Assembly: GCA_017460515.1 (NCBI GenBank)
Contig: JAFUAY010000010.1
Span: 62,001-126,000 of the forward strand
Reading direction: 5' to 3'
Origin: Prevotella sp.
GTDB taxonomy: Bacteria > Bacteroidota > Bacteroidia > Bacteroidales > Bacteroidaceae
Length of the DNA: 64,000 nt
Numbering within the stretch: the stretch's first letter is position 1; the number at the start of each line of letters is the position of its first letter. The translations under genes and the position numbers were made by a program. Of this stretch, positions 1 through 64,000 are shown in pieces. The notes beneath the pieces were generated by a model that made no database searches, was not told the DNA's origin, and was given only the letters and a program-made list of their open reading frames with translations.

Positions 1-471
1 AGGAATATCACTATTTTCAACCTTCAGTTTGCCATCTTTCTCCTCATAGAAGATATGATAGTTGTCAAGAACTGTTTTCATGTCTACCTTGGCTGAGGCC
101 TCCAGAATCTCATTACCATCAAGGCGATACTCGTAAACAGGAATATAACCGTTTAGTGCCAACTTGAACACATAGGTAAAGAGGTTCAGCTGCTTACCTA
201 AAGGCTCTACCGGATAGTATAAACCAGAGTTTGCCTCCTCGTTCAGGTCTATCTCGCGATAGATATCTCGGCGCCATACTACATCCTCTGGCATATCGAC
301 TGCCGTGGGATACATGATACGCATACGCTGGCTCATACCATTCTGATTCGTCTGAGCACCCTGTTGCTGAGCAGCGGTCTTTTCATTCTTCTGAACTCGG
401 CTCTTCTTCGGCTGTGCTGTTATCATTCCAGCAGTCAGCAATATCATCAACATTAATAATAGTCGTTTCAT
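1..471 (-). CDS. gldN: GldN, T9SS motor-associated ring protein (partial, 3' end beyond window)
   Basis: The first 157 codons are present and the C-terminus lies beyond base 1. GldN forms, with GldK, the periplasmic ring of the type IX secretion system under the outer membrane. The start ATG is followed by a signal peptide with a Leu/Met-rich core ending near TAQ. The mature part contains the GldN-like stretch WRRDIYREIDL and the later LYYPVEP. It lies 15 bp downstream of gldM, last of the visible porP-gldK-gldL-gldM-gldN series, which is the usual order. Identification rests on both motif and position. Confidence 0.93.
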   Translation of the reverse strand, partial: MKRLLLMLMILLTAGMITAQPKKSRVQKNEKTAAQQQGAQTNQNGMSQRMRIMYPTAVDMPEDVVWRRDIYREIDLNEEANSGLYYPVEPLGKQLNLFTYVFKLALNGYIPVYEYRLDGNEILEASAKVDMKTVLDNYHIFYEEKDGKLKVENSDIP

Positions 472-486
472 ATACGGATAGATTCT

Positions 487-2052
487 TTATTTCACAATTA
501 TTTCCATTGAACTGGGCAAAGTTCGTTCAATACCATCAGGGCCGATTGCTTTCACGCGAGAAATGTAGAAGCGACGGTTACGAGCCAGTTTGCGGAATGT
601 ATCCTTCTGGCGGGCTGTAAACTGCGCACCCTCGCCTACCATAGGCACGGCATTACCCATATTGTCGTAGAATACTGTCTCGAACGAAAGCACACGGAAT
701 CCGATATCAAGAACACCATCATCAATAGCAGCGCCAATGCCCGTAATATCCATTAGGTCGCGCTTAGCCATTCCACCGCCTTTAAAACGAGTAGGATTGC
801 CTTTTTCGTCTTTCATATCAATATAAGGTGTAGGATCGGGCAACTTACGCACACGGAAAGCAAACTGTCCCATTTGTTGCGTACGGCCTGTATTCGTTGA
901 TGTTACAGTAATAACTGCATCCTGACCTATCTTTGACGGACGTGCAATATACTTGCCTGGGCCTACAGGCTGAAGGGTACCGTTTGTCATTGTTGCCTGA
1001 ATCTTATTAAGCGGTACGCCAGGAACTGAAACACTGATAGGATTACTATAGCCAGCATACAGCATGTTCATCAGATCTGCACTGACTGTTGCACTAGGGT
1101 CAACTACAGTGTACTTCTGTTCAAAATCACGACGAATTCGATCTCCATTACCATTAACCGTCTCAATATGTCCTGATAGTGTAAAATCGCCCGTACGTCC
1201 ACAGATAATCTCATATACATTATCCTTCAGGTCCATTTTCTGATTACCAATATACACATCAGGAATCTGAGTGGTATCAACAGCTGCCATCACGATATGG
1301 GCTGAGAACTTATCACCACGAACAATGGTCTGAGAGTTTGGAATGACGAAAGCATTCAATGCATTCACACGAATATCCTTCACGTCAATATTCTGTACCA
1401 GGGTGTGAAGCACCTCGCCCTCTGCATAGCGTACATCATTCTGCAATTTTGACAACAAGGTAACAGCGGCTGCAGCTGGCATGGCCTCAAACATATGTTC
1501 TTGCCAGTTCTTACCCAATGAAGCAGGCGTATTGGCTACTTCAGTTGTAAGGTTGCTCTCAATGATTTTCTGCTGAGCGGTGTCGGGCACCATCTTTACC
1601 ATACGTTCACGGAAAGAATCGATTGCCTTTTTCAATTCCTCACCACGTCCACGGCCAGGGGCTAACATCACCTGATTGGCAGCTTCCAAGTCCTCCTTGC
1701 TCTGAATATTCGAAGGATCTCCATGCTTACCATCTGCCTCGATAGCTATGGCGAGTTTCAACTCAGCCGCAAAGTCATAAAGTGAATCACTCATATGTTT
1801 CACCATCTGAGCTTTGTCATACCATTCTTTCACTTTCTGAGGATTCGTCTTCATCTGTTGTTCGAAATCCTCATATATCGCCATATTCTCCTTGGCAGAG
1901 TTTTCTGTGGTACGGTTCAGACTCTTTTCCACAATATCGAAACCGTTGAGCACCTCGTTAGAGACGTTCAATGCCAGCATTGCCATCAACACCACATACA
2001 TGAGGTTGATCATCTTCTGGCGCGGAGATACGGGTCTTTTCTTAATTGCCAT
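487..2052 (-). CDS. gldM: GldM, T9SS inner-membrane motor subunit
   Basis: This 521-residue protein is the GldM partner of GldL in the proton-powered T9SS motor. The N-terminus begins MAIKKRPVSPRQKMINLMYV, the family signature, and its single membrane helix (about residues 15-35) runs into the motif ALNVSNEVLNGF. The rest is a long periplasmic domain array that reaches the GldK/N ring. Length matches the family. The start ATG is 33 bp after gldL and gldN follows 15 bp later, so the genes are surely co-transcribed. Nothing is truncated. Confidence 0.97.
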   Translation of the reverse strand: MAIKKRPVSPRQKMINLMYVVLMAMLALNVSNEVLNGFDIVEKSLNRTTENSAKENMAIYEDFEQQMKTNPQKVKEWYDKAQMVKHMSDSLYDFAAELKLAIAIEADGKHGDPSNIQSKEDLEAANQVMLAPGRGRGEELKKAIDSFRERMVKMVPDTAQQKIIESNLTTEVANTPASLGKNWQEHMFEAMPAAAAVTLLSKLQNDVRYAEGEVLHTLVQNIDVKDIRVNALNAFVIPNSQTIVRGDKFSAHIVMAAVDTTQIPDVYIGNQKMDLKDNVYEIICGRTGDFTLSGHIETVNGNGDRIRRDFEQKYTVVDPSATVSADLMNMLYAGYSNPISVSVPGVPLNKIQATMTNGTLQPVGPGKYIARPSKIGQDAVITVTSTNTGRTQQMGQFAFRVRKLPDPTPYIDMKDEKGNPTRFKGGGMAKRDLMDITGIGAAIDDGVLDIGFRVLSFETVFYDNMGNAVPMVGEGAQFTARQKDTFRKLARNRRFYISRVKAIGPDGIERTLPSSMEIIVK

Positions 2053-2085
2053 AGTCCTTTTATGATTATTCAGACACCCTATTCC

Positions 2086-2976
2086 TTAAACGAGGGGACG
2101 AGGGGGCATATTAGTAGTCATTGCCTCAATCATGCGGGCATAGATACGATTCAACTCTGCAATCTGTTCTGCCATCTTACGCGTCTGATCGTTGATTTCA
2201 TCGATAGTACCAATCTGCTGGCTTGCACCCTTCAGTTGCATCTCATAGACCTTGCTGATACCAGTCAAGGTACGATTCAGATTCTCCATTTCCTCAGAGT
2301 CGTGCTCCAGACGACCTATTTGCTCAGATACTTTCTGAAGTGTTTCAGTGAATTTCTTCAGCTGCTCCACATAATTGTCAGTAGCTTCTTCCATTTCTTC
2401 GGCATCAATCTCAGGTAGTTCGGGCTGAACAGTTCCTCCCACAATACCACCAATGACACCACCTCCTATAACACCGGTACCGCCACCAACGGCACCACTG
2501 CCACCAGCAATGCCATTGTCACCGACAGCACCACTGCCACCAATAACGCCAGTACTGCCACCGCCACCAAAGCTAATAGTGCCATCAGCGGGTTCCGTTT
2601 GTTGCGATTCCATCGCAACTCCACCGCCACCACCAATTATAATGGTGCCACCGCCAGCAGACGCGCCCTGCTGTATGCCTGCATTTTCAATGACTGTACC
2701 TTCTTCATCCACGACATGAGTGGGAAGATCTTTTCCGTCTTCTGTCTTATCAAATGGACGATCAAAGCCTGCAATAAAGAACACCAACACCTCAGTACCC
2801 ATACCCAGGAAGAGCATAAAGTTTGCGCCAGGAAGGTGTGTCAGCTTAAAGAGAGCACCTAAGATAACGATAGAGGCACCCCAGCTGTATGCATAGTTCA
2901 TGAACGTCTGTCCTGGAACGCTATCAAGCCACTTCTGCAGTCGATAGATAATATTGAATTTACTATACGTAGTCAT
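2086..2976 (-). CDS. gldL: GldL, T9SS inner-membrane motor subunit with Gly-rich expansion
   Basis: This 296-residue protein is the GldL half of the T9SS motor. Two membrane helices lie at about residues 25-75 (the region containing NYAYSWGASIVILGALFK and FLGMGTEVLVFFIAGFDRP), as expected. The C-terminal half is an alpha-helical cytoplasmic coiled coil. Between them, about residues 105-180, is a low-complexity stretch rich in Gly, Val and Ile (repeats such as GGSGAVG and GVIGG). It makes the protein longer than the roughly 215 residues I recall as typical. Reading frame is intact on both sides, so this is a real expansion and not a frameshift. Confidence 0.95.
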   Translation of the reverse strand: MTTYSKFNIIYRLQKWLDSVPGQTFMNYAYSWGASIVILGALFKLTHLPGANFMLFLGMGTEVLVFFIAGFDRPFDKTEDGKDLPTHVVDEEGTVIENAGIQQGASAGGGTIIIGGGGGVAMESQQTEPADGTISFGGGGSTGVIGGSGAVGDNGIAGGSGAVGGGTGVIGGGVIGGIVGGTVQPELPEIDAEEMEEATDNYVEQLKKFTETLQKVSEQIGRLEHDSEEMENLNRTLTGISKVYEMQLKGASQQIGTIDEINDQTRKMAEQIAELNRIYARMIEAMTTNMPPRPLV

Positions 2977-3044
2977 GCGTTAATTCGTTGTTACGGTTTT
3001 CGATATTTCATTATTTCAATATTTCGGAATTGCATCTATCCCTA

Positions 3045-4538
3045 TTATCTCTTCTTTGCAGAAGCCTTTACAGGTCTAGCTTTCTCGCTTGTGGTATTTG
3101 CCAACGAACGAACACAACGGAATCCGATGTACGAACGGGGTTGGTTCTGGTATTCACTGGAACGCCATGCAGAGCGGATATAGCTCTCAGGATCTTTCCA
3201 GGAGCCGCCACGCACGCTCTTTTTCTTCAAACGATATGGATCTTCAATAGCCGCATTATATGAAAGCTCAGGATTTAGGTCGTTCATCGCATCTACTCCT
3301 GCCTCAGTATAAATGGTCGAAGTCCATTCCGCCACATTACCAGCCATGTCATATAGTCCATTGGAGTTAGAAGAGTATATTCCAACCTTACTGGTAATCA
3401 AGTTTCCATCCTTTGTATAATTACCATTATCGGGCTTGAAGTTTGCATAGAAACAACCCTTTCCACTGGCTACATCTTCGTTTGACCACGGGAACTCATT
3501 CTGTTCCTTTCCACGCGCTGCATATTCCCACTCTGCTTCAGTCGGCAGACGATAACGCTGCACATATCGTGCGGCAGGGCCGAGACCTTTCAACAGAAAT
3601 TCAGTACGCCAGGCACAGAAAGCATTTGCCTGTTCCCAGGTTACGCCAACTACAGGATAGTCATTGTATGCCGGATTAGAGAAATAATTGCGCATATACA
3701 CTTCGTTCTCTGCATTTGGGAAGTCATTCACCCAACAAGTAGTATCTGGGAAGATATTCACAATATAAGTATTCAGGAAATCCCAAGGTCCTGTCAATTG
3801 TCGGTTGATGGTCTGACGCACAATCTTACCTTCATCGTCAATATAAGCGGTATCCTTGGATATCATAACCTGCTCAGCAGGATTCACCTGTACATCAGTG
3901 TTCAGGTTACGTTCTGAAGGATTTAAACGATTGCGACGTTTAGCGGCCTCAACATAGTTATAGACCTCATATCGATAGTTCATTTGGGAACAGTCAAGCA
4001 TCCTCTCCCCAGTAACGGGGTTCGTTACATAAACGCTCTGTAACGCACGCTGTTCGTCCTCATTGGGTTTTCTTGGCAAAGCCTTTTTCCAGTTCAGATG
4101 GGGTTTTACAGGATCACCATTCTTATCTTCTTCAATCTTATAGCTCTCATCACCACCATAGTTTGGGTCTGCCATGCGCTCACGGATGATAGAATCACGC
4201 ACATAATAGACAAATTGACGATACTCAGAATTGGTTATCTCGGTATCATCCATCCAGAAGCCATCTACTGAGATATCTCTAATAGGCGTCTGCTTTCCCC
4301 AAAGGGTATCTGTATTCTCCATGCCCATGTGCAGATGACCACGCTTGATAAGAACCATACCATAGGGAGCCGGCTCTGAGAATGAACGTCCGCCAGCTCC
4401 TGTCAGTTCACCACCAGAAGCAGTTGTCGATTTACTGCCGAAACAGCCAGTAAGTAACATCAAAAAGGCAAAAAGGCAAAAAGACATGAACGTCTTCAGC
4501 ACCTTACCTTGCATTTTATGTTTCATATTCTGTATCAT
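3045..4538 (-). CDS. gldK: GldK, T9SS outer-membrane ring lipoprotein
   Basis: A 497-residue lipoprotein with a formylglycine-generating-enzyme/sulfatase-modifying fold (about residues 60-480), the known architecture of GldK/PorK. The lipobox LLTGC is preceded by a hydrophobic stretch (FCLFAFLML). FGE-family landmarks include RLPTEAEWEYAARG, YDMAGNVAEW and SVRGGSW near the C-terminus. GldK forms a ring with GldN on the periplasmic side of the outer membrane. Start ATG at 4538 lies 23 bp after porP; an alternative in-frame ATG at 4526 would also keep the signal peptide. A 68-bp gap precedes gldL. Confidence 0.95.
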   Translation of the reverse strand: MIQNMKHKMQGKVLKTFMSFCLFAFLMLLTGCFGSKSTTASGGELTGAGGRSFSEPAPYGMVLIKRGHLHMGMENTDTLWGKQTPIRDISVDGFWMDDTEITNSEYRQFVYYVRDSIIRERMADPNYGGDESYKIEEDKNGDPVKPHLNWKKALPRKPNEDEQRALQSVYVTNPVTGERMLDCSQMNYRYEVYNYVEAAKRRNRLNPSERNLNTDVQVNPAEQVMISKDTAYIDDEGKIVRQTINRQLTGPWDFLNTYIVNIFPDTTCWVNDFPNAENEVYMRNYFSNPAYNDYPVVGVTWEQANAFCAWRTEFLLKGLGPAARYVQRYRLPTEAEWEYAARGKEQNEFPWSNEDVASGKGCFYANFKPDNGNYTKDGNLITSKVGIYSSNSNGLYDMAGNVAEWTSTIYTEAGVDAMNDLNPELSYNAAIEDPYRLKKKSVRGGSWKDPESYIRSAWRSSEYQNQPRSYIGFRCVRSLANTTSEKARPVKASAKKR

Positions 4539-4561
4539 TTATCTTATTGTTTCATACTCTA

Positions 4562-5500
4562 CTAAAGCAGTCTTACCGACTGATGACGATTCCTTCCTTT
4601 TTTAAAGAGGTTCAAATCAGTTTGATAGCCCACAAGCAGCTCATGGCTTCCGTTTCCAAGACTGACACCATTGGTATAAGCCTCATAACTATAGCCCAGG
4701 ATGATTCCATGGACAAAGCCACCAATATATACAGTTACGGAGTTTGTTGGACTATATCCTATACCCGCATACATCATTTTCTTCTCATGCTGGTAAGTCA
4801 GTCTTCCAGTTATATCAGCTCGATAGGCCACTCCGTCTGTACGTCCCAACACTGAAGGCTGTATTGAAAGAAACGGATTTCTCAACCGAATATTGCCTCC
4901 TGCAGTAAAATAATATGAACGTGAGAGTTGCAATTCATTGGTCTCGCCCATTTCGACAGTTGGTGCCAAAGCATGCATCACAGAAGCTCCAGCATACCAA
5001 TTACGTTGGGAATAATAGAGTCCCGCATCCATATCAAAGGCAGAGCCTGTCAGTTGTGAGGTGGTAAACGTGGGATCATTCCCTTCTTCCAATTCCAACT
5101 TTGAACCATCAAAATTCTCACCTATAAACGTAGGCTGAACGCCAATACTCAACACACCACCCAAAAGTTTTAATTTGAATGCATATTGCAAGGCAAAAGA
5201 ATTGTGTGAGAACAAGCCAATCTTATCATTGACGAACTTTGCGCCAACGCCGTGATAGGCGCCTATCAGATAGAAGGGAAGATCTGCCGAGGCATACATG
5301 GTCTTTGGATTATTTTGGAAGCCAGTAAGCGTCATGTTATATGCCACTGCAACGTTTATCTTCTCTTGTTTACCAGCAGCACCGGGATTAAAGTATGTCT
5401 CCATCGCCCAATAGTGGCTGAACGACGGATCATATTGTGCTTGTACCTCATCAAGAACTACAATCGCAAAAGTCAATATCCAAAGAATACGCCTTAACAC
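4562..5500 (-). CDS. PorP/SprF family outer-membrane protein
   Basis: A 312-residue beta-barrel protein of the PorP/SprF family, which in T9SS loci sits just before gldK and acts as an outer-membrane partner for surface exposure of cargo. It has a signal peptide ending near VQAQ, followed by the family start YDPSFSHYWAMETYFNPGAAG. Alternating aromatic strands follow. The reading frame opens with GTG (5500-5498); I see no better ATG in frame. It lies only 28 bp downstream of the GH67 gene on the same strand with no convincing terminator between, so it may be reached by transcription from the xylan operon. Confidence 0.9.
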   Translation of the reverse strand: MLRRILWILTFAIVVLDEVQAQYDPSFSHYWAMETYFNPGAAGKQEKINVAVAYNMTLTGFQNNPKTMYASADLPFYLIGAYHGVGAKFVNDKIGLFSHNSFALQYAFKLKLLGGVLSIGVQPTFIGENFDGSKLELEEGNDPTFTTSQLTGSAFDMDAGLYYSQRNWYAGASVMHALAPTVEMGETNELQLSRSYYFTAGGNIRLRNPFLSIQPSVLGRTDGVAYRADITGRLTYQHEKKMMYAGIGYSPTNSVTVYIGGFVHGIILGYSYEAYTNGVSLGNGSHELLVGYQTDLNLFKKGRNRHQSVRLL

Positions 5501-5528
5501 ATTTTACATAACGCAGGCGCTCAGCGTT

Positions 5529-7412
5529 TTATTGTGCAAAGCCACCAAAATAGCCTACGCAGGTCTGCTGCCACTCTGTTGCATCTTTCAGTTGCTGCTC
5601 CAGCTTTTGGTCTACTTCCTGCCATCGCTGTTCGTCAATTTGTGACTTCACATGCTGCCAGAGTTCTTTAAAAGACTCTACCTCTTTCACTCCACGGTCA
5701 TAGCGATACTGTAGCTCTTCCCAAAGCGTACGTCCGCTCAGCATACGATAGTTCCAAGGCAGATGATGGAACCACAAAAGATATTGCTCAGGACAGGTTG
5801 AAGGCTGATCATACATAGAAGCGTATGGTTCACGGTACTGTCTCGTAGCTCCAGTGCCACTGGTCGAACGATTAAAGCCAATTCCGTTTTTATCAGCCTT
5901 ATGATAATAGATAGGACACCATTCTAAAGGATAACTTGCAATAAAGCCATCTGGCTCTGGTCCCATATGATGATCAAACTTAAAGATATGATGAAGTCCC
6001 AAAGGCATCATATAGTCGACACAAGCTTCTCGCGAACGAAGCATCATACCTGTTATCTTAGAAATGAAAGATGACAAATGAGAGATTTGATTAGTATCCT
6101 TCGTTTTTATTTGTGAACTATTTTCCGTAAAAGTCTGTGAGAGCCACTCCTCAGCAATCTGTTTTGAAGAGAGTGACGGATTCCAAGCCAGACGTCCAAA
6201 GGCATACCAGTTGGCCTGAGCGAAGTGATGACCACACCAATTCTTATCATTGCCAATGTTAGATACGCCTGCAATACCGACAATCTTTCCGCGTTGCAAG
6301 GTCTTCGTTTGAAGATTGGGCATAGAGAAGTATGGGCTTACAAAGGAAAAGAACTCTTTCCACATTGGAGCCAGAAACACCAAATGTTGTCCTTGTCCTA
6401 AATACTCCTGAGTAATCTGCAATTCTGCCATTTGAGGCGTTTGTCTCATATGATCGAAAATAGGTGCATACGGTTCACGAGGTTGAAAATCTAATGGACC
6501 GTTCTTTGACTGGAGAATCACATTATCGCGGAATTTCCCGTCGAGTTCAGCAAACTCACTGACTGCCTGCATCACTCTATCTTCGCCCTTATGCTTGGCG
6601 CCATAAACAAAAGAACGCCACATCACGATACCCCCAAAGGGCTTCAGGGCATCAGCCAGCATATTGGCTCCGTCTGCATGAGTACGTCCATAGTCAAACG
6701 GTCCTGGCTGACCTTCTGAATTTGCCTTCACAAGAAAACCGCCAAAATCAGGAATCTGCCTGTAAATCTCTTGTGCCTTCCGTTTCCACCAAAGCTTTAC
6801 TCTGGCATCCAACGGATCGGCTGTAGGCAGATCTCCCAATGCTTTCGGTGATCCAAAGTTTACGGAAAGATAGACTTTAATACCCCACGGACGCAGAATA
6901 TCAGCTATTTCTTTCACCTTATTTATATACACGCGCGTGAGCATCTTAGGCGAAGCATTCACGTTGTTAAGAACTGTGCCATTGATTCCTATGGAAGCAT
7001 TGGCCTCAGCATATGCTTGAATACGCTGCTTGTCAATCACGAAATCGACATTTTTCTCCAATTCCTTCAGCCAGAAGATACTTAGACCAGCATATCCACG
7101 CTCTATGGAGCCATCAATATTATCCCAATGGTTCAGAATGCGCAAGCGGAAGAACGGATGTGACTCTCCCTGTTCACCTCGCAACCAGGCATAGCGTCCG
7201 TAAAGCAAGCCCTGCTGAGTGCGCGCCCTGATTGTTTTTCCTGTAATACAATAGCCGTCATCATCGGGCATTGAGGAGTCAACGACAAGGGTCAGTGACT
7301 TAAAAAGTTCAACATTATCTTGTCGCAGCCAAAGTCGACTGCCATCCTCAGCATTAATTGTTAGTACTGAAAAGGATATAGTTAGGGTTATGATGAAGAA
7401 TAGTTTTTTCAT
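5529..7412 (-). CDS. GH67 alpha-glucuronidase
   Basis: A 627-residue secreted or periplasmic GH67 enzyme that removes (4-O-methyl)glucuronic acid from the non-reducing end of xylo-oligosaccharides. A signal peptide (FFIITLTISFSVLTINA) precedes the catalytic domain. Expected catalytic groups are visible: the general acid Glu in KANSEGQPGP (about residue 233), and Asp in PLDFQPREP (about 307) with Glu in TQEYLGQG (about 335). The family motif YMMPLGLHH is near residue 470. A Ser/Gln-rich stretch just before it (about 430-455) looks longer than usual. The start ATG overlaps the sigma factor stop as ATGA, indicating translational coupling. Confidence 0.93.
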   Translation of the reverse strand: MKKLFFIITLTISFSVLTINAEDGSRLWLRQDNVELFKSLTLVVDSSMPDDDGYCITGKTIRARTQQGLLYGRYAWLRGEQGESHPFFRLRILNHWDNIDGSIERGYAGLSIFWLKELEKNVDFVIDKQRIQAYAEANASIGINGTVLNNVNASPKMLTRVYINKVKEIADILRPWGIKVYLSVNFGSPKALGDLPTADPLDARVKLWWKRKAQEIYRQIPDFGGFLVKANSEGQPGPFDYGRTHADGANMLADALKPFGGIVMWRSFVYGAKHKGEDRVMQAVSEFAELDGKFRDNVILQSKNGPLDFQPREPYAPIFDHMRQTPQMAELQITQEYLGQGQHLVFLAPMWKEFFSFVSPYFSMPNLQTKTLQRGKIVGIAGVSNIGNDKNWCGHHFAQANWYAFGRLAWNPSLSSKQIAEEWLSQTFTENSSQIKTKDTNQISHLSSFISKITGMMLRSREACVDYMMPLGLHHIFKFDHHMGPEPDGFIASYPLEWCPIYYHKADKNGIGFNRSTSGTGATRQYREPYASMYDQPSTCPEQYLLWFHHLPWNYRMLSGRTLWEELQYRYDRGVKEVESFKELWQHVKSQIDEQRWQEVDQKLEQQLKDATEWQQTCVGYFGGFAQ

Positions 7413-7906
7413 GAAATATGCCTCAAATAGTTACGCATGAATTTTCGAGCTTGTCCTAAACGGTTCTCTACCGTTTTGTATTTCTCGCCCGTTTCCTTAC
7501 AGATATCACTGACCTGCAAGCCTCCATAGATATGCAAACGATAATAATCCCCACAAGGCTTCGGCAGTCGTGCCAGTCCCCGTTCCATTTGTTCGTGAAT
7601 CTCATGGATGGAGAGTAACGTTTCTGCTGAATTACCTTGTCTCGACGTATAACGCAGTTCGTGCTCAACATCCTTACATACGATATGATGCCTATACCAA
7701 TCTATGACGAGATGTCGGCAAAGCGTATAGACAAGGCTTGGCAACGTGAGTTCACAGATAGGGCGTTGGTCAGAGAGCAACTTTAAGAAAGCCTCCTGCA
7801 CCAAATCTTCTGACTCGTCGACATTGTGTATACGAGCACTCACAAAGGCAAGAATCTCGCCTCTGTGAGCACTGTAATACCGTTCTATAATCTCGTTTTT
7901 ACTCAT
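7409..7906 (-). CDS. ECF RNA polymerase sigma factor (sigma-70 family)
   Basis: A 165-residue ECF-type sigma factor. Region 2 (about residues 8-80) includes DESEDLVQEAFLKLL and the -10-recognition helix area; region 4 (about 105-160) has a helix-turn-helix containing GGLQVSDICKETGEKYKTVENR. No N- or C-terminal extension is present and no anti-sigma (FecR-like) gene adjoins it. It overlaps the upstream GH43 stop by 8 bp and the downstream GH67 start by 4 bp, so its synthesis is coupled to xylan enzymes. Inference: it directs polymerase to xylan or T9SS promoters in a positive loop; the target is not shown by the sequence. Confidence 0.9.
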   Translation of the reverse strand: MSKNEIIERYYSAHRGEILAFVSARIHNVDESEDLVQEAFLKLLSDQRPICELTLPSLVYTLCRHLVIDWYRHHIVCKDVEHELRYTSRQGNSAETLLSIHEIHEQMERGLARLPKPCGDYYRLHIYGGLQVSDICKETGEKYKTVENRLGQARKFMRNYLRHIS

Positions 7907-8939
7907 TCACAACCTTTTGTATAGTGCCGTCCTCGTTGTAGAACAGGCGCTGTACCTTCAGTGAACGCAGATGCGTGATATCGTTGCTTGGTACGCAGTC
8001 ATGATAACAGAGATACCACTGTCCCTTGTACTCTACGATACTATGGTGAGTAGTCCAGCCCACAACTGGGTCGAGAATAACTCCCTGATAGCGGAAAGGT
8101 CCATAGGGATTATCGCCAATGGCATAACACAGGAAATGGCTGTCGCCTGTAGAATAGGAGAAGTAATACTTGCCATTGTACTTATGCATCCACGAAGCCT
8201 CAAAGAAACGATGAGGGTCACCTGCCTTCATAGGTTGTCCATCCTTATCGAGAACGACCAGGCCTCGCGGTGCCTCAGCAAACTGCAGCACATCATCGCT
8301 CATGCGAACCACACAACTCTGGATAGCAGGACTGTCAGCGGTAGTGAAGAGTTCGCCCTGATGGTCTGGTGCAGCGCCCAGATCAATAAGTCCATTTTGG
8401 TCGCCATACTTACCAAAGACAGGTGCAAGACCATTGGGCAGTGGATGCCACCACTGAAGTTGTCCGCCCCATAGTCCGCCAAAATAGCAGTACACTTGTC
8501 CATCATCATCCTTGAACACGCAAGGATCAATGGAGAAAGATCCACGTATGGGCTTATCCTGAGGAATGAACGGACCTTCGGGCTTATCAGCTACAGCCAC
8601 ACCCAACCTAAACACACCGTCATAGGCCTTAGCAGAGAAGATGAGGTAGTACTTGCCATTCTTCTCAACACAGTCGTTATCCCACATCTGCTTCTCGGCC
8701 CATGCGACATCCTTCACGTCAAGGATTACACCGTGATCGGTCACTTCACCATTCTCAATATCATCCCAAGAGAGCACGTGGTAGTCTTTCATCTGGAAGT
8801 GCCCGCCATCATCGTCGAAACACTCACCAGCATCCCAGTCGTGGCTGGGGTAGATATAGAGGCGTCCGTTAAACACATTAGCTGAGGGGTCAGCCATATA
8901 GTCACTTGGAAACAAATAACGTGGTTTCATATCATTCAT
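7899..8939 (-). CDS. GH43 glycoside hydrolase (beta-xylosidase/arabinofuranosidase type)
   Basis: A five-bladed beta-propeller GH43 enzyme, 346 residues, with no signal peptide, so it likely acts on imported xylo-oligosaccharides in the cytoplasm. Inverting-enzyme residues are recognisable: base Asp in YMADPSANV near the N-terminus, pKa-modulating Asp in FSIDPCVF, acid Glu in RFFEASWMH, and the His pair in WTTHHSIVEY. I chose ATG at 8939 over an upstream TTG at 8969, which would start 3 bp after the transporter stop. It lies in the symporter-GH43-sigma-GH67 operon. Substrate (xylose versus arabinose) cannot be settled from sequence alone. Confidence 0.9.
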   Translation of the reverse strand: MNDMKPRYLFPSDYMADPSANVFNGRLYIYPSHDWDAGECFDDDGGHFQMKDYHVLSWDDIENGEVTDHGVILDVKDVAWAEKQMWDNDCVEKNGKYYLIFSAKAYDGVFRLGVAVADKPEGPFIPQDKPIRGSFSIDPCVFKDDDGQVYCYFGGLWGGQLQWWHPLPNGLAPVFGKYGDQNGLIDLGAAPDHQGELFTTADSPAIQSCVVRMSDDVLQFAEAPRGLVVLDKDGQPMKAGDPHRFFEASWMHKYNGKYYFSYSTGDSHFLCYAIGDNPYGPFRYQGVILDPVVGWTTHHSIVEYKGQWYLCYHDCVPSNDITHLRSLKVQRLFYNEDGTIQKVVNE

Positions 8940-8972
8940 TTTTATTGATTCAATTTCTCGTTCTTTCAACTT

Positions 8973-10391
8973 TTAATTCTCCCGATTCCTTGCTTCAATC
9001 TTGCGGTTGATATCATCAATCACCTCGTCAGTCAGTTCATACTTTGAAATGATATACATAGCAAGCAACAGAAGCATAGCAGGGATTACACATACCAACC
9101 ATCGTATGCCTTCCTGAGCTTCGGGAGTCTGCAGTTCAAGGTCATTCATGAAGTATGCGCCTGCAGCATTACCCACGCTCATCATGGCAAAAGCAGTGAT
9201 AAAGAAGAGGGCGATGACACGCAAGGGACGGTTACGCATGAACTCTGTCCACAGGTCACTCACCTTCACGTTCTTTGTTTCGCTTTCATCCATCACCACG
9301 CGCTCCTTGGTCTGTGAGAAGCAGAAGATGAGCAGTGCCAGACCAGTCAGTGAGAAGATCAGCATGGTCAGGAACCAGGCATTCGAGTCCTTCGGAAGAG
9401 TTGATGCTTCTTCAGAAGCAACATAGTTTGTATAGGCCAGCACCAATCCGGGAATCACGCCACCGAGTGCCATACCAGCCTTGAAGAAGATACCGGTGAG
9501 GGCATTGACGATACCAGCAATACGACGACCCGTGGTGTATTCTGCATACGAGATGACCTCTGGAATGAGTGCCCACATATATCCAGTAGCCACGATAACG
9601 CCTGTAGACTTGATAAACTGCGCTACATATACCAATGTAATATTATCGCTGATGGTTCCCATCTTACTGATGATGTACAGCATCGCCATACCCAGAATAG
9701 CAACACTCAGGAAGATGTAGAACATATTCTTTTTGCCCACCTTATTCTTAATAGCAGGAACAAGAGGCATAAAGATAAAAGAAGGCAGCGAGCCCAAGCC
9801 CATGAAGAGTGCCATCTGCAAGGGCAATTCATCCGACGAAGCGAATAGCGCTACGATGATGGGTACACCTGCTGATACACAGAGACCACCCACGTTAGCC
9901 ATAAACATACGGACAGACGTCAGAATTGTAATCTCATCCGTATCGCGAGTAAGCGAGGAGTTCAGTGCGCCATAAGGAACATTAATCAAGGTATATAGCA
10001 TAGACATACCCACATAAGTAATGTAGGCATACACCAGTGAAGGAGCAAATCCATCCCAGAAGCAGAGAATTGCCAGGATTGTCAAGGGGATACCGCCCAT
10101 TACCAGATAAGAGCGATACTTACCCCAGCTGGGATTATGCTTATCAACGAAGGTTCCTACAAGTGGATCCCAAAGTACGTCAACCAAGCGAACAACAAGG
10201 AACATGGTTCCTGCCAATCCTGCCGACTTCGCTGCATCGCCACCAAGTACATAGACATCGGTGTAGAAGAACAGCAAGTACATGCAAATAGTCTGATAAA
10301 TCAAATTCTGGGCCAGGTCGCCTGCACCGAATCCGATGCGCTGCACCCATGATAGCTTGTAAAAGCCTTTTTGCTGATTAGTATCGATCAT
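8973..10391 (-). CDS. GPH family sugar:cation symporter (XynP/MelB-like)
   Basis: A 472-residue, twelve-helix transporter of the glycoside-pentoside-hexuronide:cation symporter family. The N-terminal motif RIGFGAGDLAQNLIYQ and the loop segment DVLWDPLVGTFVDKHNPSWGKYR are family landmarks. First gene of the operon symporter-GH43-sigma-GH67, read from a promoter just upstream (-7 at 10430-10423). Context says it imports xylo- or aldouronic oligosaccharides across the inner membrane. The C-terminus ends in a short charged cytoplasmic tail. No SusC/SusD pair is present anywhere in the window, so outer-membrane uptake must be encoded elsewhere. Confidence 0.92.
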   Translation of the reverse strand: MIDTNQQKGFYKLSWVQRIGFGAGDLAQNLIYQTICMYLLFFYTDVYVLGGDAAKSAGLAGTMFLVVRLVDVLWDPLVGTFVDKHNPSWGKYRSYLVMGGIPLTILAILCFWDGFAPSLVYAYITYVGMSMLYTLINVPYGALNSSLTRDTDEITILTSVRMFMANVGGLCVSAGVPIIVALFASSDELPLQMALFMGLGSLPSFIFMPLVPAIKNKVGKKNMFYIFLSVAILGMAMLYIISKMGTISDNITLVYVAQFIKSTGVIVATGYMWALIPEVISYAEYTTGRRIAGIVNALTGIFFKAGMALGGVIPGLVLAYTNYVASEEASTLPKDSNAWFLTMLIFSLTGLALLIFCFSQTKERVVMDESETKNVKVSDLWTEFMRNRPLRVIALFFITAFAMMSVGNAAGAYFMNDLELQTPEAQEGIRWLVCVIPAMLLLLAMYIISKYELTDEVIDDINRKIEARNREN

Positions 10392-10422
10392 TTTCGTTTT
10401 AAGTTATTATTTTTGTACGATG

Positions 10423-10430
10423 CAAAGGTA
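10423..10430 (-). promoter_or_regulatory. -7 promoter element of the symporter-GH43-sigma-GH67 operon
   Basis: TACCTTTG on the minus strand, followed by GCA, a perfect Bacteroidota -7 box (TAnnTTTG) 31 bp upstream of the symporter ATG. A clear TTTG at the usual 19-21 bp distance is not seen. The 162-bp gap to 10554 is a divergent promoter region shared with the acetylesterase. Confidence 0.65.
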
Positions 10431-10537
10431 CTATATTTATATGAATACGAATGTACAAAATGTTGCAGATGCTTACAGAAATGTTTCATGAGCATATTAT
10501 TAGACAAATAGAGAAAACAATTTCGAGAAAAACATAT

Positions 10538-10545
10538 TATCTTTG
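10538..10545 (+). promoter_or_regulatory. -7 promoter element of the acetylesterase gene
   Basis: TATCTTTG, a consensus -7 box, ends only 8 bp before the ATG at 10554. Since transcription in this group starts about 5-8 bp after the -7 box, the mRNA would have almost no leader. Confidence 0.6.
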
Positions 10546-10553
10546 TACCTGTT

Positions 10554-12542
10554 ATGAAGAAAGTAGCATTCCTTTTCATCGCGCTTATCAGCGCATCATT
10601 GGTAGCCGCAAAAGTGGAGCTGCCACAATTGTTTCAGTCGGGTATGGTTCTCCAGCGTGGTCAGGAAATTCCCATTTGGGGAACTGCTGCTCCAGGCGAG
10701 AGAGTGTCAGTAACCTTTAAGAAAAAGACCTTCGAGACGACTGCCGATGCTAACGGATGCTGGCAGGTCGTACTCCCCAAGCAAAAGGCAGGAGGACCAT
10801 TCCAGCTGAAGGTTGAGAGTTTAGGGTTAAAAGACAACGGTTCTGCCAATGTTCAGCCATCAACAGAAGATGTTCAACTGTTGGAGGACATTATGATTGG
10901 CGATGTATGGCTTTTGTCTGGCCAGTCGAATATCGACGTGACAATTGAGCGCGTATACCCGCAATATGGAAAGGTGATTGATGATTATCAGAACCCGCAG
11001 ATACGTATGTTCCGTGTTCAGACAGATACTGACACCCACGGACCTAAGCACGATGTGAAGCCAACACCCATCAACTGGAAGCCTGTGACAAAGGATAATG
11101 CCTGGCTATTCTCAGCAGTTGGTTATTTCCTGGGTCGCGAGATGTTCGAAAAGACTGGTGTTCCGCAGGGCGTCATTGTCAACAGCGTAGGTGGTACGCC
11201 TATTCAGGCTTGGCTCGATGCTGACACATTACGCAAGAATCATCCTCGCGAGTACCAGCGTACATTATTTTTCCAAGACGATGAGATGGTTCGCTCTATG
11301 CAGCGCAGTAATATGATGGCACAGAATCGCTGGCAGAAGATGCTGACGGATACTGACCCTGGCTATCGCGACCACTATACTGCTCGCGAATATGACGACA
11401 GCAAGTGGGAAGTGAAGAATGCCTTCAACCGTCTGCCCAACGGACGCCAACAAAGCAACAACCTTACTCGCGACTTCCGCTATACGGGTTCGTTCTATGC
11501 CCGCCAGCACATCACCATCGATGCTGTTCATGCAGGGAAGCCTTGTCGACTGCTCGTGGGAACACTCTATGATGCTGACCAAACTTATGTCAATGGTCGT
11601 CAGGTTGGCTCTACGGGTTATCAGTATCCCCCGCGTCGTTATCAGATTCCTGCTGGAGTCCTGGTTGAGGGCGACAATGCGCTTACTGTACGCTTCGTAA
11701 CTAAGGGCGGAGCGCCTCATTTCATTCCGGAGAAGCCCTATAAATTGATTTTCGATGATGGAACAGAAGTTCAGCTTTCTGAACAATGGCGCACCAAGGA
11801 AGGTGCTCGCATGCCAAACTGTCCAGGTGCCGATACGGGTGGACAGAACCTTCCCTCTGTACTCTACAACGCGATGCATTATCCCCTTGCCCCCTATGCG
11901 CTCTCAGGAATGGTGTGGTATCAGGGCGAATCGAATACCGATCTTGGATCAGGCTACGAACAATACCTCACTGAACTCGTTACAGGATGGCGCCAGCTCT
12001 GGAAGTCGCCTGAACTGCCATTTGTCATCGTGCAGTTAGCCAATTTCATGGATCCCAGCGATCGTCCACAGGATACTGGATGGAGCCAGGTACGCGAAGC
12101 GCAGCGCCTTGTTGCAAAGAAGCAGCCGAATACCGAACTGGCATGTATCATCGACTTAGGCGAAACAGTTGATATCCACCCGCTCCGCAAACGCGAGGTG
12201 GCACAGCGCATCGCCCTGGGATTCGAACGTATGCTTTGGAACAAGAAGATCAGTCTTTCTCCCGAAGTGATTCAGTCAAACACTCAGGGAGAACGAGTCG
12301 TTCTCTCATTGGATCAACCATTGCTGAACAATGGTACGCTCTATGAGTTTGAATTGGCAGGTGCGGATCGTCGTTTCCAGAATGCAGAAGCCAGGGGCGA
12401 AGGTAGCACTATCACCCTCACCTCCCCTATTTCCGAACCCAAGTATATCCGCTATGCCTGGAAGAATAACCCGCTTCGTGCCAACGCCTTTGGCAAGAAT
12501 GGTCTGCCATTATCACCCTTCCAAATGGAGATTGGGAAATAG
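10554..12542 (+). CDS. SGNH/sialate-O-acetylesterase-family carbohydrate esterase
   Basis: A 662-residue secreted esterase of the DUF303/SASA type. The signal peptide ends near LVAAK. Catalytic blocks are visible: GQSN (Ser about 125), VGGTPIQAW, MVWYQGESN, and DIHP (Asp about 540, His about 542). A beta-sandwich (about residues 280-400, with DDSKWEVKNAFNRLP) is inserted between the catalytic blocks, as in many Bacteroidota members. Lying between xylan operons, it probably removes acetyl groups from xylan; the annotated name of the family (sialate esterase) need not be its substrate. Single-gene transcript, convergent with GH115. Confidence 0.88.
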   Translation: MKKVAFLFIALISASLVAAKVELPQLFQSGMVLQRGQEIPIWGTAAPGERVSVTFKKKTFETTADANGCWQVVLPKQKAGGPFQLKVESLGLKDNGSANVQPSTEDVQLLEDIMIGDVWLLSGQSNIDVTIERVYPQYGKVIDDYQNPQIRMFRVQTDTDTHGPKHDVKPTPINWKPVTKDNAWLFSAVGYFLGREMFEKTGVPQGVIVNSVGGTPIQAWLDADTLRKNHPREYQRTLFFQDDEMVRSMQRSNMMAQNRWQKMLTDTDPGYRDHYTAREYDDSKWEVKNAFNRLPNGRQQSNNLTRDFRYTGSFYARQHITIDAVHAGKPCRLLVGTLYDADQTYVNGRQVGSTGYQYPPRRYQIPAGVLVEGDNALTVRFVTKGGAPHFIPEKPYKLIFDDGTEVQLSEQWRTKEGARMPNCPGADTGGQNLPSVLYNAMHYPLAPYALSGMVWYQGESNTDLGSGYEQYLTELVTGWRQLWKSPELPFVIVQLANFMDPSDRPQDTGWSQVREAQRLVAKKQPNTELACIIDLGETVDIHPLRKREVAQRIALGFERMLWNKKISLSPEVIQSNTQGERVVLSLDQPLLNNGTLYEFELAGADRRFQNAEARGEGSTITLTSPISEPKYIRYAWKNNPLRANAFGKNGLPLSPFQMEIGK

Positions 12543-12569
12543 CTAACACAAACACCAGTAACGTGAATG

Positions 12570-12635
12570 ATTCCCACCTTGGGAACATTTCATTCCCATC
12601 ATGGGAACGCTTTATTCCCTTGGTGGGAATGTTTT
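12570..12635. repeat. Three tandem 22-bp palindromic units
   Basis: Three consecutive 22-bp units (12570-12591, 12592-12613, 12614-12635). Each opens ATTCCC and carries TGGGAA 4-5 bases later, so each unit is itself an inverted repeat of the form TTCCC-n-GGGAA. The 22-bp spacing appears to continue into GC-rich sequence after 12635. It lies between convergent genes and could fold as stacked hairpins in either transcript. Confidence 0.85.
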
Positions 12636-12717
12636 ACTGCCACCTACCACCCATCTGCCACCACCCGTAATAAGCTGATTTTCAGACAAATATTACGAAA
12701 GGTGGCAGAGTGGCAGA
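12636..12717. repeat. CTGCCACC inverted repeats in the convergent intergenic spacer
   Basis: CTGCCACC-type sequences around 12636-12665 face GGTGGCAG and GTGGCAGAT at about 12700-12717. The two sides can pair into a long stem with an AT-rich loop. No T-tract follows closely. It probably helps separate the transcripts of the acetylesterase and GH115 genes, though this role is inferred. Confidence 0.6.
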
Positions 12718-12766
12718 TAAAATAAAAAAAATAAAAATTTATATAACGCTAATACCAGGAATCGGC

Positions 12767-15286
12767 TTATTTGACAGTCACTGGTGACTCTTGCCCGAAC
12801 AAATAAGAAGACTGGTAGCCGCCAAAGTCAACAACGATCTTCTCGAAGACGATGCCTGGATGACGGGGGGAGAGGGTCAGTTCATGGAGATCGTTCGAAG
12901 CAGTTACTGGCAGTTCAACCACTTTCTCTACCACGCGACGAGCTACAGCAGGATAGAAATCAGAATACATATAGGGCTGACGATCAACAAGCGTCTTGTT
13001 GAAATTCACCACTTGCGGCTCTGAACCATCCAGGCTGACAGTATACTCATGTCCGCCCACATTTAGGAAGTCAAGGGTAGACTTCACGATGACATGCACC
13101 TTTACTTTACTTACCGTCTTTGGCATTGAGAAACGATAGGTAAGCTTTGCCGTACCTACGGGCTTTGTATAGGGCGTCAATGCCACAGCACTACGTGTAC
13201 GACCATAATAAGGATAGACTGTCCACTGGGTTCCTTCAGAAGATTCTGACTGATAATAGTGTTCAGCCTCCATCGATACGAAGCCAGCGCTGTGGTCGAA
13301 AGTGTAGCCTCCACCAACCTGTCTGCCTTCGCTGTCAGCCTTAGCCTCAACGAACTTGGTGGCAGGCAGCATCTCGCGACGGAAGTTATCGTTCCACGAA
13401 CGGTAGCCGATGTGCTTCTGTGTCATGAATCCATCCCATTTTCCACCAGCCATCACCTTATTATAATTATGGCAGAGCAGAGAGTCTCGACGGAAACAAT
13501 CCTTTACCCGCTGTGCCCACTCGTTGGCATCAGGATTTCCCTTGGCTGCCAGGTCGAGGTTCATAGCCTGTGCATAATACATATCATAGAGGTTGGCCAT
13601 TGCCTGAACAGGGAAGAGCAGTAGCTGACGATAGAAATCGCGAGCCTCTTCAGGCACCTGTTCAAAAAGTCGCAAGGCACGCAGTTCGAGACGCTGGTAT
13701 TCGTCTGCCACCTGTTTCCATTCGCCTGTAGCCAGGTTATAGGTCTTGGCATCCAGCATCTCAGGTGTCACACGTCCCATATACTGGCAGTTCTGGTTAT
13801 AGATAGAGGCTGCTTCCCTTGAAAGTGAAGCACAAAGAGCGGATGATGAAGAATGGGAGCCTTCCTTCGGAGAATCACCAAGTGCACTGGCGAAGAAGCG
13901 CTCTGTGTGGTCGGTAACGTTTTGAAGCGTATATTCCTTTGGGTTCCAAGCCATATCAAGGAACAATTGGATGGGATATTCCATCGGTTTCAGATCACCG
14001 ACGTTCAGGATCCACATGCGCTGAATACCATAATCGTAGGCCAGCGAGAGCTGTTCAAACATCTGCTGCGTCTGTGTGACATTGATCCACTTGGTATTTC
14101 GGGGAGCACCAACGTAGTCAACATGATAGTAGATACCCCAGCCCCCCTTGTGGGCACGCTCTTTATCATCAATAGGTACACGACGGATATTACCCCAGTT
14201 GTCATCACAAACGAGCATGATAACATCATCTGGCACACGGAAGCCAGCATCATAATAATCCTGCACCTCTTTGTAGAGTGCCCACACCTGAGTAGTCTTT
14301 TCGGGAGCCTTGCCAGTCACTTGCTTGATAATCTTTCGCTGGTTGGCCACGATACGTTCCATGAGTTTCGTATCTGCCGTTTCGCTCATGGCCTCATCGC
14401 CATCGCCACGCATACCGATGGTCACCATATCCTCAGTGCCTTTCATGCGTTCAATACCTTCACGGAAGAACTTATCGAGTTGCTTCTGGTTCGTCTGGTA
14501 ATTCCAAGGTCCCCACTCTCCCCGCTTGCGTGCATACTCCTGATGATTACGGGCCATCGGCTCATGATGACTGGTGCCCATAATGATACCCATGCGGTCA
14601 GCCGTCTTTCCGTTCTCAGGATCATCGGCATAGAAGGCCCATCCCCACATGGCGGGCCAGAGCATATTGCCTTTCAGACGCAGTATCAGTTCAAACACCT
14701 TCTCATAGAAACGATGATCGCCATAATCCGTTCCAAAGGTATTCTTCACCCAAGAGGTCAGACAAGGAGCCTCATCGTTCAGGAACAAGCCACGGAACGC
14801 AACAGCTGGTTCTCCGTCCGTATACGTACCTTTCTTTATATAGGCAGCCTGATGTTTCGCAACAGGAACATCTGCCCACCAGTTCCAAGGTGATACGCCC
14901 AACTGACGGCTCAGCTCGTAGATGCCGTAGATAGTACCACGACGGTCACTACCTGCAATAACCAACCGGCCATTGACGGTGGTAATCAAGTATTTCTCAC
15001 GCTTGCCTTTGAGCTCGGGTAGTTTCAGACGGTCGATGTCAGCATTCTTGCCAAGCGTACCGATGAGTATATCAGCATCTGTGATGCCTATTGTGCGCTG
15101 CAGGTCGGTCTTCAGATTGTTGATGGCGATTTTTACGCCATCGTATTCTTGCTCGCTGAAACTGATGGTGCCTTGCTTCAACTGTAGGGCATCGGCCTCA
15201 GGCGAGAATACGACGAATTGTTCTGCCGCCCGTGCAAATGCAACGGACAGCAGGCATATTACTGTTGATATTACTATTCTCTTCAT
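12767..15286 (-). CDS. GH115 alpha-glucuronidase
   Basis: An 839-residue exported GH115 enzyme, which removes (methyl)glucuronic acid from internal positions of xylan and so complements GH67. Signal peptide MKRIVISTVICLLSVAFARA. Family landmarks include GTIYGIYELSRQLGVSPWNW, FRGLFLNDEAPCLTSW, MLWPAMWGWAF, GTSHHEPMARN, TIGMRGDGDEAM and MLVCDDNWGNIRR. A C-terminal beta-sandwich (from about residue 660, SAGFVSMEAEHYY) matches the accessory domain of this family. Start ATG is 5 bp after GH97, so the two form an operon. Length is that of complete enzymes. Confidence 0.95.
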   Translation of the reverse strand: MKRIVISTVICLLSVAFARAAEQFVVFSPEADALQLKQGTISFSEQEYDGVKIAINNLKTDLQRTIGITDADILIGTLGKNADIDRLKLPELKGKREKYLITTVNGRLVIAGSDRRGTIYGIYELSRQLGVSPWNWWADVPVAKHQAAYIKKGTYTDGEPAVAFRGLFLNDEAPCLTSWVKNTFGTDYGDHRFYEKVFELILRLKGNMLWPAMWGWAFYADDPENGKTADRMGIIMGTSHHEPMARNHQEYARKRGEWGPWNYQTNQKQLDKFFREGIERMKGTEDMVTIGMRGDGDEAMSETADTKLMERIVANQRKIIKQVTGKAPEKTTQVWALYKEVQDYYDAGFRVPDDVIMLVCDDNWGNIRRVPIDDKERAHKGGWGIYYHVDYVGAPRNTKWINVTQTQQMFEQLSLAYDYGIQRMWILNVGDLKPMEYPIQLFLDMAWNPKEYTLQNVTDHTERFFASALGDSPKEGSHSSSSALCASLSREAASIYNQNCQYMGRVTPEMLDAKTYNLATGEWKQVADEYQRLELRALRLFEQVPEEARDFYRQLLLFPVQAMANLYDMYYAQAMNLDLAAKGNPDANEWAQRVKDCFRRDSLLCHNYNKVMAGGKWDGFMTQKHIGYRSWNDNFRREMLPATKFVEAKADSEGRQVGGGYTFDHSAGFVSMEAEHYYQSESSEGTQWTVYPYYGRTRSAVALTPYTKPVGTAKLTYRFSMPKTVSKVKVHVIVKSTLDFLNVGGHEYTVSLDGSEPQVVNFNKTLVDRQPYMYSDFYPAVARRVVEKVVELPVTASNDLHELTLSPRHPGIVFEKIVVDFGGYQSSYLFGQESPVTVK

Positions 15287-15291
15287 ATTTT

Positions 15292-17277
15292 CTATTGGGT
15301 GATGACGATTCCGCCGTTAGTAGGTATTTCGATGTCGATGGTGCCTTTCTTCGATATTTTCACCTGTGACAGCTGGTTGTTCTGATAGAGGTTGACTGTT
15401 CCGCTGAACATGGGCAGTGAGAGTGTTTGCTTGATGGGTCCTTCCGATGCATTTACGCCAGCTATGTACCATTTGTCGGCTGAGCGTCGTGCCATCAGGA
15501 TATACTTGCCAGGATAGCCGTCGATGAATCTCACTTCGTCCCATGTGGTTGGTACCTGCTTCATGAAATCAATAGCCCAAGCTGGTGCATCTGTCAGGTT
15601 ATTAGGAGCCAATGCGAAGTGCTGCACAGCGCTCTGGAAGATGACTGCAGTAGCTAAAGCGTAGACATCAGAGGTCACACGACATTTACCACGCTTATTG
15701 TCAGCACCATAGAACTTATTCAGAGCAGAGCCTCCGAAGTCCATCGAGCCAACCACATTACGTGTGAAGGGATACATCGTTCCGCAATCGCGAGCCTCAT
15801 TATCACAGAAACCCTGCGAGAAATGGAGGTTCTCCGAGGCCAGGATAGCTTCACTGGCAGCGTAGTTAGGATACATGCGCTCCCATCCACGAGGCAACGT
15901 ACAGCCATGGAAGATAACCAGCAGTCCGAAATCGTTGGCATCGCTGAGTATATCCTCGTAGAGTCTCATCATGTCCTGCTTGTCTCCTCCGAAGAAGTCG
16001 ACCTTGATACCCAGTATGCCTGTTTCCTTCATCCACTTCATCTCCTGTCTGCGCTTTGCTGCTTTGTTCATAATGCCACGAGGTGACTGTGGCGCATCAT
16101 TCCAAGAACCATTGGAGTTGTACCAAAGATAGAGTCCTACGCCCTTGGTCTTACCATAGCGTGCAAGTTCTGCTATGCGCTCGTAGCCAATCTGCTTATC
16201 CCAAAGAGCGTCGACCAGCACTGAACGATAGCCCATCTGTGCTGAGAAATCGATATAGCGACGCTGTTCATCGAAATTGCAACTGCTGTCCATTCCGATA
16301 ATCCATGACCAAGAGCCTTTACCGTATTCATAGTTTTTGCTAGCCTGATATTTGGGGGCTACGACGTCCCATGCGACAGTTGTCTCAACGACATCCTTCA
16401 GGGTACCCAGTGTGATGGTACGCCAAGGTGTATTGCCTGGCAATGCCATCGATACGCTGGTAGAGCCCCATCCGTTGCCTTCTTCAGCTTGTGGGAAGCC
16501 TATCTTGTACTGTCCGCCCTGCACGTTCAGCAGTCGGCATCCTACATAATCGCCATCGGTACCTGTCTCTGACACGAGTACCCACAGGGGCTGTTCGGCC
16601 TGTTTGGCAGCCTTCTTTCCCTTCTTGGCAGGCTGTGGTGCTGGGGCTGCGGCAGGAATCTTGAACAGACAGGGGAACGTATAGCCATTGCCCCAGCCGT
16701 TCTTACCTACGGGCTCGTCGATGGTATAGGTGGTCTCATAGCTGGGAGCTGTACGTGCAAATCCAGTCATTGGCTTGCTCTGCGGGGGCATGAACGTAGT
16801 AGCATCGGCAGGAAGCTGGAAGGCGGTGCGCTCATCTGATACTACACAGCTCAGCGTCTCGGAACGTCCCCTTCGTGGTAAAATGGTATAGCGGAAAGCT
16901 ACGTCACGATTGCTGACACGGAAAGTGACTGTCATCACGTCGCGATTACCTTGCTTCAGAGTGGCTTGTACCTCACGTGCCTCATAGTCTACCTGACTTT
17001 GCTTGATGTTGCGTAGGGTATACGACTCTTTGATGTCACGTGTTTTGATTTCTCCCAAGGTAAGATCACGCGAGAAATCGCCCATATTGGTCACCAGACC
17101 TAAAGCTGAACGCCCGATAATTACCTTACCGCTGTAAGAAACTTGATACGCAGCCTGCCCGTTCTCGACGTTTAGGTCGAGCGCGATTCGTCCGTCAGGA
17201 CTGGATGTCACTTGGTCTGCCTGAGCAGTACCGGCTAAGCCCATGAGGGCAAAAAGCAGAAGAACTGTCTTTCTCAT
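15292..17277 (-). CDS. GH97 glycoside hydrolase, retaining type
   Basis: A 661-residue secreted GH97 enzyme (signal peptide ending TAQA). Its N-terminal beta-sandwich begins with SSPDGRIALDLNVENG, then a (beta/alpha)8 barrel with SWIIGMDSSCNFDEQRRYIDF and LVDALWD. The barrel Asp in KVDFFGGD (about residue 427) is the nucleophile position of the retaining GH97 branch (alpha-galactosidase and relatives); inverting members use Glu elsewhere. A short Lys/Ala/Pro-rich insert (PAAAPAPQPAKKGKKAAKQA, about 215-235) is unusual. First gene of the GH97-GH115 operon. Inference: it trims galactose or another alpha-linked side sugar of complex xylans. Confidence 0.9.
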   Translation of the reverse strand: MRKTVLLLFALMGLAGTAQADQVTSSPDGRIALDLNVENGQAAYQVSYSGKVIIGRSALGLVTNMGDFSRDLTLGEIKTRDIKESYTLRNIKQSQVDYEAREVQATLKQGNRDVMTVTFRVSNRDVAFRYTILPRRGRSETLSCVVSDERTAFQLPADATTFMPPQSKPMTGFARTAPSYETTYTIDEPVGKNGWGNGYTFPCLFKIPAAAPAPQPAKKGKKAAKQAEQPLWVLVSETGTDGDYVGCRLLNVQGGQYKIGFPQAEEGNGWGSTSVSMALPGNTPWRTITLGTLKDVVETTVAWDVVAPKYQASKNYEYGKGSWSWIIGMDSSCNFDEQRRYIDFSAQMGYRSVLVDALWDKQIGYERIAELARYGKTKGVGLYLWYNSNGSWNDAPQSPRGIMNKAAKRRQEMKWMKETGILGIKVDFFGGDKQDMMRLYEDILSDANDFGLLVIFHGCTLPRGWERMYPNYAASEAILASENLHFSQGFCDNEARDCGTMYPFTRNVVGSMDFGGSALNKFYGADNKRGKCRVTSDVYALATAVIFQSAVQHFALAPNNLTDAPAWAIDFMKQVPTTWDEVRFIDGYPGKYILMARRSADKWYIAGVNASEGPIKQTLSLPMFSGTVNLYQNNQLSQVKISKKGTIDIEIPTNGGIVITQ

Positions 17278-17316
17278 ATTTTTAGGTGTAATATTGATAA
17301 ATGATTATTTTTGCCA

Positions 17317-17324
17317 CAAAGTTA
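17317..17324 (-). promoter_or_regulatory. -7 promoter element of the GH97-GH115 operon
   Basis: TAACTTTG on the minus strand 39 bp upstream of the GH97 ATG, in the 200-bp divergent gap shared with the plus-strand GH43 gene. Matches TAnnTTTG; no clear upstream TTTG at 19-21 bp was found. Confidence 0.6.
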
Positions 17325-17432
17325 AGGAAAAAAATCTATTCTTTGCTTATTCTGACGTTGCAGATGCTTTTTTCTACGTTACATTCAACAAAACTGAGAC
17401 GTAAACAAAGTAGATTATCAAAGTATATATCG

Positions 17433-17440
17433 TATATTTG
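17433..17440 (+). promoter_or_regulatory. -7 promoter element of the secreted GH43 gene
   Basis: TATATTTG followed by CAG, 37 bp before the ATG at 17478. Good match to the Bacteroidota -7 box; the rest of the gap is AT-rich with no other clear motif. Confidence 0.6.
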
Positions 17441-17477
17441 CAGAAGTTATTTGAACTAAAACCATAAATATAACAAC

Positions 17478-19544
17478 ATGAAGAAAACTTTTCTAAGTAT
17501 GCTGATGCTCTGTGCAACGACGGTTGCCAGTGCCCAAAACCCTTATCTTCCCCTTTGGGAACACCTGCCTGATGGCGAGCCCCGTGTATTCGAGGACCCT
17601 GATCAGCCAGGAAAACTGCGTGCGTATATCATTGGTTCGCACGATGTGACCTACACCGCTTATTGCGGACCAGACATCCGTATGTGGTCGGCACCCGTTG
17701 AGGATTTATCGCAATGGCGCGACGAGGGTCCCATCTTCTCATGGTTCGTCAACGGACAATGGGATACCATGTATGCACCTGACCTCGTAGAGACGGTTGA
17801 TAAGTCTACGGGCAAGAAGACTTATTGGCTCTATCCTCACAGTCGCGGATGGCGTCGTGTGGCTATGGTCTGCAAGGGCGATCGTCCTAATGGTCCGTTC
17901 ACACCTGTGAACCTTACTGCCGATGGCACACAGTGTCTGCCTGGTTCACTCATCGATTTCGACCCCTCTGTATTTATTGAGCCTGTCACGAACAAGAAAG
18001 ACAAGGACTTCGACAAGGGCTATCGTGCTTACGTTTTTTATGGTTTCCAGCACTCCACGGCCTGCGAGCTCGATCAAGACAAGATGTACTGTAAGCGTGA
18101 GGGAACGGAACTTATCGATCCTTTCATTCCTGCCAGCAGTCGTGATGGTAAGCTCCTGGATAAGGAGGGTAGCGAGTATAAGGCACTCTATAAGGGTCAG
18201 AACCCGCTCGACTTCAATTTCTTCGAGGCTTCGTCTATCCGTCAGGTAGGCAACAAATATGTGATGGTCTTCTCTGGCTACTCTGGCAAAGAGTACGGAC
18301 TTGGCAATACAAACTCTGCCCTGCGTTATGCCTTTGGTGATTCTCCCCTTGGCCCTTGGCGTTCAGGAGGCGTGTTGGTAGATTCACGTGGCGTAGTACT
18401 TAATGAGGACGGTTCAAAGCTTATCACAACAAATGCAGGTCATAACACTCATGGCTCGCTTCAGGAAATCAATGGTCAGTGGTATGTGTTCTATCATCGT
18501 CCGCCCCGTGGCTTCGGCAATGCACGTCAGGCAATGGTTGCTCCAGTGAAGATTGAGTGGGATAAGAAGCCCGTAGCTAAGGGTGGCGTTGTCCGTATTA
18601 CCGGCTACGACCCCTTCAACGAAGGTGTAAAGGGAAAAGGCAAGAACGAGTGGGTGGCAGCAGCTGCTGACGGCAATACCTATACGGGTGCTGAGGTGAC
18701 CAGTGAAGGCTTCCAGATTTTCGGTCTTCCACCTTATAATTATTATAGTGCAGGTATTGCCTGCTTCATGTATGGTCCTAACAGCAACAACTGGATGCAG
18801 GACAATCATGATGTATGGAGCAACTCCATGGACCTCGCTGGCATTCAGAACGGCGGTATCGTAGGCTTCAAATACTTCGGCTTTGGCGGTCTGGCTCAGG
18901 ATACCAAGGGCTGTAAGGCCTTCGAAGGCACTAAGAAGGGCGACAATACCCATCTCTATCTGAACCTGACCTACAGTGGTAAGGGTGCCTTTAAGATTCA
19001 TGTCAAGATGGATGATCCATGGAAGGGTAAGGACCTCGGTGTTATCTATGTCGGTGACAAGACTCCTACCGATCAGGCGGTTACGATTTCTCATTTAGTT
19101 CCTGATGTGGAAGGACTGACTGGCAAGCACGCTATCTACCTCGTCGTTGAGGGCCCAGAAGTGAAGCAACCCGAACAGCCCCAAGGTCGTCCGCAGTTTG
19201 GCCGTCGTCCACAGGAGCCTCAGCGTCCACAGGGACTTTTCGATCTCCATGGAATCGGCTTCAGCAAGACTAACAGTTATCCTGTTCCTATGGTACCTCA
19301 GGTTACCATCACAGTAGACGGACAGAAACTGAATATTCCTGAGCGTCCGATGATGTCGACCAACCAGAACGGGTATACCGAGTGCAATCACTATCAGCTT
19401 TACGGTCCAAGAAAGGCTGGCGCCAAGATTGAGGTTAAGCCCAATAATCCAAACGTGAAGTATGAGATTCTCACTGGCAAGGATTACCGTGCTACAGTGA
19501 AAGCTACTTATCAAGGCAAAACGAAAGTATTCTTGATAAATTAA
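17478..19544 (+). CDS. Secreted GH43 glycoside hydrolase with C-terminal beta-sandwich
   Basis: A 688-residue exported GH43 enzyme (signal peptide ending TVASAQ). The five-bladed propeller occupies about residues 20-375, with Asp in VFEDPDQPG, APDLVE, Asp in DFDPSVFIEP, acid Glu in FNFFEASSIR and the His in AGHNTHGSLQ. A second domain (about 390-570) is a carbohydrate-binding-type beta-sandwich, interrupted near residue 560 by a Pro/Gln/Arg-rich stretch (QPQGRPQFGRRPQEPQRPQ) before the last strands. It has its own promoter and is divergent from GH97. Likely an arabinofuranosidase or xylosidase on xylan; substrate is inferred from neighbours. Confidence 0.88.
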   Translation: MKKTFLSMLMLCATTVASAQNPYLPLWEHLPDGEPRVFEDPDQPGKLRAYIIGSHDVTYTAYCGPDIRMWSAPVEDLSQWRDEGPIFSWFVNGQWDTMYAPDLVETVDKSTGKKTYWLYPHSRGWRRVAMVCKGDRPNGPFTPVNLTADGTQCLPGSLIDFDPSVFIEPVTNKKDKDFDKGYRAYVFYGFQHSTACELDQDKMYCKREGTELIDPFIPASSRDGKLLDKEGSEYKALYKGQNPLDFNFFEASSIRQVGNKYVMVFSGYSGKEYGLGNTNSALRYAFGDSPLGPWRSGGVLVDSRGVVLNEDGSKLITTNAGHNTHGSLQEINGQWYVFYHRPPRGFGNARQAMVAPVKIEWDKKPVAKGGVVRITGYDPFNEGVKGKGKNEWVAAAADGNTYTGAEVTSEGFQIFGLPPYNYYSAGIACFMYGPNSNNWMQDNHDVWSNSMDLAGIQNGGIVGFKYFGFGGLAQDTKGCKAFEGTKKGDNTHLYLNLTYSGKGAFKIHVKMDDPWKGKDLGVIYVGDKTPTDQAVTISHLVPDVEGLTGKHAIYLVVEGPEVKQPEQPQGRPQFGRRPQEPQRPQGLFDLHGIGFSKTNSYPVPMVPQVTITVDGQKLNIPERPMMSTNQNGYTECNHYQLYGPRKAGAKIEVKPNNPNVKYEILTGKDYRATVKATYQGKTKVFLIN

Positions 19545-19546
19545 GC

Positions 19547-19584
19547 AAAACATTTGCATTTTCGCTCACTTAATCGTACCTTTG
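19547..19584 (+). promoter_or_regulatory. Upstream copy (P1) of a duplicated pyrH promoter
   Basis: A 38-bp block with TTTG at 19553-19556, a 20-bp spacer and TACCTTTG at 19577-19584. It is identical to the block at 19622-19659. It begins 3 bp after the stop of the GH43 gene. Confidence 0.75.
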
Positions 19585-19602
19585 AGCTCCGCTCGAAGGT
19601 AC
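19576..19602. repeat. Hairpin overlapping the P1 -7 box of pyrH
   Basis: GTACCTTTGAGC and GCTCGAAGGTAC form 12-bp arms with one mismatch around a 3-base loop. The left arm contains the P1 -7 box, so the right arm carries a near -7 box (TACCTTCG) pointing the other way. Confidence 0.75.
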
Positions 19603-19621
19603 TTTTGTTCGGAAAATCACA

Positions 19622-19659
19622 AAAACATTTGCATTTTCGCTCACTTAATCGTACCTTTG
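19622..19659 (+). promoter_or_regulatory. Downstream copy (P2) of the duplicated pyrH promoter
   Basis: Second exact 38-bp copy: TTTG at 19628-19631, 20-bp spacer, TACCTTTG at 19652-19659, followed by CAG. A start just downstream would give a leader of about 20 nt before the pyrH ATG at 19686. Confidence 0.8.
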
Positions 19660-19685
19660 CAGCAATATTATTATTCAACAAGATT

Positions 19686-20393
19686 ATGAGATTCAAGAGA
19701 ATTCTATTAAAGCTTTCGGGCGAAAGCCTGATGGGTAAGCAGGGGTTCGGAATAGACCCTGAGCGTCTGAGTGACTATGCTCAGCAGATTAAGGAAGTGA
19801 GTGGCATGGGCGTACAGATTGGTATCGTCATTGGCGGTGGAAACATCTTCCGCGGACTGAGCGGCAGTCAGAAAGGCTTCGACCGCGTAAAAGGCGACCA
19901 GATGGGTATGTGTGCTACCGTCATTAATTCACTGGCACTGAGTTCAGCTCTGGGAGCTATTGGTGTCAAGAACAAGGTTCTGACAGCCATCCGCATGGAG
20001 CCCATCGGCGAGTTCTACACGAAATGGAAGGCTATCGAAGCGATGGAAGCCGGCTATGTTTGCATTTTCTCTGCAGGAACAGGCTCACCTTACTTCACTA
20101 CCGATACAGGTTCTTCACTTCGTGGTATCGAGATTGAGGCTGATGTAATGCTGAAGGGCACTCGCGTGGACGGCATCTATACAGCCGACCCTGAAAAGGA
20201 TCCAACGGCTACGAAGTTTAATGATATCACCTATAAAGAAGTATTGGCACGCGGACTGAAAGTGATGGACCTAACGGCCATCTGCATGTGTCAGGACAAT
20301 AACCTGCCTATCTATGTGTTTAACATGGATATTGTCGGTAATCTGAAAAAGGTAATGGACGGCGAGGAAATAGGCACCTTAGTACACAACTAA
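19686..20393 (+). CDS. pyrH: UMP kinase
   Basis: A 235-residue bacterial UMP kinase (amino-acid kinase fold) phosphorylating UMP to UDP in pyrimidine synthesis. N-terminal KRILLKLSGESLMG is the ATP/phosphate-binding start, IVIGGGNIFRG the glycine-rich loop, and YTADPEKDPTATKF the conserved C-terminal segment. I chose ATG 19686 because earlier in-frame codons run through the duplicated promoter. Two tandem promoters precede it. It converges with the DUF4834 gene with one base between stop codons. Confidence 0.97.
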   Translation: MRFKRILLKLSGESLMGKQGFGIDPERLSDYAQQIKEVSGMGVQIGIVIGGGNIFRGLSGSQKGFDRVKGDQMGMCATVINSLALSSALGAIGVKNKVLTAIRMEPIGEFYTKWKAIEAMEAGYVCIFSAGTGSPYFTTDTGSSLRGIEIEADVMLKGTRVDGIYTADPEKDPTATKFNDITYKEVLARGLKVMDLTAICMCQDNNLPIYVFNMDIVGNLKKVMDGEEIGTLVHN

Positions 20394-20394
20394 G

Positions 20395-20778
20395 CTATTC
20401 TTCAGTAAACTCAACGTATTCGCCTTCGTTATCCTCGAAGATTTTCTTACGGTCACCCATCAGTCGCTCATCAATGACGGTTACACCTTCAGACGTTGTC
20501 GACTGGCGGGTGGCTTTTTGTTGCTGCTGGGCTGTTGGTCCGGCATGTCCCTTTTTCGACGAACCCGTACCTTTGAAATAGTCATTATCAAACTGAGGAC
20601 CCTTGCCATCTCCACGGTAACGCTTGTCTGCCATACGCTTAAAGGTCTCCTCGTCATAATCGCCTGTCAGATGCTGACGAAAACGAATGATACCCTTTCG
20701 AACGTAGAAGAGCGCGATAAGCACTATAACTGCAAAAAATGCAATGAGGAAGAAAATGACAGCTCCAAAGATTTTCAT
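20395..20778 (-). CDS. DUF4834-type small membrane protein
   Basis: A 127-residue protein with one N-terminal membrane helix (about residues 5-27, GAVIFFLIAFFAVIVLIALF) and a hydrophilic, Gln/Gly-rich middle, ending in an acidic tail (EDNEGEYVEFTEE). It resembles Bacteroidota DUF4834 proteins, which have no known function. It is the third gene after psd and pssA, 42 bp downstream of pssA, so it may serve the membrane or cell envelope; that is only positional evidence. Confidence 0.7.
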   Translation of the reverse strand: MKIFGAVIFFLIAFFAVIVLIALFYVRKGIIRFRQHLTGDYDEETFKRMADKRYRGDGKGPQFDNDYFKGTGSSKKGHAGPTAQQQQKATRQSTTSEGVTVIDERLMGDRKKIFEDNEGEYVEFTEE

Positions 20779-20820
20779 AGGATTTTCAGTTATTAAAGAA
20801 TGAAGCAGCTGTACCCGGCA

Positions 20821-21519
20821 TCAACCATTCTTACGGGTCAACACCGAAAGAACCACATACCATGCTATGACAGCAGCAATACCAATGACGCTCTTCCACA
20901 ACAGCAAGGGACAGGCTATCATGACAGCCGATGTTAGCAAGAATAAGTATTTTATCTCATTACCCTTCCATCCCCAATGTTTGAATTTAAGGGCAAAGAG
21001 GGGCAGTTCTGCCACCAACAGATAGCTGCTGATGAACACCATCACAAAGACAATCCACTCCATGTAGGGTATGGAGCCTTCCCATTCACCTGTTCCGACA
21101 ATCAGCGCCCCCCAGAACAAAGCGTTGGCAGGCGTAGGCAAGCCAATGAACGAACTTGTCTGACGCTCGTCCAAATTGAACTTAGCCAAACGAAGTGCAG
21201 AAAAAGCTGCCATGATGAATGCTACAAACGGAAACAGCAGATTATGCTGATGAACACCTGAGAGGAATGAGAACACAATACATGAAGGAGCCACACCGAA
21301 AGTGACCACGTCGGCCAGGGAATCCAGTTCCTTACCGATGGGAGAACTTACCCCCAACAGACGAGCGCTCATACCATCAAAGAAATCGAACACAGCTCCG
21401 ATGATTATCCATATCAGCGCCATCAACGACATGCCCTCAAGGGCAAAAATAATTGCAATACAACCTGAAATGAGATTGCAGCAAGTAATGGTATTGGGGA
21501 TATGCTTCTTCATATTCAA
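20821..21519 (-). CDS. pssA: CDP-diacylglycerol-serine O-phosphatidyltransferase
   Basis: A 232-residue inner-membrane enzyme making phosphatidylserine from CDP-diacylglycerol and serine. The CDP-alcohol phosphotransferase motif (D-G-x2-A-R-x8-G-x3-D-x3-D) is visible starting at FDGMSARLLG and continuing GKELDSLAD, about residues 45-70. About seven hydrophobic helices follow. It lies 34 bp downstream of psd, the next enzyme of the pathway, a common Bacteroidota arrangement. The start ATG at 21519 has a second in-frame ATG two codons on. Confidence 0.95.
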   Translation of the reverse strand: MNMKKHIPNTITCCNLISGCIAIIFALEGMSLMALIWIIIGAVFDFFDGMSARLLGVSSPIGKELDSLADVVTFGVAPSCIVFSFLSGVHQHNLLFPFVAFIMAAFSALRLAKFNLDERQTSSFIGLPTPANALFWGALIVGTGEWEGSIPYMEWIVFVMVFISSYLLVAELPLFALKFKHWGWKGNEIKYLFLLTSAVMIACPLLLWKSVIGIAAVIAWYVVLSVLTRKNG

Positions 21520-21553
21520 AGCAGAAGTAATTCTAAACTATTTACTTTCACTA

Positions 21554-22243
21554 TTACCTGAGCTTTGCTATCACGGTCTGGTCTCCTGTTGTGGGCTGAC
21601 CCATCTTCACCTCAGCAGTCGATCCTAAAGGCAGGAACACATCAACACGAGAGCCCAGTTTGATAAAGCCCAGATGCTCATCAATATAGCAGTCTTCCTG
21701 ATCCTTTGCATAGGTCACAATACGACGAGCCATAGCACCAGCTATCTGACGCACAAGCACTTCCTGACCATCAGGAGTCTCAATCATAATGTCAGCGTGC
21801 TCATTTTCCTCACTTGCCTTGGGCAGCCATGCCTTGTGATAGTTGCCATTAAAATGCTTTACGAACTTCACTTTTCCATCTACAGGGAACCAGTTGGCAT
21901 GAACATTCAGCGGACTCATGAAGATACTGATCATAAGACGCTTGTCATGGAAATACACGTTCTCATCAGCCTCTTCCACAACAACGATTCTACCATCGGC
22001 AGGAGCTACCACTATTTTCTCCGTGTCACTGGGGAAAAAGCGGATTGGACAACGATAGAAATTCAGCATCAACATCCATGCGATGCCAAAGACAGTGATG
22101 AAAAGGATGAAGGGTATTGGTGTATCAAAAGAACGCCAAAGTATGACTCCGACGGCAATGATTGCAAATAGAGTGTAGAACAATTCCTCCGTGCCCTCAC
22201 GGTGAATTCTTATTTTTTTTAGTTTCTTGATTCTTTCTCCCAT
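21554..22243 (-). CDS. psd: Phosphatidylserine decarboxylase (short, archaeal-like type)
   Basis: A 229-residue pyruvoyl enzyme converting phosphatidylserine to phosphatidylethanolamine. Two membrane helices at about residues 25-65 anchor it; the self-cleavage motif LGST lies in [14 protein letters not shown] near the C-terminus, with catalytic-region sequences such as [12 protein letters not shown] and [13 protein letters not shown] chose ATG 22243 (MGERIKK) because an earlier in-frame ATG at 22291 would lie upstream of the -7 box at 22276-22269. First gene of psd-pssA-DUF4834. Confidence 0.95.
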
Positions 22244-22268
22244 GGTAGCATTAGTTCGAAATTGATTG

Positions 22269-22276
22269 CAAAGGTA
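22269..22276 (-). promoter_or_regulatory. -7 promoter element of the psd-pssA operon
   Basis: TACCTTTG followed by GCAATC on the minus strand, 25 bp before the chosen psd ATG. Its position excludes the longer psd reading frame start at 22291. Confidence 0.65.
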
Positions 22277-22339
22277 GTGTTTTTTTGTCAAATAGCAAAT
22301 TTTTTACACATTTCTTTATAAAAATACGGGGAAAAGAGG

Positions 22340-22347
22340 TAAATTTG
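22340..22347 (+). promoter_or_regulatory. -7 promoter element of the Dabb gene (and perhaps dnaE)
   Basis: TAAATTTG followed by CAG, 31 bp before the ATG at 22379. No separate promoter is evident in the 51 bp before dnaE. Confidence 0.6.
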
Positions 22348-22378
22348 CAGACAAATTTCATCAAAAGACAAGAAAATT

Positions 22379-22684
22379 ATGGTTAAGCACATTATTCTTT
22401 GGACATTGAAGCCAGAACTGACAGAAGAAGAGAAGAAGATCGTAAAAGAAGGAATTAAGGCCGGATTGGAAGGATTGAAAGGCAAAGTTCCGGGACTGCT
22501 GGATATCAAAGTACATATTGATGGACGCCTCAGTTCATCTAATGCTGACGTAATGCTTGATTCCACTTTGGAATCGCCCGAAGCATTGAAGGGTTATGCA
22601 CAGCATCCCGAACATTTGGCAGTTGCCAATGGAAAAGTGCGTCCTTATACGGTGACACGCAGTTGTCTGGATTTCGAAATCTAA
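22379..22684 (+). CDS. Dabb-family (stress-responsive A/B barrel) protein
   Basis: A 101-residue single-domain protein of the dimeric alpha/beta-barrel (Dabb) family. It opens MVKHIILWTLKPE, the family start with the conserved His, and ends with VANGKVRPYTVTRSCLDFE. Such proteins are small and often dimeric; no substrate is established for this type. It lies 51 bp upstream of dnaE on the same strand and probably shares its transcript. Confidence 0.85.
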   Translation: MVKHIILWTLKPELTEEEKKIVKEGIKAGLEGLKGKVPGLLDIKVHIDGRLSSSNADVMLDSTLESPEALKGYAQHPEHLAVANGKVRPYTVTRSCLDFEI

Positions 22685-22735
22685 ACCTATCCCCCTACCC
22701 CCTATTCATCACGTTTCGCTCGATTATAAGTTAGA

Positions 22736-25700
22736 ATGGAAGACTTCATACATCTACACGTACATACCTATTATTCTATATTAGACGGACAGTCGAAAAT
22801 CAAGAATCTGGTTGAGAAAGCTATCGGCGACGGCATGCGCGGCTTGGCTATCACCGACCACGGTGACATGTTCGGCATCAAAGAGTTTCATGACATCGTG
22901 ATGGGTGTCAACAAAGGACGCAAGAAAGATGGGCTGGAGCCATTCAAACCAATCTTTGGCTGTGAGATGTATGTGGCCAAGCATGGACCCAAAGAGCAGA
23001 AGAACGGCAAAAAAGACCAGAGCGGCTACCACCTCATCGTGCTGGCCAAGAACTACAAGGGATATAAAAACCTCATCAAACTCGTCTCCAACTCATGGGT
23101 AGACGGTTACTACATGCGCCCTCGTACCGACCGAGCCGACTTGGAGAAATATCACGAGGGACTGATTATCTGTTCCGCTTGTCTGGCAGGCGAGGTTCCC
23201 CGTAAGATTGCTGCCGGTGATATGGCTGGTGCACGTGAGGCTATCGAGTGGTATCACAACATCTGGGGCGACGATTATTACCTGGAGCTGATGCGCCATG
23301 AGGTTAAAGACCCTACCATACGCGCCAACCGAGAGACCTTTAAGGAGCAGGAACCTGTCAATCAGGAAATCATCAAACTTGCTCGAGAATATGGCATCAA
23401 ACTGATCTGTACGAACGACGTACATTTTGTCGACCAAGAGAATGCAGAAGCCCATGACCACCTATTGTGCCTCTCTACAGGTAAGGATCTGGATGACCCC
23501 ACCCGTATGCTCTATACCAAACAGGAATGGTTCAAGACAAAAGCAGAGATGAACGAGATTTTCAGCGATGTTCCCGAAGCTTTAAGCAACACGCTGGATA
23601 TATTGGACAAAGTAGAGATTTATTCGCTCGACCACGACCCCATCATGCCTTTCTTCCCTATTCCCGAATCATTTGGAACAGAGGAAGAGTGGCGTCAGAA
23701 ATTCACTGAAGAAGATCTCTATCAGGAGTTCACCTGCGACGAGAATGGTCAGAACCAGCTTCCCCCCGAAGAGGGCGAGAAGAAGATTAAGAAGTTGGGC
23801 GGCTATGATAAAATTTATCGTATCAAGTTTGAGGCCGACTATCTGGCAAAGTTAGCGTATGAAGGAGCACACAGGCTATACGGGAAATCTGAAGACTCTG
23901 CCCTTCCCCAAGAGGTCGATGACCGTATTCGCTTCGAACTTCACATCATGAAGACGATGGGCTTCCCCGGCTACTTCCTCATCGTACAAGACTTCATCAA
24001 CTCTGCCCGCGATGAACTTGATGTATGGGTGGGGCCTGGTCGTGGATCTGCTGCCGGCAGCGTGGTTGCCTACTGTCTGGGCATCACGAAGATTGACCCG
24101 TTAAAGTATGACCTACTGTTCGAGCGTTTCCTGAATCCAGACCGTATCTCCCTGCCAGATATTGATACCGACTTCGATGATGACGGACGTGGAAAGGTAT
24201 TGAAATGGGTAGAAGACAAATATGGTCACGAGAACTGTGCCCATATCATCACCTACGCATCCATGGCCACGAAGAACAGTATCAAGGACGTAGCACGAGT
24301 AGAGAAACTGCCCCTTACTGTTTCGAACGCATTGTGTAAAGCCATTCCTGACCGTCTTCCCGATGTTGACGGAAAGACGCCCAAGATGAATCTGACGAAT
24401 GCCATCAAAGCTGTGCCTGAGCTACGGGAGGCTGAAGCCTCAGCAGATCCTGTATTGGCAAACACCATCAAATATGCCAAGATGCTTGAGGGAACGGTTC
24501 GCGGTACGGGCATCCACGCTTGTGGCTTTATCATTTGTCGTGACCCTATCTCTGACTGGGTTCCTGTCAGTACTGCCGACGATCCTGATTTCAAGGATAC
24601 GAAGACCAACTGTACACAGTACGACGGACACGTTATTGAGTCTACAGGTCTCATCAAGATGGACTTCCTCGGTCTGAAGACGCTGTCGGAGTTGAAAGAG
24701 GCCTGTGCCAACGTCAAGATAACCCGCGGCATTGACGTCGACCTGGACCATATACCCATTGATGACCCCAAGACCTATGAACTGTATCAGCAGGGACGCA
24801 CTATAGGCACCTTCCAGTTTGAGTCGGCAGGTATGCAGAAGTACCTACGCGAGCTGAAGCCTACCGTGTTCGAGGACCTTATCGCTATGAACGCGCTCTA
24901 CCGTCCAGGTCCTATGGACTATATCCCTTCGTTCATTGCCCGTAAGAACGGTAAGGAGGCTATCACCTATCCGATTCCCTGTATGGAGAAATACCTGAAA
25001 GACACGTATGGTGTTACGGTCTATCAGGAACAGGTGATGTTGCTGTCACGTCAGTTGGCCGACTTCACCCGAGGCGAGAGTGACGCCCTGCGTAAGGCCA
25101 TGGGTAAGAAGAAGATTGACATTGTCAACGCCATGAAGCCCAAGTTCATTGAAGGCGGCAAGAAGAATGGCCATGATCCCAAGATATTAGAGAAGATCTG
25201 GACCGACTGGGAGAAGTTTGCTTCCTACGCGTTCAACAAGTCGCATGCTGCCTGCTATTCCTGGGTGGCCTACCAGACAGCCTACATGAAAGCCAACTAT
25301 CCGGCTGAGTTTATGGCTGCTATCATGACTCGCCGTCGCGACCAGATCACGGAAATCACGAAACTGATGGACGAGTGCAAGCAAATGGGTATCGCCACGC
25401 TGGGTCCCGATGTCAACGAGTCGTACCTGAAGTTCGGCGTGAACCATAAGGGTGAGATACGTTTCGGACTGGCAGCCATCAAGGGTATGGGCGACAGCGT
25501 TGCAGAGGCCATCATCAAGGAACGAGACGAAAACGGTCCCTTCACCAGCATCTTCAATTTTGCTGAGCGCGTCAGCTTCAATGTGAACCGCAAGGCTTAC
25601 GAATCGCTGGCATTAAGTGGAGGATTCGACTCGTTCGGCATCCGTCGTGAGGTCTTCTTTGCCGAAGACTCCAAGGGAGTATCCTTCCTTGACACGCTGG

Positions 25701-26470
25701 TACGTTATGGTCAGAATTATGCACAAGCCAAGGCCGAGGCCCAGAACTCCCTGTTTGGCGGGTTCGACAGCATTGAGATTGCCACACCAGCCATTCCCAA
25801 GACCGACGAGCGATGGAGTGATATCGAACGTCTCAACAAAGAGCGTGACCTCGTAGGCATTTATCTTTCTGCCCATCCATTGGATGAGTATAAGATTGTG
25901 CTCGACAACCTTTGCAATGCCCGCTGCTCAGAATTAGCAGACCGATGCGCGGCCTTATACGACCGGGAGGACATCACTTTGGGCGGTATCGTCACAGGTA
26001 TTCAGTCACGTTTCGGCAAGAACAACAAACCCTGGGGAATTATTACTCTTGAAGATTTCGAAGGCTCAGGCGAGTTGGTCCTTTTTGGTGATGACTGGCT
26101 CAACCTGAATGGAAAATTCATTGAAGGCGCCGCCGTCTATATCACAGGCAAGATGGCCTCTCGTTTCCAGAACAGCAACCAGAAGGAACTGAAGATTGGT
26201 AATGTAGAACTATTGCAGTCTATCAAGGAGAAATCCATCGACCGTATCACTATCTCGCTGAATACCGATGAGTTGAACGACCAAGTGGTGGCTGAGCTGA
26301 ATGAACTGATCTGCGAGCATCCCGGAAAGACGAAGCTCTTCTTCCAGTTGCGCGACTCAATGGGTAAGAATCACGTGCTGCTGAGGTCGCAGAAACACAG
26401 TGTCGACGTGCGCCATACACTCATTGACTACATCGAACGGACGGAGGCGCTCGACTATAAGATTAATTAG
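22736..26470 (+). CDS. dnaE: DNA polymerase III alpha subunit
   Basis: The 1244-residue replicative polymerase. The PHP domain opens IHLHVHTYYSILDG (about residues 5-290). The polymerase palm carries the catalytic acids in LPDIDTDFDDDGR (about residue 473 onward), following GPGRGSAAGSVVAYCLGI. Fingers and the tandem helix-hairpin-helix follow (FASYAFNKSHAACYSWVAYQ region), and an OB fold lies near residues 1080-1170 (LGGIVTGIQSRFG). Length and order match the DnaE1 type. No frameshift is seen. Confidence 0.98.
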   Translation: MEDFIHLHVHTYYSILDGQSKIKNLVEKAIGDGMRGLAITDHGDMFGIKEFHDIVMGVNKGRKKDGLEPFKPIFGCEMYVAKHGPKEQKNGKKDQSGYHLIVLAKNYKGYKNLIKLVSNSWVDGYYMRPRTDRADLEKYHEGLIICSACLAGEVPRKIAAGDMAGAREAIEWYHNIWGDDYYLELMRHEVKDPTIRANRETFKEQEPVNQEIIKLAREYGIKLICTNDVHFVDQENAEAHDHLLCLSTGKDLDDPTRMLYTKQEWFKTKAEMNEIFSDVPEALSNTLDILDKVEIYSLDHDPIMPFFPIPESFGTEEEWRQKFTEEDLYQEFTCDENGQNQLPPEEGEKKIKKLGGYDKIYRIKFEADYLAKLAYEGAHRLYGKSEDSALPQEVDDRIRFELHIMKTMGFPGYFLIVQDFINSARDELDVWVGPGRGSAAGSVVAYCLGITKIDPLKYDLLFERFLNPDRISLPDIDTDFDDDGRGKVLKWVEDKYGHENCAHIITYASMATKNSIKDVARVEKLPLTVSNALCKAIPDRLPDVDGKTPKMNLTNAIKAVPELREAEASADPVLANTIKYAKMLEGTVRGTGIHACGFIICRDPISDWVPVSTADDPDFKDTKTNCTQYDGHVIESTGLIKMDFLGLKTLSELKEACANVKITRGIDVDLDHIPIDDPKTYELYQQGRTIGTFQFESAGMQKYLRELKPTVFEDLIAMNALYRPGPMDYIPSFIARKNGKEAITYPIPCMEKYLKDTYGVTVYQEQVMLLSRQLADFTRGESDALRKAMGKKKIDIVNAMKPKFIEGGKKNGHDPKILEKIWTDWEKFASYAFNKSHAACYSWVAYQTAYMKANYPAEFMAAIMTRRRDQITEITKLMDECKQMGIATLGPDVNESYLKFGVNHKGEIRFGLAAIKGMGDSVAEAIIKERDENGPFTSIFNFAERVSFNVNRKAYESLALSGGFDSFGIRREVFFAEDSKGVSFLDTLVRYGQNYAQAKAEAQNSLFGGFDSIEIATPAIPKTDERWSDIERLNKERDLVGIYLSAHPLDEYKIVLDNLCNARCSELADRCAALYDREDITLGGIVTGIQSRFGKNNKPWGIITLEDFEGSGELVLFGDDWLNLNGKFIEGAAVYITGKMASRFQNSNQKELKIGNVELLQSIKEKSIDRITISLNTDELNDQVVAELNELICEHPGKTKLFFQLRDSMGKNHVLLRSQKHSVDVRHTLIDYIERTEALDYKIN

Positions 26471-26518
26471 TTTTCGTTAATCTTCTGTAAATGCCTTCGC
26501 CATCTGGATATTTATTTA

Positions 26519-26526
26519 TACATTTG
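26519..26526 (+). promoter_or_regulatory. -7 promoter element of trxA
   Basis: TACATTTG followed by CAA, 31 bp before the trxA ATG at 26558, in the gap after dnaE. Confidence 0.6.
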
Positions 26527-26557
26527 CAAAACGTTTAATCAAAAATTATTCATAACA

Positions 26558-26872
26558 ATGGAAGTACAAATAACAAACGAGAACTTTGCGAGTCTGAAGG
26601 ACGGCAACCTGCCGTTGGTAGTTGATTTTTGGGCAACATGGTGCGGTCCTTGCCGCATGGTGGCTCCCATCATCTCTGAGCTGGCAGAGAAGTACGACGG
26701 CAAGATTGTCGTTGGTAAGTGTGATGTAGAGGAGTGTGATGACCTGGCTGCCGATTATGGCATCCGTAACATCCCCACCATTCTGTTCTTCAAGAACGGT
26801 GAGGTCGTCGACAAGCTGGTAGGCGCTGTCTCTAAAGCGAAGTTTGAAGAGAAGTTTGACTCATTGCTCTAA
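26558..26872 (+). CDS. trxA: Thioredoxin
   Basis: A 104-residue cytoplasmic thioredoxin with the redox motif WCGPC (FWATWCGPCRM) at about residues 28-36 and the cis-Pro region IRNIPTILFFKNGE. Standard length. It has its own promoter and is followed after only 3 bp by a small acidic protein, so the two are coupled. Confidence 0.97.
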   Translation: MEVQITNENFASLKDGNLPLVVDFWATWCGPCRMVAPIISELAEKYDGKIVVGKCDVEECDDLAADYGIRNIPTILFFKNGEVVDKLVGAVSKAKFEEKFDSLL

Positions 26873-26875
26873 GCT

Positions 26876-27196
26876 ATGGCAACACTTGATGAAGAACTGC
26901 TGATGGACGAGGCCGAGTCTCGCCGTGAGATTGCTTTCATCCGAGAGCAACTGCCCAACGATCTGAAAGAGAAATACTCCGACGACGAACTGCTCTTTAT
27001 CATTGATGCCATCGGAACCTATTTCTATACCAGTGGCATCTTGGAAAGCAATGACGACGAAGTAGACGTAGACATGGAGGTTGTTGCCGACTTTGTTTGC
27101 AATGAAGCGAAAGAGGAAGGCGAAGGGCCTTTTGATCCACAGGAAGTATTCTTCGTCATTCAGGCCGACCTTGATTTCCAAGAGCAAAGCGTTTAA
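26876..27196 (+). CDS. Small acidic conserved protein downstream of trxA
   Basis: A 106-residue, strongly acidic, soluble protein without signal peptide or membrane segment. Notable stretches are DEAESRREIAFIREQLP and DDEVDVDMEVVADFV. I recognise no domain with a known role. Tight coupling to trxA (3-bp gap) suggests co-expression, perhaps a redox-related partner, but no Cys pair is present (a single Cys near residue 83) so a direct thiol role is not supported. Confidence 0.75.
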   Translation: MATLDEELLMDEAESRREIAFIREQLPNDLKEKYSDDELLFIIDAIGTYFYTSGILESNDDEVDVDMEVVADFVCNEAKEEGEGPFDPQEVFFVIQADLDFQEQSV

Positions 27197-27249
27197 CGAG
27201 CCCTCTTTATATAAATGCAGAACGTTTAACGAGCCCTCTTTATATAAAT
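27190..27249. repeat. 27-bp direct repeat after the trxA operon
   Basis: The 27 bp at 27190-27216 recur exactly at 27223-27249 (33-bp period), beginning CGTTTAACGAG and ending TATATAAAT. The first copy includes the end of the small acidic gene. A recent short tandem duplication is the simplest reading. Confidence 0.85.
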
Positions 27250-27256
27250 AATGTAC

Positions 27257-27283
27257 GCGCGAGGTTAGAACATAACCTTGCGC
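27257..27283. terminator. Hairpin between convergent trxA operon and tsaE
   Basis: GCGCGAGGTTA and TAACCTTGCGC form an 11-bp stem with one mismatch around a 5-base loop. It overlaps the tsaE stop codon. T-tracts are weak on both sides, so termination strength is uncertain. Confidence 0.55.
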
Positions 27284-27687
27284 GTTCCGTTTTCCTGTTC
27301 CTCTATCGTTACGCGAACGGCATCTTCCGGCAACAGCTCTTCTATCAGTTCAGGCCATTCAATGAAACAGAGGGCACCACTATAAAAATAGTCCTCATAT
27401 CCCATATCGTAGACCTCCTCCAACTTCTTGATCCGATAGAAATCAAAGTGGTATATCGTCTCTCCTCCTTTGAATGAGTCAGAGGCTTTATATTCATTGA
27501 CTATGGCAAAGGTGGGCGAAGTAATCACGTCCTCAACACCCAATTCCTCACACACAGCCTTGACGAATGTAGTCTTTCCCGCTCCCATCTTTCCATAGAA
27601 AGCGAAGACGGTGTGGGTTCCTATATGAAGAACAAATTCGCGAGCTGCCTCGCGAATTTGTTCCAAGTTTTTAATCAGTATTTCCAT
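27265..27687 (-). CDS. tsaE: tRNA threonylcarbamoyladenosine biosynthesis ATPase TsaE
   Basis: A 140-residue P-loop ATPase of the t6A tRNA modification complex. The Walker A motif is GKMGAGKTTF; later family segments are TSPTFAIVNEY, HFDFYRI and CFIEWPEL. I chose ATG 27687 (MEILIKN); an upstream in-frame ATG at 27711 would overlap the aquaporin gene by 17 bp. It lies directly after the aquaporin gene and probably shares its transcript. Confidence 0.95.
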   Translation of the reverse strand: MEILIKNLEQIREAAREFVLHIGTHTVFAFYGKMGAGKTTFVKAVCEELGVEDVITSPTFAIVNEYKASDSFKGGETIYHFDFYRIKKLEEVYDMGYEDYFYSGALCFIEWPELIEELLPEDAVRVTIEEQENGTRKVMF

Positions 27688-27694
27688 TCTTCTT

Positions 27695-28375
27695 TTACTT
27701 CTCAGTATCAATCATCTTCCAAATGCCTGCAGCACAAGCAGCACCTACCAACGGACCAACAATGAAGATCCAGAGGTTTGTCAATGCCGTACCGCCCTGG
27801 AAAATAGCGGGGGCCAATGAACGGGCGGGGTTAACAGATGTGCCTGTATAGCGGATGCAGACCAGGTGAACGAGAATCAGCGACAAGCCGATTGCCAATC
27901 CTGCGAAGTTGTTTGTAGCTCCATTGGTCTTTGCGGTAGCGCCCAGTACAACAAGCACGAATACGCAGGTGAAGATAATCTCAGCCAGCAGACCTCCAAC
28001 CATCGTCACATTTGCCTGAAGATCATTTGCGCCCGTTCCTTCCAGTCCTGGAACATTGGCAGTAAGGATAGCCAACAGAGCAGAGCCGATGAAAGCGCCA
28101 ACAATCTGACCGCATACATAACCACAAGCATCCTTGCCACTCATTCTACCCGACATCCATACACCGAGGGTGATGGCAGGATTGATATGGCAACCAGAGA
28201 TGCCACCAATGGTATAAGCCATTGCTACAACAGCCAAGCCGAAAGCAAAAGCCGTACCCACAACAGCGGGAATATTGTTTACGGGATCACAACCCAGACT
28301 TACGGCAACGCCGCAACCCATCAGCACAAGAACCATTGTGCCAACCATTTCTGCTAAATACTTTTTCATGTTCAT
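27695..28375 (-). CDS. Aquaporin (MIP family, AqpZ-like)
   Basis: A 226-residue inner-membrane channel with six helices and both pore motifs, HINPAITLG (about residues 60-70) and SVNPARSLAP (about 180-190). The second NPA being followed by Arg and the short loops are typical of water-selective aquaporins rather than glycerol facilitators. Start ATG 28375; a second ATG lies two codons on. Promoter at 28465-28458. tsaE begins 7 bp after its stop. Confidence 0.92.
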   Translation of the reverse strand: MNMKKYLAEMVGTMVLVLMGCGVAVSLGCDPVNNIPAVVGTAFAFGLAVVAMAYTIGGISGCHINPAITLGVWMSGRMSGKDACGYVCGQIVGAFIGSALLAILTANVPGLEGTGANDLQANVTMVGGLLAEIIFTCVFVLVVLGATAKTNGATNNFAGLAIGLSLILVHLVCIRYTGTSVNPARSLAPAIFQGGTALTNLWIFIVGPLVGAACAAGIWKMIDTEK

Positions 28376-28457
28376 TATAAATTTAAAAGGTTATTGTATA
28401 TGAAATAGTTCATTTCTTTTATCATCTTCCATAGCATTACTGTCACAGAATCGATGA

Positions 28458-28465
28458 CAAAAGTA
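28458..28465 (-). promoter_or_regulatory. -7 promoter element of the aquaporin-tsaE operon
   Basis: TACTTTTG on the minus strand with a TTG 19 bp upstream, 82 bp before the aquaporin ATG. The spacer is mostly T residues. Confidence 0.6.
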
Positions 28466-28531
28466 TAAAAAAAAAATGAAACTGCAAGTTTTTTCCTGTA
28501 TTTTTTCCAATTCACGTTGCTTTTAGACATA

Positions 28532-28592
28532 AAAAAAGGGTCACCGCTGTGACCCAACCTTTGTTAACCTTAAATCTAATACTATGAAAAAC
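28532..28592 (-). ncRNA. Candidate short RNA or attenuated leader upstream of the aquaporin gene
   Basis: On the minus strand a strong promoter (TTTG, 21-bp spacer, TACCTTTG at 28606-28599) is followed after roughly 40 nt by a 7-bp perfect stem (28539-28545 with 28550-28556, loop CGCT/AGCG) and seven T residues (28538-28532). That is a complete promoter-to-terminator unit of about 60 nt with no long reading frame. It is either a small RNA or an attenuator ahead of the aquaporin gene, which also has its own promoter downstream. I do not recognise a named RNA family. Confidence 0.45.
28539..28556 (-). terminator. Intrinsic terminator
   Basis: GGGTCAC/GTGACCC stem with 4-base loop, followed on the minus strand by seven T (28538-28532). 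A textbook intrinsic terminator in minus orientation. Confidence 0.75.
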
Positions 28593-28598
28593 ACACTG

Positions 28599-28606
28599 CA
28601 AAGGTA
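28599..28606 (-). promoter_or_regulatory. -7 element for the short minus-strand transcript
   Basis: TACCTTTG followed by GCAG on the minus strand with TTTG 21 bp upstream. It points to the terminator at 28556-28532 and not directly to an open reading frame. Confidence 0.6.
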
Positions 28607-28695
28607 CGTATTTTTAATACGTCAATCCAAATTCATTATTAATAATCGGTGTAAAAAAGCCAATTATTTGATTTATATCAATCCACATTGTAAGA

Positions 28696-28803
28696 TTTGA
28701 CATTTTACTCGCTTATTCGTACGCTGAGATTGTGTCTCAAAGGTACTACCATTCGAAAAAGCAAAAATAAATTTGGCTTTTTGCTTACTTATTCGTACCT
28801 TTG
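28696..28803 (+). promoter_or_regulatory. Composite purL promoter region with decayed P1, hairpin and P2
   Basis: P1 has TTTG (28696-28699) and a 20-bp spacer but a damaged -7 box (TACGCTGA). A hairpin follows (GAGA...TCTC then AAAGGTAC, about 28719-28746), which contains a perfect TACCTTTG on the minus strand. P2 has TTTG (28772-28775), a 20-bp spacer and TACCTTTG (28796-28803). The layout aligns with the pyrH upstream region over about 110 bp. P2 would give a leader of about 38 nt before purL. Confidence 0.7.
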
Positions 28804-28848
28804 CAGGCAAATTGTAAAAACAATATTTTTAAAGGCTCAAAGAGAACT

Positions 28849-31800
28849 ATGATTTTTTTCTTCAAGACCCCACAACAGAGCGTGATTGCCACTCAGGTGG
28901 ATCATCAACTCACACAGACAGAAGTACAAGAACTTTGTTGGCTCTACGGCAATGCAGAGCTCACCGACGCCCAGACCATGGAGGGATTCTTCGTGGGTCC
29001 ACGTCGTGAAATGGTGACTCCTTGGTCAACAAATGCCGTTGAGATTACTCAGAATATGGGACTCAGCGGCATTTTGCGTATAGAGGAGTATTACCCCGTA
29101 GCATCAAAAGATGCTGAGCATGACGAGATGCTGCAGCGTATGTACGATGGTTTGAATCAGGACATTTTTACGATTAACATCAAGCCTGAGCCCATTAAGT
29201 ATGTGGATAATTTGGAGGAATATAACGAGCAGGAGGGTCTTGCTCTGAGCTCTGAAGAGATTGAGTATCTCCACGGCTTGGAGAAGCAGAACGGTCGTCC
29301 GCTGACGGATTCTGAAATCTTCGGCTTCGCCCAGATCAACTCCGAGCACTGTCGTCATAAGATTTTCGGTGGTACCTTTATCATCGATGGCAAAGAGATG
29401 GAGTCAAGTCTCTTCGCCATGATTAAGAAGACCACCCAGGAGAACCCAAACAAGATTCTTTCCGCCTATAAGGACAATGTGGCTTTTGCACAGGGGCCGG
29501 TTGTTGAGCAGTTTGCTCCGAAAGACCAGAGCACAAGCGACTACTTCCAGGTAAAAGACATAGAGAGCGTTATCTCGCTGAAGGCTGAGACCCATAACTT
29601 CCCAACAACCGTAGAGCCATTCAACGGTGCTGCTACGGGTACTGGTGGTGAGATTCGCGACCGTATGGGTGGTGGCGTAGGTTCTTGGCCTATCGCTGGT
29701 ACCGCTGTTTATATGACCGCCTATCCACGGCTTCGAGAAGACGTGGATAATGTAGAGTGTAGAACGGAGAATGTAGAGTTTGCTACCGCCTCTGAATCAG
29801 CAAAAAAGGGGAGCGCGGAAGCAAACTCTACACTCTACACTCTAAACTCTACACTTAAAAGGGACTGGGAGGATATCCTTCCCGTTCGCCAGTGGCTGTA
29901 TCAGACACCAGAGCAGATTCTGATCAAGGCTTCTAATGGTGCTTCTGACTTCGGTAACAAGTTCGGTCAGCCGCTGATTTGCGGTTCTGTACTGACCTTC
30001 GAACATCAGGAGAAGGCTGGAAACTGCTGTGGCACAGCAGCGCAAGCAACGAAATACGCCTATGATAAGGTCATCATGCTGGCTGGTGGTGTTGGTTACG
30101 GCACTAAGCGTGACTGTCTGAAGAAGGAGCCTCAACCAGGCAACAAGGTGGTCGTTGTTGGTGGTGATAATTACCGCATCGGTCTTGGTGGTGGTTCTGT
30201 GTCTTCAGTAGATACGGGTCGTTATAGCAACGGTATCGAGTTGAACGCCGTACAGCGTGCCAACCCAGAGATGCAGAAGCGTGCCTATAACCTGGTGCGT
30301 GCCCTTTGTGAGGAAGATGTGAACCCCGTTGTTTCTATCCACGACCACGGATCAGCTGGCCACCTGAACTGCTTGTCAGAGCTCGTTGAGGAGTGTGGCG
30401 GTGAGATTGATATGACCAAGCTGCCTATCGGTGATAAGACTTTGAGCTCTAAGGAAATCATTGCCAATGAGAGTCAGGAGCGCATGGGCCTGCTGATTGA
30501 CGAGAAGCATATCGAACATGTACGTAAGATTGCTGAGCGCGAGCGTGCTCCGCTGTATGTCGTTGGTGAGACTACTGGCGATGCCCACTTCTCATTCAAG
30601 CAGGGCGACGGTGTGAAGCCATTCGACCTCGACGTGGCTCAGATGTTTGGTCACTCACCTAAGACCATTATGAAAGATAATACGGTGGAGCGTCACTATG
30701 CCGATGTTGACTATGCGGGAAAATCTGGAAAGTCTGGCATTTCCAAAGAACAGCTTAACGAGTACCTTGAGCGCGTACTCCAGCTGGAGGCAGTGGCTTG
30801 TAAGGACTGGTTGACCAACAAGGTAGACCGTTCTGTAACAGGTAAGATAGCCCGTCAGCAGTGTCAGGGTGAGATTCAGTTGCCATTGAGCGACTGCGGT
30901 GTTGTTGCCCTCGACTATCGTGGTCAGAAGGGTATTGCTACCGCTCTCGGACATGCTCCTCAGGCAGGTCTTGCTAATCCTGCTGCTGGAAGTGTGCTCT
31001 CAGTAGCTGAAGCTTTGACTAATATTGTTTGGGCTCCTTTGGCAGAGGGAATGGATTCGCTGAGTCTGAGTGCTAACTGGATGTGGCCTTGTCGCTCTCA
31101 GGAGGGTGAGGATGCCCGTTTGTATGCCGGTGTGAAGGCACTCTCAGATTTCTGCTGCGACCTGCATATCAACGTGCCAACAGGTAAGGACTCGCTGTCT
31201 TTGAGCCAGCAGTATCCTAACGGCGAGAAGATTATCTCTCCGGGAACAGTCATCGTTTCTGCTGGTGGTGAGGTGTCTGATATTAAGAAGGTGGTAAGTC
31301 CTGTCATCAAAAACGACAAGCACTGTTCGCTCTACCATATCGACTTCTCGTTCGATGAACAGCGCCTTGGTGGTTCTGCCTTCGCCCAGAGCTTAGGCAA
31401 GGTAGGCGATGATGTTCCAACCGTTAAGAACCCAGAGTACTTTGCTGATGCCTTCATGGCTGTACAGCAGATGATAGAGAAGGGCTGGATTCTGGCAGGT
31501 CACGATATTTCTGCCGGTGGTCTGATTACTACGCTGCTTGAGATGTGCTTTGCCAATCAGAAAGGCGGTATGCATATCAACCTGCACGATATCTGTGCTG
31601 ATGGCGACGTTGTAAAGACACTCTTCGCTGAGAACCCAGGCGTAGTCATCGAGGTTAGCGACGAGTACAAGCAGGAGTTCAAGGACTTTATGGAAGAGCA
31701 GGGCGTAGGCTTTGCTAAGATTGGCTATCCAGTTGAGGACAGCCGCGAAATTGAAGTTGTTTATCCTGATGCAAACGGGGAGACCGTTTCCCGTCAGTTT

Positions 31801-32733
31801 GATATTGATGCCCTCCGCGATGTTTGGTATAAGACCAGCTACCTGCTCGATCGCAAGCAGAGCTTCAACGGCAAGGCTAAGGAGCGCTTCGAGAACTACA
31901 AGAAGCAGCCGCTGGAGATGAAGTTCAACAAAAACTTCACAGGCACATTGGCACAGTACGGTATTTCTGCCGATCGTCGTCAGCCCTCTGGCATCAAGGC
32001 CGCCATCATCCGTGAGAAGGGAACCAATGGTGAGCGTGAGATGGCTTACTGCCTCTATCTTGCTGGCTTCGATGTGAAGGACGTGATGATGACCGACCTG
32101 ATTTCTGGTCGTGAGACCCTTGAGGATATCAATATGATTGTGTTCTGCGGTGGCTTCTCTAACTCCGACGTACTCGGTTCTGCTAAGGGTTGGGCAGGTG
32201 CCTTCCTCTTCAATCCTAAGGCAAAGGAGGCTCTCGATAAGTTCTATGCCCGTAAGGACACTCTCTCACTGGGTATCTGTAACGGTTGTCAGTTGATGGT
32301 GGAGCTCGGCCTCACTGGTGCCAAGGGTGCTAAGATGCTGCACAACGACTCACATAAGTTCGAGAGTGAGTTCATCAGCCTGAGCATTCCTCAGAACAAC
32401 AGCGTGATGTTTGGCTCACTGAGTGGTAACAAGCTCGGTCTGTGGGTAGCTCACGGAGAAGGCAAGTTCTCTCTGCCGGAAGCAGAGAGCACGTATAATG
32501 TGATTGCCAAGTACAACTACGCTGGCTATCCTGCTAATCCTAACGGATCTGATTACAATGTAGCAGGTATCTGCTCTGCCGATGGTCGTCATCTCTGCAT
32601 GATGCCACACTTGGAGCGTGCCGTCTTCCCTTGGCAGAACGCGTGGTATCCTGCTGACCGCCGCAATGATGAAGTTACGCCTTGGATTGAGGCATTCGTC
32701 AATGCACGTAAGTGGGTGGAAGCACAAAAATAA
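28849..32733 (+). CDS. purL: Phosphoribosylformylglycinamidine synthase (large type)
   Basis: A 1294-residue single-chain FGAM synthase (PurL) that converts FGAR and glutamine to FGAM in purine synthesis. The N-terminal domain is followed by two AIRS-like halves (ATP-site segments FGFAQINSEHCRHKIFGG and SVISLKAETHNFPTTVEPFNG) and a C-terminal class I glutaminase with nucleophile Cys in GICNGCQLM (about residue 1144) and the His/Glu pair in MPHLERAVFP. I chose ATG 28849 over a TTG at 28801 lying inside the promoter. About 36 residues at 300-336 are encoded by a palindromic repeat and interrupt a normally short loop between MTAYPR and the conserved WLYQTPEQ. Confidence 0.96.
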   Translation: MIFFFKTPQQSVIATQVDHQLTQTEVQELCWLYGNAELTDAQTMEGFFVGPRREMVTPWSTNAVEITQNMGLSGILRIEEYYPVASKDAEHDEMLQRMYDGLNQDIFTINIKPEPIKYVDNLEEYNEQEGLALSSEEIEYLHGLEKQNGRPLTDSEIFGFAQINSEHCRHKIFGGTFIIDGKEMESSLFAMIKKTTQENPNKILSAYKDNVAFAQGPVVEQFAPKDQSTSDYFQVKDIESVISLKAETHNFPTTVEPFNGAATGTGGEIRDRMGGGVGSWPIAGTAVYMTAYPRLREDVDNVECRTENVEFATASESAKKGSAEANSTLYTLNSTLKRDWEDILPVRQWLYQTPEQILIKASNGASDFGNKFGQPLICGSVLTFEHQEKAGNCCGTAAQATKYAYDKVIMLAGGVGYGTKRDCLKKEPQPGNKVVVVGGDNYRIGLGGGSVSSVDTGRYSNGIELNAVQRANPEMQKRAYNLVRALCEEDVNPVVSIHDHGSAGHLNCLSELVEECGGEIDMTKLPIGDKTLSSKEIIANESQERMGLLIDEKHIEHVRKIAERERAPLYVVGETTGDAHFSFKQGDGVKPFDLDVAQMFGHSPKTIMKDNTVERHYADVDYAGKSGKSGISKEQLNEYLERVLQLEAVACKDWLTNKVDRSVTGKIARQQCQGEIQLPLSDCGVVALDYRGQKGIATALGHAPQAGLANPAAGSVLSVAEALTNIVWAPLAEGMDSLSLSANWMWPCRSQEGEDARLYAGVKALSDFCCDLHINVPTGKDSLSLSQQYPNGEKIISPGTVIVSAGGEVSDIKKVVSPVIKNDKHCSLYHIDFSFDEQRLGGSAFAQSLGKVGDDVPTVKNPEYFADAFMAVQQMIEKGWILAGHDISAGGLITTLLEMCFANQKGGMHINLHDICADGDVVKTLFAENPGVVIEVSDEYKQEFKDFMEEQGVGFAKIGYPVEDSREIEVVYPDANGETVSRQFDIDALRDVWYKTSYLLDRKQSFNGKAKERFENYKKQPLEMKFNKNFTGTLAQYGISADRRQPSGIKAAIIREKGTNGEREMAYCLYLAGFDVKDVMMTDLISGRETLEDINMIVFCGGFSNSDVLGSAKGWAGAFLFNPKAKEALDKFYARKDTLSLGICNGCQLMVELGLTGAKGAKMLHNDSHKFESEFISLSIPQNNSVMFGSLSGNKLGLWVAHGEGKFSLPEAESTYNVIAKYNYAGYPANPNGSDYNVAGICSADGRHLCMMPHLERAVFPWQNAWYPADRRNDEVTPWIEAFVNARKWVEAQK
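29749..29856. repeat. Palindromic repeat copy 1, in frame inside purL
   Basis: A 108-bp imperfect palindrome. Core arms TGTAGAGTTTGCTACCGC (29772-29789) and GCGGAAGCAAACTCTACA (29815-29832) pair at 17 of 18 positions; outer arms of GTAGAGT-type repeats extend the stem to about 40 bp. Its right arm reads AEANSTLYTLNSTL in the purL frame. It shares the core GCTACCGC...GCGG(T/A)AGCAAACT with copies at 35505-35603 and 37481-37627. Confidence 0.85.
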
Positions 32734-32852
32734 AAGCCTCCGCAATTGCCCCTCAAGGAGGGGAACTTTAGAAAAGTAAATGCAATGCAGGAAATACAAT
32801 CAGAACAAGTAGCTACACATCCCTCCCTTGGGGAGGGCCTGGGTAGGCTTTT
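32732..32852. repeat. GC-rich inverted repeat between purL and the chromate transporter
   Basis: AAAAGCCTCC (about 32732-32741) faces GGGTAGGCTTTT (about 32841-32852). Each side has its own small hairpin: CCCCTC/GAGGGG (32749-32763) and CCCTCCC/GGGAGGG (32821-32837). The right half is translated as HPSLGEGLGRLF in the transporter N-terminus. Confidence 0.75.
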
Positions 32853-33381
32853 CAAGACCTTCTTTAAGATTGGCATGTTCACCCTTGGTGGTGGATATGC
32901 CATGATACCTATCATTGAGGCTGAGGTGGTTGAGAAGTACGGATGGGTGAGTAAGGAAGAATTCCTTGACCTCATTGCCATCTCTCAGAGTTGTCCGGGT
33001 GTGTTTGCCATCAATATCAGCACCTTTATTGGCTATAAGCTGCGCAAGAAGCGCGGTGCTGTCTGTTGTGCGTTGGGCACAGCCCTACCCTCTTTCCTCA
33101 TCATCCTCTTGATAGCTATGTTCTTCCATCAGTTCCAGGACAATCCCATCGTGGCATCCATGTTCCGTGGTATCCGTCCTGCTGTGGTAGCCCTCATTGC
33201 TGTTCCCACGTTCAACCTGGCACGCAGTGCGAAGCTGACGTGGCTCACCAGTTGGATACCCATTGTGAGTGCCCTGCTCATCTGGGCGCTGGGTGTCTCA
33301 CCTATTATTATCATATTGGCAGCAGGCATTGGCGGCTACCTTTATGGTACGATGATTAAGCCAACGGAACAAACTGACTGA
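32785..33381 (+). CDS. Chromate transporter family protein, N-terminal-half type
   Basis: A 198-residue CHR-family membrane protein, one half of a two-gene (short-chain) transporter. The motif FFKIGMFTLGGGYAMIPIIEAEVV is the family signature, followed by SQSCPGVFAINISTFIGYK. About five to six helices. I chose ATG 32785; a TTG at 32746 would start inside the inverted repeat. Residues about 12-23 derive from that repeat and precede the conserved domain. The second half follows after 4 bp. The family name reflects chromate/sulfate transport in some members; the substrate here is unknown. Confidence 0.88.
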   Translation: MQEIQSEQVATHPSLGEGLGRLFKTFFKIGMFTLGGGYAMIPIIEAEVVEKYGWVSKEEFLDLIAISQSCPGVFAINISTFIGYKLRKKRGAVCCALGTALPSFLIILLIAMFFHQFQDNPIVASMFRGIRPAVVALIAVPTFNLARSAKLTWLTSWIPIVSALLIWALGVSPIIIILAAGIGGYLYGTMIKPTEQTD

Positions 33382-33385
33382 AGAT

Positions 33386-33961
33386 ATGATATTCCTATAT
33401 TTGTTTATCACGTTTTTTGAGATAGGCCTGTTCGGTTTTGGCGGCGGCTACGGCATGTTGTCGCTGATTCAGAACGAGACGGTTGAGCACTGGGGCTGGC
33501 TAACGTCGGCACAGTTCACCGATATTGTGGCTATCAGTCAGATGACCCCCGGTCCTATCGGCATCAACTCAGCCACCTATTGTGGTTATCAGGCTGTTGT
33601 CAATGCCGGATACTCTGTTCCTATGGGTATTCTCGGCTCTGCCGTTTCCACCTTTGCGCTCGTTCTGCCCTCATTAATCCTGATGATTCTGATCAGTAAG
33701 ATGTTCTTGAAGTACATGCATACCGTTGCTGTTCAATCCGTTTTCAACGGGTTGCGCCCCGCAGTCGTAGGACTGTTGGCTGCCGCTACGTTATTGCTTT
33801 GTACGAAGGAGAATTTCTCTGCTCCCACGGAGAATGCCTGGCAGTTCTGGATCAGTGTTCTGCTGTTTGTTGCCACCTTTATCGGCACCCTGATCTTCAA
33901 GGTCAACCCCATCAAGATGATTGTGATGAGTGCCTTTGCCGGCTTGCTCTTACTATACTGA
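33386..33961 (+). CDS. Chromate transporter family protein, C-terminal-half type
   Basis: A 191-residue CHR-family partner of the preceding gene. It opens with FLYLFITFFEIGLFGFGGGYGMLSLI and SQMTPGPIGINSATYCGYQ, the family pair of motifs, and has five to six helices. The 4-bp gap shows co-translation, and the two short proteins are expected to work together as antiparallel halves. A strong terminator follows 25 bp downstream. Confidence 0.88.
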   Translation: MIFLYLFITFFEIGLFGFGGGYGMLSLIQNETVEHWGWLTSAQFTDIVAISQMTPGPIGINSATYCGYQAVVNAGYSVPMGILGSAVSTFALVLPSLILMILISKMFLKYMHTVAVQSVFNGLRPAVVGLLAAATLLLCTKENFSAPTENAWQFWISVLLFVATFIGTLIFKVNPIKMIVMSAFAGLLLLY

Positions 33962-33986
33962 TTTTCGTCTAAAGAACAACACAAAC

Positions 33987-34026
33987 GGGCTTTTTTCGCT
34001 TCTTTCTGGCGAAAAAAGCCCTTTTT
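33987..34026 (+). terminator. Strong intrinsic terminator after the chromate transporter pair
   Basis: A perfect 13-bp stem (33987-33999 with 34009-34021, GGGCTTTTTTCGC and its complement) with a 9-base loop, followed by TTTTT. Ends the purL-chromate transporter transcript. Confidence 0.9.
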
Positions 34027-34027
34027 A

Positions 34028-34059
34028 TTTGCTTCGTATTTAAAAAACACTTATATTTG
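34028..34059 (+). promoter_or_regulatory. gdhA promoter
   Basis: TTTG (34028-34031), 20-bp spacer, TATATTTG (34052-34059) followed by CAG. The mRNA leader would be about 65 nt. Confidence 0.7.
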
Positions 34060-34131
34060 CAGCGAAAATCTAAGTAGAAATCTAAAACTACGTAACGTAG
34101 TAACCTTTTTATATTACTAAATCATAAGACT

Positions 34132-35472
34132 ATGGAAGTTGAGAAAATCATGCAGTCGCTTGAGCGTAAGCACCCTGGCGAGTTAGAGTTTCTGCAGGCA
34201 GTTCGTGAAGTTCTGGAATCCATCAAGGATGTCTATAACCAGCATCCTGAGTTCGAGAAGGCCAAGATTATTGAGCGCCTTGTTGAACCCGAACGTATCA
34301 CCACCTTCCGTGTGCCCTGGGTTGACGACAAGGGTGAGGTACAAGTCAATATCGGTTATCGCGTACAGTTCAATAGTGCCATAGGCCCCTATAAGGGCGG
34401 TCTTCGTTTCCATGCCTCCGTCAATCTTTCTATCCTGAAGTTCCTGGGCTTTGAGCAGACCTTCAAGAATGCTTTGACCACACTCCCGATGGGTGGCGGC
34501 AAGGGTGGCAGCGACTTCAGCGTGCGTGGAAAGAGCGAGGCTGAGATCATGCGTTTCTGCCAGGCATTCATGCTGGAGCTCTATAAGGTGATTGGTCCTG
34601 ATATGGATGTCCCTGCAGGCGATATTGGTGTTGGAGGCCGTGAGATAGGTTATCTGTTCGGTATGTACAAGAAGATTACCTCGCAGTTCCACGGTGCCAC
34701 CCTGACGGGTAAGGGTATTGAATGGGGCGGCAGCATCCTGCGTCCGGAGGCTACGGGCTATGGTGCGCTCTACTTCGTTAACCACATGATGAAGGCCCAC
34801 GGACTCGATATAAAAGGTAAGACGGTGGCTCTGAGCGGCTTCGGCAATGTGGCTTGGGGCGCAGCTAAGAAAGCTACCGAGCTGGGGGCGAAGGTGATTA
34901 CCATCAGTGGTCCTGACGGTTATATCTATGACCCTGCAGGCTTGGATGCTGAGAAGATTGACTACCTGTTGGAGCTTCGCGCTAGCGGCAACGATATCTG
35001 CGAGCCCTACGCTGAGGAGTTCGACGGTGCACAGTTCTTTGCCGGCAAAAAGCCTTGGGAGCAGAAAGCCGATATCTATCTGCCCTGTGCAACGCAGAAC
35101 GAGCTCAATGGCGACGATGCCGATAAGATCCTGGCTCAGAAGCCGCTGTGTGTGGCTGAGGTGTCTAACATGGGATGCACGGCTGATGCAGTCAATAAGT
35201 TTATTGCTGCCGGACAACTGTTTGCTCCTGGCAAGGCAGTCAACGCAGGCGGCGTAGCCACCAGTGGTTTGGAGATGACTCAGAACTCCATGCGCATGTC
35301 GTGGACAGCTGAAGAAGTCGACCAGCGACTGCATCAGATTATGTCGGGTATCCACCAGCAGTGCGTCAAGTACGGCAAGGAGCCCAATGGTTATATCAAC
35401 TACGTCAAAGGTGCCAATGTGGCAGGCTTTATGAAGGTTGCCAAGGCAATGCTTGCACAAGGTGTTGTATGA
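34132..35472 (+). CDS. gdhA: NADP-type glutamate dehydrogenase
   Basis: A 446-residue hexameric glutamate dehydrogenase assimilating ammonia to glutamate. Substrate-site segments are GPYKGGLRFH, LPMGGGKGGSDF (catalytic-region Lys) and PAGDIGVGGREIGYLFG; the Rossmann fold follows with ALSGFGNVAWGAA. The lengths and sequence are those of the small NADP(H) enzymes common in Bacteroidota. Own promoter. A 425-codon open frame on the opposite strand is a codon-bias shadow. Confidence 0.97.
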   Translation: MEVEKIMQSLERKHPGELEFLQAVREVLESIKDVYNQHPEFEKAKIIERLVEPERITTFRVPWVDDKGEVQVNIGYRVQFNSAIGPYKGGLRFHASVNLSILKFLGFEQTFKNALTTLPMGGGKGGSDFSVRGKSEAEIMRFCQAFMLELYKVIGPDMDVPAGDIGVGGREIGYLFGMYKKITSQFHGATLTGKGIEWGGSILRPEATGYGALYFVNHMMKAHGLDIKGKTVALSGFGNVAWGAAKKATELGAKVITISGPDGYIYDPAGLDAEKIDYLLELRASGNDICEPYAEEFDGAQFFAGKKPWEQKADIYLPCATQNELNGDDADKILAQKPLCVAEVSNMGCTADAVNKFIAAGQLFAPGKAVNAGGVATSGLEMTQNSMRMSWTAEEVDQRLHQIMSGIHQQCVKYGKEPNGYINYVKGANVAGFMKVAKAMLAQGVV

Positions 35473-35504
35473 TCATAATGAATAAACGACCGTCATTGAA
35501 CATA
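35469..35504 (+). other. Short gdhA-rlpA junction with alternative starts
   Basis: An ATG at 35469 overlaps the gdhA stop as ATGA and another at 35478 is in frame with the RlpA-like gene. The sequence ATAATGAATAAA occurs twice (35476 and 35503 onward). The ATG at 35505 best fits a signal peptide and aligns with the start of the FimB/Mfa2-like gene. Confidence 0.5.
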
Positions 35505-35603
35505 ATGAATAAAAAGATAGCTACCGCATTATTCCGTAGGCGCATAATTATACTATGCGTCCTACTCTTCAATGCGGTAGCAAACTCTACGCTCTACACT
35601 ATT
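35505..35603. repeat. Palindromic repeat copy 2, encoding the RlpA-like export signal
   Basis: Perfect 11-bp core arms GCTACCGCATT (35520-35530) and AATGCGGTAGC (35571-35581), with an inner hairpin (GTAGG-CGCATA with TATGCG-T-CCTAC). The right arm continues AAACTCTACGCTCTACAC. Left arm reads MNKKIATAL and right arm AVANSTLYTI in the RlpA-like frame. Confidence 0.85.
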
Positions 35604-36074
35604 CCCTCTACACAGCTCCACGCTCAGGCTTTTCACGGCATAGCTTCCTATTATGCGAAGCGGGCCACAGGTAGTATCACGGCAAATGGCGAACGACTGC
35701 ATCATGACTCCATGACCTGTGCCCACCGCACACTGCCGTTCGGTACGCTGCTGAAAGTGACGAACCTGGTGAACAACCGTTCCGTGATTGTACGTGTGAA
35801 CGATCGCGGACCTTATATCCGCAGACGTATTATCGACCTTTCGTGGGGTGCCGCCCGTGAGTTGGGCATGTTGCATCGCGGCATCGTGAAGGTGCAGTGC
35901 GAGTCGGCCTACAACATCACTATCCCCCTGAGGGCCGAACCCATGAAAATCGCACTTCCAAAGTTTGAGGAACTCAACATTGAACTGCCTAACACGCTGA
36001 AGCCCATCTGGCAGGAACAAGACCTGATTGTTCCTCTCAAAAAGGTAAAAACACAAGCCAAAAAGCGGAAATAG
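35505..36074 (+). CDS. RlpA-like septal-ring lytic transglycosylase domain protein
   Basis: A 189-residue exported protein with an RlpA-type double-psi beta-barrel (about residues 45-130). Conserved residues are visible in GIASYYAKRATG, the His in CAHRTLPFGT and the Asp in VRVNDRGPYI, the pair used to cut peptidoglycan lacking stem peptides. The signal peptide (n-region MNKKIATALFRRR, core IIILCVLLF, cleavage near LHAQA) is encoded almost wholly by a palindromic repeat. A basic C-terminal tail follows. No SPOR domain. It precedes the fimbrial operon but has a promoter gap after it. Confidence 0.85.
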   Translation: MNKKIATALFRRRIIILCVLLFNAVANSTLYTIPSTQLHAQAFHGIASYYAKRATGSITANGERLHHDSMTCAHRTLPFGTLLKVTNLVNNRSVIVRVNDRGPYIRRRIIDLSWGAARELGMLHRGIVKVQCESAYNITIPLRAEPMKIALPKFEELNIELPNTLKPIWQEQDLIVPLKKVKTQAKKRK

Positions 36075-36124
36075 TTCGTTTTTCAACGTTTTTTTCGTTA
36101 AATCCATTACTTTTCTCCTATTTT

Positions 36125-36157
36125 TTTGCAGTAATTAGAAGAAAAGAGGTATATTTG
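36125..36157 (+). promoter_or_regulatory. Promoter of the fimbrial operon
   Basis: TTTG (36125-36128), 21-bp spacer, TATATTTG (36150-36157) followed by CAA. The only clear promoter before the genes at 36221-52103. Leader about 55-60 nt. Confidence 0.7.
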
Positions 36158-36220
36158 CAACCAATAGTAGCAATACTATATTAGTAACGATTGCAAAAAA
36201 CTGACTAAAACGAACTATAA

Positions 36221-37480
36221 ATGCGGTTCACCGCACTGTTGACATATCTATTCCTGTCAATGATTTCATTGGCACAGACGAGCCCTCATCATAGCCAAGA
36301 CTCATTGCTTACCGACACGCTCCAGCTGTCGGCACGCATTGTTTTTCCCCTTGGCAGGGCGAATATCGACACCCGCCTGGACAACAACAGTTATGAGCTA
36401 GGCAAGGTTAACAGCACGCTGGGCACTATTCGCAATGACACCAGCTACACCCTTCGACGTATTACCATCAGCGGCTTCAGCTCGCCTGAAGGTCCGCTGG
36501 CTCTCAACCGCCGACTGTCACGCGAGCGTATCGACAGTCTCAAGGTCTATCTTTCAGAGCGAATAGACCTGCCGCCTGGCAAGATCAAAGCCCGTGAATG
36601 GGGCGAGGATTGGAAAGGCGTTGAGGCTTTCGTCTTGCAATGTAGTGATAAACAGCTGCCCCATAGGGCGCAACTGCTTAATATCATCCGCCTGCATTGG
36701 CCCGATGAGGTGAAGGAGCGCCAGATTCGTCGTCGTTATCCGCAGGACTTCCAGTACCTGATGCGCCACTGCATGCCCTTTTTGCGCCGTGCCGAACTTT
36801 CCCTCAATTTTTTATACGCGCGTGTGCATAACGCCAGCGTAAGCGCTAGCGTGTGCGATGGTTCTCCCATCGTTCCCCCCGTTGACACCATCGCTCCCTC
36901 TGTTGACACCATCACTTCCCCCGTTGATACCCTCCCCGTTATTCCTTGTCCCAGCGACCATCGCTTTGCTGTAAAGAGCAACCTGCTCTATGATGCAGCG
37001 TTGATTCCCAATATTGGCATTGAGGTCTATCTGGGAAAACGACTGTCGCTGACTGCCGACTGGTTCTACACTTGGTTCTCGTCAGACAATCGTCACCGCT
37101 ACTGGCAGGGCTATGGTGGCTATCTGGGTGCCCGTTACTGGTTCAGTCCGCTGATTAGCAAGGACCGTCCCTGCTCACCTTTTGACTTCAAGGGCCATCA
37201 CTTAGGCATCTATATGCAGGGCATGACCTATGATGTGGAATGGGGCGGACGCGGCTATCAGGCAGCCCACTTCGGCTTCGGTGGCGGTGTGGAGTATGGC
37301 TATGCTTTCAAGTTGAATCGTTGTCTCCGTCTCGACCTGTCTCTTGGAGTAGGCTTCCAGGACGGTGAATATAAGGAATACGTTCCCCTCGATGGTCACT
37401 ATGTGTGGGATAGCACCCATAAGCGCCACTGGTGGGGACCCACTAAGGCCGAAGTGTCACTGGTGTGGGTGATTAAGTGA
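36221..37480 (+). CDS. OmpA-like plus DUF3575 outer-membrane protein of a fimbrial locus
   Basis: A 419-residue exported protein. After a signal peptide (YLFLSMISLAQ) comes an OmpA-like segment (about residues 35-200, with ITISGFSSPEGPLALNRRLS, typical of the peptidoglycan-binding fold). A linker of four PVDTI-like repeats (about 220-240) leads to a DUF3575 beta-barrel (about 247-419, FAVKSNLLYDAALIPNIGIE to the C-terminal EVSLVWVIK). Such proteins often head Bacteroidales Fim/Mfa-type loci. First gene of the operon, 10 bp before the FimB/Mfa2-like gene. Confidence 0.82.
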   Translation: MRFTALLTYLFLSMISLAQTSPHHSQDSLLTDTLQLSARIVFPLGRANIDTRLDNNSYELGKVNSTLGTIRNDTSYTLRRITISGFSSPEGPLALNRRLSRERIDSLKVYLSERIDLPPGKIKAREWGEDWKGVEAFVLQCSDKQLPHRAQLLNIIRLHWPDEVKERQIRRRYPQDFQYLMRHCMPFLRRAELSLNFLYARVHNASVSASVCDGSPIVPPVDTIAPSVDTITSPVDTLPVIPCPSDHRFAVKSNLLYDAALIPNIGIEVYLGKRLSLTADWFYTWFSSDNRHRYWQGYGGYLGARYWFSPLISKDRPCSPFDFKGHHLGIYMQGMTYDVEWGGRGYQAAHFGFGGGVEYGYAFKLNRCLRLDLSLGVGFQDGEYKEYVPLDGHYVWDSTHKRHWWGPTKAEVSLVWVIK

Positions 37481-37627
37481 AGAGTGAAGAATGAATAGTA
37501 AGAGAATAGCTACCGCAATGAAGAGGCTGGGACGATGGACAGGTGTTCGTCGCCGCATGGAGACTCTTTGCACCGCTCTTATCAGTGCGGTAGCAAACTA
37601 TTCACTATTCACTATTATCTGTTCACT
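37481..37627. repeat. Palindromic repeat copy 3, encoding the FimB/Mfa2-like export signal
   Basis: Perfect 9-bp core arms GCTACCGCA (37509-37517) and TGCGGTAGC (37586-37594), flanked by AGTGAA/GAATAGT-type arms on the left and TATTCACTATTCAC on the right. Left arm reads MNSKRIATAM, right arm AVANYSLFTI in the downstream gene frame. Starts at the stop codon of the preceding gene. Confidence 0.85.
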
Positions 37628-38546
37628 GTTCATGTCCTGCGAGTACAAGGACCTTTGCTACGACCATAACCACTGGGCGTTGGCTACTCCTGCCTTTGAC
37701 TGGAGCAAGGCGCCGAGCGCTAATCCTAAGAGTATGACGGTGCTCGTCTATGATAAGGCGAGCCTTGGTAGTGAGCCTGAGCGCTACGACTACCGACTGG
37801 TGCCTCCCTATCCTGAGATTCGCCTGACCCCAGGTGATTATCAGGCGCTGACCTATAACAACGATACTGAGACTATCCTGCTGCGCGGATTGGAAGAGCC
37901 TTCAACTGTAGAGGCCTACACCCGCACCTCGTCTATCGAGGAAGGCACCATGATAGATACCCGTGCACAGATGCCGCGAGCCGCTGGCAACGAGCCCGTT
38001 ATCCTGGAGCCCGACTTCCTATGGGCAGGGCTCTCAGAAGATATCCATATCAGTCTCGACTCCCTCTATAAGATCAAGATGATGCCCGAGCCCCGCTTCG
38101 TTGAGATAGATATCACCGTTAAGAACGTGCCTAACCTGAAATATGTAGGTCAGATGGGTGGAGCCCTCACGGGCCTCGCCGCATCAATCTTCCTTGAGAC
38201 GGGCAAGCTGAGCGAGAACACCGCTACGCAGGCATTTACTTGTGAGGCCGTTGATGGCAGCACCATTCACATGAAGTTCCGTTGCTTTGGCCATTGTCCC
38301 TATCATGCTGAAGAAAACAAAAATCAGCATGTGTTCACCCTCTATGCCGTCCTTGCCGACGGTTCAAAATGGTACTACACACAGGATGTCTCTGAACAGA
38401 TGCATGACCCAGAGACCAATCCTGATGAGTACAACCTCTATCTGGAGCTCGACGAGCTACCTATCCCCAAGCCTATCGTCAACGGCTCCGGCTTCCAGCC
38501 CACCATCGACGACTGGCAAGGTGTTGAGATCGACGTTGGAATGTAA
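37491..38546 (+). CDS. FimB/Mfa2-type fimbrial anchor lipoprotein
   Basis: A 351-residue lipoprotein of the FimB/Mfa2 family that caps and anchors Mfa/FimA-type fimbriae in the outer membrane. The lipobox SLFMSC is followed by EYKDLCYDHNHW, a characteristic family start. Two beta-sandwich regions follow (PEIRLTPGDYQALTYN and VEIDITVKNVPNLKYVGQMGGALTG). The n- and h-regions of the signal peptide (starting MNSKRIATAM and ending SAVANYSLFTIICSLFM) come from palindromic repeat copy 3. Frame and length are intact. Confidence 0.88.
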   Translation: MNSKRIATAMKRLGRWTGVRRRMETLCTALISAVANYSLFTIICSLFMSCEYKDLCYDHNHWALATPAFDWSKAPSANPKSMTVLVYDKASLGSEPERYDYRLVPPYPEIRLTPGDYQALTYNNDTETILLRGLEEPSTVEAYTRTSSIEEGTMIDTRAQMPRAAGNEPVILEPDFLWAGLSEDIHISLDSLYKIKMMPEPRFVEIDITVKNVPNLKYVGQMGGALTGLAASIFLETGKLSENTATQAFTCEAVDGSTIHMKFRCFGHCPYHAEENKNQHVFTLYAVLADGSKWYYTQDVSEQMHDPETNPDEYNLYLELDELPIPKPIVNGSGFQPTIDDWQGVEIDVGM

Positions 38547-38670
38547 GAGAGAACTAATGACATAATGTATAACCCACTTAAAAAACTATTACAACACGAA
38601 ACAGACAGCAAAGAACAGAAAACAATTTAGAACAAACAATTTTTTTATTCACTTTTAATTTTATACAATT

Positions 38671-39834
38671 ATGAAAAAAAATCTTTTATTCCTTGCAATG
38701 GCAGCCGTAGCGCTTGCCTCTTGCAGCAATGACGAGACGACATCGGTCAACGAGAGTCTCAAAGATGCTAATGCCATCAGCTTTAGGCCGTTTATGAACA
38801 ACATAACTCGTGGTGCTACAGACGCTGGTGTAATGACTGCTTTCGCAACAGGTAATTCCTTTAATGTGTATGCAGATTATGATGGAAGCAAATATTTCCA
38901 AACGGATTTTACAAAACAAGATGGAAGTACATTTACTTCATCAAACAAGTATTATTATCCTTCAGACCTTGGCGCTGCTAAAGGAACTGAGCCTGAAACT
39001 TATAAAACTTTAACATTTACTGCTATTTATGGAGCGACTCAAATAGCTAACACTGCTGGTGCTATTGATGATTATACTCCAGCCGCCGCAGCAACATCGC
39101 AAGTGGATGTCCTTGTAGCTAAAAGAGCTATTACTTCAAGCCCTGGTTCTACTGGAGTCGTATTGGATTTCCGTCATGCACTATCTCAGATAGTCGTTAA
39201 AGTAAAGAACACAAATGCCAACTTGAAATTAACCATTTCTGATGTGCAGATAGGTCAGGTAAAGACTATTGGTGATTTTGCTTATACAGGTGATGGTACA
39301 GGCAAAGTTGCTCAAAGTGATTGGACTCCTGCAACTCCAGGAGCCTATACACAATCTTCACTTGGTGTTACGTTTACTGGAACGAATGGTGGTACAAGGG
39401 ATAACGAGGTTGTAACGCTGGGATCTCCTTGGCTGATAGTTCCGCAGGATAAGGTTAACACTGCTGAGTATTCTACAGCAAATGATCCAGCTCCATCTAT
39501 TACAAGCTCAACGACACCTAATATTGTTGGTAACTATTTGGCCTTGAAGATGACTATTAAGAACAACGATGCTAGTGGTACTGTTATTGCTTCTGAAAGA
39601 TGGTGCTGTTGGCCTATTGATCAAGATTTTGATCCTGGATACAAGTATGTATTCATTATTGATGCAGGCTCAGGCGGCTATCAGCCTGTTGATATCAATA
39701 ACGATAAGACAGATCTTGATCCAGTGCTTGGTGATGTAATCGTATTCTCTGCTTCTTGCACTATTGCTGATTGGGATACCGATTTGAATGGCGATTCTAA
39801 TGATGATGACGATATAGACGTTAATATTCCCTAA
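38671..39834 (+). CDS. Fimbrillin-family major-subunit-like lipoprotein
   Basis: A 387-residue fimbrillin-type lipoprotein (Mfa-like/FimA-like). Signal peptide MKKNLLFLAMAAVALASC with lipobox LASC, then NDETTSVNE. Family segments include LDFRHALSQIVVKVKNTN and PWLIVPQDKV. The C-terminus is an Asp/Asn-rich strand (DWDTDLNGDSNDDDDIDVNIP), possibly a Ca-binding or donor strand. Codon use is visibly more AT-rich than in flanking genes. In this family Arg-gingipain-like cleavage after an N-terminal segment (here perhaps near NNITRG) frees the donor groove. A 10-bp hairpin follows the stop. Confidence 0.85.
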   Translation: MKKNLLFLAMAAVALASCSNDETTSVNESLKDANAISFRPFMNNITRGATDAGVMTAFATGNSFNVYADYDGSKYFQTDFTKQDGSTFTSSNKYYYPSDLGAAKGTEPETYKTLTFTAIYGATQIANTAGAIDDYTPAAAATSQVDVLVAKRAITSSPGSTGVVLDFRHALSQIVVKVKNTNANLKLTISDVQIGQVKTIGDFAYTGDGTGKVAQSDWTPATPGAYTQSSLGVTFTGTNGGTRDNEVVTLGSPWLIVPQDKVNTAEYSTANDPAPSITSSTTPNIVGNYLALKMTIKNNDASGTVIASERWCCWPIDQDFDPGYKYVFIIDAGSGGYQPVDINNDKTDLDPVLGDVIVFSASCTIADWDTDLNGDSNDDDDIDVNIP

Positions 39835-39870
39835 TCCATAAGACTATCAAATGAATTAGAACCAACTATT

Positions 39871-39895
39871 CCGGAGGGAGCACCCCTCCCTCCGG
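39871..39895 (+). terminator. Strong hairpin after the first fimbrillin gene
   Basis: A perfect 10-bp stem CCGGAGGGAG/CTCCCTCCGG with a 5-base loop 36 bp after the stop. No T-tract follows, so it may stabilise the 3' end of the fimbrillin message or partly stop transcription before the next genes. Confidence 0.65.
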
Positions 39896-39931
39896 ATTAT
39901 CAAAAAACAGTTGAATGGAGATGAAGATGAA

Positions 39932-40165
39932 GTTGCATTGAAACTATGATGAAGTTACATAGATATTACGACCCAATTACTTAGATATTACACCGTAAAA
40001 GCTTAGAGATTGCATCGTAATAACTAAGTAACTGCAACGTAAAAGCATTGTGACTGCATCGTAAAACCATAGGAACTCCAAGAGCAAAGCCTAGGAACGC
40101 TCATAGCGAAACTAGGGAACGCGCCAAGCGAAATTAGGGAACGCTCAAGGCAAGACTAAGAAACG
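39932..40165. repeat. Degenerate array with exact 22-bp period
   Basis: About ten consecutive 22-bp units fill most of the 345-bp gap between two fimbrillin genes. Later units run AA-x-CTAGGGAACGC-x-CAAGCG-like; earlier ones run ACTTAGATATTACACCGTAA-like. Neighbouring units are more alike than distant ones, so the sequence drifts gradually along the array while the 22-bp spacing is kept. No spacers, no reading frame and no promoter box were found in it. Confidence 0.8.
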
Positions 40166-40179
40166 AAAAAAAGAAGAAA

Positions 40180-41277
40180 ATGCGAAAAAACCTCATAACC
40201 TCATGCAACACAGCTGAAACGCCTTTATACAAAGGATTTCAGACACATGAGGTTTGCTTCAAAAACCTCATACAAACCTCATCTAAACCTACCGTGAAAT
40301 GGTTGGTGATGATGGCTGCACTCCTGCTGACAGCCTGTTCGAGTGATAGCAGCGACTCTGACATCTACGCCCCCAACACCAGCGCCGAAGCCAACAGGAT
40401 TCGCTTCAACGCCGATGTTTGGCGCATGATGGAGACGCGTGCCGCCACCTTCGACTCGCAGTCAGCCCTGCAAACCGAAGCCGCCTTCACCGCTGCTGCC
40501 TATACACACAACACCACAACGGCCTACTTCAGCCCTGTACAGATTGATTGGGTTACTGACAGCTGGGAGTTCTCTGACGGTAAGCACTACTGGCCCACCT
40601 CAGGCTCTCTGGACTTCTTCGCCTATATGCCTGCTTCTGCCTCCCTGCCCAGCTACATGGGTGCAGGTCCCACCTATTCAGTCATTGACACCAACGATGA
40701 CAAAGAGCCTGACGCCCAGGAAGTCAGCTTCACCTGCACCTCCCTGCCAATGACCTCAGCAGGACAGAGCACCCTGAAGGAGTTCATCTACGCCCTCGCT
40801 GCCGATCAGGACAAAGCAGGCACCAACAGTACCCTGCAGCCCACAGCTGGCGAGGTAGCGCTGACCTTCAAGCATCCCTTCGCCCGCATCAAGTTGCAAC
40901 TGTCAGCCTCACAGTCAAAAGAGGTGACTATCAATACCATCACCTTTAAAAACATAAAAGCGACAGGCAGCTATACCCATAGCGCAGGATGGAGCAGTCT
41001 TGATGACAATACAGACCTCGTGGTAACGCTTAATCAGACATATTCCATCACAGGGGCTGTACAAGACCTTGGCAGCTACATCATGATACCCCAGGCTTGG
41101 GCAGGCGTAATAGAAGTCAGCGCGTCTTGGAAAGTATGGGATGAGCCCATCGAAGACGAAGGACTTACAGCCACCGTTCCTGCAACGTGGCAACCAGGTT
41201 ATAGCTACACCTATTCATTCACCATCAGCGAACGCGACTTGATAGTGGATTCATCAAAATACACGGAGCAATGGTAA
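40180..41277 (+). CDS. Fimbrillin-family lipoprotein (accessory or tip-type subunit)
   Basis: A 365-residue fimbrillin-like lipoprotein. The lipobox LLLTAC at about residues 50-54 is preceded by an unusually long n-region (about 42 residues) encoded by a CCTCAT/ATGAGG palindrome. Fimbrillin features are VALTFKHPFARIKLQLSAS and the C-terminal WQPGYSYTYSFTISERDL. The true start may be internal, but no ATG lies between the first codon and the VMM just before the lipobox. Its stop overlaps the start of the giant gene by 7 bp, so the two are translated together. Confidence 0.82.
   Translation: MRKNLITSCNTAETPLYKGFQTHEVCFKNLIQTSSKPTVKWLVMMAALLLTACSSDSSDSDIYAPNTSAEANRIRFNADVWRMMETRAATFDSQSALQTEAAFTAAAYTHNTTTAYFSPVQIDWVTDSWEFSDGKHYWPTSGSLDFFAYMPASASLPSYMGAGPTYSVIDTNDDKEPDAQEVSFTCTSLPMTSAGQSTLKEFIYALAADQDKAGTNSTLQPTAGEVALTFKHPFARIKLQLSASQSKEVTINTITFKNIKATGSYTHSAGWSSLDDNTDLVVTLNQTYSITGAVQDLGSYIMIPQAWAGVIEVSASWKVWDEPIEDEGLTATVPATWQPGYSYTYSFTISERDLIVDSSKYTEQW
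40198..40253. repeat. CCTCAT palindrome in the N-terminal codons of the second fimbrillin
   Basis: Outer arms ACCTCATG (40198-40205) and CATGAGGT (40246-40253) enclose an inner hairpin (TGAAA-CCTTT with AAAGG-TTTCA, 40215-40241). Further ACCTCAT copies lie on both sides. It is a third type of palindromic element read as protein at a gene start in this window. Confidence 0.75.
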
Positions 41278-44200
41278 GACGTAGACATATCATCATACTA
41301 ATGGCACTCCTGCTGATGGCGGGAGGAGCTACTGAAGCGTGGGCATTTAAGGTTACCTACCATATCCTGACATTGCCACTTGATCACGAGAAAGGTACTG
41401 CAAATACAAAGTTATCTTATGACGGATGGCGCATGGAGGCCGTGAGAGTCGTCTTTAGCGATGCCAGCACTGTAGAGTTGCCTGCTCACTTTAAGAGTCC
41501 GCTGGCAAAGAATTTCACGTTCTATCCAGAATCGGTGATCAAGAAAGACGGTACGGCTCATGATATTTATCAAAACAACTCAAAATTCAAGTATTTCCTC
41601 TACAAAGCCCCCCTTGCCCCTTATGTAAAAGTGACAGTAAGTGAACATGCAATCACTAATGAAGTGATTAGTAATGAGAGTGCATGGAGTGCAGCAGCAA
41701 GCAGCAACAAGAAGACGGCCACCAGCTATGCCAACATGGAATCACAGGTCGGTTCACTTGCCGATGGTGATTATTACTTTAGCTTTCAGGATGTATGTCT
41801 GGCAGAAGGTGACGGAGGTGCTGAAATCCCAAGCAATGACTATCACATCTATGTGACCTATGAATACGATGCTGACAATACGATTGCGAAGCTTGATGGC
41901 TCCGAGAGCTACAATATTACCTTAGGTGATGGATTCCTGGCTTTCAACAGAGGCCGTAACAACCGCCCCGCAGTCATTCCGAAGCAGTACGTATCAGCAG
42001 AACAGCTGGCCAGCGATGAATTTGTCTATGTAGATGTCTCTAAGGTAAAGAATAGTTCAATTACTGCTTATTGGGAAGATAAGTCTGGTAAAAACAAGAA
42101 CAGGAGAGAGGATGTGGAATCCCAGTTCCATTTTAAGTACCTTTACGAAGGAGAAGACCCATACAACATCACCATTCGTTCTGCCTATAATAATGAGGAT
42201 ACATATTACATTGAACAAGACACCTACGATGCTGACTATGTAAGGAAATACTATAAAGGTGCCGTTTTATTTGGTAATAGCGTAGGTGCAAAAATATATT
42301 TTGCAAGTGATGACGATGTAAAATATACAACAGTCTATAATTCCGTTGAAGCTGAGGCTGATGCCACCCTCGTGAGCTCTGAATCAAAGCCAGGCTATTA
42401 CCGCAGTTACGGCACTGTTTATAATTCGTTCGCATTGTTGAGTTCCAAAGCCTTGGACGGCAGTAAAGACGGCTATGTCTTTATGGGAACCAGGATTTTC
42501 AACGCTAACGGATCATACAAGGATCCTGGTACCGGCAAATATTACTATTTGCGTAGCGATCATAACGATCCGTATTACCAGGCGATGACACCTGCAACAG
42601 CTGTAACGAGTCACTCTACCGACAAGCAAATGTATGCAATAACGACAGTCAACTTCAAGGTGCCTACACCCTTCTATAATCCTAGCGGTACTGATGAGGA
42701 GAAAGCCGCTCACACGCTGACTGCCTCTATCGACATGAGTGAATATACATTTTCGACAGCAGATATTAGTGACGCAGATATCCCTGTCTCGCTCAAGCGT
42801 AAATATTGCAACATCAACGGCTACTACAAAGATGCAGCGCGAACGCAAGCAATAACGAAGTATTCAGATCTGGGCGAAGGACGTGACATCTATTTGGGCT
42901 ATGAGGTATTACCGTCTATACCTTTCCGGACCATCACACCAGCAGCCAGCTATTCGTCTGCCACCTGGAATGCTGCCACATGGTATGAGTTGACGGATGC
43001 AGAAAGCAGTCAGGTGGATGGCAAGAAACTGAAATACGACGGCTCAACCAATTTCAAGAACAACGGTGCTGACGGCGATTACGTGAAGGCCAGCGAGTTT
43101 GCCTTCATTGGCGACCCCTATGAGCTGAGAGTCATCAGCCGCAGTCAGACATCAGGTGCTTCACCCTCCTATGTTGGTGTAGCATCGAATACTCCTTCCT
43201 CAGGAACAGCCTTCACAGCCAGCAGCACAGCTTATAGTGGTAATGTTTGGGAGGTATCTGATGATGCAACAGCAGGCAGCTTCTTGTTGCGTAAATATAA
43301 GGGCGAAGGGTATTGGAACTGGACAACGGACCATCTGAGTCAGGACATCTCCTATTCAACAGCATCCCATACCTATAATGTGCCTAATAGTAACGCTCAT
43401 ACTATCACCTTTAATATTACCAACCTGACCTATGCAGATGGTAATTATATCAAAGTGACTGCGGGCGGAACGAATGCAGATCAGGTAACGGCTACTTCTC
43501 CTGTTTTGAGTACAGGTACCCAAACAGTCAGTTCTGATGGCAAGGCTACTGTTACGGTTTCTATAAAAGCAAGGGGCGCAAGTAACAAGACGTTTACCAT
43601 AACCATCACCGAGTATAATTCAAGTGATGCCGTTGTCGGTACGGCTTCTGTGATTACCATCAACCAGAATGTTTCAACTGCCTATGCGGGCAATGCTGTC
43701 GAATACAGCACTTCATCGTCAACCCGCATCAAGGTGATGGAACTGCCCACGCGCACCTTTACTTATAAGATTGTTGACTTGGCAGGAAACGTAGCCGCTA
43801 CAGCCTCTGTGAGCCAATCGATCTTCACCCCGCTATCGCTGGCCACTATCCCCAGCATCATTGTCAGTCCATTCTTGGTGGGCGAGACGCTGACATTCTA
43901 TTCATCATTTAATAATGGTAGCGGTCCTGGTACGGGAACAAGCCGTACTCACCTGACGTCCACAATCACAGAGACTTCCAATTCGAATCATGACATCTAC
44001 GTCAAATATACCACCAGTCATCTTAGGGAAAAACCAATTCAATTGAGTGAAGACCAGACGTTCTTCGTCAAACTGAACGGGCAGTATCTCTATTATGATG
44101 CTGGAGTCATTAAGAGCAGTGCAACGTCTACAGATGCTGATGCATACAAGTGGTTGTTAAGAGCCCGCGATCCTTATGCGATGCTGATTGATAACCTTGC

Positions 44201-47200
44201 AGCGAGAACGGCGAATAGTGTCAGCGGTAGAGAAGATGTCACGGTATATGATGATGACGGAACAGATTCTTCTGTAAAAAGAGACATGGGTGCTTGGGTG
44301 CAAGTTGATGATGGTACCTGGGGCAACGACAAGTCTCTTGAGTTTACTACTACCAGAGCTGACGCCTCCCGCTTTATTGCCAAGAGTAGCGGCGCCATGG
44401 GCTCGTCAATCTATGAAGTGATGGCTGCTGACGGAAGCGTAGATGCCAGCACCACCTATTATAATATAGGACGCTCGGCTGTCGATGTCGTAAAGATTTA
44501 TAGTAATGCTACCTACGCACACGGAGCTGAAGTGCTGAAGTTTGAGCTGGAAGCGAACGCAAAAATTGTCTATCATTTGATAGATAAGTCGAAGAATGAC
44601 TTGATTCAGGTAGACAGCAGAAGCCCTGACCTGTCTTTCCCCAATGAATATAAAAGCCCATTGGTAGCTACCTATCACTATTGGAAAGCATCGGCATTCG
44701 TTGATGCAGATCCTGATGGAGGTGTTGATTTTAGCTTCACTGGCTCACCCTCTGAGTTAACATCAGTTGGCGAACTTACCGATGCAAAGTATAACTCACC
44801 CGTGACGATTGATGCATCGGCATACAGCGCTGCTGCCGAGGGATTCAGAAAGACTGCTACTACCGAAGAGAATATGATTACCCAGGTGAAGCTCCTTTCT
44901 ACGGGTACATATTATTTCTTAATAGGAAGTGACACCTATAAGTCTGTCACAGTAACAGATGGTCATAAGAGTAACGCGGATATCTATGTCACCTACGACA
45001 CAGACGAGCGCTTCGGCTTCGGAACAAAGAACCCCTACATGCTGAAATTCCTAAACGGAAAGAACTATAAGCTGGAGGATGGCAATGATAAACTGACCAC
45101 GTCGAAAATGCAAGCCATGTATCCCTATTGTAATGGCGACGGTCATCTGAACATCTATGGCAGCGAGTCGAACGAAGAACAAATGAATGGCGGTTCGAGT
45201 ACACGTCCCAGATGGGTTTGGTTCATGGAGAGCGAGAATCACGATCCTTATCATGTGAAGATTCACTCGAGAAGCACCATCTCGTTTAACGGTGCAAGTA
45301 ACAGTACCTACTTGCAGACCTATGCCGTGCATTTCAATCAGGAGACTGACGCACCCAATAAGCAACGTATTGTGACTGGTGGTAACCTTTCGGGTATCTC
45401 ACAAATAGCGGCAACAGAATATATGATTCTGGGAACCACAGGCCACTACCGACTGCTGACTACCAATCCCATAGCTGCTGATACTAATGGCGATGGCGAT
45501 ACATCGGACAGCGGAGAAAACGAACGCCGATATGTGACCTCATTTGAACAATACTGGAAGACCTACAATATGCTGAAACAGCATGTGTTGGGATACACAA
45601 AGAGCGCTGACGAGTTCAGCAAAGACCCTGCCACCTTCGTAATGCCTAGTGAGTTGTGGGCAACGCTGAAAGGAAAACTTGGCTCAGGTGATGGTAATTT
45701 TGATATTAATGATGCTGACGATCTTAACTATATCGACGGTTGTAGTTGGCATAGCTATGAAGTTGCCGCTAATGCCCTGCGATGGAACGGATATGACGAT
45801 AAAGGTAAAGCAAATACCAAGAAGGTGGAAATACTGGAACACTGGTTCCAGACCTTCGATATGGGTGATGGCACCTTCGATATAGAGAGCGCCGACATAC
45901 CGCCTGTGCTGGTACTGCTCGACCGTCACGGATGGGAGATTATGCGTAAGCAACTGCCTATCGGTCCTGACCCGGAGAAGACTGCTGCCTTAAAAGCTTA
46001 CGACAGCCCCATGGTGAAGGAATATCAATTCTATAATAATGCCACCAAGGCTGGAAGCTGCCATAAATACTATCTCAGGCTTCAAGACGGAAAACTCAGA
46101 GACGAGATCAAAGTCGATGGTGTGCCATTTACTTCTACCTCACTTGGAACGCTTCCCCCTATGAAAGCCGACCAGTTTGGCACCTACCCGGATATCTATG
46201 TCACCTACACCGTGAAGGATGAGTATGAGAAAAGCTATACCTATAATTATAATGAATCAACAGGCGAGGAGACGTTTACGGCATCGAAGTTCCTCATTGT
46301 GATGAATGCCAGATACGCCAGAAATCAGGTTGGCGATACAGAAGGCTTCTTGAGTAAGCCCGTCTTTCAGGGCTCGTACCCGACTGGCGGAAATGTCTAT
46401 GACATGATTCTCAATCCTAACCAGAATGAAGTGGGTAACGTTACCGTTGATGATGATGACGACGGAAAAATAGACAACAATAACCTGTGGTATGTACAAC
46501 CCAATCTGGCTATTGACGATGAGATGGGCATACCTTGGGCTTCAACAACAGGAAATGAGAACGAACCGCTGACAAGGGAAGAAACGAAGAAAAAGTATAA
46601 GGACAAGACCGGCTTTGACCCCTATAACCTGCAGTTCAAGAATGTTGATACCGAACAGTTCCTCACGATGAGACTCAGTTCAACAGAATTGAGTAATGGC
46701 GGCTGGGAAGGTACCCTTAGCTCGAATACCATGACGCTGGAAGATGCTACAACATCAGGCTATGTGACACCTGAAGGCCACGACCATACAACGCTGCAGA
46801 TTACCAAGCAGACATTCATGGCTGTATCAGATGCGAATGGCAACATGCAGCTGATGCCGCGCTTTGACCATACAAAGCGCATCCAGATGAATTCGAAGTC
46901 GGAAGCGCCTAACTACTATACGATACTGGCTGCTCCTGTCAATCACTCCAAGGCTGTGGTTACCAATAATGCATCAATGGGTCCGCAGACAACATTCTTC
47001 GTTCGTCCGCAGGTGTTTGAATACCACATCATCAACAACGATGGAAACGAGGCGCTGCGCTACAAAACGGCAGGCGAATACACTCCATCCATACCAGATA
47101 AGGTGAAGAGTCCATTGGCTACCGACTTCAAGTATTATTATGGTAACACAACGAATAGCATTACAACTGCAACAGCCGACGATTGGAACAGCACTGCGGA

Positions 47201-50200
47201 ACTGTACAAGAGAACTGCTCTTCATGCCGATTCTGTTGGTCACCAGGCAAGGTTTCTTCCTGCCACGGGCGATTACTACTTCAGGATTGGAACCGTTCCT
47301 GCTTCATACACCTATAAGAAAGTGTCTGTAACAGAAGTCAAGGAAATTACGGGTCTGTTTGCCGAAGCTGGACTTGATGAAGATGAAAATACTGTGTATG
47401 TGCGTTACAGCTACAACGAAAGCGCCGATATGGATGGTGATAACATCCTTCATGGCAAATGGGTAACGATGAATCTCGCAGGTAAGGACGTGCAGAGCAG
47501 CGGAACCATCGACACTTCAGATGGCACAGGTGTCACGCTCTACGCTGATGATACCGAATCGCCAACGAAGCCTGCTACAGTCGACGAGGACGACAAGAAG
47601 TGGCAGTGGAAGTTCCTGTCCTCTCCTTCTGACATCTCTTCACCTTATTATAGACCCACTGACCCATACGCAGTTCAGATCTTTAACCGTGAAGCAAATT
47701 ATTCAAGCGATTTAAGTGTTGAGCCGAATCCGATGGGCATTGGCATCAAGGTTGGTGGTAAAGACCGCTTCGCCATACTTAATCACCCCGATGGCGGCTA
47801 TGCGCTTGCTGTGACGGGATTAGGAAGCTACACCTATTCGTTCCTCAATGGAGCCAGTATGACTACGCCAAGTTCTACAGGAGCTTCGATTGTAGAAGAG
47901 TGCTACCAAAGAACAGTCAGCAACAATACAGACTACGGAACCCTGAAAACAACACTTGCTGCGGGAGCTGATGGCATCTATTACATTAAAATAAACGGAA
48001 CAGAGGCCTCAGATGTACCTCAATATAAGAAAGTCACTATATCTTCGAATGTTGCTACCGATGAGGATGTTACACAGGCTGTTTGGGAGAAGGCTTACAT
48101 CAGCCCAGGAGCCAAGGTCGTCTTGAACGATGAGGTCGATCATACTTATGAGTACAGAGTCATTACCAACGATGATTCAGGTAATAAGCTTGCTATCAGT
48201 CAAACGCAGGACAAAGACGGTGCAGGACTTCATCATTTTGTTCCTTATCTGCCAGACAACAGTCAGACACCCTTGCTGAATACAGATGATTACATTTATT
48301 ATGGCAGTGCCGCTGAAAGCACGGGATCCTATACAGTTGTAGATGCAACAAAATTGATTACGCTCTACGGACTCTATGACGACAAGGTGTATGTGCGTTA
48401 TAAGGCCTATAACCCAGACAATACAGCCTATCTGGTACCCAATAAGAAAGCCGTAGTTGACGGTAAGGCGACTAAAGCCCCTGGCTCAAACGATGTGGCA
48501 ATTGATATCAGTGGTAAGTTGCCCTATAACATTTATTGGGAGAATGACAATATGATGAAGAGGGGCGATACTGATGCCATCATTTATGATACAGGTAAAG
48601 ATCTTTCTGGTGATGCTCATTATATCTGGCTGATAGAGGGAAATGATCCCTATGCGCTACAAATTAAGCACAAAGCTTCAGGAAACTATGTCAACGGAGA
48701 AAGTACGCTTAATGCGACAGCCAAGAACTTCATGCTGCTGAAAAAGGAGAATTATGATTATGGTATCCTACAGGAGACTGGCGGCACAAACAGGTTAACG
48801 GGCTATGGTAATAGTTTGACTACCGGTGATCCCACGAAGTTTATCATGTTCGGACTCTCTACGCACAAGCTGATCTATCACTTGGTGATTAACTCAACCC
48901 TGACGCCCACATCGATTCCTTATCGTGAGGGTACTGAAAGTAGTCCTTCCGAATCACTTGTAACCAAAGACATTCCGGGTACTACCCAGCGTGACTTGAT
49001 CTCAATGAGCTACGGTGTTCCTGGTGATAAATACCAATTAGGTTCAACCATCATGGGACGCACTTATAGCGTAAATGCAGGAGAGGTCAGTCTTGGAGAC
49101 GAACTGGCAGTGCCAACTGAATTTGACAGGCCTAACTGTAACTTCTTCTACTATATTGATAATATACAAAAACATGGTGCCACTGATCCATACCAGAAGA
49201 CTGTCGCTACTGAAGCAGCTATGGAAACGGATGCTAACGCTCTTACGTCTGTAGGCAACTACTACTATAAGATTACGGGTGGAAAAATCTACAGGAAAGT
49301 ACATGTGACATCAACATCTCCTTCGGTGGTCTATGAAATCTCAGGAAGCACAGAGGCGGCCTACAATGCTGCTGCAACCTCCACTTCATTCCAGAGAACA
49401 GCTGCAAGTGTAGATGCGATGAAGAGTGACGCGGCCTCGATAACGATTCTGGGCGATCATTACTATAAGATTAATGGTGGCACATCTTATTATAGATTTA
49501 CAAAATATCCTGTTGCTGTCAATGGTTCGGCTGATACAACCATCGTTGTATGTACTGAGACAGACTGGAATCGTGCTGTAGCTTCAAAAGAGACTAGCGT
49601 CGCTGATGAGGCTGCAATGAATACTGCAGCAAACTCGCTGGCATCCGTAGGTGATCATTATTACGAGATAGGTGGTACATTGACCTTATATAAGAAAGTT
49701 CAGGTAACGACAGCTGCCGACGGTGGAACTCCTGCTGTATACACCGTAGTTGATTGTGATGAAGATGACTGGAACAATGTATGGCAAGACGATGCCGAGA
49801 TGAACAACCTGTATAAAGGCCTGAAAGCTACGAAACTGATGTCGGATGCAGGGCTGATTGGCGGCTTGGTGAATGTCAATGTTGCCTATGCGTTCGAAAA
49901 GGGTCTGGAAACCAATGCAGGCGAGGGATTTGTAACAAGCGTTGACGAAAACCTGTGGTACACCTTCGAGACACTAAGCGGAACGACGCCTTTCTTGGCA
50001 CAATATACCAACGCATGGGGATTGCAGGCAAAGGAAGGACGCGACACCCGTTATACCAACGACTATCTCTGGTCGCCATTGGGTGATGTCTATGGCTTTA
50101 GAATGTATAACCGCTACATGATTAAGAATAGCGGAGGTACGGCGAATGTGATGACAATGTCATCCATATCAGAGGGCCAGAACTTGCTGCTGCATTTGCC

Positions 50201-52103
50201 CGATGCAACCTATACTGTAGGTTATGAGGTGTTTGAACTGCTGCCATCGAACAACCTTGGCTATTTCCGCATACATCCAGTCATTAACAATACAGGCACG
50301 AGGTATTACGTCAGAAAGGATCCTTCTGACAACTACGCTAAACTCAGTACGACTTCCTCGGAGTGGACTTTTAACCTGACGACTGAACTGTTGAATCCAT
50401 ATATTGAACGTGTAGGTTATGTGGGTGGATTGACAGAAACGGCTTATACAGCAAATAAAACCGTATTGGATAAGGTGAAGAATGGTACTGCCAGCTATAA
50501 GGAAATGTTGGATGTACAGGGTGTTGTCTATGATGATGCAAACATCGTAAAATATGAACCTGGCTACTACCGTCTGCATTCGCAGCCAGGTGTATCGGGC
50601 ATCAGTCCCGTGCGTTATGCCAGCGGTTATCTGCATGATATTGAAAAGGGTTCTGGTGTAGCGACGGCCATACCCATGCACTTCTATAGCAAAACGGGCG
50701 TTAGCACTACCTTTGAAACTTTAGCAAATGGATTTACGTATTCTCATGCAACAAGAGGACCGATTCCTGTTCCTGCAACGGAGGCTGACCCGTCGACAAT
50801 CTTCTATTTCGCTGGCAGTGCTGTTGAGGCTCCTGCTAATCCCACTTCGACGATGCAGACACAGGGACTCTACGTCGCAGTAAATTCAGGAGAGGGATTA
50901 GGCACCAATAGAGAGAAGCGGGCTGTAATGTCTGCTTCATCTGGTGATGCAATGACCTTGACTCTCATGGATATCGGTGGCGCTGTGCTGCTGATACACG
51001 ATGGCGACGTTCCTGCTAACAGAAGGTATCTCAACTATGATCAGAGTAATTTCTTCCAAAGAACAGCAACAGACAATTCTGACTATGACACGAAGAAGGT
51101 TGCTCTTACATCAGTGGGTGTTTATTACTTCAAGATAGGCAGCAGCACTTATAAGAAGGTTACTGTAACGGCACTTGATCCTTATGCATACGCTGAAACT
51201 GATGCCAATTCGACATCCTGGGAAAGAGCGGCTGATATCTATGACTTGAAATACTATCATGACTCCCCAACAGACGATGCGAAGTGGTGTATGGAGCCTG
51301 CAAACAATCAAGGCTTACTGTTAGAAACACACAGTGGTGGTGACGGCCACTTCTACACTACTTTCTATGCACCCTATGATTTAAAATTGCCTGATGACGG
51401 CGATAGCAAGCACTATTACGCCTATATTTGTAAAGAATGGAATTCGCAATTGCTTTGTCCTGAAAAGACAGGAAACGGAGGAAAGGATATCCCTGCCAAT
51501 ACGCCTGTCATTATTCGTACAGATGACACGAGTGAAAAGGTGAAACTGTCTTTCCCGGAATCTTCTTTAAGTTCCGTTGCAGGAAACATCTTTACTGGTT
51601 CCTATCTGGAACAGTTACTGGCAACTCCCATAACGGCCTCCAACAAAGTCTATACCTTAGGCCTTCCCATCACCGGCTATGGAATGATTACTGAAGCAGG
51701 AGAGAATAATGGTAATATCACAAACTATATTGACAGATCACAGGCCTACACAGGAATTGGCTTCTATGTCAATGCAACACAAAATAAAGAGCTGAGTGAG
51801 GAGACTGGTCAATGGACACCCAACAACCGCTATGTGATCCACAACAAGATTTACTATCGTGAAGTGGCTGCTGCCCGAAGAATGGATGGCGATATGCCCG
51901 ACTTCGTGCCCGTCATCTTTGAGGATGAAGAGGAGGAAGGCGAAGAGCCCAATGGCAACGTGACGGCAACAGACGACAACTGTGTCTACGACCTGCAAGG
52001 ACGCTGCGTAGTATCAGGAAAGACTGTTACCAACGGTACTTGGCGCCAAGGCCTTTCTCGCGGTATCTATCTGCTGAACGGAAAGAAGTACGTAGTACGT
52101 TGA
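41271..52103 (+). CDS. Giant (3610-residue) repetitive exported protein of the fimbrial operon
   Basis: A 3610-residue exported protein; I do not recognise the family. Signal peptide MVRRRHIIILMALLLMAGGA, cleavage near AWA. A super-repeat is marked by seven W/F-x-D-P-Y motifs (Asp at about 296, 615, 967, 1325, 1783, 2131, 2459). Recurring partners are a YHII/YHLI strand, an YKSPLA-x-x-F-x-Y segment and a IYVTY/VYVRY strand. A second module of about 40 residues (RTA...M...G-YY-KI...YKKVTVT) occurs about eight times (about 148, 1190, 1978, 2213, 2640, 2708, 2767, 3263). Asp-rich loops (about 1405, 1470, 1725) resemble Ca-binding sites. The last 140 residues hold a APYDLKLP/IPANTPVIIR domain and a tail VYDLQGR...GIYLLNGKKYVVR. 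Overlaps the fimbrillin by 7 bp. Probably a surface adhesin. Confidence 0.75.
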   Translation: MVRRRHIIILMALLLMAGGATEAWAFKVTYHILTLPLDHEKGTANTKLSYDGWRMEAVRVVFSDASTVELPAHFKSPLAKNFTFYPESVIKKDGTAHDIYQNNSKFKYFLYKAPLAPYVKVTVSEHAITNEVISNESAWSAAASSNKKTATSYANMESQVGSLADGDYYFSFQDVCLAEGDGGAEIPSNDYHIYVTYEYDADNTIAKLDGSESYNITLGDGFLAFNRGRNNRPAVIPKQYVSAEQLASDEFVYVDVSKVKNSSITAYWEDKSGKNKNRREDVESQFHFKYLYEGEDPYNITIRSAYNNEDTYYIEQDTYDADYVRKYYKGAVLFGNSVGAKIYFASDDDVKYTTVYNSVEAEADATLVSSESKPGYYRSYGTVYNSFALLSSKALDGSKDGYVFMGTRIFNANGSYKDPGTGKYYYLRSDHNDPYYQAMTPATAVTSHSTDKQMYAITTVNFKVPTPFYNPSGTDEEKAAHTLTASIDMSEYTFSTADISDADIPVSLKRKYCNINGYYKDAARTQAITKYSDLGEGRDIYLGYEVLPSIPFRTITPAASYSSATWNAATWYELTDAESSQVDGKKLKYDGSTNFKNNGADGDYVKASEFAFIGDPYELRVISRSQTSGASPSYVGVASNTPSSGTAFTASSTAYSGNVWEVSDDATAGSFLLRKYKGEGYWNWTTDHLSQDISYSTASHTYNVPNSNAHTITFNITNLTYADGNYIKVTAGGTNADQVTATSPVLSTGTQTVSSDGKATVTVSIKARGASNKTFTITITEYNSSDAVVGTASVITINQNVSTAYAGNAVEYSTSSSTRIKVMELPTRTFTYKIVDLAGNVAATASVSQSIFTPLSLATIPSIIVSPFLVGETLTFYSSFNNGSGPGTGTSRTHLTSTITETSNSNHDIYVKYTTSHLREKPIQLSEDQTFFVKLNGQYLYYDAGVIKSSATSTDADAYKWLLRARDPYAMLIDNLAARTANSVSGREDVTVYDDDGTDSSVKRDMGAWVQVDDGTWGNDKSLEFTTTRADASRFIAKSSGAMGSSIYEVMAADGSVDASTTYYNIGRSAVDVVKIYSNATYAHGAEVLKFELEANAKIVYHLIDKSKNDLIQVDSRSPDLSFPNEYKSPLVATYHYWKASAFVDADPDGGVDFSFTGSPSELTSVGELTDAKYNSPVTIDASAYSAAAEGFRKTATTEENMITQVKLLSTGTYYFLIGSDTYKSVTVTDGHKSNADIYVTYDTDERFGFGTKNPYMLKFLNGKNYKLEDGNDKLTTSKMQAMYPYCNGDGHLNIYGSESNEEQMNGGSSTRPRWVWFMESENHDPYHVKIHSRSTISFNGASNSTYLQTYAVHFNQETDAPNKQRIVTGGNLSGISQIAATEYMILGTTGHYRLLTTNPIAADTNGDGDTSDSGENERRYVTSFEQYWKTYNMLKQHVLGYTKSADEFSKDPATFVMPSELWATLKGKLGSGDGNFDINDADDLNYIDGCSWHSYEVAANALRWNGYDDKGKANTKKVEILEHWFQTFDMGDGTFDIESADIPPVLVLLDRHGWEIMRKQLPIGPDPEKTAALKAYDSPMVKEYQFYNNATKAGSCHKYYLRLQDGKLRDEIKVDGVPFTSTSLGTLPPMKADQFGTYPDIYVTYTVKDEYEKSYTYNYNESTGEETFTASKFLIVMNARYARNQVGDTEGFLSKPVFQGSYPTGGNVYDMILNPNQNEVGNVTVDDDDDGKIDNNNLWYVQPNLAIDDEMGIPWASTTGNENEPLTREETKKKYKDKTGFDPYNLQFKNVDTEQFLTMRLSSTELSNGGWEGTLSSNTMTLEDATTSGYVTPEGHDHTTLQITKQTFMAVSDANGNMQLMPRFDHTKRIQMNSKSEAPNYYTILAAPVNHSKAVVTNNASMGPQTTFFVRPQVFEYHIINNDGNEALRYKTAGEYTPSIPDKVKSPLATDFKYYYGNTTNSITTATADDWNSTAELYKRTALHADSVGHQARFLPATGDYYFRIGTVPASYTYKKVSVTEVKEITGLFAEAGLDEDENTVYVRYSYNESADMDGDNILHGKWVTMNLAGKDVQSSGTIDTSDGTGVTLYADDTESPTKPATVDEDDKKWQWKFLSSPSDISSPYYRPTDPYAVQIFNREANYSSDLSVEPNPMGIGIKVGGKDRFAILNHPDGGYALAVTGLGSYTYSFLNGASMTTPSSTGASIVEECYQRTVSNNTDYGTLKTTLAAGADGIYYIKINGTEASDVPQYKKVTISSNVATDEDVTQAVWEKAYISPGAKVVLNDEVDHTYEYRVITNDDSGNKLAISQTQDKDGAGLHHFVPYLPDNSQTPLLNTDDYIYYGSAAESTGSYTVVDATKLITLYGLYDDKVYVRYKAYNPDNTAYLVPNKKAVVDGKATKAPGSNDVAIDISGKLPYNIYWENDNMMKRGDTDAIIYDTGKDLSGDAHYIWLIEGNDPYALQIKHKASGNYVNGESTLNATAKNFMLLKKENYDYGILQETGGTNRLTGYGNSLTTGDPTKFIMFGLSTHKLIYHLVINSTLTPTSIPYREGTESSPSESLVTKDIPGTTQRDLISMSYGVPGDKYQLGSTIMGRTYSVNAGEVSLGDELAVPTEFDRPNCNFFYYIDNIQKHGATDPYQKTVATEAAMETDANALTSVGNYYYKITGGKIYRKVHVTSTSPSVVYEISGSTEAAYNAAATSTSFQRTAASVDAMKSDAASITILGDHYYKINGGTSYYRFTKYPVAVNGSADTTIVVCTETDWNRAVASKETSVADEAAMNTAANSLASVGDHYYEIGGTLTLYKKVQVTTAADGGTPAVYTVVDCDEDDWNNVWQDDAEMNNLYKGLKATKLMSDAGLIGGLVNVNVAYAFEKGLETNAGEGFVTSVDENLWYTFETLSGTTPFLAQYTNAWGLQAKEGRDTRYTNDYLWSPLGDVYGFRMYNRYMIKNSGGTANVMTMSSISEGQNLLLHLPDATYTVGYEVFELLPSNNLGYFRIHPVINNTGTRYYVRKDPSDNYAKLSTTSSEWTFNLTTELLNPYIERVGYVGGLTETAYTANKTVLDKVKNGTASYKEMLDVQGVVYDDANIVKYEPGYYRLHSQPGVSGISPVRYASGYLHDIEKGSGVATAIPMHFYSKTGVSTTFETLANGFTYSHATRGPIPVPATEADPSTIFYFAGSAVEAPANPTSTMQTQGLYVAVNSGEGLGTNREKRAVMSASSGDAMTLTLMDIGGAVLLIHDGDVPANRRYLNYDQSNFFQRTATDNSDYDTKKVALTSVGVYYFKIGSSTYKKVTVTALDPYAYAETDANSTSWERAADIYDLKYYHDSPTDDAKWCMEPANNQGLLLETHSGGDGHFYTTFYAPYDLKLPDDGDSKHYYAYICKEWNSQLLCPEKTGNGGKDIPANTPVIIRTDDTSEKVKLSFPESSLSSVAGNIFTGSYLEQLLATPITASNKVYTLGLPITGYGMITEAGENNGNITNYIDRSQAYTGIGFYVNATQNKELSEETGQWTPNNRYVIHNKIYYREVAAARRMDGDMPDFVPVIFEDEEEEGEEPNGNVTATDDNCVYDLQGRCVVSGKTVTNGTWRQGLSRGIYLLNGKKYVVR

Positions 52104-52123
52104 GAGTAGAGAGAGAGAGTTAA

Positions 52124-53023
52124 CTATTTCATATACCGGTAGTCACGCGGCGACAGTCCAAGATGCTTGCGGCTATAACTACCGAAATGGCTCATATTGG
52201 CGAAGCCCAACTTGGCCGATACCTCCTTGATGCTCAGGTTGGAGTGGCGCAAGTAGAAACGGATATCCTCCAGGGTGTACTCGATAATCCAGTCGGAGGC
52301 TGTCTTGTTGCTGTACTTCAAGCAGAGCATGGTGAGATATTTCGGAGTAATAGCCAGTTTGCCAGCATATGTATGGATGGGCTGACGCTTCACCTCATTG
52401 TTTGACACCATTTTCAGGAACTTGTTGAACAGGAGGCGACCCTGTGAGAGATTGCTGGGTGTGTCCCTGACCGTTTCCAGCTTACTCAGATAATGGCATA
52501 ACTCAAGCAGCAGCGCACGTACAATAGCCTTGATAATCTCGTCGGTGGTGTTCTTGATATTCTGAATCTTAGAACGAATCAATCCATAATAGAAGCCAAA
52601 CTCCTCACGACATATCGACGACATGCTGAACACGTTCAGATGGTTGATATAGATGGCATTATGCCAGATATTGATCTTATCATGGAGAAGTCCCTGGATG
52701 ATATTGTCGGAAAGACAAAGCATCTTACACTCAAAGTCGGCTGAATGCTGAATATTCTCAATACGGTCGTTTGGTGTGCAGAAGAAAACATCGTTGGTGT
52801 TTATCGTGATTTGCTTCTCGCCTACCTGCATGGTTAAACTGCCAGCAACACAGATGCCGACAAGATTAGTCATATGTTTCAATGGAAATAACTGGCTAAG
52901 GTCTTTGACATGATCAAAAATCGATACATCGCCATCAGAGTAATTGACTATCGATGGTGAGTACATGGCGCCCGAAGGCTGATCGGCTGGTTGCATTTTT
53001 TTCATAAATACTGCTTTAGTCAT
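52124..53023 (-). CDS. AraC-family transcriptional regulator
   Basis: A 299-residue regulator. An N-terminal cupin-like sensing region (about residues 40-130, GSLTMQVGEKQITINTNDVFFC) precedes a C-terminal double helix-turn-helix (about 205-298) with TPKYLTMLCLKYSNKTASDWI and FANMSHFGSYSRKHLGLSPRDYR. I chose ATG 53023 over a TTG at 53032. It converges with the giant fimbrial gene (20-bp gap) and diverges from the glycine-zipper lipoprotein. It could control either the fimbrial operon or its divergent neighbour; neither is shown. Confidence 0.9.
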   Translation of the reverse strand: MTKAVFMKKMQPADQPSGAMYSPSIVNYSDGDVSIFDHVKDLSQLFPLKHMTNLVGICVAGSLTMQVGEKQITINTNDVFFCTPNDRIENIQHSADFECKMLCLSDNIIQGLLHDKINIWHNAIYINHLNVFSMSSICREEFGFYYGLIRSKIQNIKNTTDEIIKAIVRALLLELCHYLSKLETVRDTPSNLSQGRLLFNKFLKMVSNNEVKRQPIHTYAGKLAITPKYLTMLCLKYSNKTASDWIIEYTLEDIRFYLRHSNLSIKEVSAKLGFANMSHFGSYSRKHLGLSPRDYRYMK

Positions 53024-53164
53024 GAATTGCAAAATAGATTATGCAAATATCAGAATTATTTTTTATAATCAGCGTGCAAATTTGCATAATTTTCATTCAA
53101 AATCACAAATCTTCTTTTGTAAGATAGTTTTTGTACGTTTTTGAACATGCCAATAAATAGTCAT

Positions 53165-53180
53165 ATAGGGAATTCCCTAT
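53165..53180. promoter_or_regulatory. 16-bp perfect palindrome, candidate operator
   Basis: ATAGGGAATTCCCTAT, a perfect 16-bp palindrome lying 20 bp upstream of the TTTG of the lipoprotein promoter and within the divergent gap of the AraC gene. Position and symmetry suit a dimeric regulator, though AraC proteins usually bind direct repeats. Confidence 0.5.
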
Positions 53181-53200
53181 GTAGTTTTCGGGAAAACACC

Positions 53201-53231
53201 TTTGCCGTTTCACAGTTATTGACTACATTTG
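53201..53231 (+). promoter_or_regulatory. Promoter of the glycine-zipper lipoprotein
   Basis: TTTG (53201-53204), 19-bp spacer, TACATTTG (53224-53231) followed by CAC; leader about 15 nt. Among the cleanest promoters in the window. Confidence 0.75.
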
Positions 53232-53251
53232 CACTGTAAAACTTCACAAGG

Positions 53252-54034
53252 ATGCGTATGAAGAAGATGAAACTCATATCAGTAGTATTGGCAGGCGGTC
53301 TGTTGCTGACCACCAGTTGCAGCAGTTATACCGCTTCGGGAGCGATGGTCGGCGGTGAGTTCGGTCACGTGATTGGTTCTGCTATTGGCGGTATCTCAGG
53401 CGGATGGCGCGGTCATCATGTAGGTTCGCTGATAGGCACGGTGGGCGGTGTGGTTGCTGGTGCTGCCATTGGTGCTGCCGTAGAGTCGGCTCAGAACCGT
53501 CAACAAGGCTATGATCCCCGCAATGCCGGCTATCAACCAGACGAATCAGGCTATGATCCGTCGATGCAAGGCGATGACCGCATTGTGTTTGATGAACATG
53601 CCACGAACGATATGGCTACGGATGTGCCTCCTACCGACGAGAAGTCTATCAGCCTGTCACAGCTCACCTATAAGGCTCCCATCCAGTTGCGCAAGGCAAC
53701 GATTACCGATGCCGACAAGAATGGTGTGCTGACTCGCGGCGAAGAGTGTACGGTGATGTTTGAGGTGATGAACAACACGTCGCATACCATCTATGATATC
53801 TATCCGTTGGTAGAGGACGTGACGGGAAACAAGCACGTGAGGGTATCGCCCAATCTGCGCATAGAGAGCATCCCACCCTATCAGGGCATTCGCTATACTG
53901 CCACCATCATTGCCGACAAGCGTCTGAAGGATGGCGAGATTATCGTCAGAGTGGGTGTGGCACAAGGTCAGAAAATCATTGACTCCCAGACCAGACAAAT
54001 CAAGGTTCCGACGAGGAAGAAAGTGGAAGGTTGA
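53252..54034 (+). CDS. Glycine-zipper lipoprotein
   Basis: A 260-residue lipoprotein: lipobox LLTTSC, then a glycine-zipper region (about residues 30-82) with repeated GxxxG (GSAIGGISGG, GSLIGTVGGVVAGAAIGAAV) that can pack in or on the outer membrane. A Pro/Gln/Asp-rich linker leads to a beta-sandwich (about 150-255, TRGEECTVMFEVMNNTSHTI). Preceding it is DADKNGVLTRGEE, an EF-hand-like loop. Function not known; such proteins are often envelope-stress or outer-membrane integrity factors. Own promoter, divergent from AraC. Confidence 0.8.
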   Translation: MRMKKMKLISVVLAGGLLLTTSCSSYTASGAMVGGEFGHVIGSAIGGISGGWRGHHVGSLIGTVGGVVAGAAIGAAVESAQNRQQGYDPRNAGYQPDESGYDPSMQGDDRIVFDEHATNDMATDVPPTDEKSISLSQLTYKAPIQLRKATITDADKNGVLTRGEECTVMFEVMNNTSHTIYDIYPLVEDVTGNKHVRVSPNLRIESIPPYQGIRYTATIIADKRLKDGEIIVRVGVAQGQKIIDSQTRQIKVPTRKKVEG

Positions 54035-54085
54035 GAGATTAGCGTTGAGGGTTGAGAGATTAGAGCGGAGGATTGAGAGACTTTA
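54027..54085. repeat. GGTTGAGAGATTAG short tandem repeats
   Basis: Three degenerate copies of a GGTTGAGAGATTAG-type unit lie across the end of the lipoprotein gene and the gap before tolC. They resemble one arm of the palindromic elements seen elsewhere but no partner arm is present. Confidence 0.55.
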
Positions 54086-54089
54086 GGCG

Positions 54090-55577
54090 TTATTGACCCA
54101 ATGTGCCCAATGCTTTGCGAAGCTCTACCTGACTGAGTTTCACGTCAATCTCGGCATCAATCTTCTGTGACTGAGCCTGCAACCAGGCGGTATGAGCCTG
54201 CATGACTGTCGTGGTAGAGATGACGCCCTCCTTGTAACCCAGGTTGGCGGTACGCAGGTTCTCCTCAGCACGGGCAATATTTGATTGTGCCATTGCCAGT
54301 TTCTTGTAAGCTTCGTTGACACGGAAGTTGTTCTGACTGACCTGTAGTTCAATCTTCTCGCGGGCTTCGTCCAGTTCCAGGTTGGCAATAGCTGATGCTC
54401 CCTTTGCCGCGCGTACCTTATATTTAACGTCGCCCCAGTTCCATACCGGAACATGAAGTATCACGCCTACATGCCAAAGACCCGCAAACTTCTTCTCAAA
54501 GCCGTTGAATCCATTGGGATTGCTGATGGAATATCCACCTGTCAGCAATAAGTGAGGCAGATTGCCTGCCTTCAACAGGTTCGTGGTCTGATGAGCCAGG
54601 TCTGCACTATTCTGCAACATCTTCAGTTCAGGACGGTTATCGGGTGAGAATTGTTGGGCAGAGATAGTAGCGTTTGCCTCAGCAACAGCCATGCTGCCGT
54701 CGTTTTCCTCTTTCTCGTCCTCCAGTTCTATCTGCTCATCCATAGACAGTCCACAGAGTTGGCAGAGTAGCATACGGGAAAGGACCAAGCCGTCGGTGAC
54801 CTGTGTCAGCGCCATCTCAGCCTCGTTGACCTTCACGCTGACACTGAGTCCATCGCTCTTCGTAGCCACGCCCTCGGCAATCATCTTCTGCACATCGCTG
54901 TCCAGTTTCTTCACCAGTTCAACGAAACTCTCAGCCAGACGCTGCTTGTGACGGAGCGACACCACCTGCCAATAGGTCTTGTCGATGGTGAACAAGGTCT
55001 GCTGTCGCTGAGCCTCAGCCGAGTTAGCAGCCAGATCTTCATTGATATCGGCCATCTTGTTCGCTGTCATAATGGCACCACCCATGAACAAAGGCTGTGT
55101 GACCACTACGGTTCCAGCTATGAGATTTCGCGTATCAGTACGGAAAGCGTCGACGATTTCACTGCCTACGCCATTCAAGTCGCCAGCCACTTGCGAAAGA
55201 TTGGATGCCATCTTTGCCTGGGCAGCAACAGGCAGTGCTGCAACAACAGGGCCAATGGTTGACTGTACGCCCGTGGCCAGATTACTGCCCATATTGTTCA
55301 GTGATTCCTTCTGGTCATCGTTCAGAATAGAGACCTCCTTGCTTGACCACATATAGCCACCAAAGGCATTCACATGAGGCAAGTATTTTGTACGCATGGA
55401 ACGACGCAGATTCGCTGCCACTTCCTGTTTGATCTTCGACACGCCAATCTGCTTATTTTCCCTCAGTGCCATTGCCCGGCAACTGTCAAGCGACAGCACA
55501 CGCTGTGCGTCGGTACCTATCGTCATCATCACGAGGAGAAAAAACATCCCCACACGTTTTATCATCTTGCTCATCAT
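54090..55577 (-). CDS. TolC-family outer-membrane efflux protein
   Basis: A 495-residue TolC-like protein with two outer-membrane-factor repeats rich in heptad coiled coil (about residues 50-250 and 290-480). Signal peptide VGMFFLLVMMTIGTDAQ, then RVLSLDSCRAMALRENKQIGVSK, the usual start. C-terminal TTTVMQAHTAWLQAQSQKIDAEIDVKLSQVELRKALG matches the second repeat. I chose ATG 55577 since an upstream TTG at 55598 lies within the -7 box. No membrane-fusion or inner-membrane pump gene adjoins it, so it is an orphan outer-membrane factor here. Confidence 0.93.
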   Translation of the reverse strand: MMSKMIKRVGMFFLLVMMTIGTDAQRVLSLDSCRAMALRENKQIGVSKIKQEVAANLRRSMRTKYLPHVNAFGGYMWSSKEVSILNDDQKESLNNMGSNLATGVQSTIGPVVAALPVAAQAKMASNLSQVAGDLNGVGSEIVDAFRTDTRNLIAGTVVVTQPLFMGGAIMTANKMADINEDLAANSAEAQRQQTLFTIDKTYWQVVSLRHKQRLAESFVELVKKLDSDVQKMIAEGVATKSDGLSVSVKVNEAEMALTQVTDGLVLSRMLLCQLCGLSMDEQIELEDEKEENDGSMAVAEANATISAQQFSPDNRPELKMLQNSADLAHQTTNLLKAGNLPHLLLTGGYSISNPNGFNGFEKKFAGLWHVGVILHVPVWNWGDVKYKVRAAKGASAIANLELDEAREKIELQVSQNNFRVNEAYKKLAMAQSNIARAEENLRTANLGYKEGVISTTTVMQAHTAWLQAQSQKIDAEIDVKLSQVELRKALGTLGQ

Positions 55578-55595
55578 ATCAATTTGTTTTGCATG

Positions 55596-55603
55596 CAAAA
55601 GTA
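55596..55603 (-). promoter_or_regulatory. -7 promoter element of the tolC-like gene
   Basis: TACTTTTG on the minus strand followed by CATGC, 18 bp before the chosen ATG. It excludes the longer reading-frame start. Confidence 0.6.
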
Positions 55604-55711
55604 CTGCATTTTTTTGAATTCGCGGAATGATTCACAAATAATTAAATAAAATTAGATATCATAAAAGGTGAAAAATACAGCAAGAGCGTTGGCGGTATGA
55701 GAAGAAAATTG

Positions 55712-55719
55712 TACTTTTG
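55712..55719 (+). promoter_or_regulatory. -7 promoter element of the PL9 gene
   Basis: TACTTTTG followed by CGG, with a TTG about 20 bp upstream (55689-55691); 32 bp before the ATG. Confidence 0.6.
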
Positions 55720-55751
55720 CGGCCAAATATTACAAACTACAACTATTATCT

Positions 55752-58244
55752 ATGGAACAAAAACTACACATCAGAAGATTATGGGCTATCATGTTGGTGC
55801 TGGCTCTAAGTATGGGAAGCCTTGTGGCTAAGGATATCCACGTAGCCACGACGGGCAGTGATACGGGTGACGGTTCGGAACAGTCACCGCTGCTGACCAT
55901 CCAGAAAGCGATGGAAATGGTGGAGGCTGGCGACCGCGTCCTGATTCATGAGGGTACGTACATTATCAGCGAGCGAATCAAGATTCCCGCCCTGCCCACT
56001 ACGGCTGAACGCCGCTGTGAGATGCGAGCCTGGCCTGACGAGGCTGCCGGCAAGGTTATCATTGACGGTTCGGGCATGAACCACACTACGGAGTCGGCCT
56101 TCAAGATGGGGCGTTGCATCTACGTGAACCACGAGGCGAACTACTGGACATTCTACGGACTGACCCTGCAGCATGCCGAGGACAACGGCATGAAGATTGA
56201 GGGTTCGCATAACAGGATAGAGCGCTGCGTGTTCCGCTGGAACAACGACACGGGCTTGCAGATTGGCATGTACAAAGACTGGAAGATAGAGGAGACGAAA
56301 TCACTGCCCATTGCCGGTGTCCCTGCCTTCAACCCCAACTATACTTACTGTCGGGACAACAAGGTCATCAACTGTGATGCCTATGAGAACTACGATAGCA
56401 GGACATATAACGGCACGGATGACGGTGGCGATGCTGACGGATTCGCCTGTAAACTGTTCCCCGGTCCCGGTACGGAGTTCCACGGCTGTCGTGCCTGGAG
56501 CAACAGTGACGACAACTGGGACCTGTATATGGTCTATCACCCGGTAGTCATTGACCACTGCTGGGCTTGGCATGCCGGCTATACACCTACCGGCGAAGCC
56601 ATTGGCAACGGCAACGGATTCAAGCTGGGTGGCGGCGGATCGGCAGGCGGTGCTGCCTTCGACCAGTCGACAGGTGCCCATGTGGTGACCAACTGCGTGG
56701 CCTTTGAGAACCTGCATAAGGGCTTCGACCAGAACAATGCCTACGAGGGTATGTACGTCATCAACTGTACGGCATGGGGCAATGAGTACAACTACCGCTT
56801 CCCTACCCTTTTCAAGTATGGCGGCATGACCATCCGCAACTGTATCGGATGGGGGGCAACGGCTCAGAAGAACGGTGTTCAGGTGGGCAACCATGAGTTC
56901 CTTTCGCCCGACAAAGAAGGCTACCAGGAACCGGATACCGAATTCAACTCATGGACAACCATTGACGGTTGCAACCCTGTGAAGGAGGGCTATAAGGAGG
57001 GAAAGACTCAGATAGAGACCAAAGACCACTCTGGTGAATTCCTCTCACTGAGCGTTGCCGACTTCATGGCTTCACGCGAGGACGACGGTTCACTACCCGA
57101 CAACAACTTCGCCCGACTGAAGCCTGGCAGCATCTTCAAGGATATGGGTACACCCATCATCGGCTATACACCAACACGAAAGATGACAGAGGCCGAGTGT
57201 GCAGCTGCCGGACTGGAGTATATCACTGCCGACGACCTCTTCATTCCTTATAACGATGCTGCACCCGACTTCGGTGCCTACGAGCTGGATGGTGTGCCCG
57301 CAGAGATTATCATTCCTGAAAAGATAGAACTGACCTGTAAGACGGCCAATGCCATGCAGGAGATTACTGAAGGTCAGCCCATAGCAGACATAATTTATGA
57401 ATGGAATGAGGCTGGCACGAACGTTGAGGTGGAAGGGCTGGCAGAAGGACTGACCCACGGTGTTCAGGGCAACACGCTCACCATCAGTGGCACACCGGCA
57501 ACGGGATGCACATTCAAGGTCACCGTCTCAGGCAATGCAGACGAAGGTGTGAAGGCTGTCACGTCGACGGGTATCATCACCACGGTGAAGCCTTTCCGCG
57601 TGCTGACAGGCGACTGGTATCACTTCCAGGATGCAGCAGACAATCTGCCTGCCGACCTGCAAGGGGTGTTGGAACTGATCAACGGTGACAACTCAGAAGC
57701 GACAAAGGCTGCCACAACCATTGACCCAGCAAAGGCAGAAGAGGGAGCACAAGGTGCCGGCTACAGCATCGGAGCAGTCAGCCTGGGACAGAGCAATGGT
57801 GGCATCCGGCTGACACTCAACGAAGGTGTACTGCAACTGGTGCTGAACACATTCTTTACCGGTGGACGTACTTTCCAAATCAGCTATACACTGGCTAACG
57901 GAACCTCCAAAAGCGTGAAGACCTCAAAATTCAGCAAGGGTGCTTACGCGATGGATGTGTTGGAACTGGCAGAGCTGACTACGGAAACAGAACGGATGAA
58001 CGTTCGCAGCATCACCTTCGCACAGAGCGGTGCCAATGGCGGTGCCCGTATCTATGACATGTACGTAAGGGTTCCTGATGGTAAACAGATGGGCATCATA
58101 CGCCAGAAAACGGACGCCCCAGCACAGAGCATCAGTTACTATCAGCTGAATGGACGCAAGATTCAAGCGCCTCAAAAGGGCGTGAATATCATGAGCATCA
58201 GGAAGAGCGACGGTACGACACAGACGAAGAAAGTAGTTTACTAA
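55752..58244 (+). CDS. PL9-type pectate lyase / parallel beta-helix protein
   Basis: An 830-residue exported parallel beta-helix protein. Signal peptide LWAIMLVLALSMGSLVA, then DIHVATTGSDTGDGSEQSPL, the usual start of right-handed beta-helix lyases. The PL9-like core includes GGDADGFACKLFPGPGTEFH, CRAWSNSDDNWDLY, GNGFKLGGGG and KGFDQNN (about residues 220-345); the Asp-rich region and Lys fit Ca-dependent pectate lyases. After about residue 515 come beta-sandwich modules and a tail with QLNGRKIQAPQKGVNIMSIR. Own promoter; convergent with GH98. Substrate inferred as homogalacturonan. Confidence 0.85.
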   Translation: MEQKLHIRRLWAIMLVLALSMGSLVAKDIHVATTGSDTGDGSEQSPLLTIQKAMEMVEAGDRVLIHEGTYIISERIKIPALPTTAERRCEMRAWPDEAAGKVIIDGSGMNHTTESAFKMGRCIYVNHEANYWTFYGLTLQHAEDNGMKIEGSHNRIERCVFRWNNDTGLQIGMYKDWKIEETKSLPIAGVPAFNPNYTYCRDNKVINCDAYENYDSRTYNGTDDGGDADGFACKLFPGPGTEFHGCRAWSNSDDNWDLYMVYHPVVIDHCWAWHAGYTPTGEAIGNGNGFKLGGGGSAGGAAFDQSTGAHVVTNCVAFENLHKGFDQNNAYEGMYVINCTAWGNEYNYRFPTLFKYGGMTIRNCIGWGATAQKNGVQVGNHEFLSPDKEGYQEPDTEFNSWTTIDGCNPVKEGYKEGKTQIETKDHSGEFLSLSVADFMASREDDGSLPDNNFARLKPGSIFKDMGTPIIGYTPTRKMTEAECAAAGLEYITADDLFIPYNDAAPDFGAYELDGVPAEIIIPEKIELTCKTANAMQEITEGQPIADIIYEWNEAGTNVEVEGLAEGLTHGVQGNTLTISGTPATGCTFKVTVSGNADEGVKAVTSTGIITTVKPFRVLTGDWYHFQDAADNLPADLQGVLELINGDNSEATKAATTIDPAKAEEGAQGAGYSIGAVSLGQSNGGIRLTLNEGVLQLVLNTFFTGGRTFQISYTLANGTSKSVKTSKFSKGAYAMDVLELAELTTETERMNVRSITFAQSGANGGARIYDMYVRVPDGKQMGIIRQKTDAPAQSISYYQLNGRKIQAPQKGVNIMSIRKSDGTTQTKKVVY

Positions 58245-58247
58245 AAT

Positions 58248-58423
58248 AATCAATAGAGTTACGGCTTGCAATCAATAGAGTTACGGGTGCTAATCAATAG
58301 AGTTAGCACCCGTAACTCTATTGATTACGATGGCTAAACATGGTGTTTACAAAAGGTAAAGCCTAGTTTTGCTAAAAGCAAAGCCTAGTTTTGCGATGGG
58401 CAAAACTAGGCTTTGCATATAGT
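58248..58423. repeat. Eight 22-bp units with long nested palindromes
   Basis: Eight consecutive 22-bp units, each starting AA. Units 1-3 share AATCAATAGAGTTA; unit 4 is the complement. Units 2-4 form a perfect 24-bp-arm hairpin (58270-58293 with 58303-58326). Units 6-8 share AAAGCCTAGTTTTGC and its complement, forming a 17-bp-arm hairpin (58378-58394 with 58400-58416). They fill the gap between the convergent PL9 and GH98 genes and would form very strong hairpins in both transcripts. Confidence 0.9.
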
Positions 58424-58437
58424 AAGCTTAAAATCAC

Positions 58438-61400
58438 TTATTTTTTGATAACGCGGCGGCAGGTGCCATCAGCACTCACCACGATGTTCAGACCGCGCTG
58501 CAACTGCTGGCGACGTACGCCTGAGAGGCTATAGATGCCTGCAGGAATCTGACGATCGGTAGTAACCACATCGATTGACGTAGGAATAGAGTTGATGCGA
58601 CTTTCAAGCAGCAGGAACTCATTGTAGCCACCACCTGTCTGATCGGTGAAACTGATAACATACTTGCCCTCTGTCTCGATGGTGAACGCCAGTGTGCGCT
58701 CAACAGCAGAGCTCAGATTGGCAGCGGTACTGCCGTTGGCATTCGGAGTGGCAGTGAAAGTTTCAGACGAGGCGACTGCATTTCCTGTAGAGAGATTCAG
58801 GATTTCCACCTTATACTTCGGTGTCTCCTTCCAGGCTGCCATTGCAAAGGTAAGCTTATATTCGCCAGGAGTGAGGCTGAGCGGATAAGCCGACTGACGT
58901 CCGTACTCAGCATTGGTATTGCGCCAATAGAGGGCCTTGCCCTGATAGCCTGTGAAGCCAGCGAAGGTGCGGGCACCAGAACCGTAGTTATTAGGATATT
59001 CATGGACATCGGTACCATCGGTAGCGCGCCATCCTTCCGGCATATTGCCATTGAGCACATTGGTGAAGTCGAGCTTATAAGCCGAGGTCTCATCAACGAA
59101 AGTAGGCTGAATGGTCACATTGTCATCGGGCATCACGAAGGTGATCTTGTCAGGATTGCTGATGTCAATGGTCTTGACCATCGTGAAGTAGATAGAGTTG
59201 ACCACACGCAGTTCGGTAAGACGGAAGCCCGGCTGAGCCTGGATTGTCAGGCTGACGGTATCGCCCTCAGCAGCACGCTCAACATTTGGCACGAGGGTAC
59301 CATTGTCTGTACCACGAACGGTGACGAGGAACTGCTCGGCAGGCATATCAGAAGGATGATAGATGACCTGGTCGATGGTGAGACCCGTGCCACCGGTATT
59401 GGTGATTATGAGGTTGTTATTGCCTGCATTCAGGTTGGCAGTAATCTTCACCTTGCGCCAGTCGTTCTTAGCCACTTTCTCACAAGCTACGGTACGGGCA
59501 TTGCCATTGACGGTGAGCTTGATATTGCCAGCCTTTGAGGTATTGCAGTAACGCACGATGATGTCGTAAGTACCTGCCTCAGCCAGTTTCAGCTGATGAC
59601 GCAGTTCGGCCGAGGTATTGGTTCCCATCTCGACATAACCCATCGCAGCAAAGTCGCTATAGTCCTGTGCCCACCATCCTGAATGGGTCAATGCTACGGT
59701 CTTCACATTCTTATAGTCCATATTCTCGGCCTCGATAACGATAGGACCGACGAAAGCATCAGGTTGCTTAGGAGTCTCCAGTTCCTCGGTATTAATCACA
59801 TCTTCCTGACGTCCGGTAGCCTCGCCTGAGCACTGGATGACTACGGTGCATGGTCCCATGTGTTTCACAGCCAGCTTGTAGACTTTGGTCTCGGCATCAT
59901 AGTCCTCTACAACAGAAGCGGTATAAGAGGTTGTACCCACAGTGTGCTTGGTCAGACTGTTGAGCGGCTTTGTGGTTGCACCTGTAACCATGATTGAATC
60001 AACCTGAATGGTGGTAGAGTCACTGCGATAGTTGTTCAGATAGAACTCAATACGGTCGGAATATTCACGGATGAGTCCGCTGGACAGCTTGGCATAATTG
60101 AGCTTCAGCGTTTCACAAGTGTTATACTGCAGGGGAATCTCAGCCTGAGCACGCTTCTTACTATTCAGGTAAGAGTAAGGAGTATAGGTAACAAGCTGAT
60201 TCTTGTAGCGGTTGACGAAGAGATCGCCCTTTGAAACTTCCGGATACTGTGCATCGAAATCAGCCGTCTTCTTGGCGATGGTTGACCAGCGAGAGGTGTA
60301 AGCCGACTTCTTCACCTGAACAGGGATAGATTTCGCTACATCATCATAGAGAGCAATCACAATGGGAATTGCACCATATCGGCCCGAGCTCTTCAAATAG
60401 AGGAAATTATCCATCCACTGACCATTGCCACGGTTGAAGGGATCGGTCTGCTTATAGACACCATCGTAGAGATCACCCCAGGCAGCATACTTCTGCTCAT
60501 CGCTGCCGCTGCTGATATCATTGACAACCACAATCTTGGTCTTGGAGAGTACTTCTTCACGAGTGGGAATATACATACGACCCTTGATAACCTCACGGAA
60601 CATATCAAGCCAAACACCCTTGAAGTTCGGGAAGAGGCCCCAGTTACGGCGGGTATAGCCATCAACAGTTGAATTGCTGAGGTTCTGGAAGTCCTCAGTC
60701 CAAATCAGCTCGGGGCCATCCCATACGGCACCGCCATTGACAGCCGACTGTTCCATCACGGTTCCGATACCTGCAGAACCTGGATATTTCTTTCCATGAT
60801 TCTCACCCAAGATAGCATCAAGGGCTCCGTTCCAACCACAGTTGTCGTAACGGACACCGTAGTTCGTTGCCAAACCGGAGATGAAGGGGCCCCAGGTGAC
60901 ACTCTCGTTATTGTAGAAACAGCTGGATGTGGTGTACTTATACAGCCACAGACATGCTTCGGGATAATCCTTACAAGCCTTCAAGAGGTCCTTATTGCGC
61001 TTCATCATGCCCATTGGGTTGAGACCATGGCTCCAGACATTTCCACAGAAGGAGATGGTCAGGAAGCCACCATACTGATGGTGCATGGGAACGAGCTTGG
61101 CAAACAGGGCCAGACGTGATGACTGCGTGCTGGAACTCTGGTCGTTTGCCTCATCGAAGCCCCAGAACTGCTCGGCATAGTTCCATCCGAGGAAGTTGGG
61201 ATAGGTCTTGAAGAAGTATTCAAACGTCTCCAGATCATCGTCCTGGATATGGGTATGGCCGCCAGAGGCAGGCTGACAAGTGAACCACATGCCATTCTGC
61301 TGACATACCGAAGCCCACGACTTATAGGTGCGAACGGCACATCGGGGCATACGATACATATTGGTATTTGTATCATAGCCGCATGACAGCGAGAGATTCA

Positions 61401-61608
61401 TGCAGACGTAGGGGCGGATGTCGGTAGGAATCAGATTGATAATCTTCTGAGGGTCAGCAGAGTTCCATACGTCAACATGAATCATCCACAGGGGATGACG
61501 GTTATCAACGGGGCGACGCTGAGCGATATCAGCTGCCGATACTGACAATACAGAGCTTGTCAATAGGAACAAAAGAACGAAAATGTTACGGTAAAATTTC
61601 ATATTCAT
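58438..61608 (-). CDS. GH98-type endo-glycosidase with carbohydrate-binding and repeat domains
   Basis: A 1056-residue exported enzyme. Signal peptide ends SVSAAD. The GH98-like catalytic domain (about residues 30-330) starts RRPVDNRHPLWMIHVDVWNS, with candidate acid Glu in YAEQFWGFDE (about 146) and CGWNGALDAILGE, WTEDFQNLS further on; GH98 members include endo-xylanases and blood-group enzymes. A CBM6/35-type sandwich (about 630-760, IVIEAENMDYKNV) is followed by an InlB-like beta-repeat (about 765-845), a jelly-roll domain and a short tail (IYSLSGVRRQQLQRGLNIVV). ATG 61608 chosen because the promoter lies at 61640-61633. In this context an endo-xylanase is most likely. Confidence 0.82.
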   Translation of the reverse strand: MNMKFYRNIFVLLFLLTSSVLSVSAADIAQRRPVDNRHPLWMIHVDVWNSADPQKIINLIPTDIRPYVCMNLSLSCGYDTNTNMYRMPRCAVRTYKSWASVCQQNGMWFTCQPASGGHTHIQDDDLETFEYFFKTYPNFLGWNYAEQFWGFDEANDQSSSTQSSRLALFAKLVPMHHQYGGFLTISFCGNVWSHGLNPMGMMKRNKDLLKACKDYPEACLWLYKYTTSSCFYNNESVTWGPFISGLATNYGVRYDNCGWNGALDAILGENHGKKYPGSAGIGTVMEQSAVNGGAVWDGPELIWTEDFQNLSNSTVDGYTRRNWGLFPNFKGVWLDMFREVIKGRMYIPTREEVLSKTKIVVVNDISSGSDEQKYAAWGDLYDGVYKQTDPFNRGNGQWMDNFLYLKSSGRYGAIPIVIALYDDVAKSIPVQVKKSAYTSRWSTIAKKTADFDAQYPEVSKGDLFVNRYKNQLVTYTPYSYLNSKKRAQAEIPLQYNTCETLKLNYAKLSSGLIREYSDRIEFYLNNYRSDSTTIQVDSIMVTGATTKPLNSLTKHTVGTTSYTASVVEDYDAETKVYKLAVKHMGPCTVVIQCSGEATGRQEDVINTEELETPKQPDAFVGPIVIEAENMDYKNVKTVALTHSGWWAQDYSDFAAMGYVEMGTNTSAELRHQLKLAEAGTYDIIVRYCNTSKAGNIKLTVNGNARTVACEKVAKNDWRKVKITANLNAGNNNLIITNTGGTGLTIDQVIYHPSDMPAEQFLVTVRGTDNGTLVPNVERAAEGDTVSLTIQAQPGFRLTELRVVNSIYFTMVKTIDISNPDKITFVMPDDNVTIQPTFVDETSAYKLDFTNVLNGNMPEGWRATDGTDVHEYPNNYGSGARTFAGFTGYQGKALYWRNTNAEYGRQSAYPLSLTPGEYKLTFAMAAWKETPKYKVEILNLSTGNAVASSETFTATPNANGSTAANLSSAVERTLAFTIETEGKYVISFTDQTGGGYNEFLLLESRINSIPTSIDVVTTDRQIPAGIYSLSGVRRQQLQRGLNIVVSADGTCRRVIKK

Positions 61609-61632
61609 AATTAAGTCTTTAGAATTTTGCCG

Positions 61633-61640
61633 CAAAGTTA
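61633..61640 (-). promoter_or_regulatory. -7 promoter element of the GH98 gene
   Basis: TAACTTTG on the minus strand followed by CGGC, 24 bp before the chosen ATG. The upstream esterase gene ends about 95 bp away. Confidence 0.6.
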
Positions 61641-61735
61641 AGACAAATTCCAAAGACTTAATTTGAATGACGTCTCAATTATTTTTCTCTACGTTTCGTA
61701 CTTTTAGCGCTGAAACGTAAGAAACTATGTAAGAC

Positions 61736-63805
<2,070 letters not shown>

Positions 63806-64000
63806 TTATTCGAAAAGGAAATCCTGAAGGGTACAGATGGACTGTTCCTTGACAGGCGAAGAGAACGTGAAGAAAATGGCGCACTTGGTATCCAACTGTT
63901 CATAACCCGTTAAGGGAGCTACAAGCTCAGTAGATTGCAGTGGCATATCGGCCTTTAACTCGATGGTGCCAAGATGGATGCCTCCCTTTGAAGCCCAAGG
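63806..64000 (-). CDS. C-terminal end of an exported protein (partial)
   Basis: The last 64 codons and the stop (63808-63806) of a gene that begins beyond the window. The readable tail includes SKGGIHLGTIELKADMPLQS and ends CTLQDFLFE. Alternating strands suit a beta-sandwich such as a carbohydrate-binding module. Codon phase is open throughout. It is 21 bp upstream of the double esterase and clearly in the same operon, so a xylan-related enzyme is likely; the family cannot be told. Confidence 0.6.
   Translation of the reverse strand, partial: PWASKGGIHLGTIELKADMPLQSTELVAPLTGYEQLDTKCAIFFTFSSPVKEQSICTLQDFLFE

Follow-up and report, generated by a model that had tools for sequence, protein, structure and literature searches.

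Palindromic repeats read in one frame in Prevotella genes share their cores with the flanks of genes of the 23S rRNA intervening-sequence family

The cores of palindromic repeats that are very probably translated within Prevotella genes also flank a gene of PF05635, the protein family of 23S rRNA intervening sequences, which is a new observation. The palindromes were studied from the window, a 64,000-nucleotide stretch of a Prevotella sp. contig, and are a dispersed, hairpin-forming DNA repeat of gut and rumen Prevotella and relatives, present both between and inside genes. Coding palindromes have, to our knowledge, been described mainly in Rickettsia, whose elements have no mover that we know of. 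Among the matches listed in the open-licence literature searched, neither coding palindromes in Prevotella nor inverted tandem arrays enclosing PF05635 genes were reported.

Palindromes in the window and their distribution

Two palindromes had originally been described at the starts of an RlpA-like gene and a downstream gene (copies 1 and 2; Table 1). Direct reading of the cores confirmed both, together with their shared frame, in which the left arms encode MNKKIATAL and MNSKRIATAM and the right arms AVANSTLYTI and AVANYSLFTI. The right-arm repeats of copy 1 extend to about 35613, and this region forms the signal peptide of the RlpA-like protein; in copy 2, degenerate 7-bp arms flank both cores. 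The downstream gene, previously labelled FimB/Mfa2-like, matched DUF5119 (PF17145) in Pfam. The names RlpA, RelE, XRE, LpxH, RadC and 'lipoprotein' are presumptive, given in part by eye.

Table 1. Palindrome copies and their host genes in the window
Feature	Position	Strand	Basis
Copy 1 (RlpA-like leader)	35505..35613	+	Repeat search, direct reading, RNA fold
Copy 1 cores	GCTACCGC 35520-35527, GCGGTAGC 35574-35581	+	Direct reading
RlpA-like (DPBB) gene, host of copy 1	35505..36074	+	PF03330 E=2e-24
Copy 2 (putative lipoprotein leader)	37483..37627	+	Repeat search, direct reading, RNA fold
Copy 2 cores	GCTACCGC 37509-37516, GCGGTAGC 37587-37594	+	Direct reading
DUF5119 gene, host of copy 2	37491..38546	+	PF17145 E=4.2e-41; lipoprotein putative, by eye
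Third copy, in purL	29751..29853	+	Repeat search, ORF, RNA fold
purL (FGAM synthase), host of third copy	28801..32733	+	Pfam GATase_5, AIRS_C and FGAR-AT domains

The third copy (29751-29853) and the 7-bp tandem make-up of the arms had been overlooked. This copy lies in frame in the middle of PurL, where by ORF reading it encodes NVECRTENVEFATASESAKKGSAEANSTLYTLNSTL. Its inverted arms (29751-29789 and 29815-29853) are 85% complementary, 25 nt apart and longer than those of copies 1 and 2, and its right core is GCGGAAGC. A search for GCGGTAGCAAACT with up to two mismatches gave five matches in the window, all of them arms of the three elements, against 1.15 expected, and none of 100 shuffles reached five. 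Compared with shuffles, the RNA folds of copies 1 and 2 had z scores of -6.3 (0/200 as good) and -4.1 (1/200 as good), and that of the third copy had a z score of -8.64. An Rfam search of 29000-38800 at E up to 1 returned a single match, below gathering score, on the purL hairpin; the model was an animal microRNA (26 of the 58 bits of the gathering score, E 0.14), and the match was taken as chance.

An element consists, in order, of tandem 7-bp units, the core GCTACCGC, a spacer, the inverse core GCGGTAGC and inverted 7-bp units, and many cores are single-armed, without a partner arm. The spacer measures 12-42 nt in the collected palindromes, a range set by the search pattern, and 46, 70 and 25 nt in the window. 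In the genome of the window, 18 exact and seven one-mismatch cores marked 23 distinct places (reversed control: 3), ten of which lie in frame inside long ORFs and two in signal peptides, as judged by eye. Across the genus, 239 exact cores were found in 37 of 150 genomes, compared with six for the reversed pattern, and 15 of the 150 were core-rich (at least five cores). A collection of 84,980 species yielded 73 core loci, all titled Prevotella or other Bacteroidales and nearly all from MAGs. A second core family, TATGATTAC...GTAATCATA, occurred in 21 of the 150 genus genomes (control: 0) and behaves like the first. Its copies inside genes (15 of 61) are all read in one frame, and their length modulo 3 is 1 in 15/15 cases, compared with 17/46 elsewhere.

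Reading frame of genic copies and the signal-peptide role

Complete palindromes gathered from public genomes numbered 74, which do not form a random sample, and 48 of them lay inside long ORFs, defined by a frame that stays open for 75 aa or more to each side. All 48 were read in one frame (EFATA...AVANS) with a spacing divisible by three, although several are orthologous and the counts are not independent events. In the 26 other palindromes, the spacing modulo 3 was 0 in 12, 1 in five and 2 in nine. A TAG at the critical arm codon, as expected from perfect 7-bp repeats, was found in none of the 48 translated arms, an absence partly built into a class defined by an open frame, compared with 25 of the 48 untranslated arms of the same elements and 24 of 52 arms of other copies. 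That definition explains neither the shared frame nor the difference between translated and untranslated arms. The frame is fixed where palindromes are complete. One site shared by two genomes (L014 in G000, L091 in G121) carries a half copy that is read in a different frame, as GSKL. The single frame, the spacing divisible by three and the lack of stops together indicate that complete copies in genes are very probably translated. They very probably add some 20-40 residues at tolerant sites, of which signal peptides would be one. The hosts include LeuA, ArgRS, PurL, PriA, ClpA, AsnB and MetH, and many are cytosolic enzymes.

Genic copies might instead be removed before translation, either by excision resembling that of intervening sequences or by ribosome bypass. 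Precedents exist: RNase III cuts out 23S rRNA intervening sequences (PMC4990558), and palindromes are bypassed in Magnusiomyces mitochondria (PMC6649704). However, the preserved frame (48/48 and 15/15) and the avoidance of TAG on the translated arm, while it is common on the other, would be needless if the stretch were skipped, and removal before translation is therefore very improbable.

The original prediction regarded the palindrome as a mobile, ready-made signal peptide that converts downstream sequences into exported proteins. Its account of a dispersed palindrome with fixed-frame coding capacity held, including the non-random frame that it had singled out for testing (48/48 genic copies in one frame). 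The signal-peptide role did not, since the third copy, in frame inside purL, shows that the repeat is no dedicated unit for signal peptides. Among 232 distinct right-arm sites (all fetched loci, not an unbiased sample), 67 were internal in frame, many in cytosolic enzymes, compared with 13 at the N-terminus; the window RlpA copy, which has no stop immediately before it, was for that reason counted among the internal ones. Judged by hydrophobicity and eye, two or three at most of the N-terminal sites were leader-like, with clear signal peptides in two (L020, L082) and a weak one in another (L056). Orthologues without the element had ordinary-looking leaders by eye (e.g., RlpA L161, L171 and L177; DUF5119 L189-L191), as read at 18 of 30 RlpA loci and five of eight DUF5119 loci, so export of these proteins need not have begun with the palindrome. 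A role in export is favoured by the four leader copies (two in the window, L082 and the RlpA orthologue L160 of G031, with the same element), three of which (window copy 2, L082 and L160) use the hydrophobic units SLFTI/SLFTF; the units of window copy 1 are mainly of the ordinary STLYTI type. In addition, the leaders of L165, L167 and L188 look as if made of other short repeats. Taken against the internal sites and the element-free leaders, export can hardly be the function of the palindrome, and as a general function it is already largely refuted. Signal-peptide formation is a side effect.

PF05635 genes between the same cores

Cores of the GCTACCGC type (core A) adjoin a gene for a PF05635 four-helix-bundle protein in seven genomes (G055, G105, G139, G023, G097, G041 and G066), with an exact core on both sides in six and on one side in G105. 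The core-flanked protein of G023 matched PF05635 in Pfam at E=7.5e-28, and the flanks of the core-A loci were read by eye as protein genes. All seven genomes belong to the 15 core-rich ones; in the other eight, no core-A PF05635 gene was found among the loci examined. A profile search of the window's own genome (65% complete) gave no PF05635 match, and eight of 30 loci in one examined set carried neither core.

Most of the PF05635 loci examined in the genus lie between inverted arrays, whose units are mainly 7-8 bp long. An inverted-repeat score of at least 15 was found at 46 of 60 genus PF05635 loci, which were the best-scoring rather than random ones, compared with 0/637 control windows and 0/33 control ORFs, both kept away from the PF05635 gene. 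At a score of at least 13 the figures were 51/60 and 5/637 control windows, both thresholds having been set after the data were seen. One locus, L216, was misplaced in this comparison and scored 7, against 18 in the 30-locus scoring. That earlier scoring, in which control ORFs could overlap elements, gave scores of at least 15 in 29/30 loci and 17/153 ORFs. A shuffled flank-pairing control was discarded because its scores reached 223, probably through the pairing of similar loci across genomes. At the phylum level, nine of 30 PF05635 loci scored at least 15, compared with 0/360 controls, and the flanking arrays were weaker outside the genus.

The elements vary between relatives. Of the 28 relatives read, 24 have a short PurL loop, indicating that presence of the element is variable, and one site can carry different element types (PurL and, among the pairs listed, L260/L244, L235/L333 and L234/L328). 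In the best pair, L260 and L244, the flanks are 96% identical, yet two different element types occupy the site. Neither a target-site duplication nor a clean single-event empty site was resolved among the PurL relatives and the three pairwise locus comparisons. Such variation at a site, and the resemblance between the arms of one copy while units differ between copies, could reflect quasi-palindromes growing at tolerant sites through template switching and slippage in replication, with no dedicated helper and with PF05635 lying between arrays for an unrelated reason. Local growth does not, however, explain the conservation of 8-bp cores across unrelated sites and genomes. Moreover, the seven core-A PF05635 proteins group on the tree, inside a 7-bp clade (support 97/68), and we regard growth without a helper as unlikely.

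Dispersed palindromes that are short and moderate in copy number are usually MITEs or REPs moved by a transposase. The Prevotella palindromes could be ordinary elements of this kind that depend on an IS or RAYT (Y1) transposase acting in trans, and their architecture recalls REPtrons, in which the gene lies between its repeats (PMC3733652). A PF01797 (Y1_Tnp) profile search of ten genomes gave no match in G000, G023, G105 and G139 and seven weak matches (E 1e-7 to 6e-5) in the six others, none of them enclosed by cores within 1.5-kb flanks. One of these loci (L371) carried a single GCGGTAGC, with AAACT not following, and L366, L367 and L370 carried one second-family half-core each. In contrast, PF05635 was the sole gene noticed between the inverted cores at the G023, G041, G055 and G097 loci, which leaves mobilisation by an IS or RAYT transposase quite improbable.

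Possible origin of the palindromes and its implications

Rickettsia palindromic elements are palindromic, dispersed and in frame in unrelated genes (PMC10969869). By description, the Prevotella palindromes are likewise dispersed at unrelated loci and in frame in unrelated ORFs, but they occur in another phylum, have tandem 7-bp arms and a short conserved core, and comprise at least two core families, and their cores also flank a PF05635 gene. In 23S rRNA intervening sequences, whose function and origin are described as unclear, an S23/IVP gene (PF05635) is enclosed by inverted repeats, which pair into a long stem (PMC4990558). Full-length Prevotella relatives similarly have a PF05635 gene between inverted repeats, and the window copies have none inside. 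Unlike the rRNA sequences, the Prevotella elements, where their surroundings were read by eye, have protein genes as neighbours or as hosts, their arms consist of arrayed 7-8 bp units, and gene-less copies are dispersed in genes. In REPtrons, too, small dispersed palindromes recur on both sides of a gene (PMC3733652), whereas the enclosed gene in Prevotella is PF05635 and not a Y1 tyrosine transposase. A hallmark of MITEs, terminal inverted repeats shared with an autonomous element, would be present if the PF05635 elements, which have cores and arms in common with the gene-less palindromes, were autonomous. The BrickBuilt MITE of Porphyromonas gingivalis and PINSR of Prevotella intermedia are also Bacteroidales repeats, BrickBuilt with tandem repeats. 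PINSR is without terminal inverted repeats and thought to be non-coding (PMC4755523), and the BrickBuilt paper describes prokaryotic MITEs as almost exclusively intergenic, the term 'in-frame' being absent from its text (PMC4596501). PF05635 is said to resemble Avd of diversity-generating retroelements, with homologous structures (PMC10053308); at the Prevotella loci that were read, no reverse transcriptase, template or variable repeat came to notice.

We consider it likely that the coding-compatible palindromic repeats are short, gene-less relatives of PF05635 elements. A full element would comprise an inverted array, a core, the PF05635 gene, a second core and a second inverted array, and 23S rRNA intervening sequences would be built to the same plan. 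As gene-less forms, the short palindromes would spread with trans help from the PF05635 protein, which we infer to be their mover, with mobility read here from sequence comparison. We know of no DNA-cutting activity of PF05635 proteins, and this Avd relative might perhaps bind the hairpin, either in RNA or in single-stranded DNA. Template switching and slippage would keep the two arms of each copy alike, and selection would leave just in-frame insertions in genes. More tentatively, and as a possibility that we do not favour outright, PF05635 genes may mark out an extensive class of mobile elements in Bacteroidota that has gone unrecognised, in which a short core and a PF05635 gene are enclosed by inverted arrays with units of 7-8 bp. 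On this view, such elements would also mobilise gene-less palindromes in trans, 23S rRNA intervening sequences would form one site-restricted branch, and translated in-frame copies would reshape housekeeping proteins.

As translated palindromes and the intervening-sequence protein family share cores and arms, two old questions meet in Prevotella, a genus with cultured members, and become open to direct experiment. The results also suggest that core enzymes can accommodate 20-40 inserted residues in free-living bacteria, and that the sites which do so receive different elements from one lineage to another.

Palindromes open in one frame inside genes

The original prediction that palindromes at the starts of the RlpA-like gene (copy 1) and the DUF5119 gene (copy 2) encode related peptides in a common frame was borne out on reading the sequence, positions included. 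A repeat search of the window revealed a third copy, overlooked in that prediction, which had longer arms and lay mid-gene and in frame within purL. The arms were more complex than a simple palindrome, being runs of 7-bp units (CTCTACA, CTATTCA, etc.) that extended outward from the core GCGGTAGC AAACT and were inverted on the opposite side. All three copies folded better than shuffled sequences (z = −8.6, −6.3 and −4.1, equalled by 0, 0 and 1 of 200 shuffles, respectively), and none reached the gathering score of an Rfam family. Other repeats in the window are listed in the table; the 78-nt repeat resembles Bacteroidota promoters.

Coordinates of repeats and loci
Feature	Sequence	Coordinates	Description
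Copy 1	Window	35505-35603	Start of RlpA-like gene
Copy 2	Window	37481-37627	Start of DUF5119 gene
Copy 3	Window	29751-29853	purL
78-nt repeat, three copies	Window	19517-19669, 28736-28813	Contains TACCTTTG; one upstream of purL
Inverted repeats	Window	58270-58425	Perfect 24-nt repeat adjoining a 36-nt one (78% complementary)
Tandem repeats	Window	27184-27249	Two of 33 nt, 94% identical
Half copies	L006, L007	near 1500	Left arm, EFATA frame; two similar ORFs on one contig
CarA and CarB as a single ORF	L301	4785-7955	Palindrome at junction
Two-gene pair (126 and 108 aa)	L352	~590-1560	Second-family palindrome on each side; the first is slightly degenerate
PF05635 gene after ...EEARVELGF ORF	L205-L207, L210, L214, L216, L217, L219, L220, L222, L223, L226, L230

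In the window's genome (G000; a 2.27-Mb assembly, 65% complete), 18 exact and seven one-mismatch cores were found, against three for the reversed control; these were counted as 23 places because two elements matched in both arms. Judged by eye, 10 places were in frame inside long ORFs, two were the predicted leaders, and 11 were between genes or unclear. The 10 included half copies near C-termini in the fetched loci L006 and L007 and one in a different frame (GSKL) in L014. The C-termini of the L006 and L007 hosts look like a C-terminal sorting domain. The exact 13-mer occurred in 37 of 150 genus genomes (239 matches vs. six for the reversed pattern), 15 of which carried five or more (the core-rich set). 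A stricter pattern retrieved 73 loci from a named collection, a search that possibly left out records very near the window's genome; all were titled Prevotella or other Bacteroidales, and nearly all were MAGs, many named from the rumen or other ruminant stomachs.

These loci held 74 distinct palindromes, including 48 inside ORFs, defined by a frame that stays open for at least 75 aa on each side. These 48 without exception shared the frame EFATA...AVANS and had a core-to-core spacing divisible by three, although some are orthologous and the independent events therefore number fewer than 48. Among the other 26, some of which lie near locus ends or fall slightly short of the threshold and could be genic (L258, L290), spacing remainders were 0 in 12, 1 in five and 2 in nine. 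If the 7-bp units were perfect, the codon four positions ahead of TTT GCT ACC would be TAG. TAG was absent here from the translated arms (0/48) but present in 25/48 of the same elements' untranslated arms and in 24/52 arms of copies outside the ORF class; the zero is partly built into the class definition, and the informative part is the high rate in the untranslated arm of these elements. Copies within genes keep one reading frame open.

Twenty of the 48 hosts were put to family searches. The 10 searched against Pfam were GH95, tetrapyrrole methylase, LeuA, a DUF5107/TPR protein, M3 peptidase, a beta-lactamase-fold/flavodoxin protein, ArgRS, an AcrB-family pump, MetH and PurL (at a different site from the window's copy). 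Among the 10 searched against NCBIfam, PatB, AsnB, XseA, PriA, ClpA and a CarA-CarB ORF exceeded the cut-offs, arabinanase, an AmpG-like transporter and MenC matched below them, and no family was named for the L235 host. In the CarA-CarB locus, the element seems to have joined the genes of the two subunits into one.

Palindromes and PF05635 elements

Four of the loci fetched first contained, between inverted first-family cores spaced 398-479 bp apart, a gene of ~120 codons encoding PF05635, the "23S rRNA-intervening sequence protein" (E = 7.5e-28, Pfam), whose only solved relative was 2rld (E up to 0.01). PF05635 was matched in 130/150 genus genomes, at up to 15 places per genome, with no match in the window's own incomplete genome. 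Of 30 loci from a protein search, seven, from seven genomes (G055, G105, G139, G023, G097, G041 and G066), had GCTACCGC-type cores (both flanks exact in six), 15 had another core, TATGATTA (both flanks in 13), and eight had neither. All seven genomes belong to the core-rich set, where the gene's own two cores are also counted.

Sixty non-randomly chosen PF05635 loci (the 30 best by profile and 30 best by protein) were scored for flank-to-flank inverted repeats. The best score was at least 15 in 46 and at least 13 in 51; control windows in the same loci gave 0 and 5 of 637, and control ORFs none of 33 at either threshold. A deep clade of 30 in the protein tree had an arm period of 7 in 24 (uncalled in six), and the remaining 30 had periods of 8 (15), 7 (two), 9 (one) and 10 (one), with 11 uncalled. 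The seven genes with first-family cores grouped within the period-7 clade with modest support (97/68). Across the phylum, PF05635 occurred in 89/118 genomes, and among the 30 loci returned, nine scored at least 15 (controls 0/360) and 13 at least 13 (controls 3/360); the inverted-flank pattern is therefore not confined to the genus, although elsewhere it is weaker or further decayed.

In ~13 of 30 loci, as judged by eye, the PF05635 gene, with differing arms and cores, came after an ORF whose end reads ...EEARVELGF or similarly, and in most of these an ORF starting ...FLSDAHLGS, presumably lpxH-like, lay downstream; in other loci the gene preceded a radC-like ORF. This neighbourhood may be either a hot spot or an old insertion with arms renewed in place.

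Searched alone, the core around other PF05635 genes (TATGATTAC...GTAATCATA) gave dispersed palindromes in 21/150 genomes and none in the control. Of the 61 copies read, the 15 within genes shared a single frame (YDY...NH) and a length remainder of 1 modulo 3; the other 46 had remainders of 0 (20), 1 (17) and 2 (nine). This second family independently repeats the frame result of the first. By eye, the gene pair in L352 resembles a RelE-like/XRE toxin-antitoxin; its relative L356 carries a single palindrome but lacks the pair, and L352 is possibly a composite element.

Leaders and re-used sites

The proposal that the palindrome serves as a ready-made signal peptide did not hold as a general role: element-free orthologues of both genes had ordinary-looking leaders by eye (compared in 18/30 RlpA-like and 5/8 DUF5119 loci). 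Among 232 distinct right-arm sites in all fetched loci, a biased sample, 13 were N-terminal vs. 67 internal and in frame, 151 lacked a 100-aa open stretch downstream in that frame, and one was at an edge. Two of the 13 were clearly leader-like and a third weakly so. The RlpA orthologue of genome G031 (L160) had the same element in its leader, G041 had another leader copy (L082), and the leaders in L165, L167 and L188 look built from other short repeats. Units encoded hydrophobic residues in three of four leader copies, and mainly not in copy 1, a pattern better matched by selection acting at the site than by any special function.

The PurL loop between YPRL and RDWEDILPVR was compared in 30 loci, 28 of them readable relatives (one was the window's own genome and one lacked a pattern match). 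A first-family element occupied this loop in G000; palindromes with another core (G004) or rich in C (G023), a short repeat (G034) and a longer stretch (G021) occupied it in four relatives, and it was short in the other 24. The G023 palindrome (L129, in frame) is of a third, CCCCTCC/GGAGGGG-rich type also found near other genes in L078 and L089. In ArgRS, a full copy in L260 and half of a second-type element in L244 occupied the same place (flanks 96% identical), and at L235/L333 and L234/L328, too, the family differed between genomes. Tolerant places are therefore used repeatedly, or residents are converted between types.

Possible origin and spread

The dispersed palindromes share cores and arms with PF05635 elements. 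A RAYT transposase was sought as a mover, but four of 10 genomes searched had no match and six had weak matches not enclosed by cores. To our knowledge, no cutting activity is known for PF05635. PF05635 is said to resemble Avd, the accessory protein of diversity-generating retroelements (PMC10053308), and inverted repeats flank the S23/IVP genes of rRNA intervening sequences (PMC4990558); by this analogy, a nucleic-acid-binding helper is plausible. The main rival is a helper-free origin by template switching, since arms are alike within one copy yet unlike those of other copies.

Among the open-licence literature matches listed, neither coding palindromes in Prevotella nor the PF05635 architecture turned up. 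Rickettsia palindromic elements (PMC10969869, PMC3733652) are of the same kind by behaviour, a likeness rather than a claim of membership, whereas PINSR and BrickBuilt differ from the Prevotella palindromes. We infer that the PF05635 element would be the full form and the palindromes its gene-less forms, which may be spread by the PF05635 protein or through the action of host repair on the hairpin, with out-of-frame insertions in genes probably being lost.
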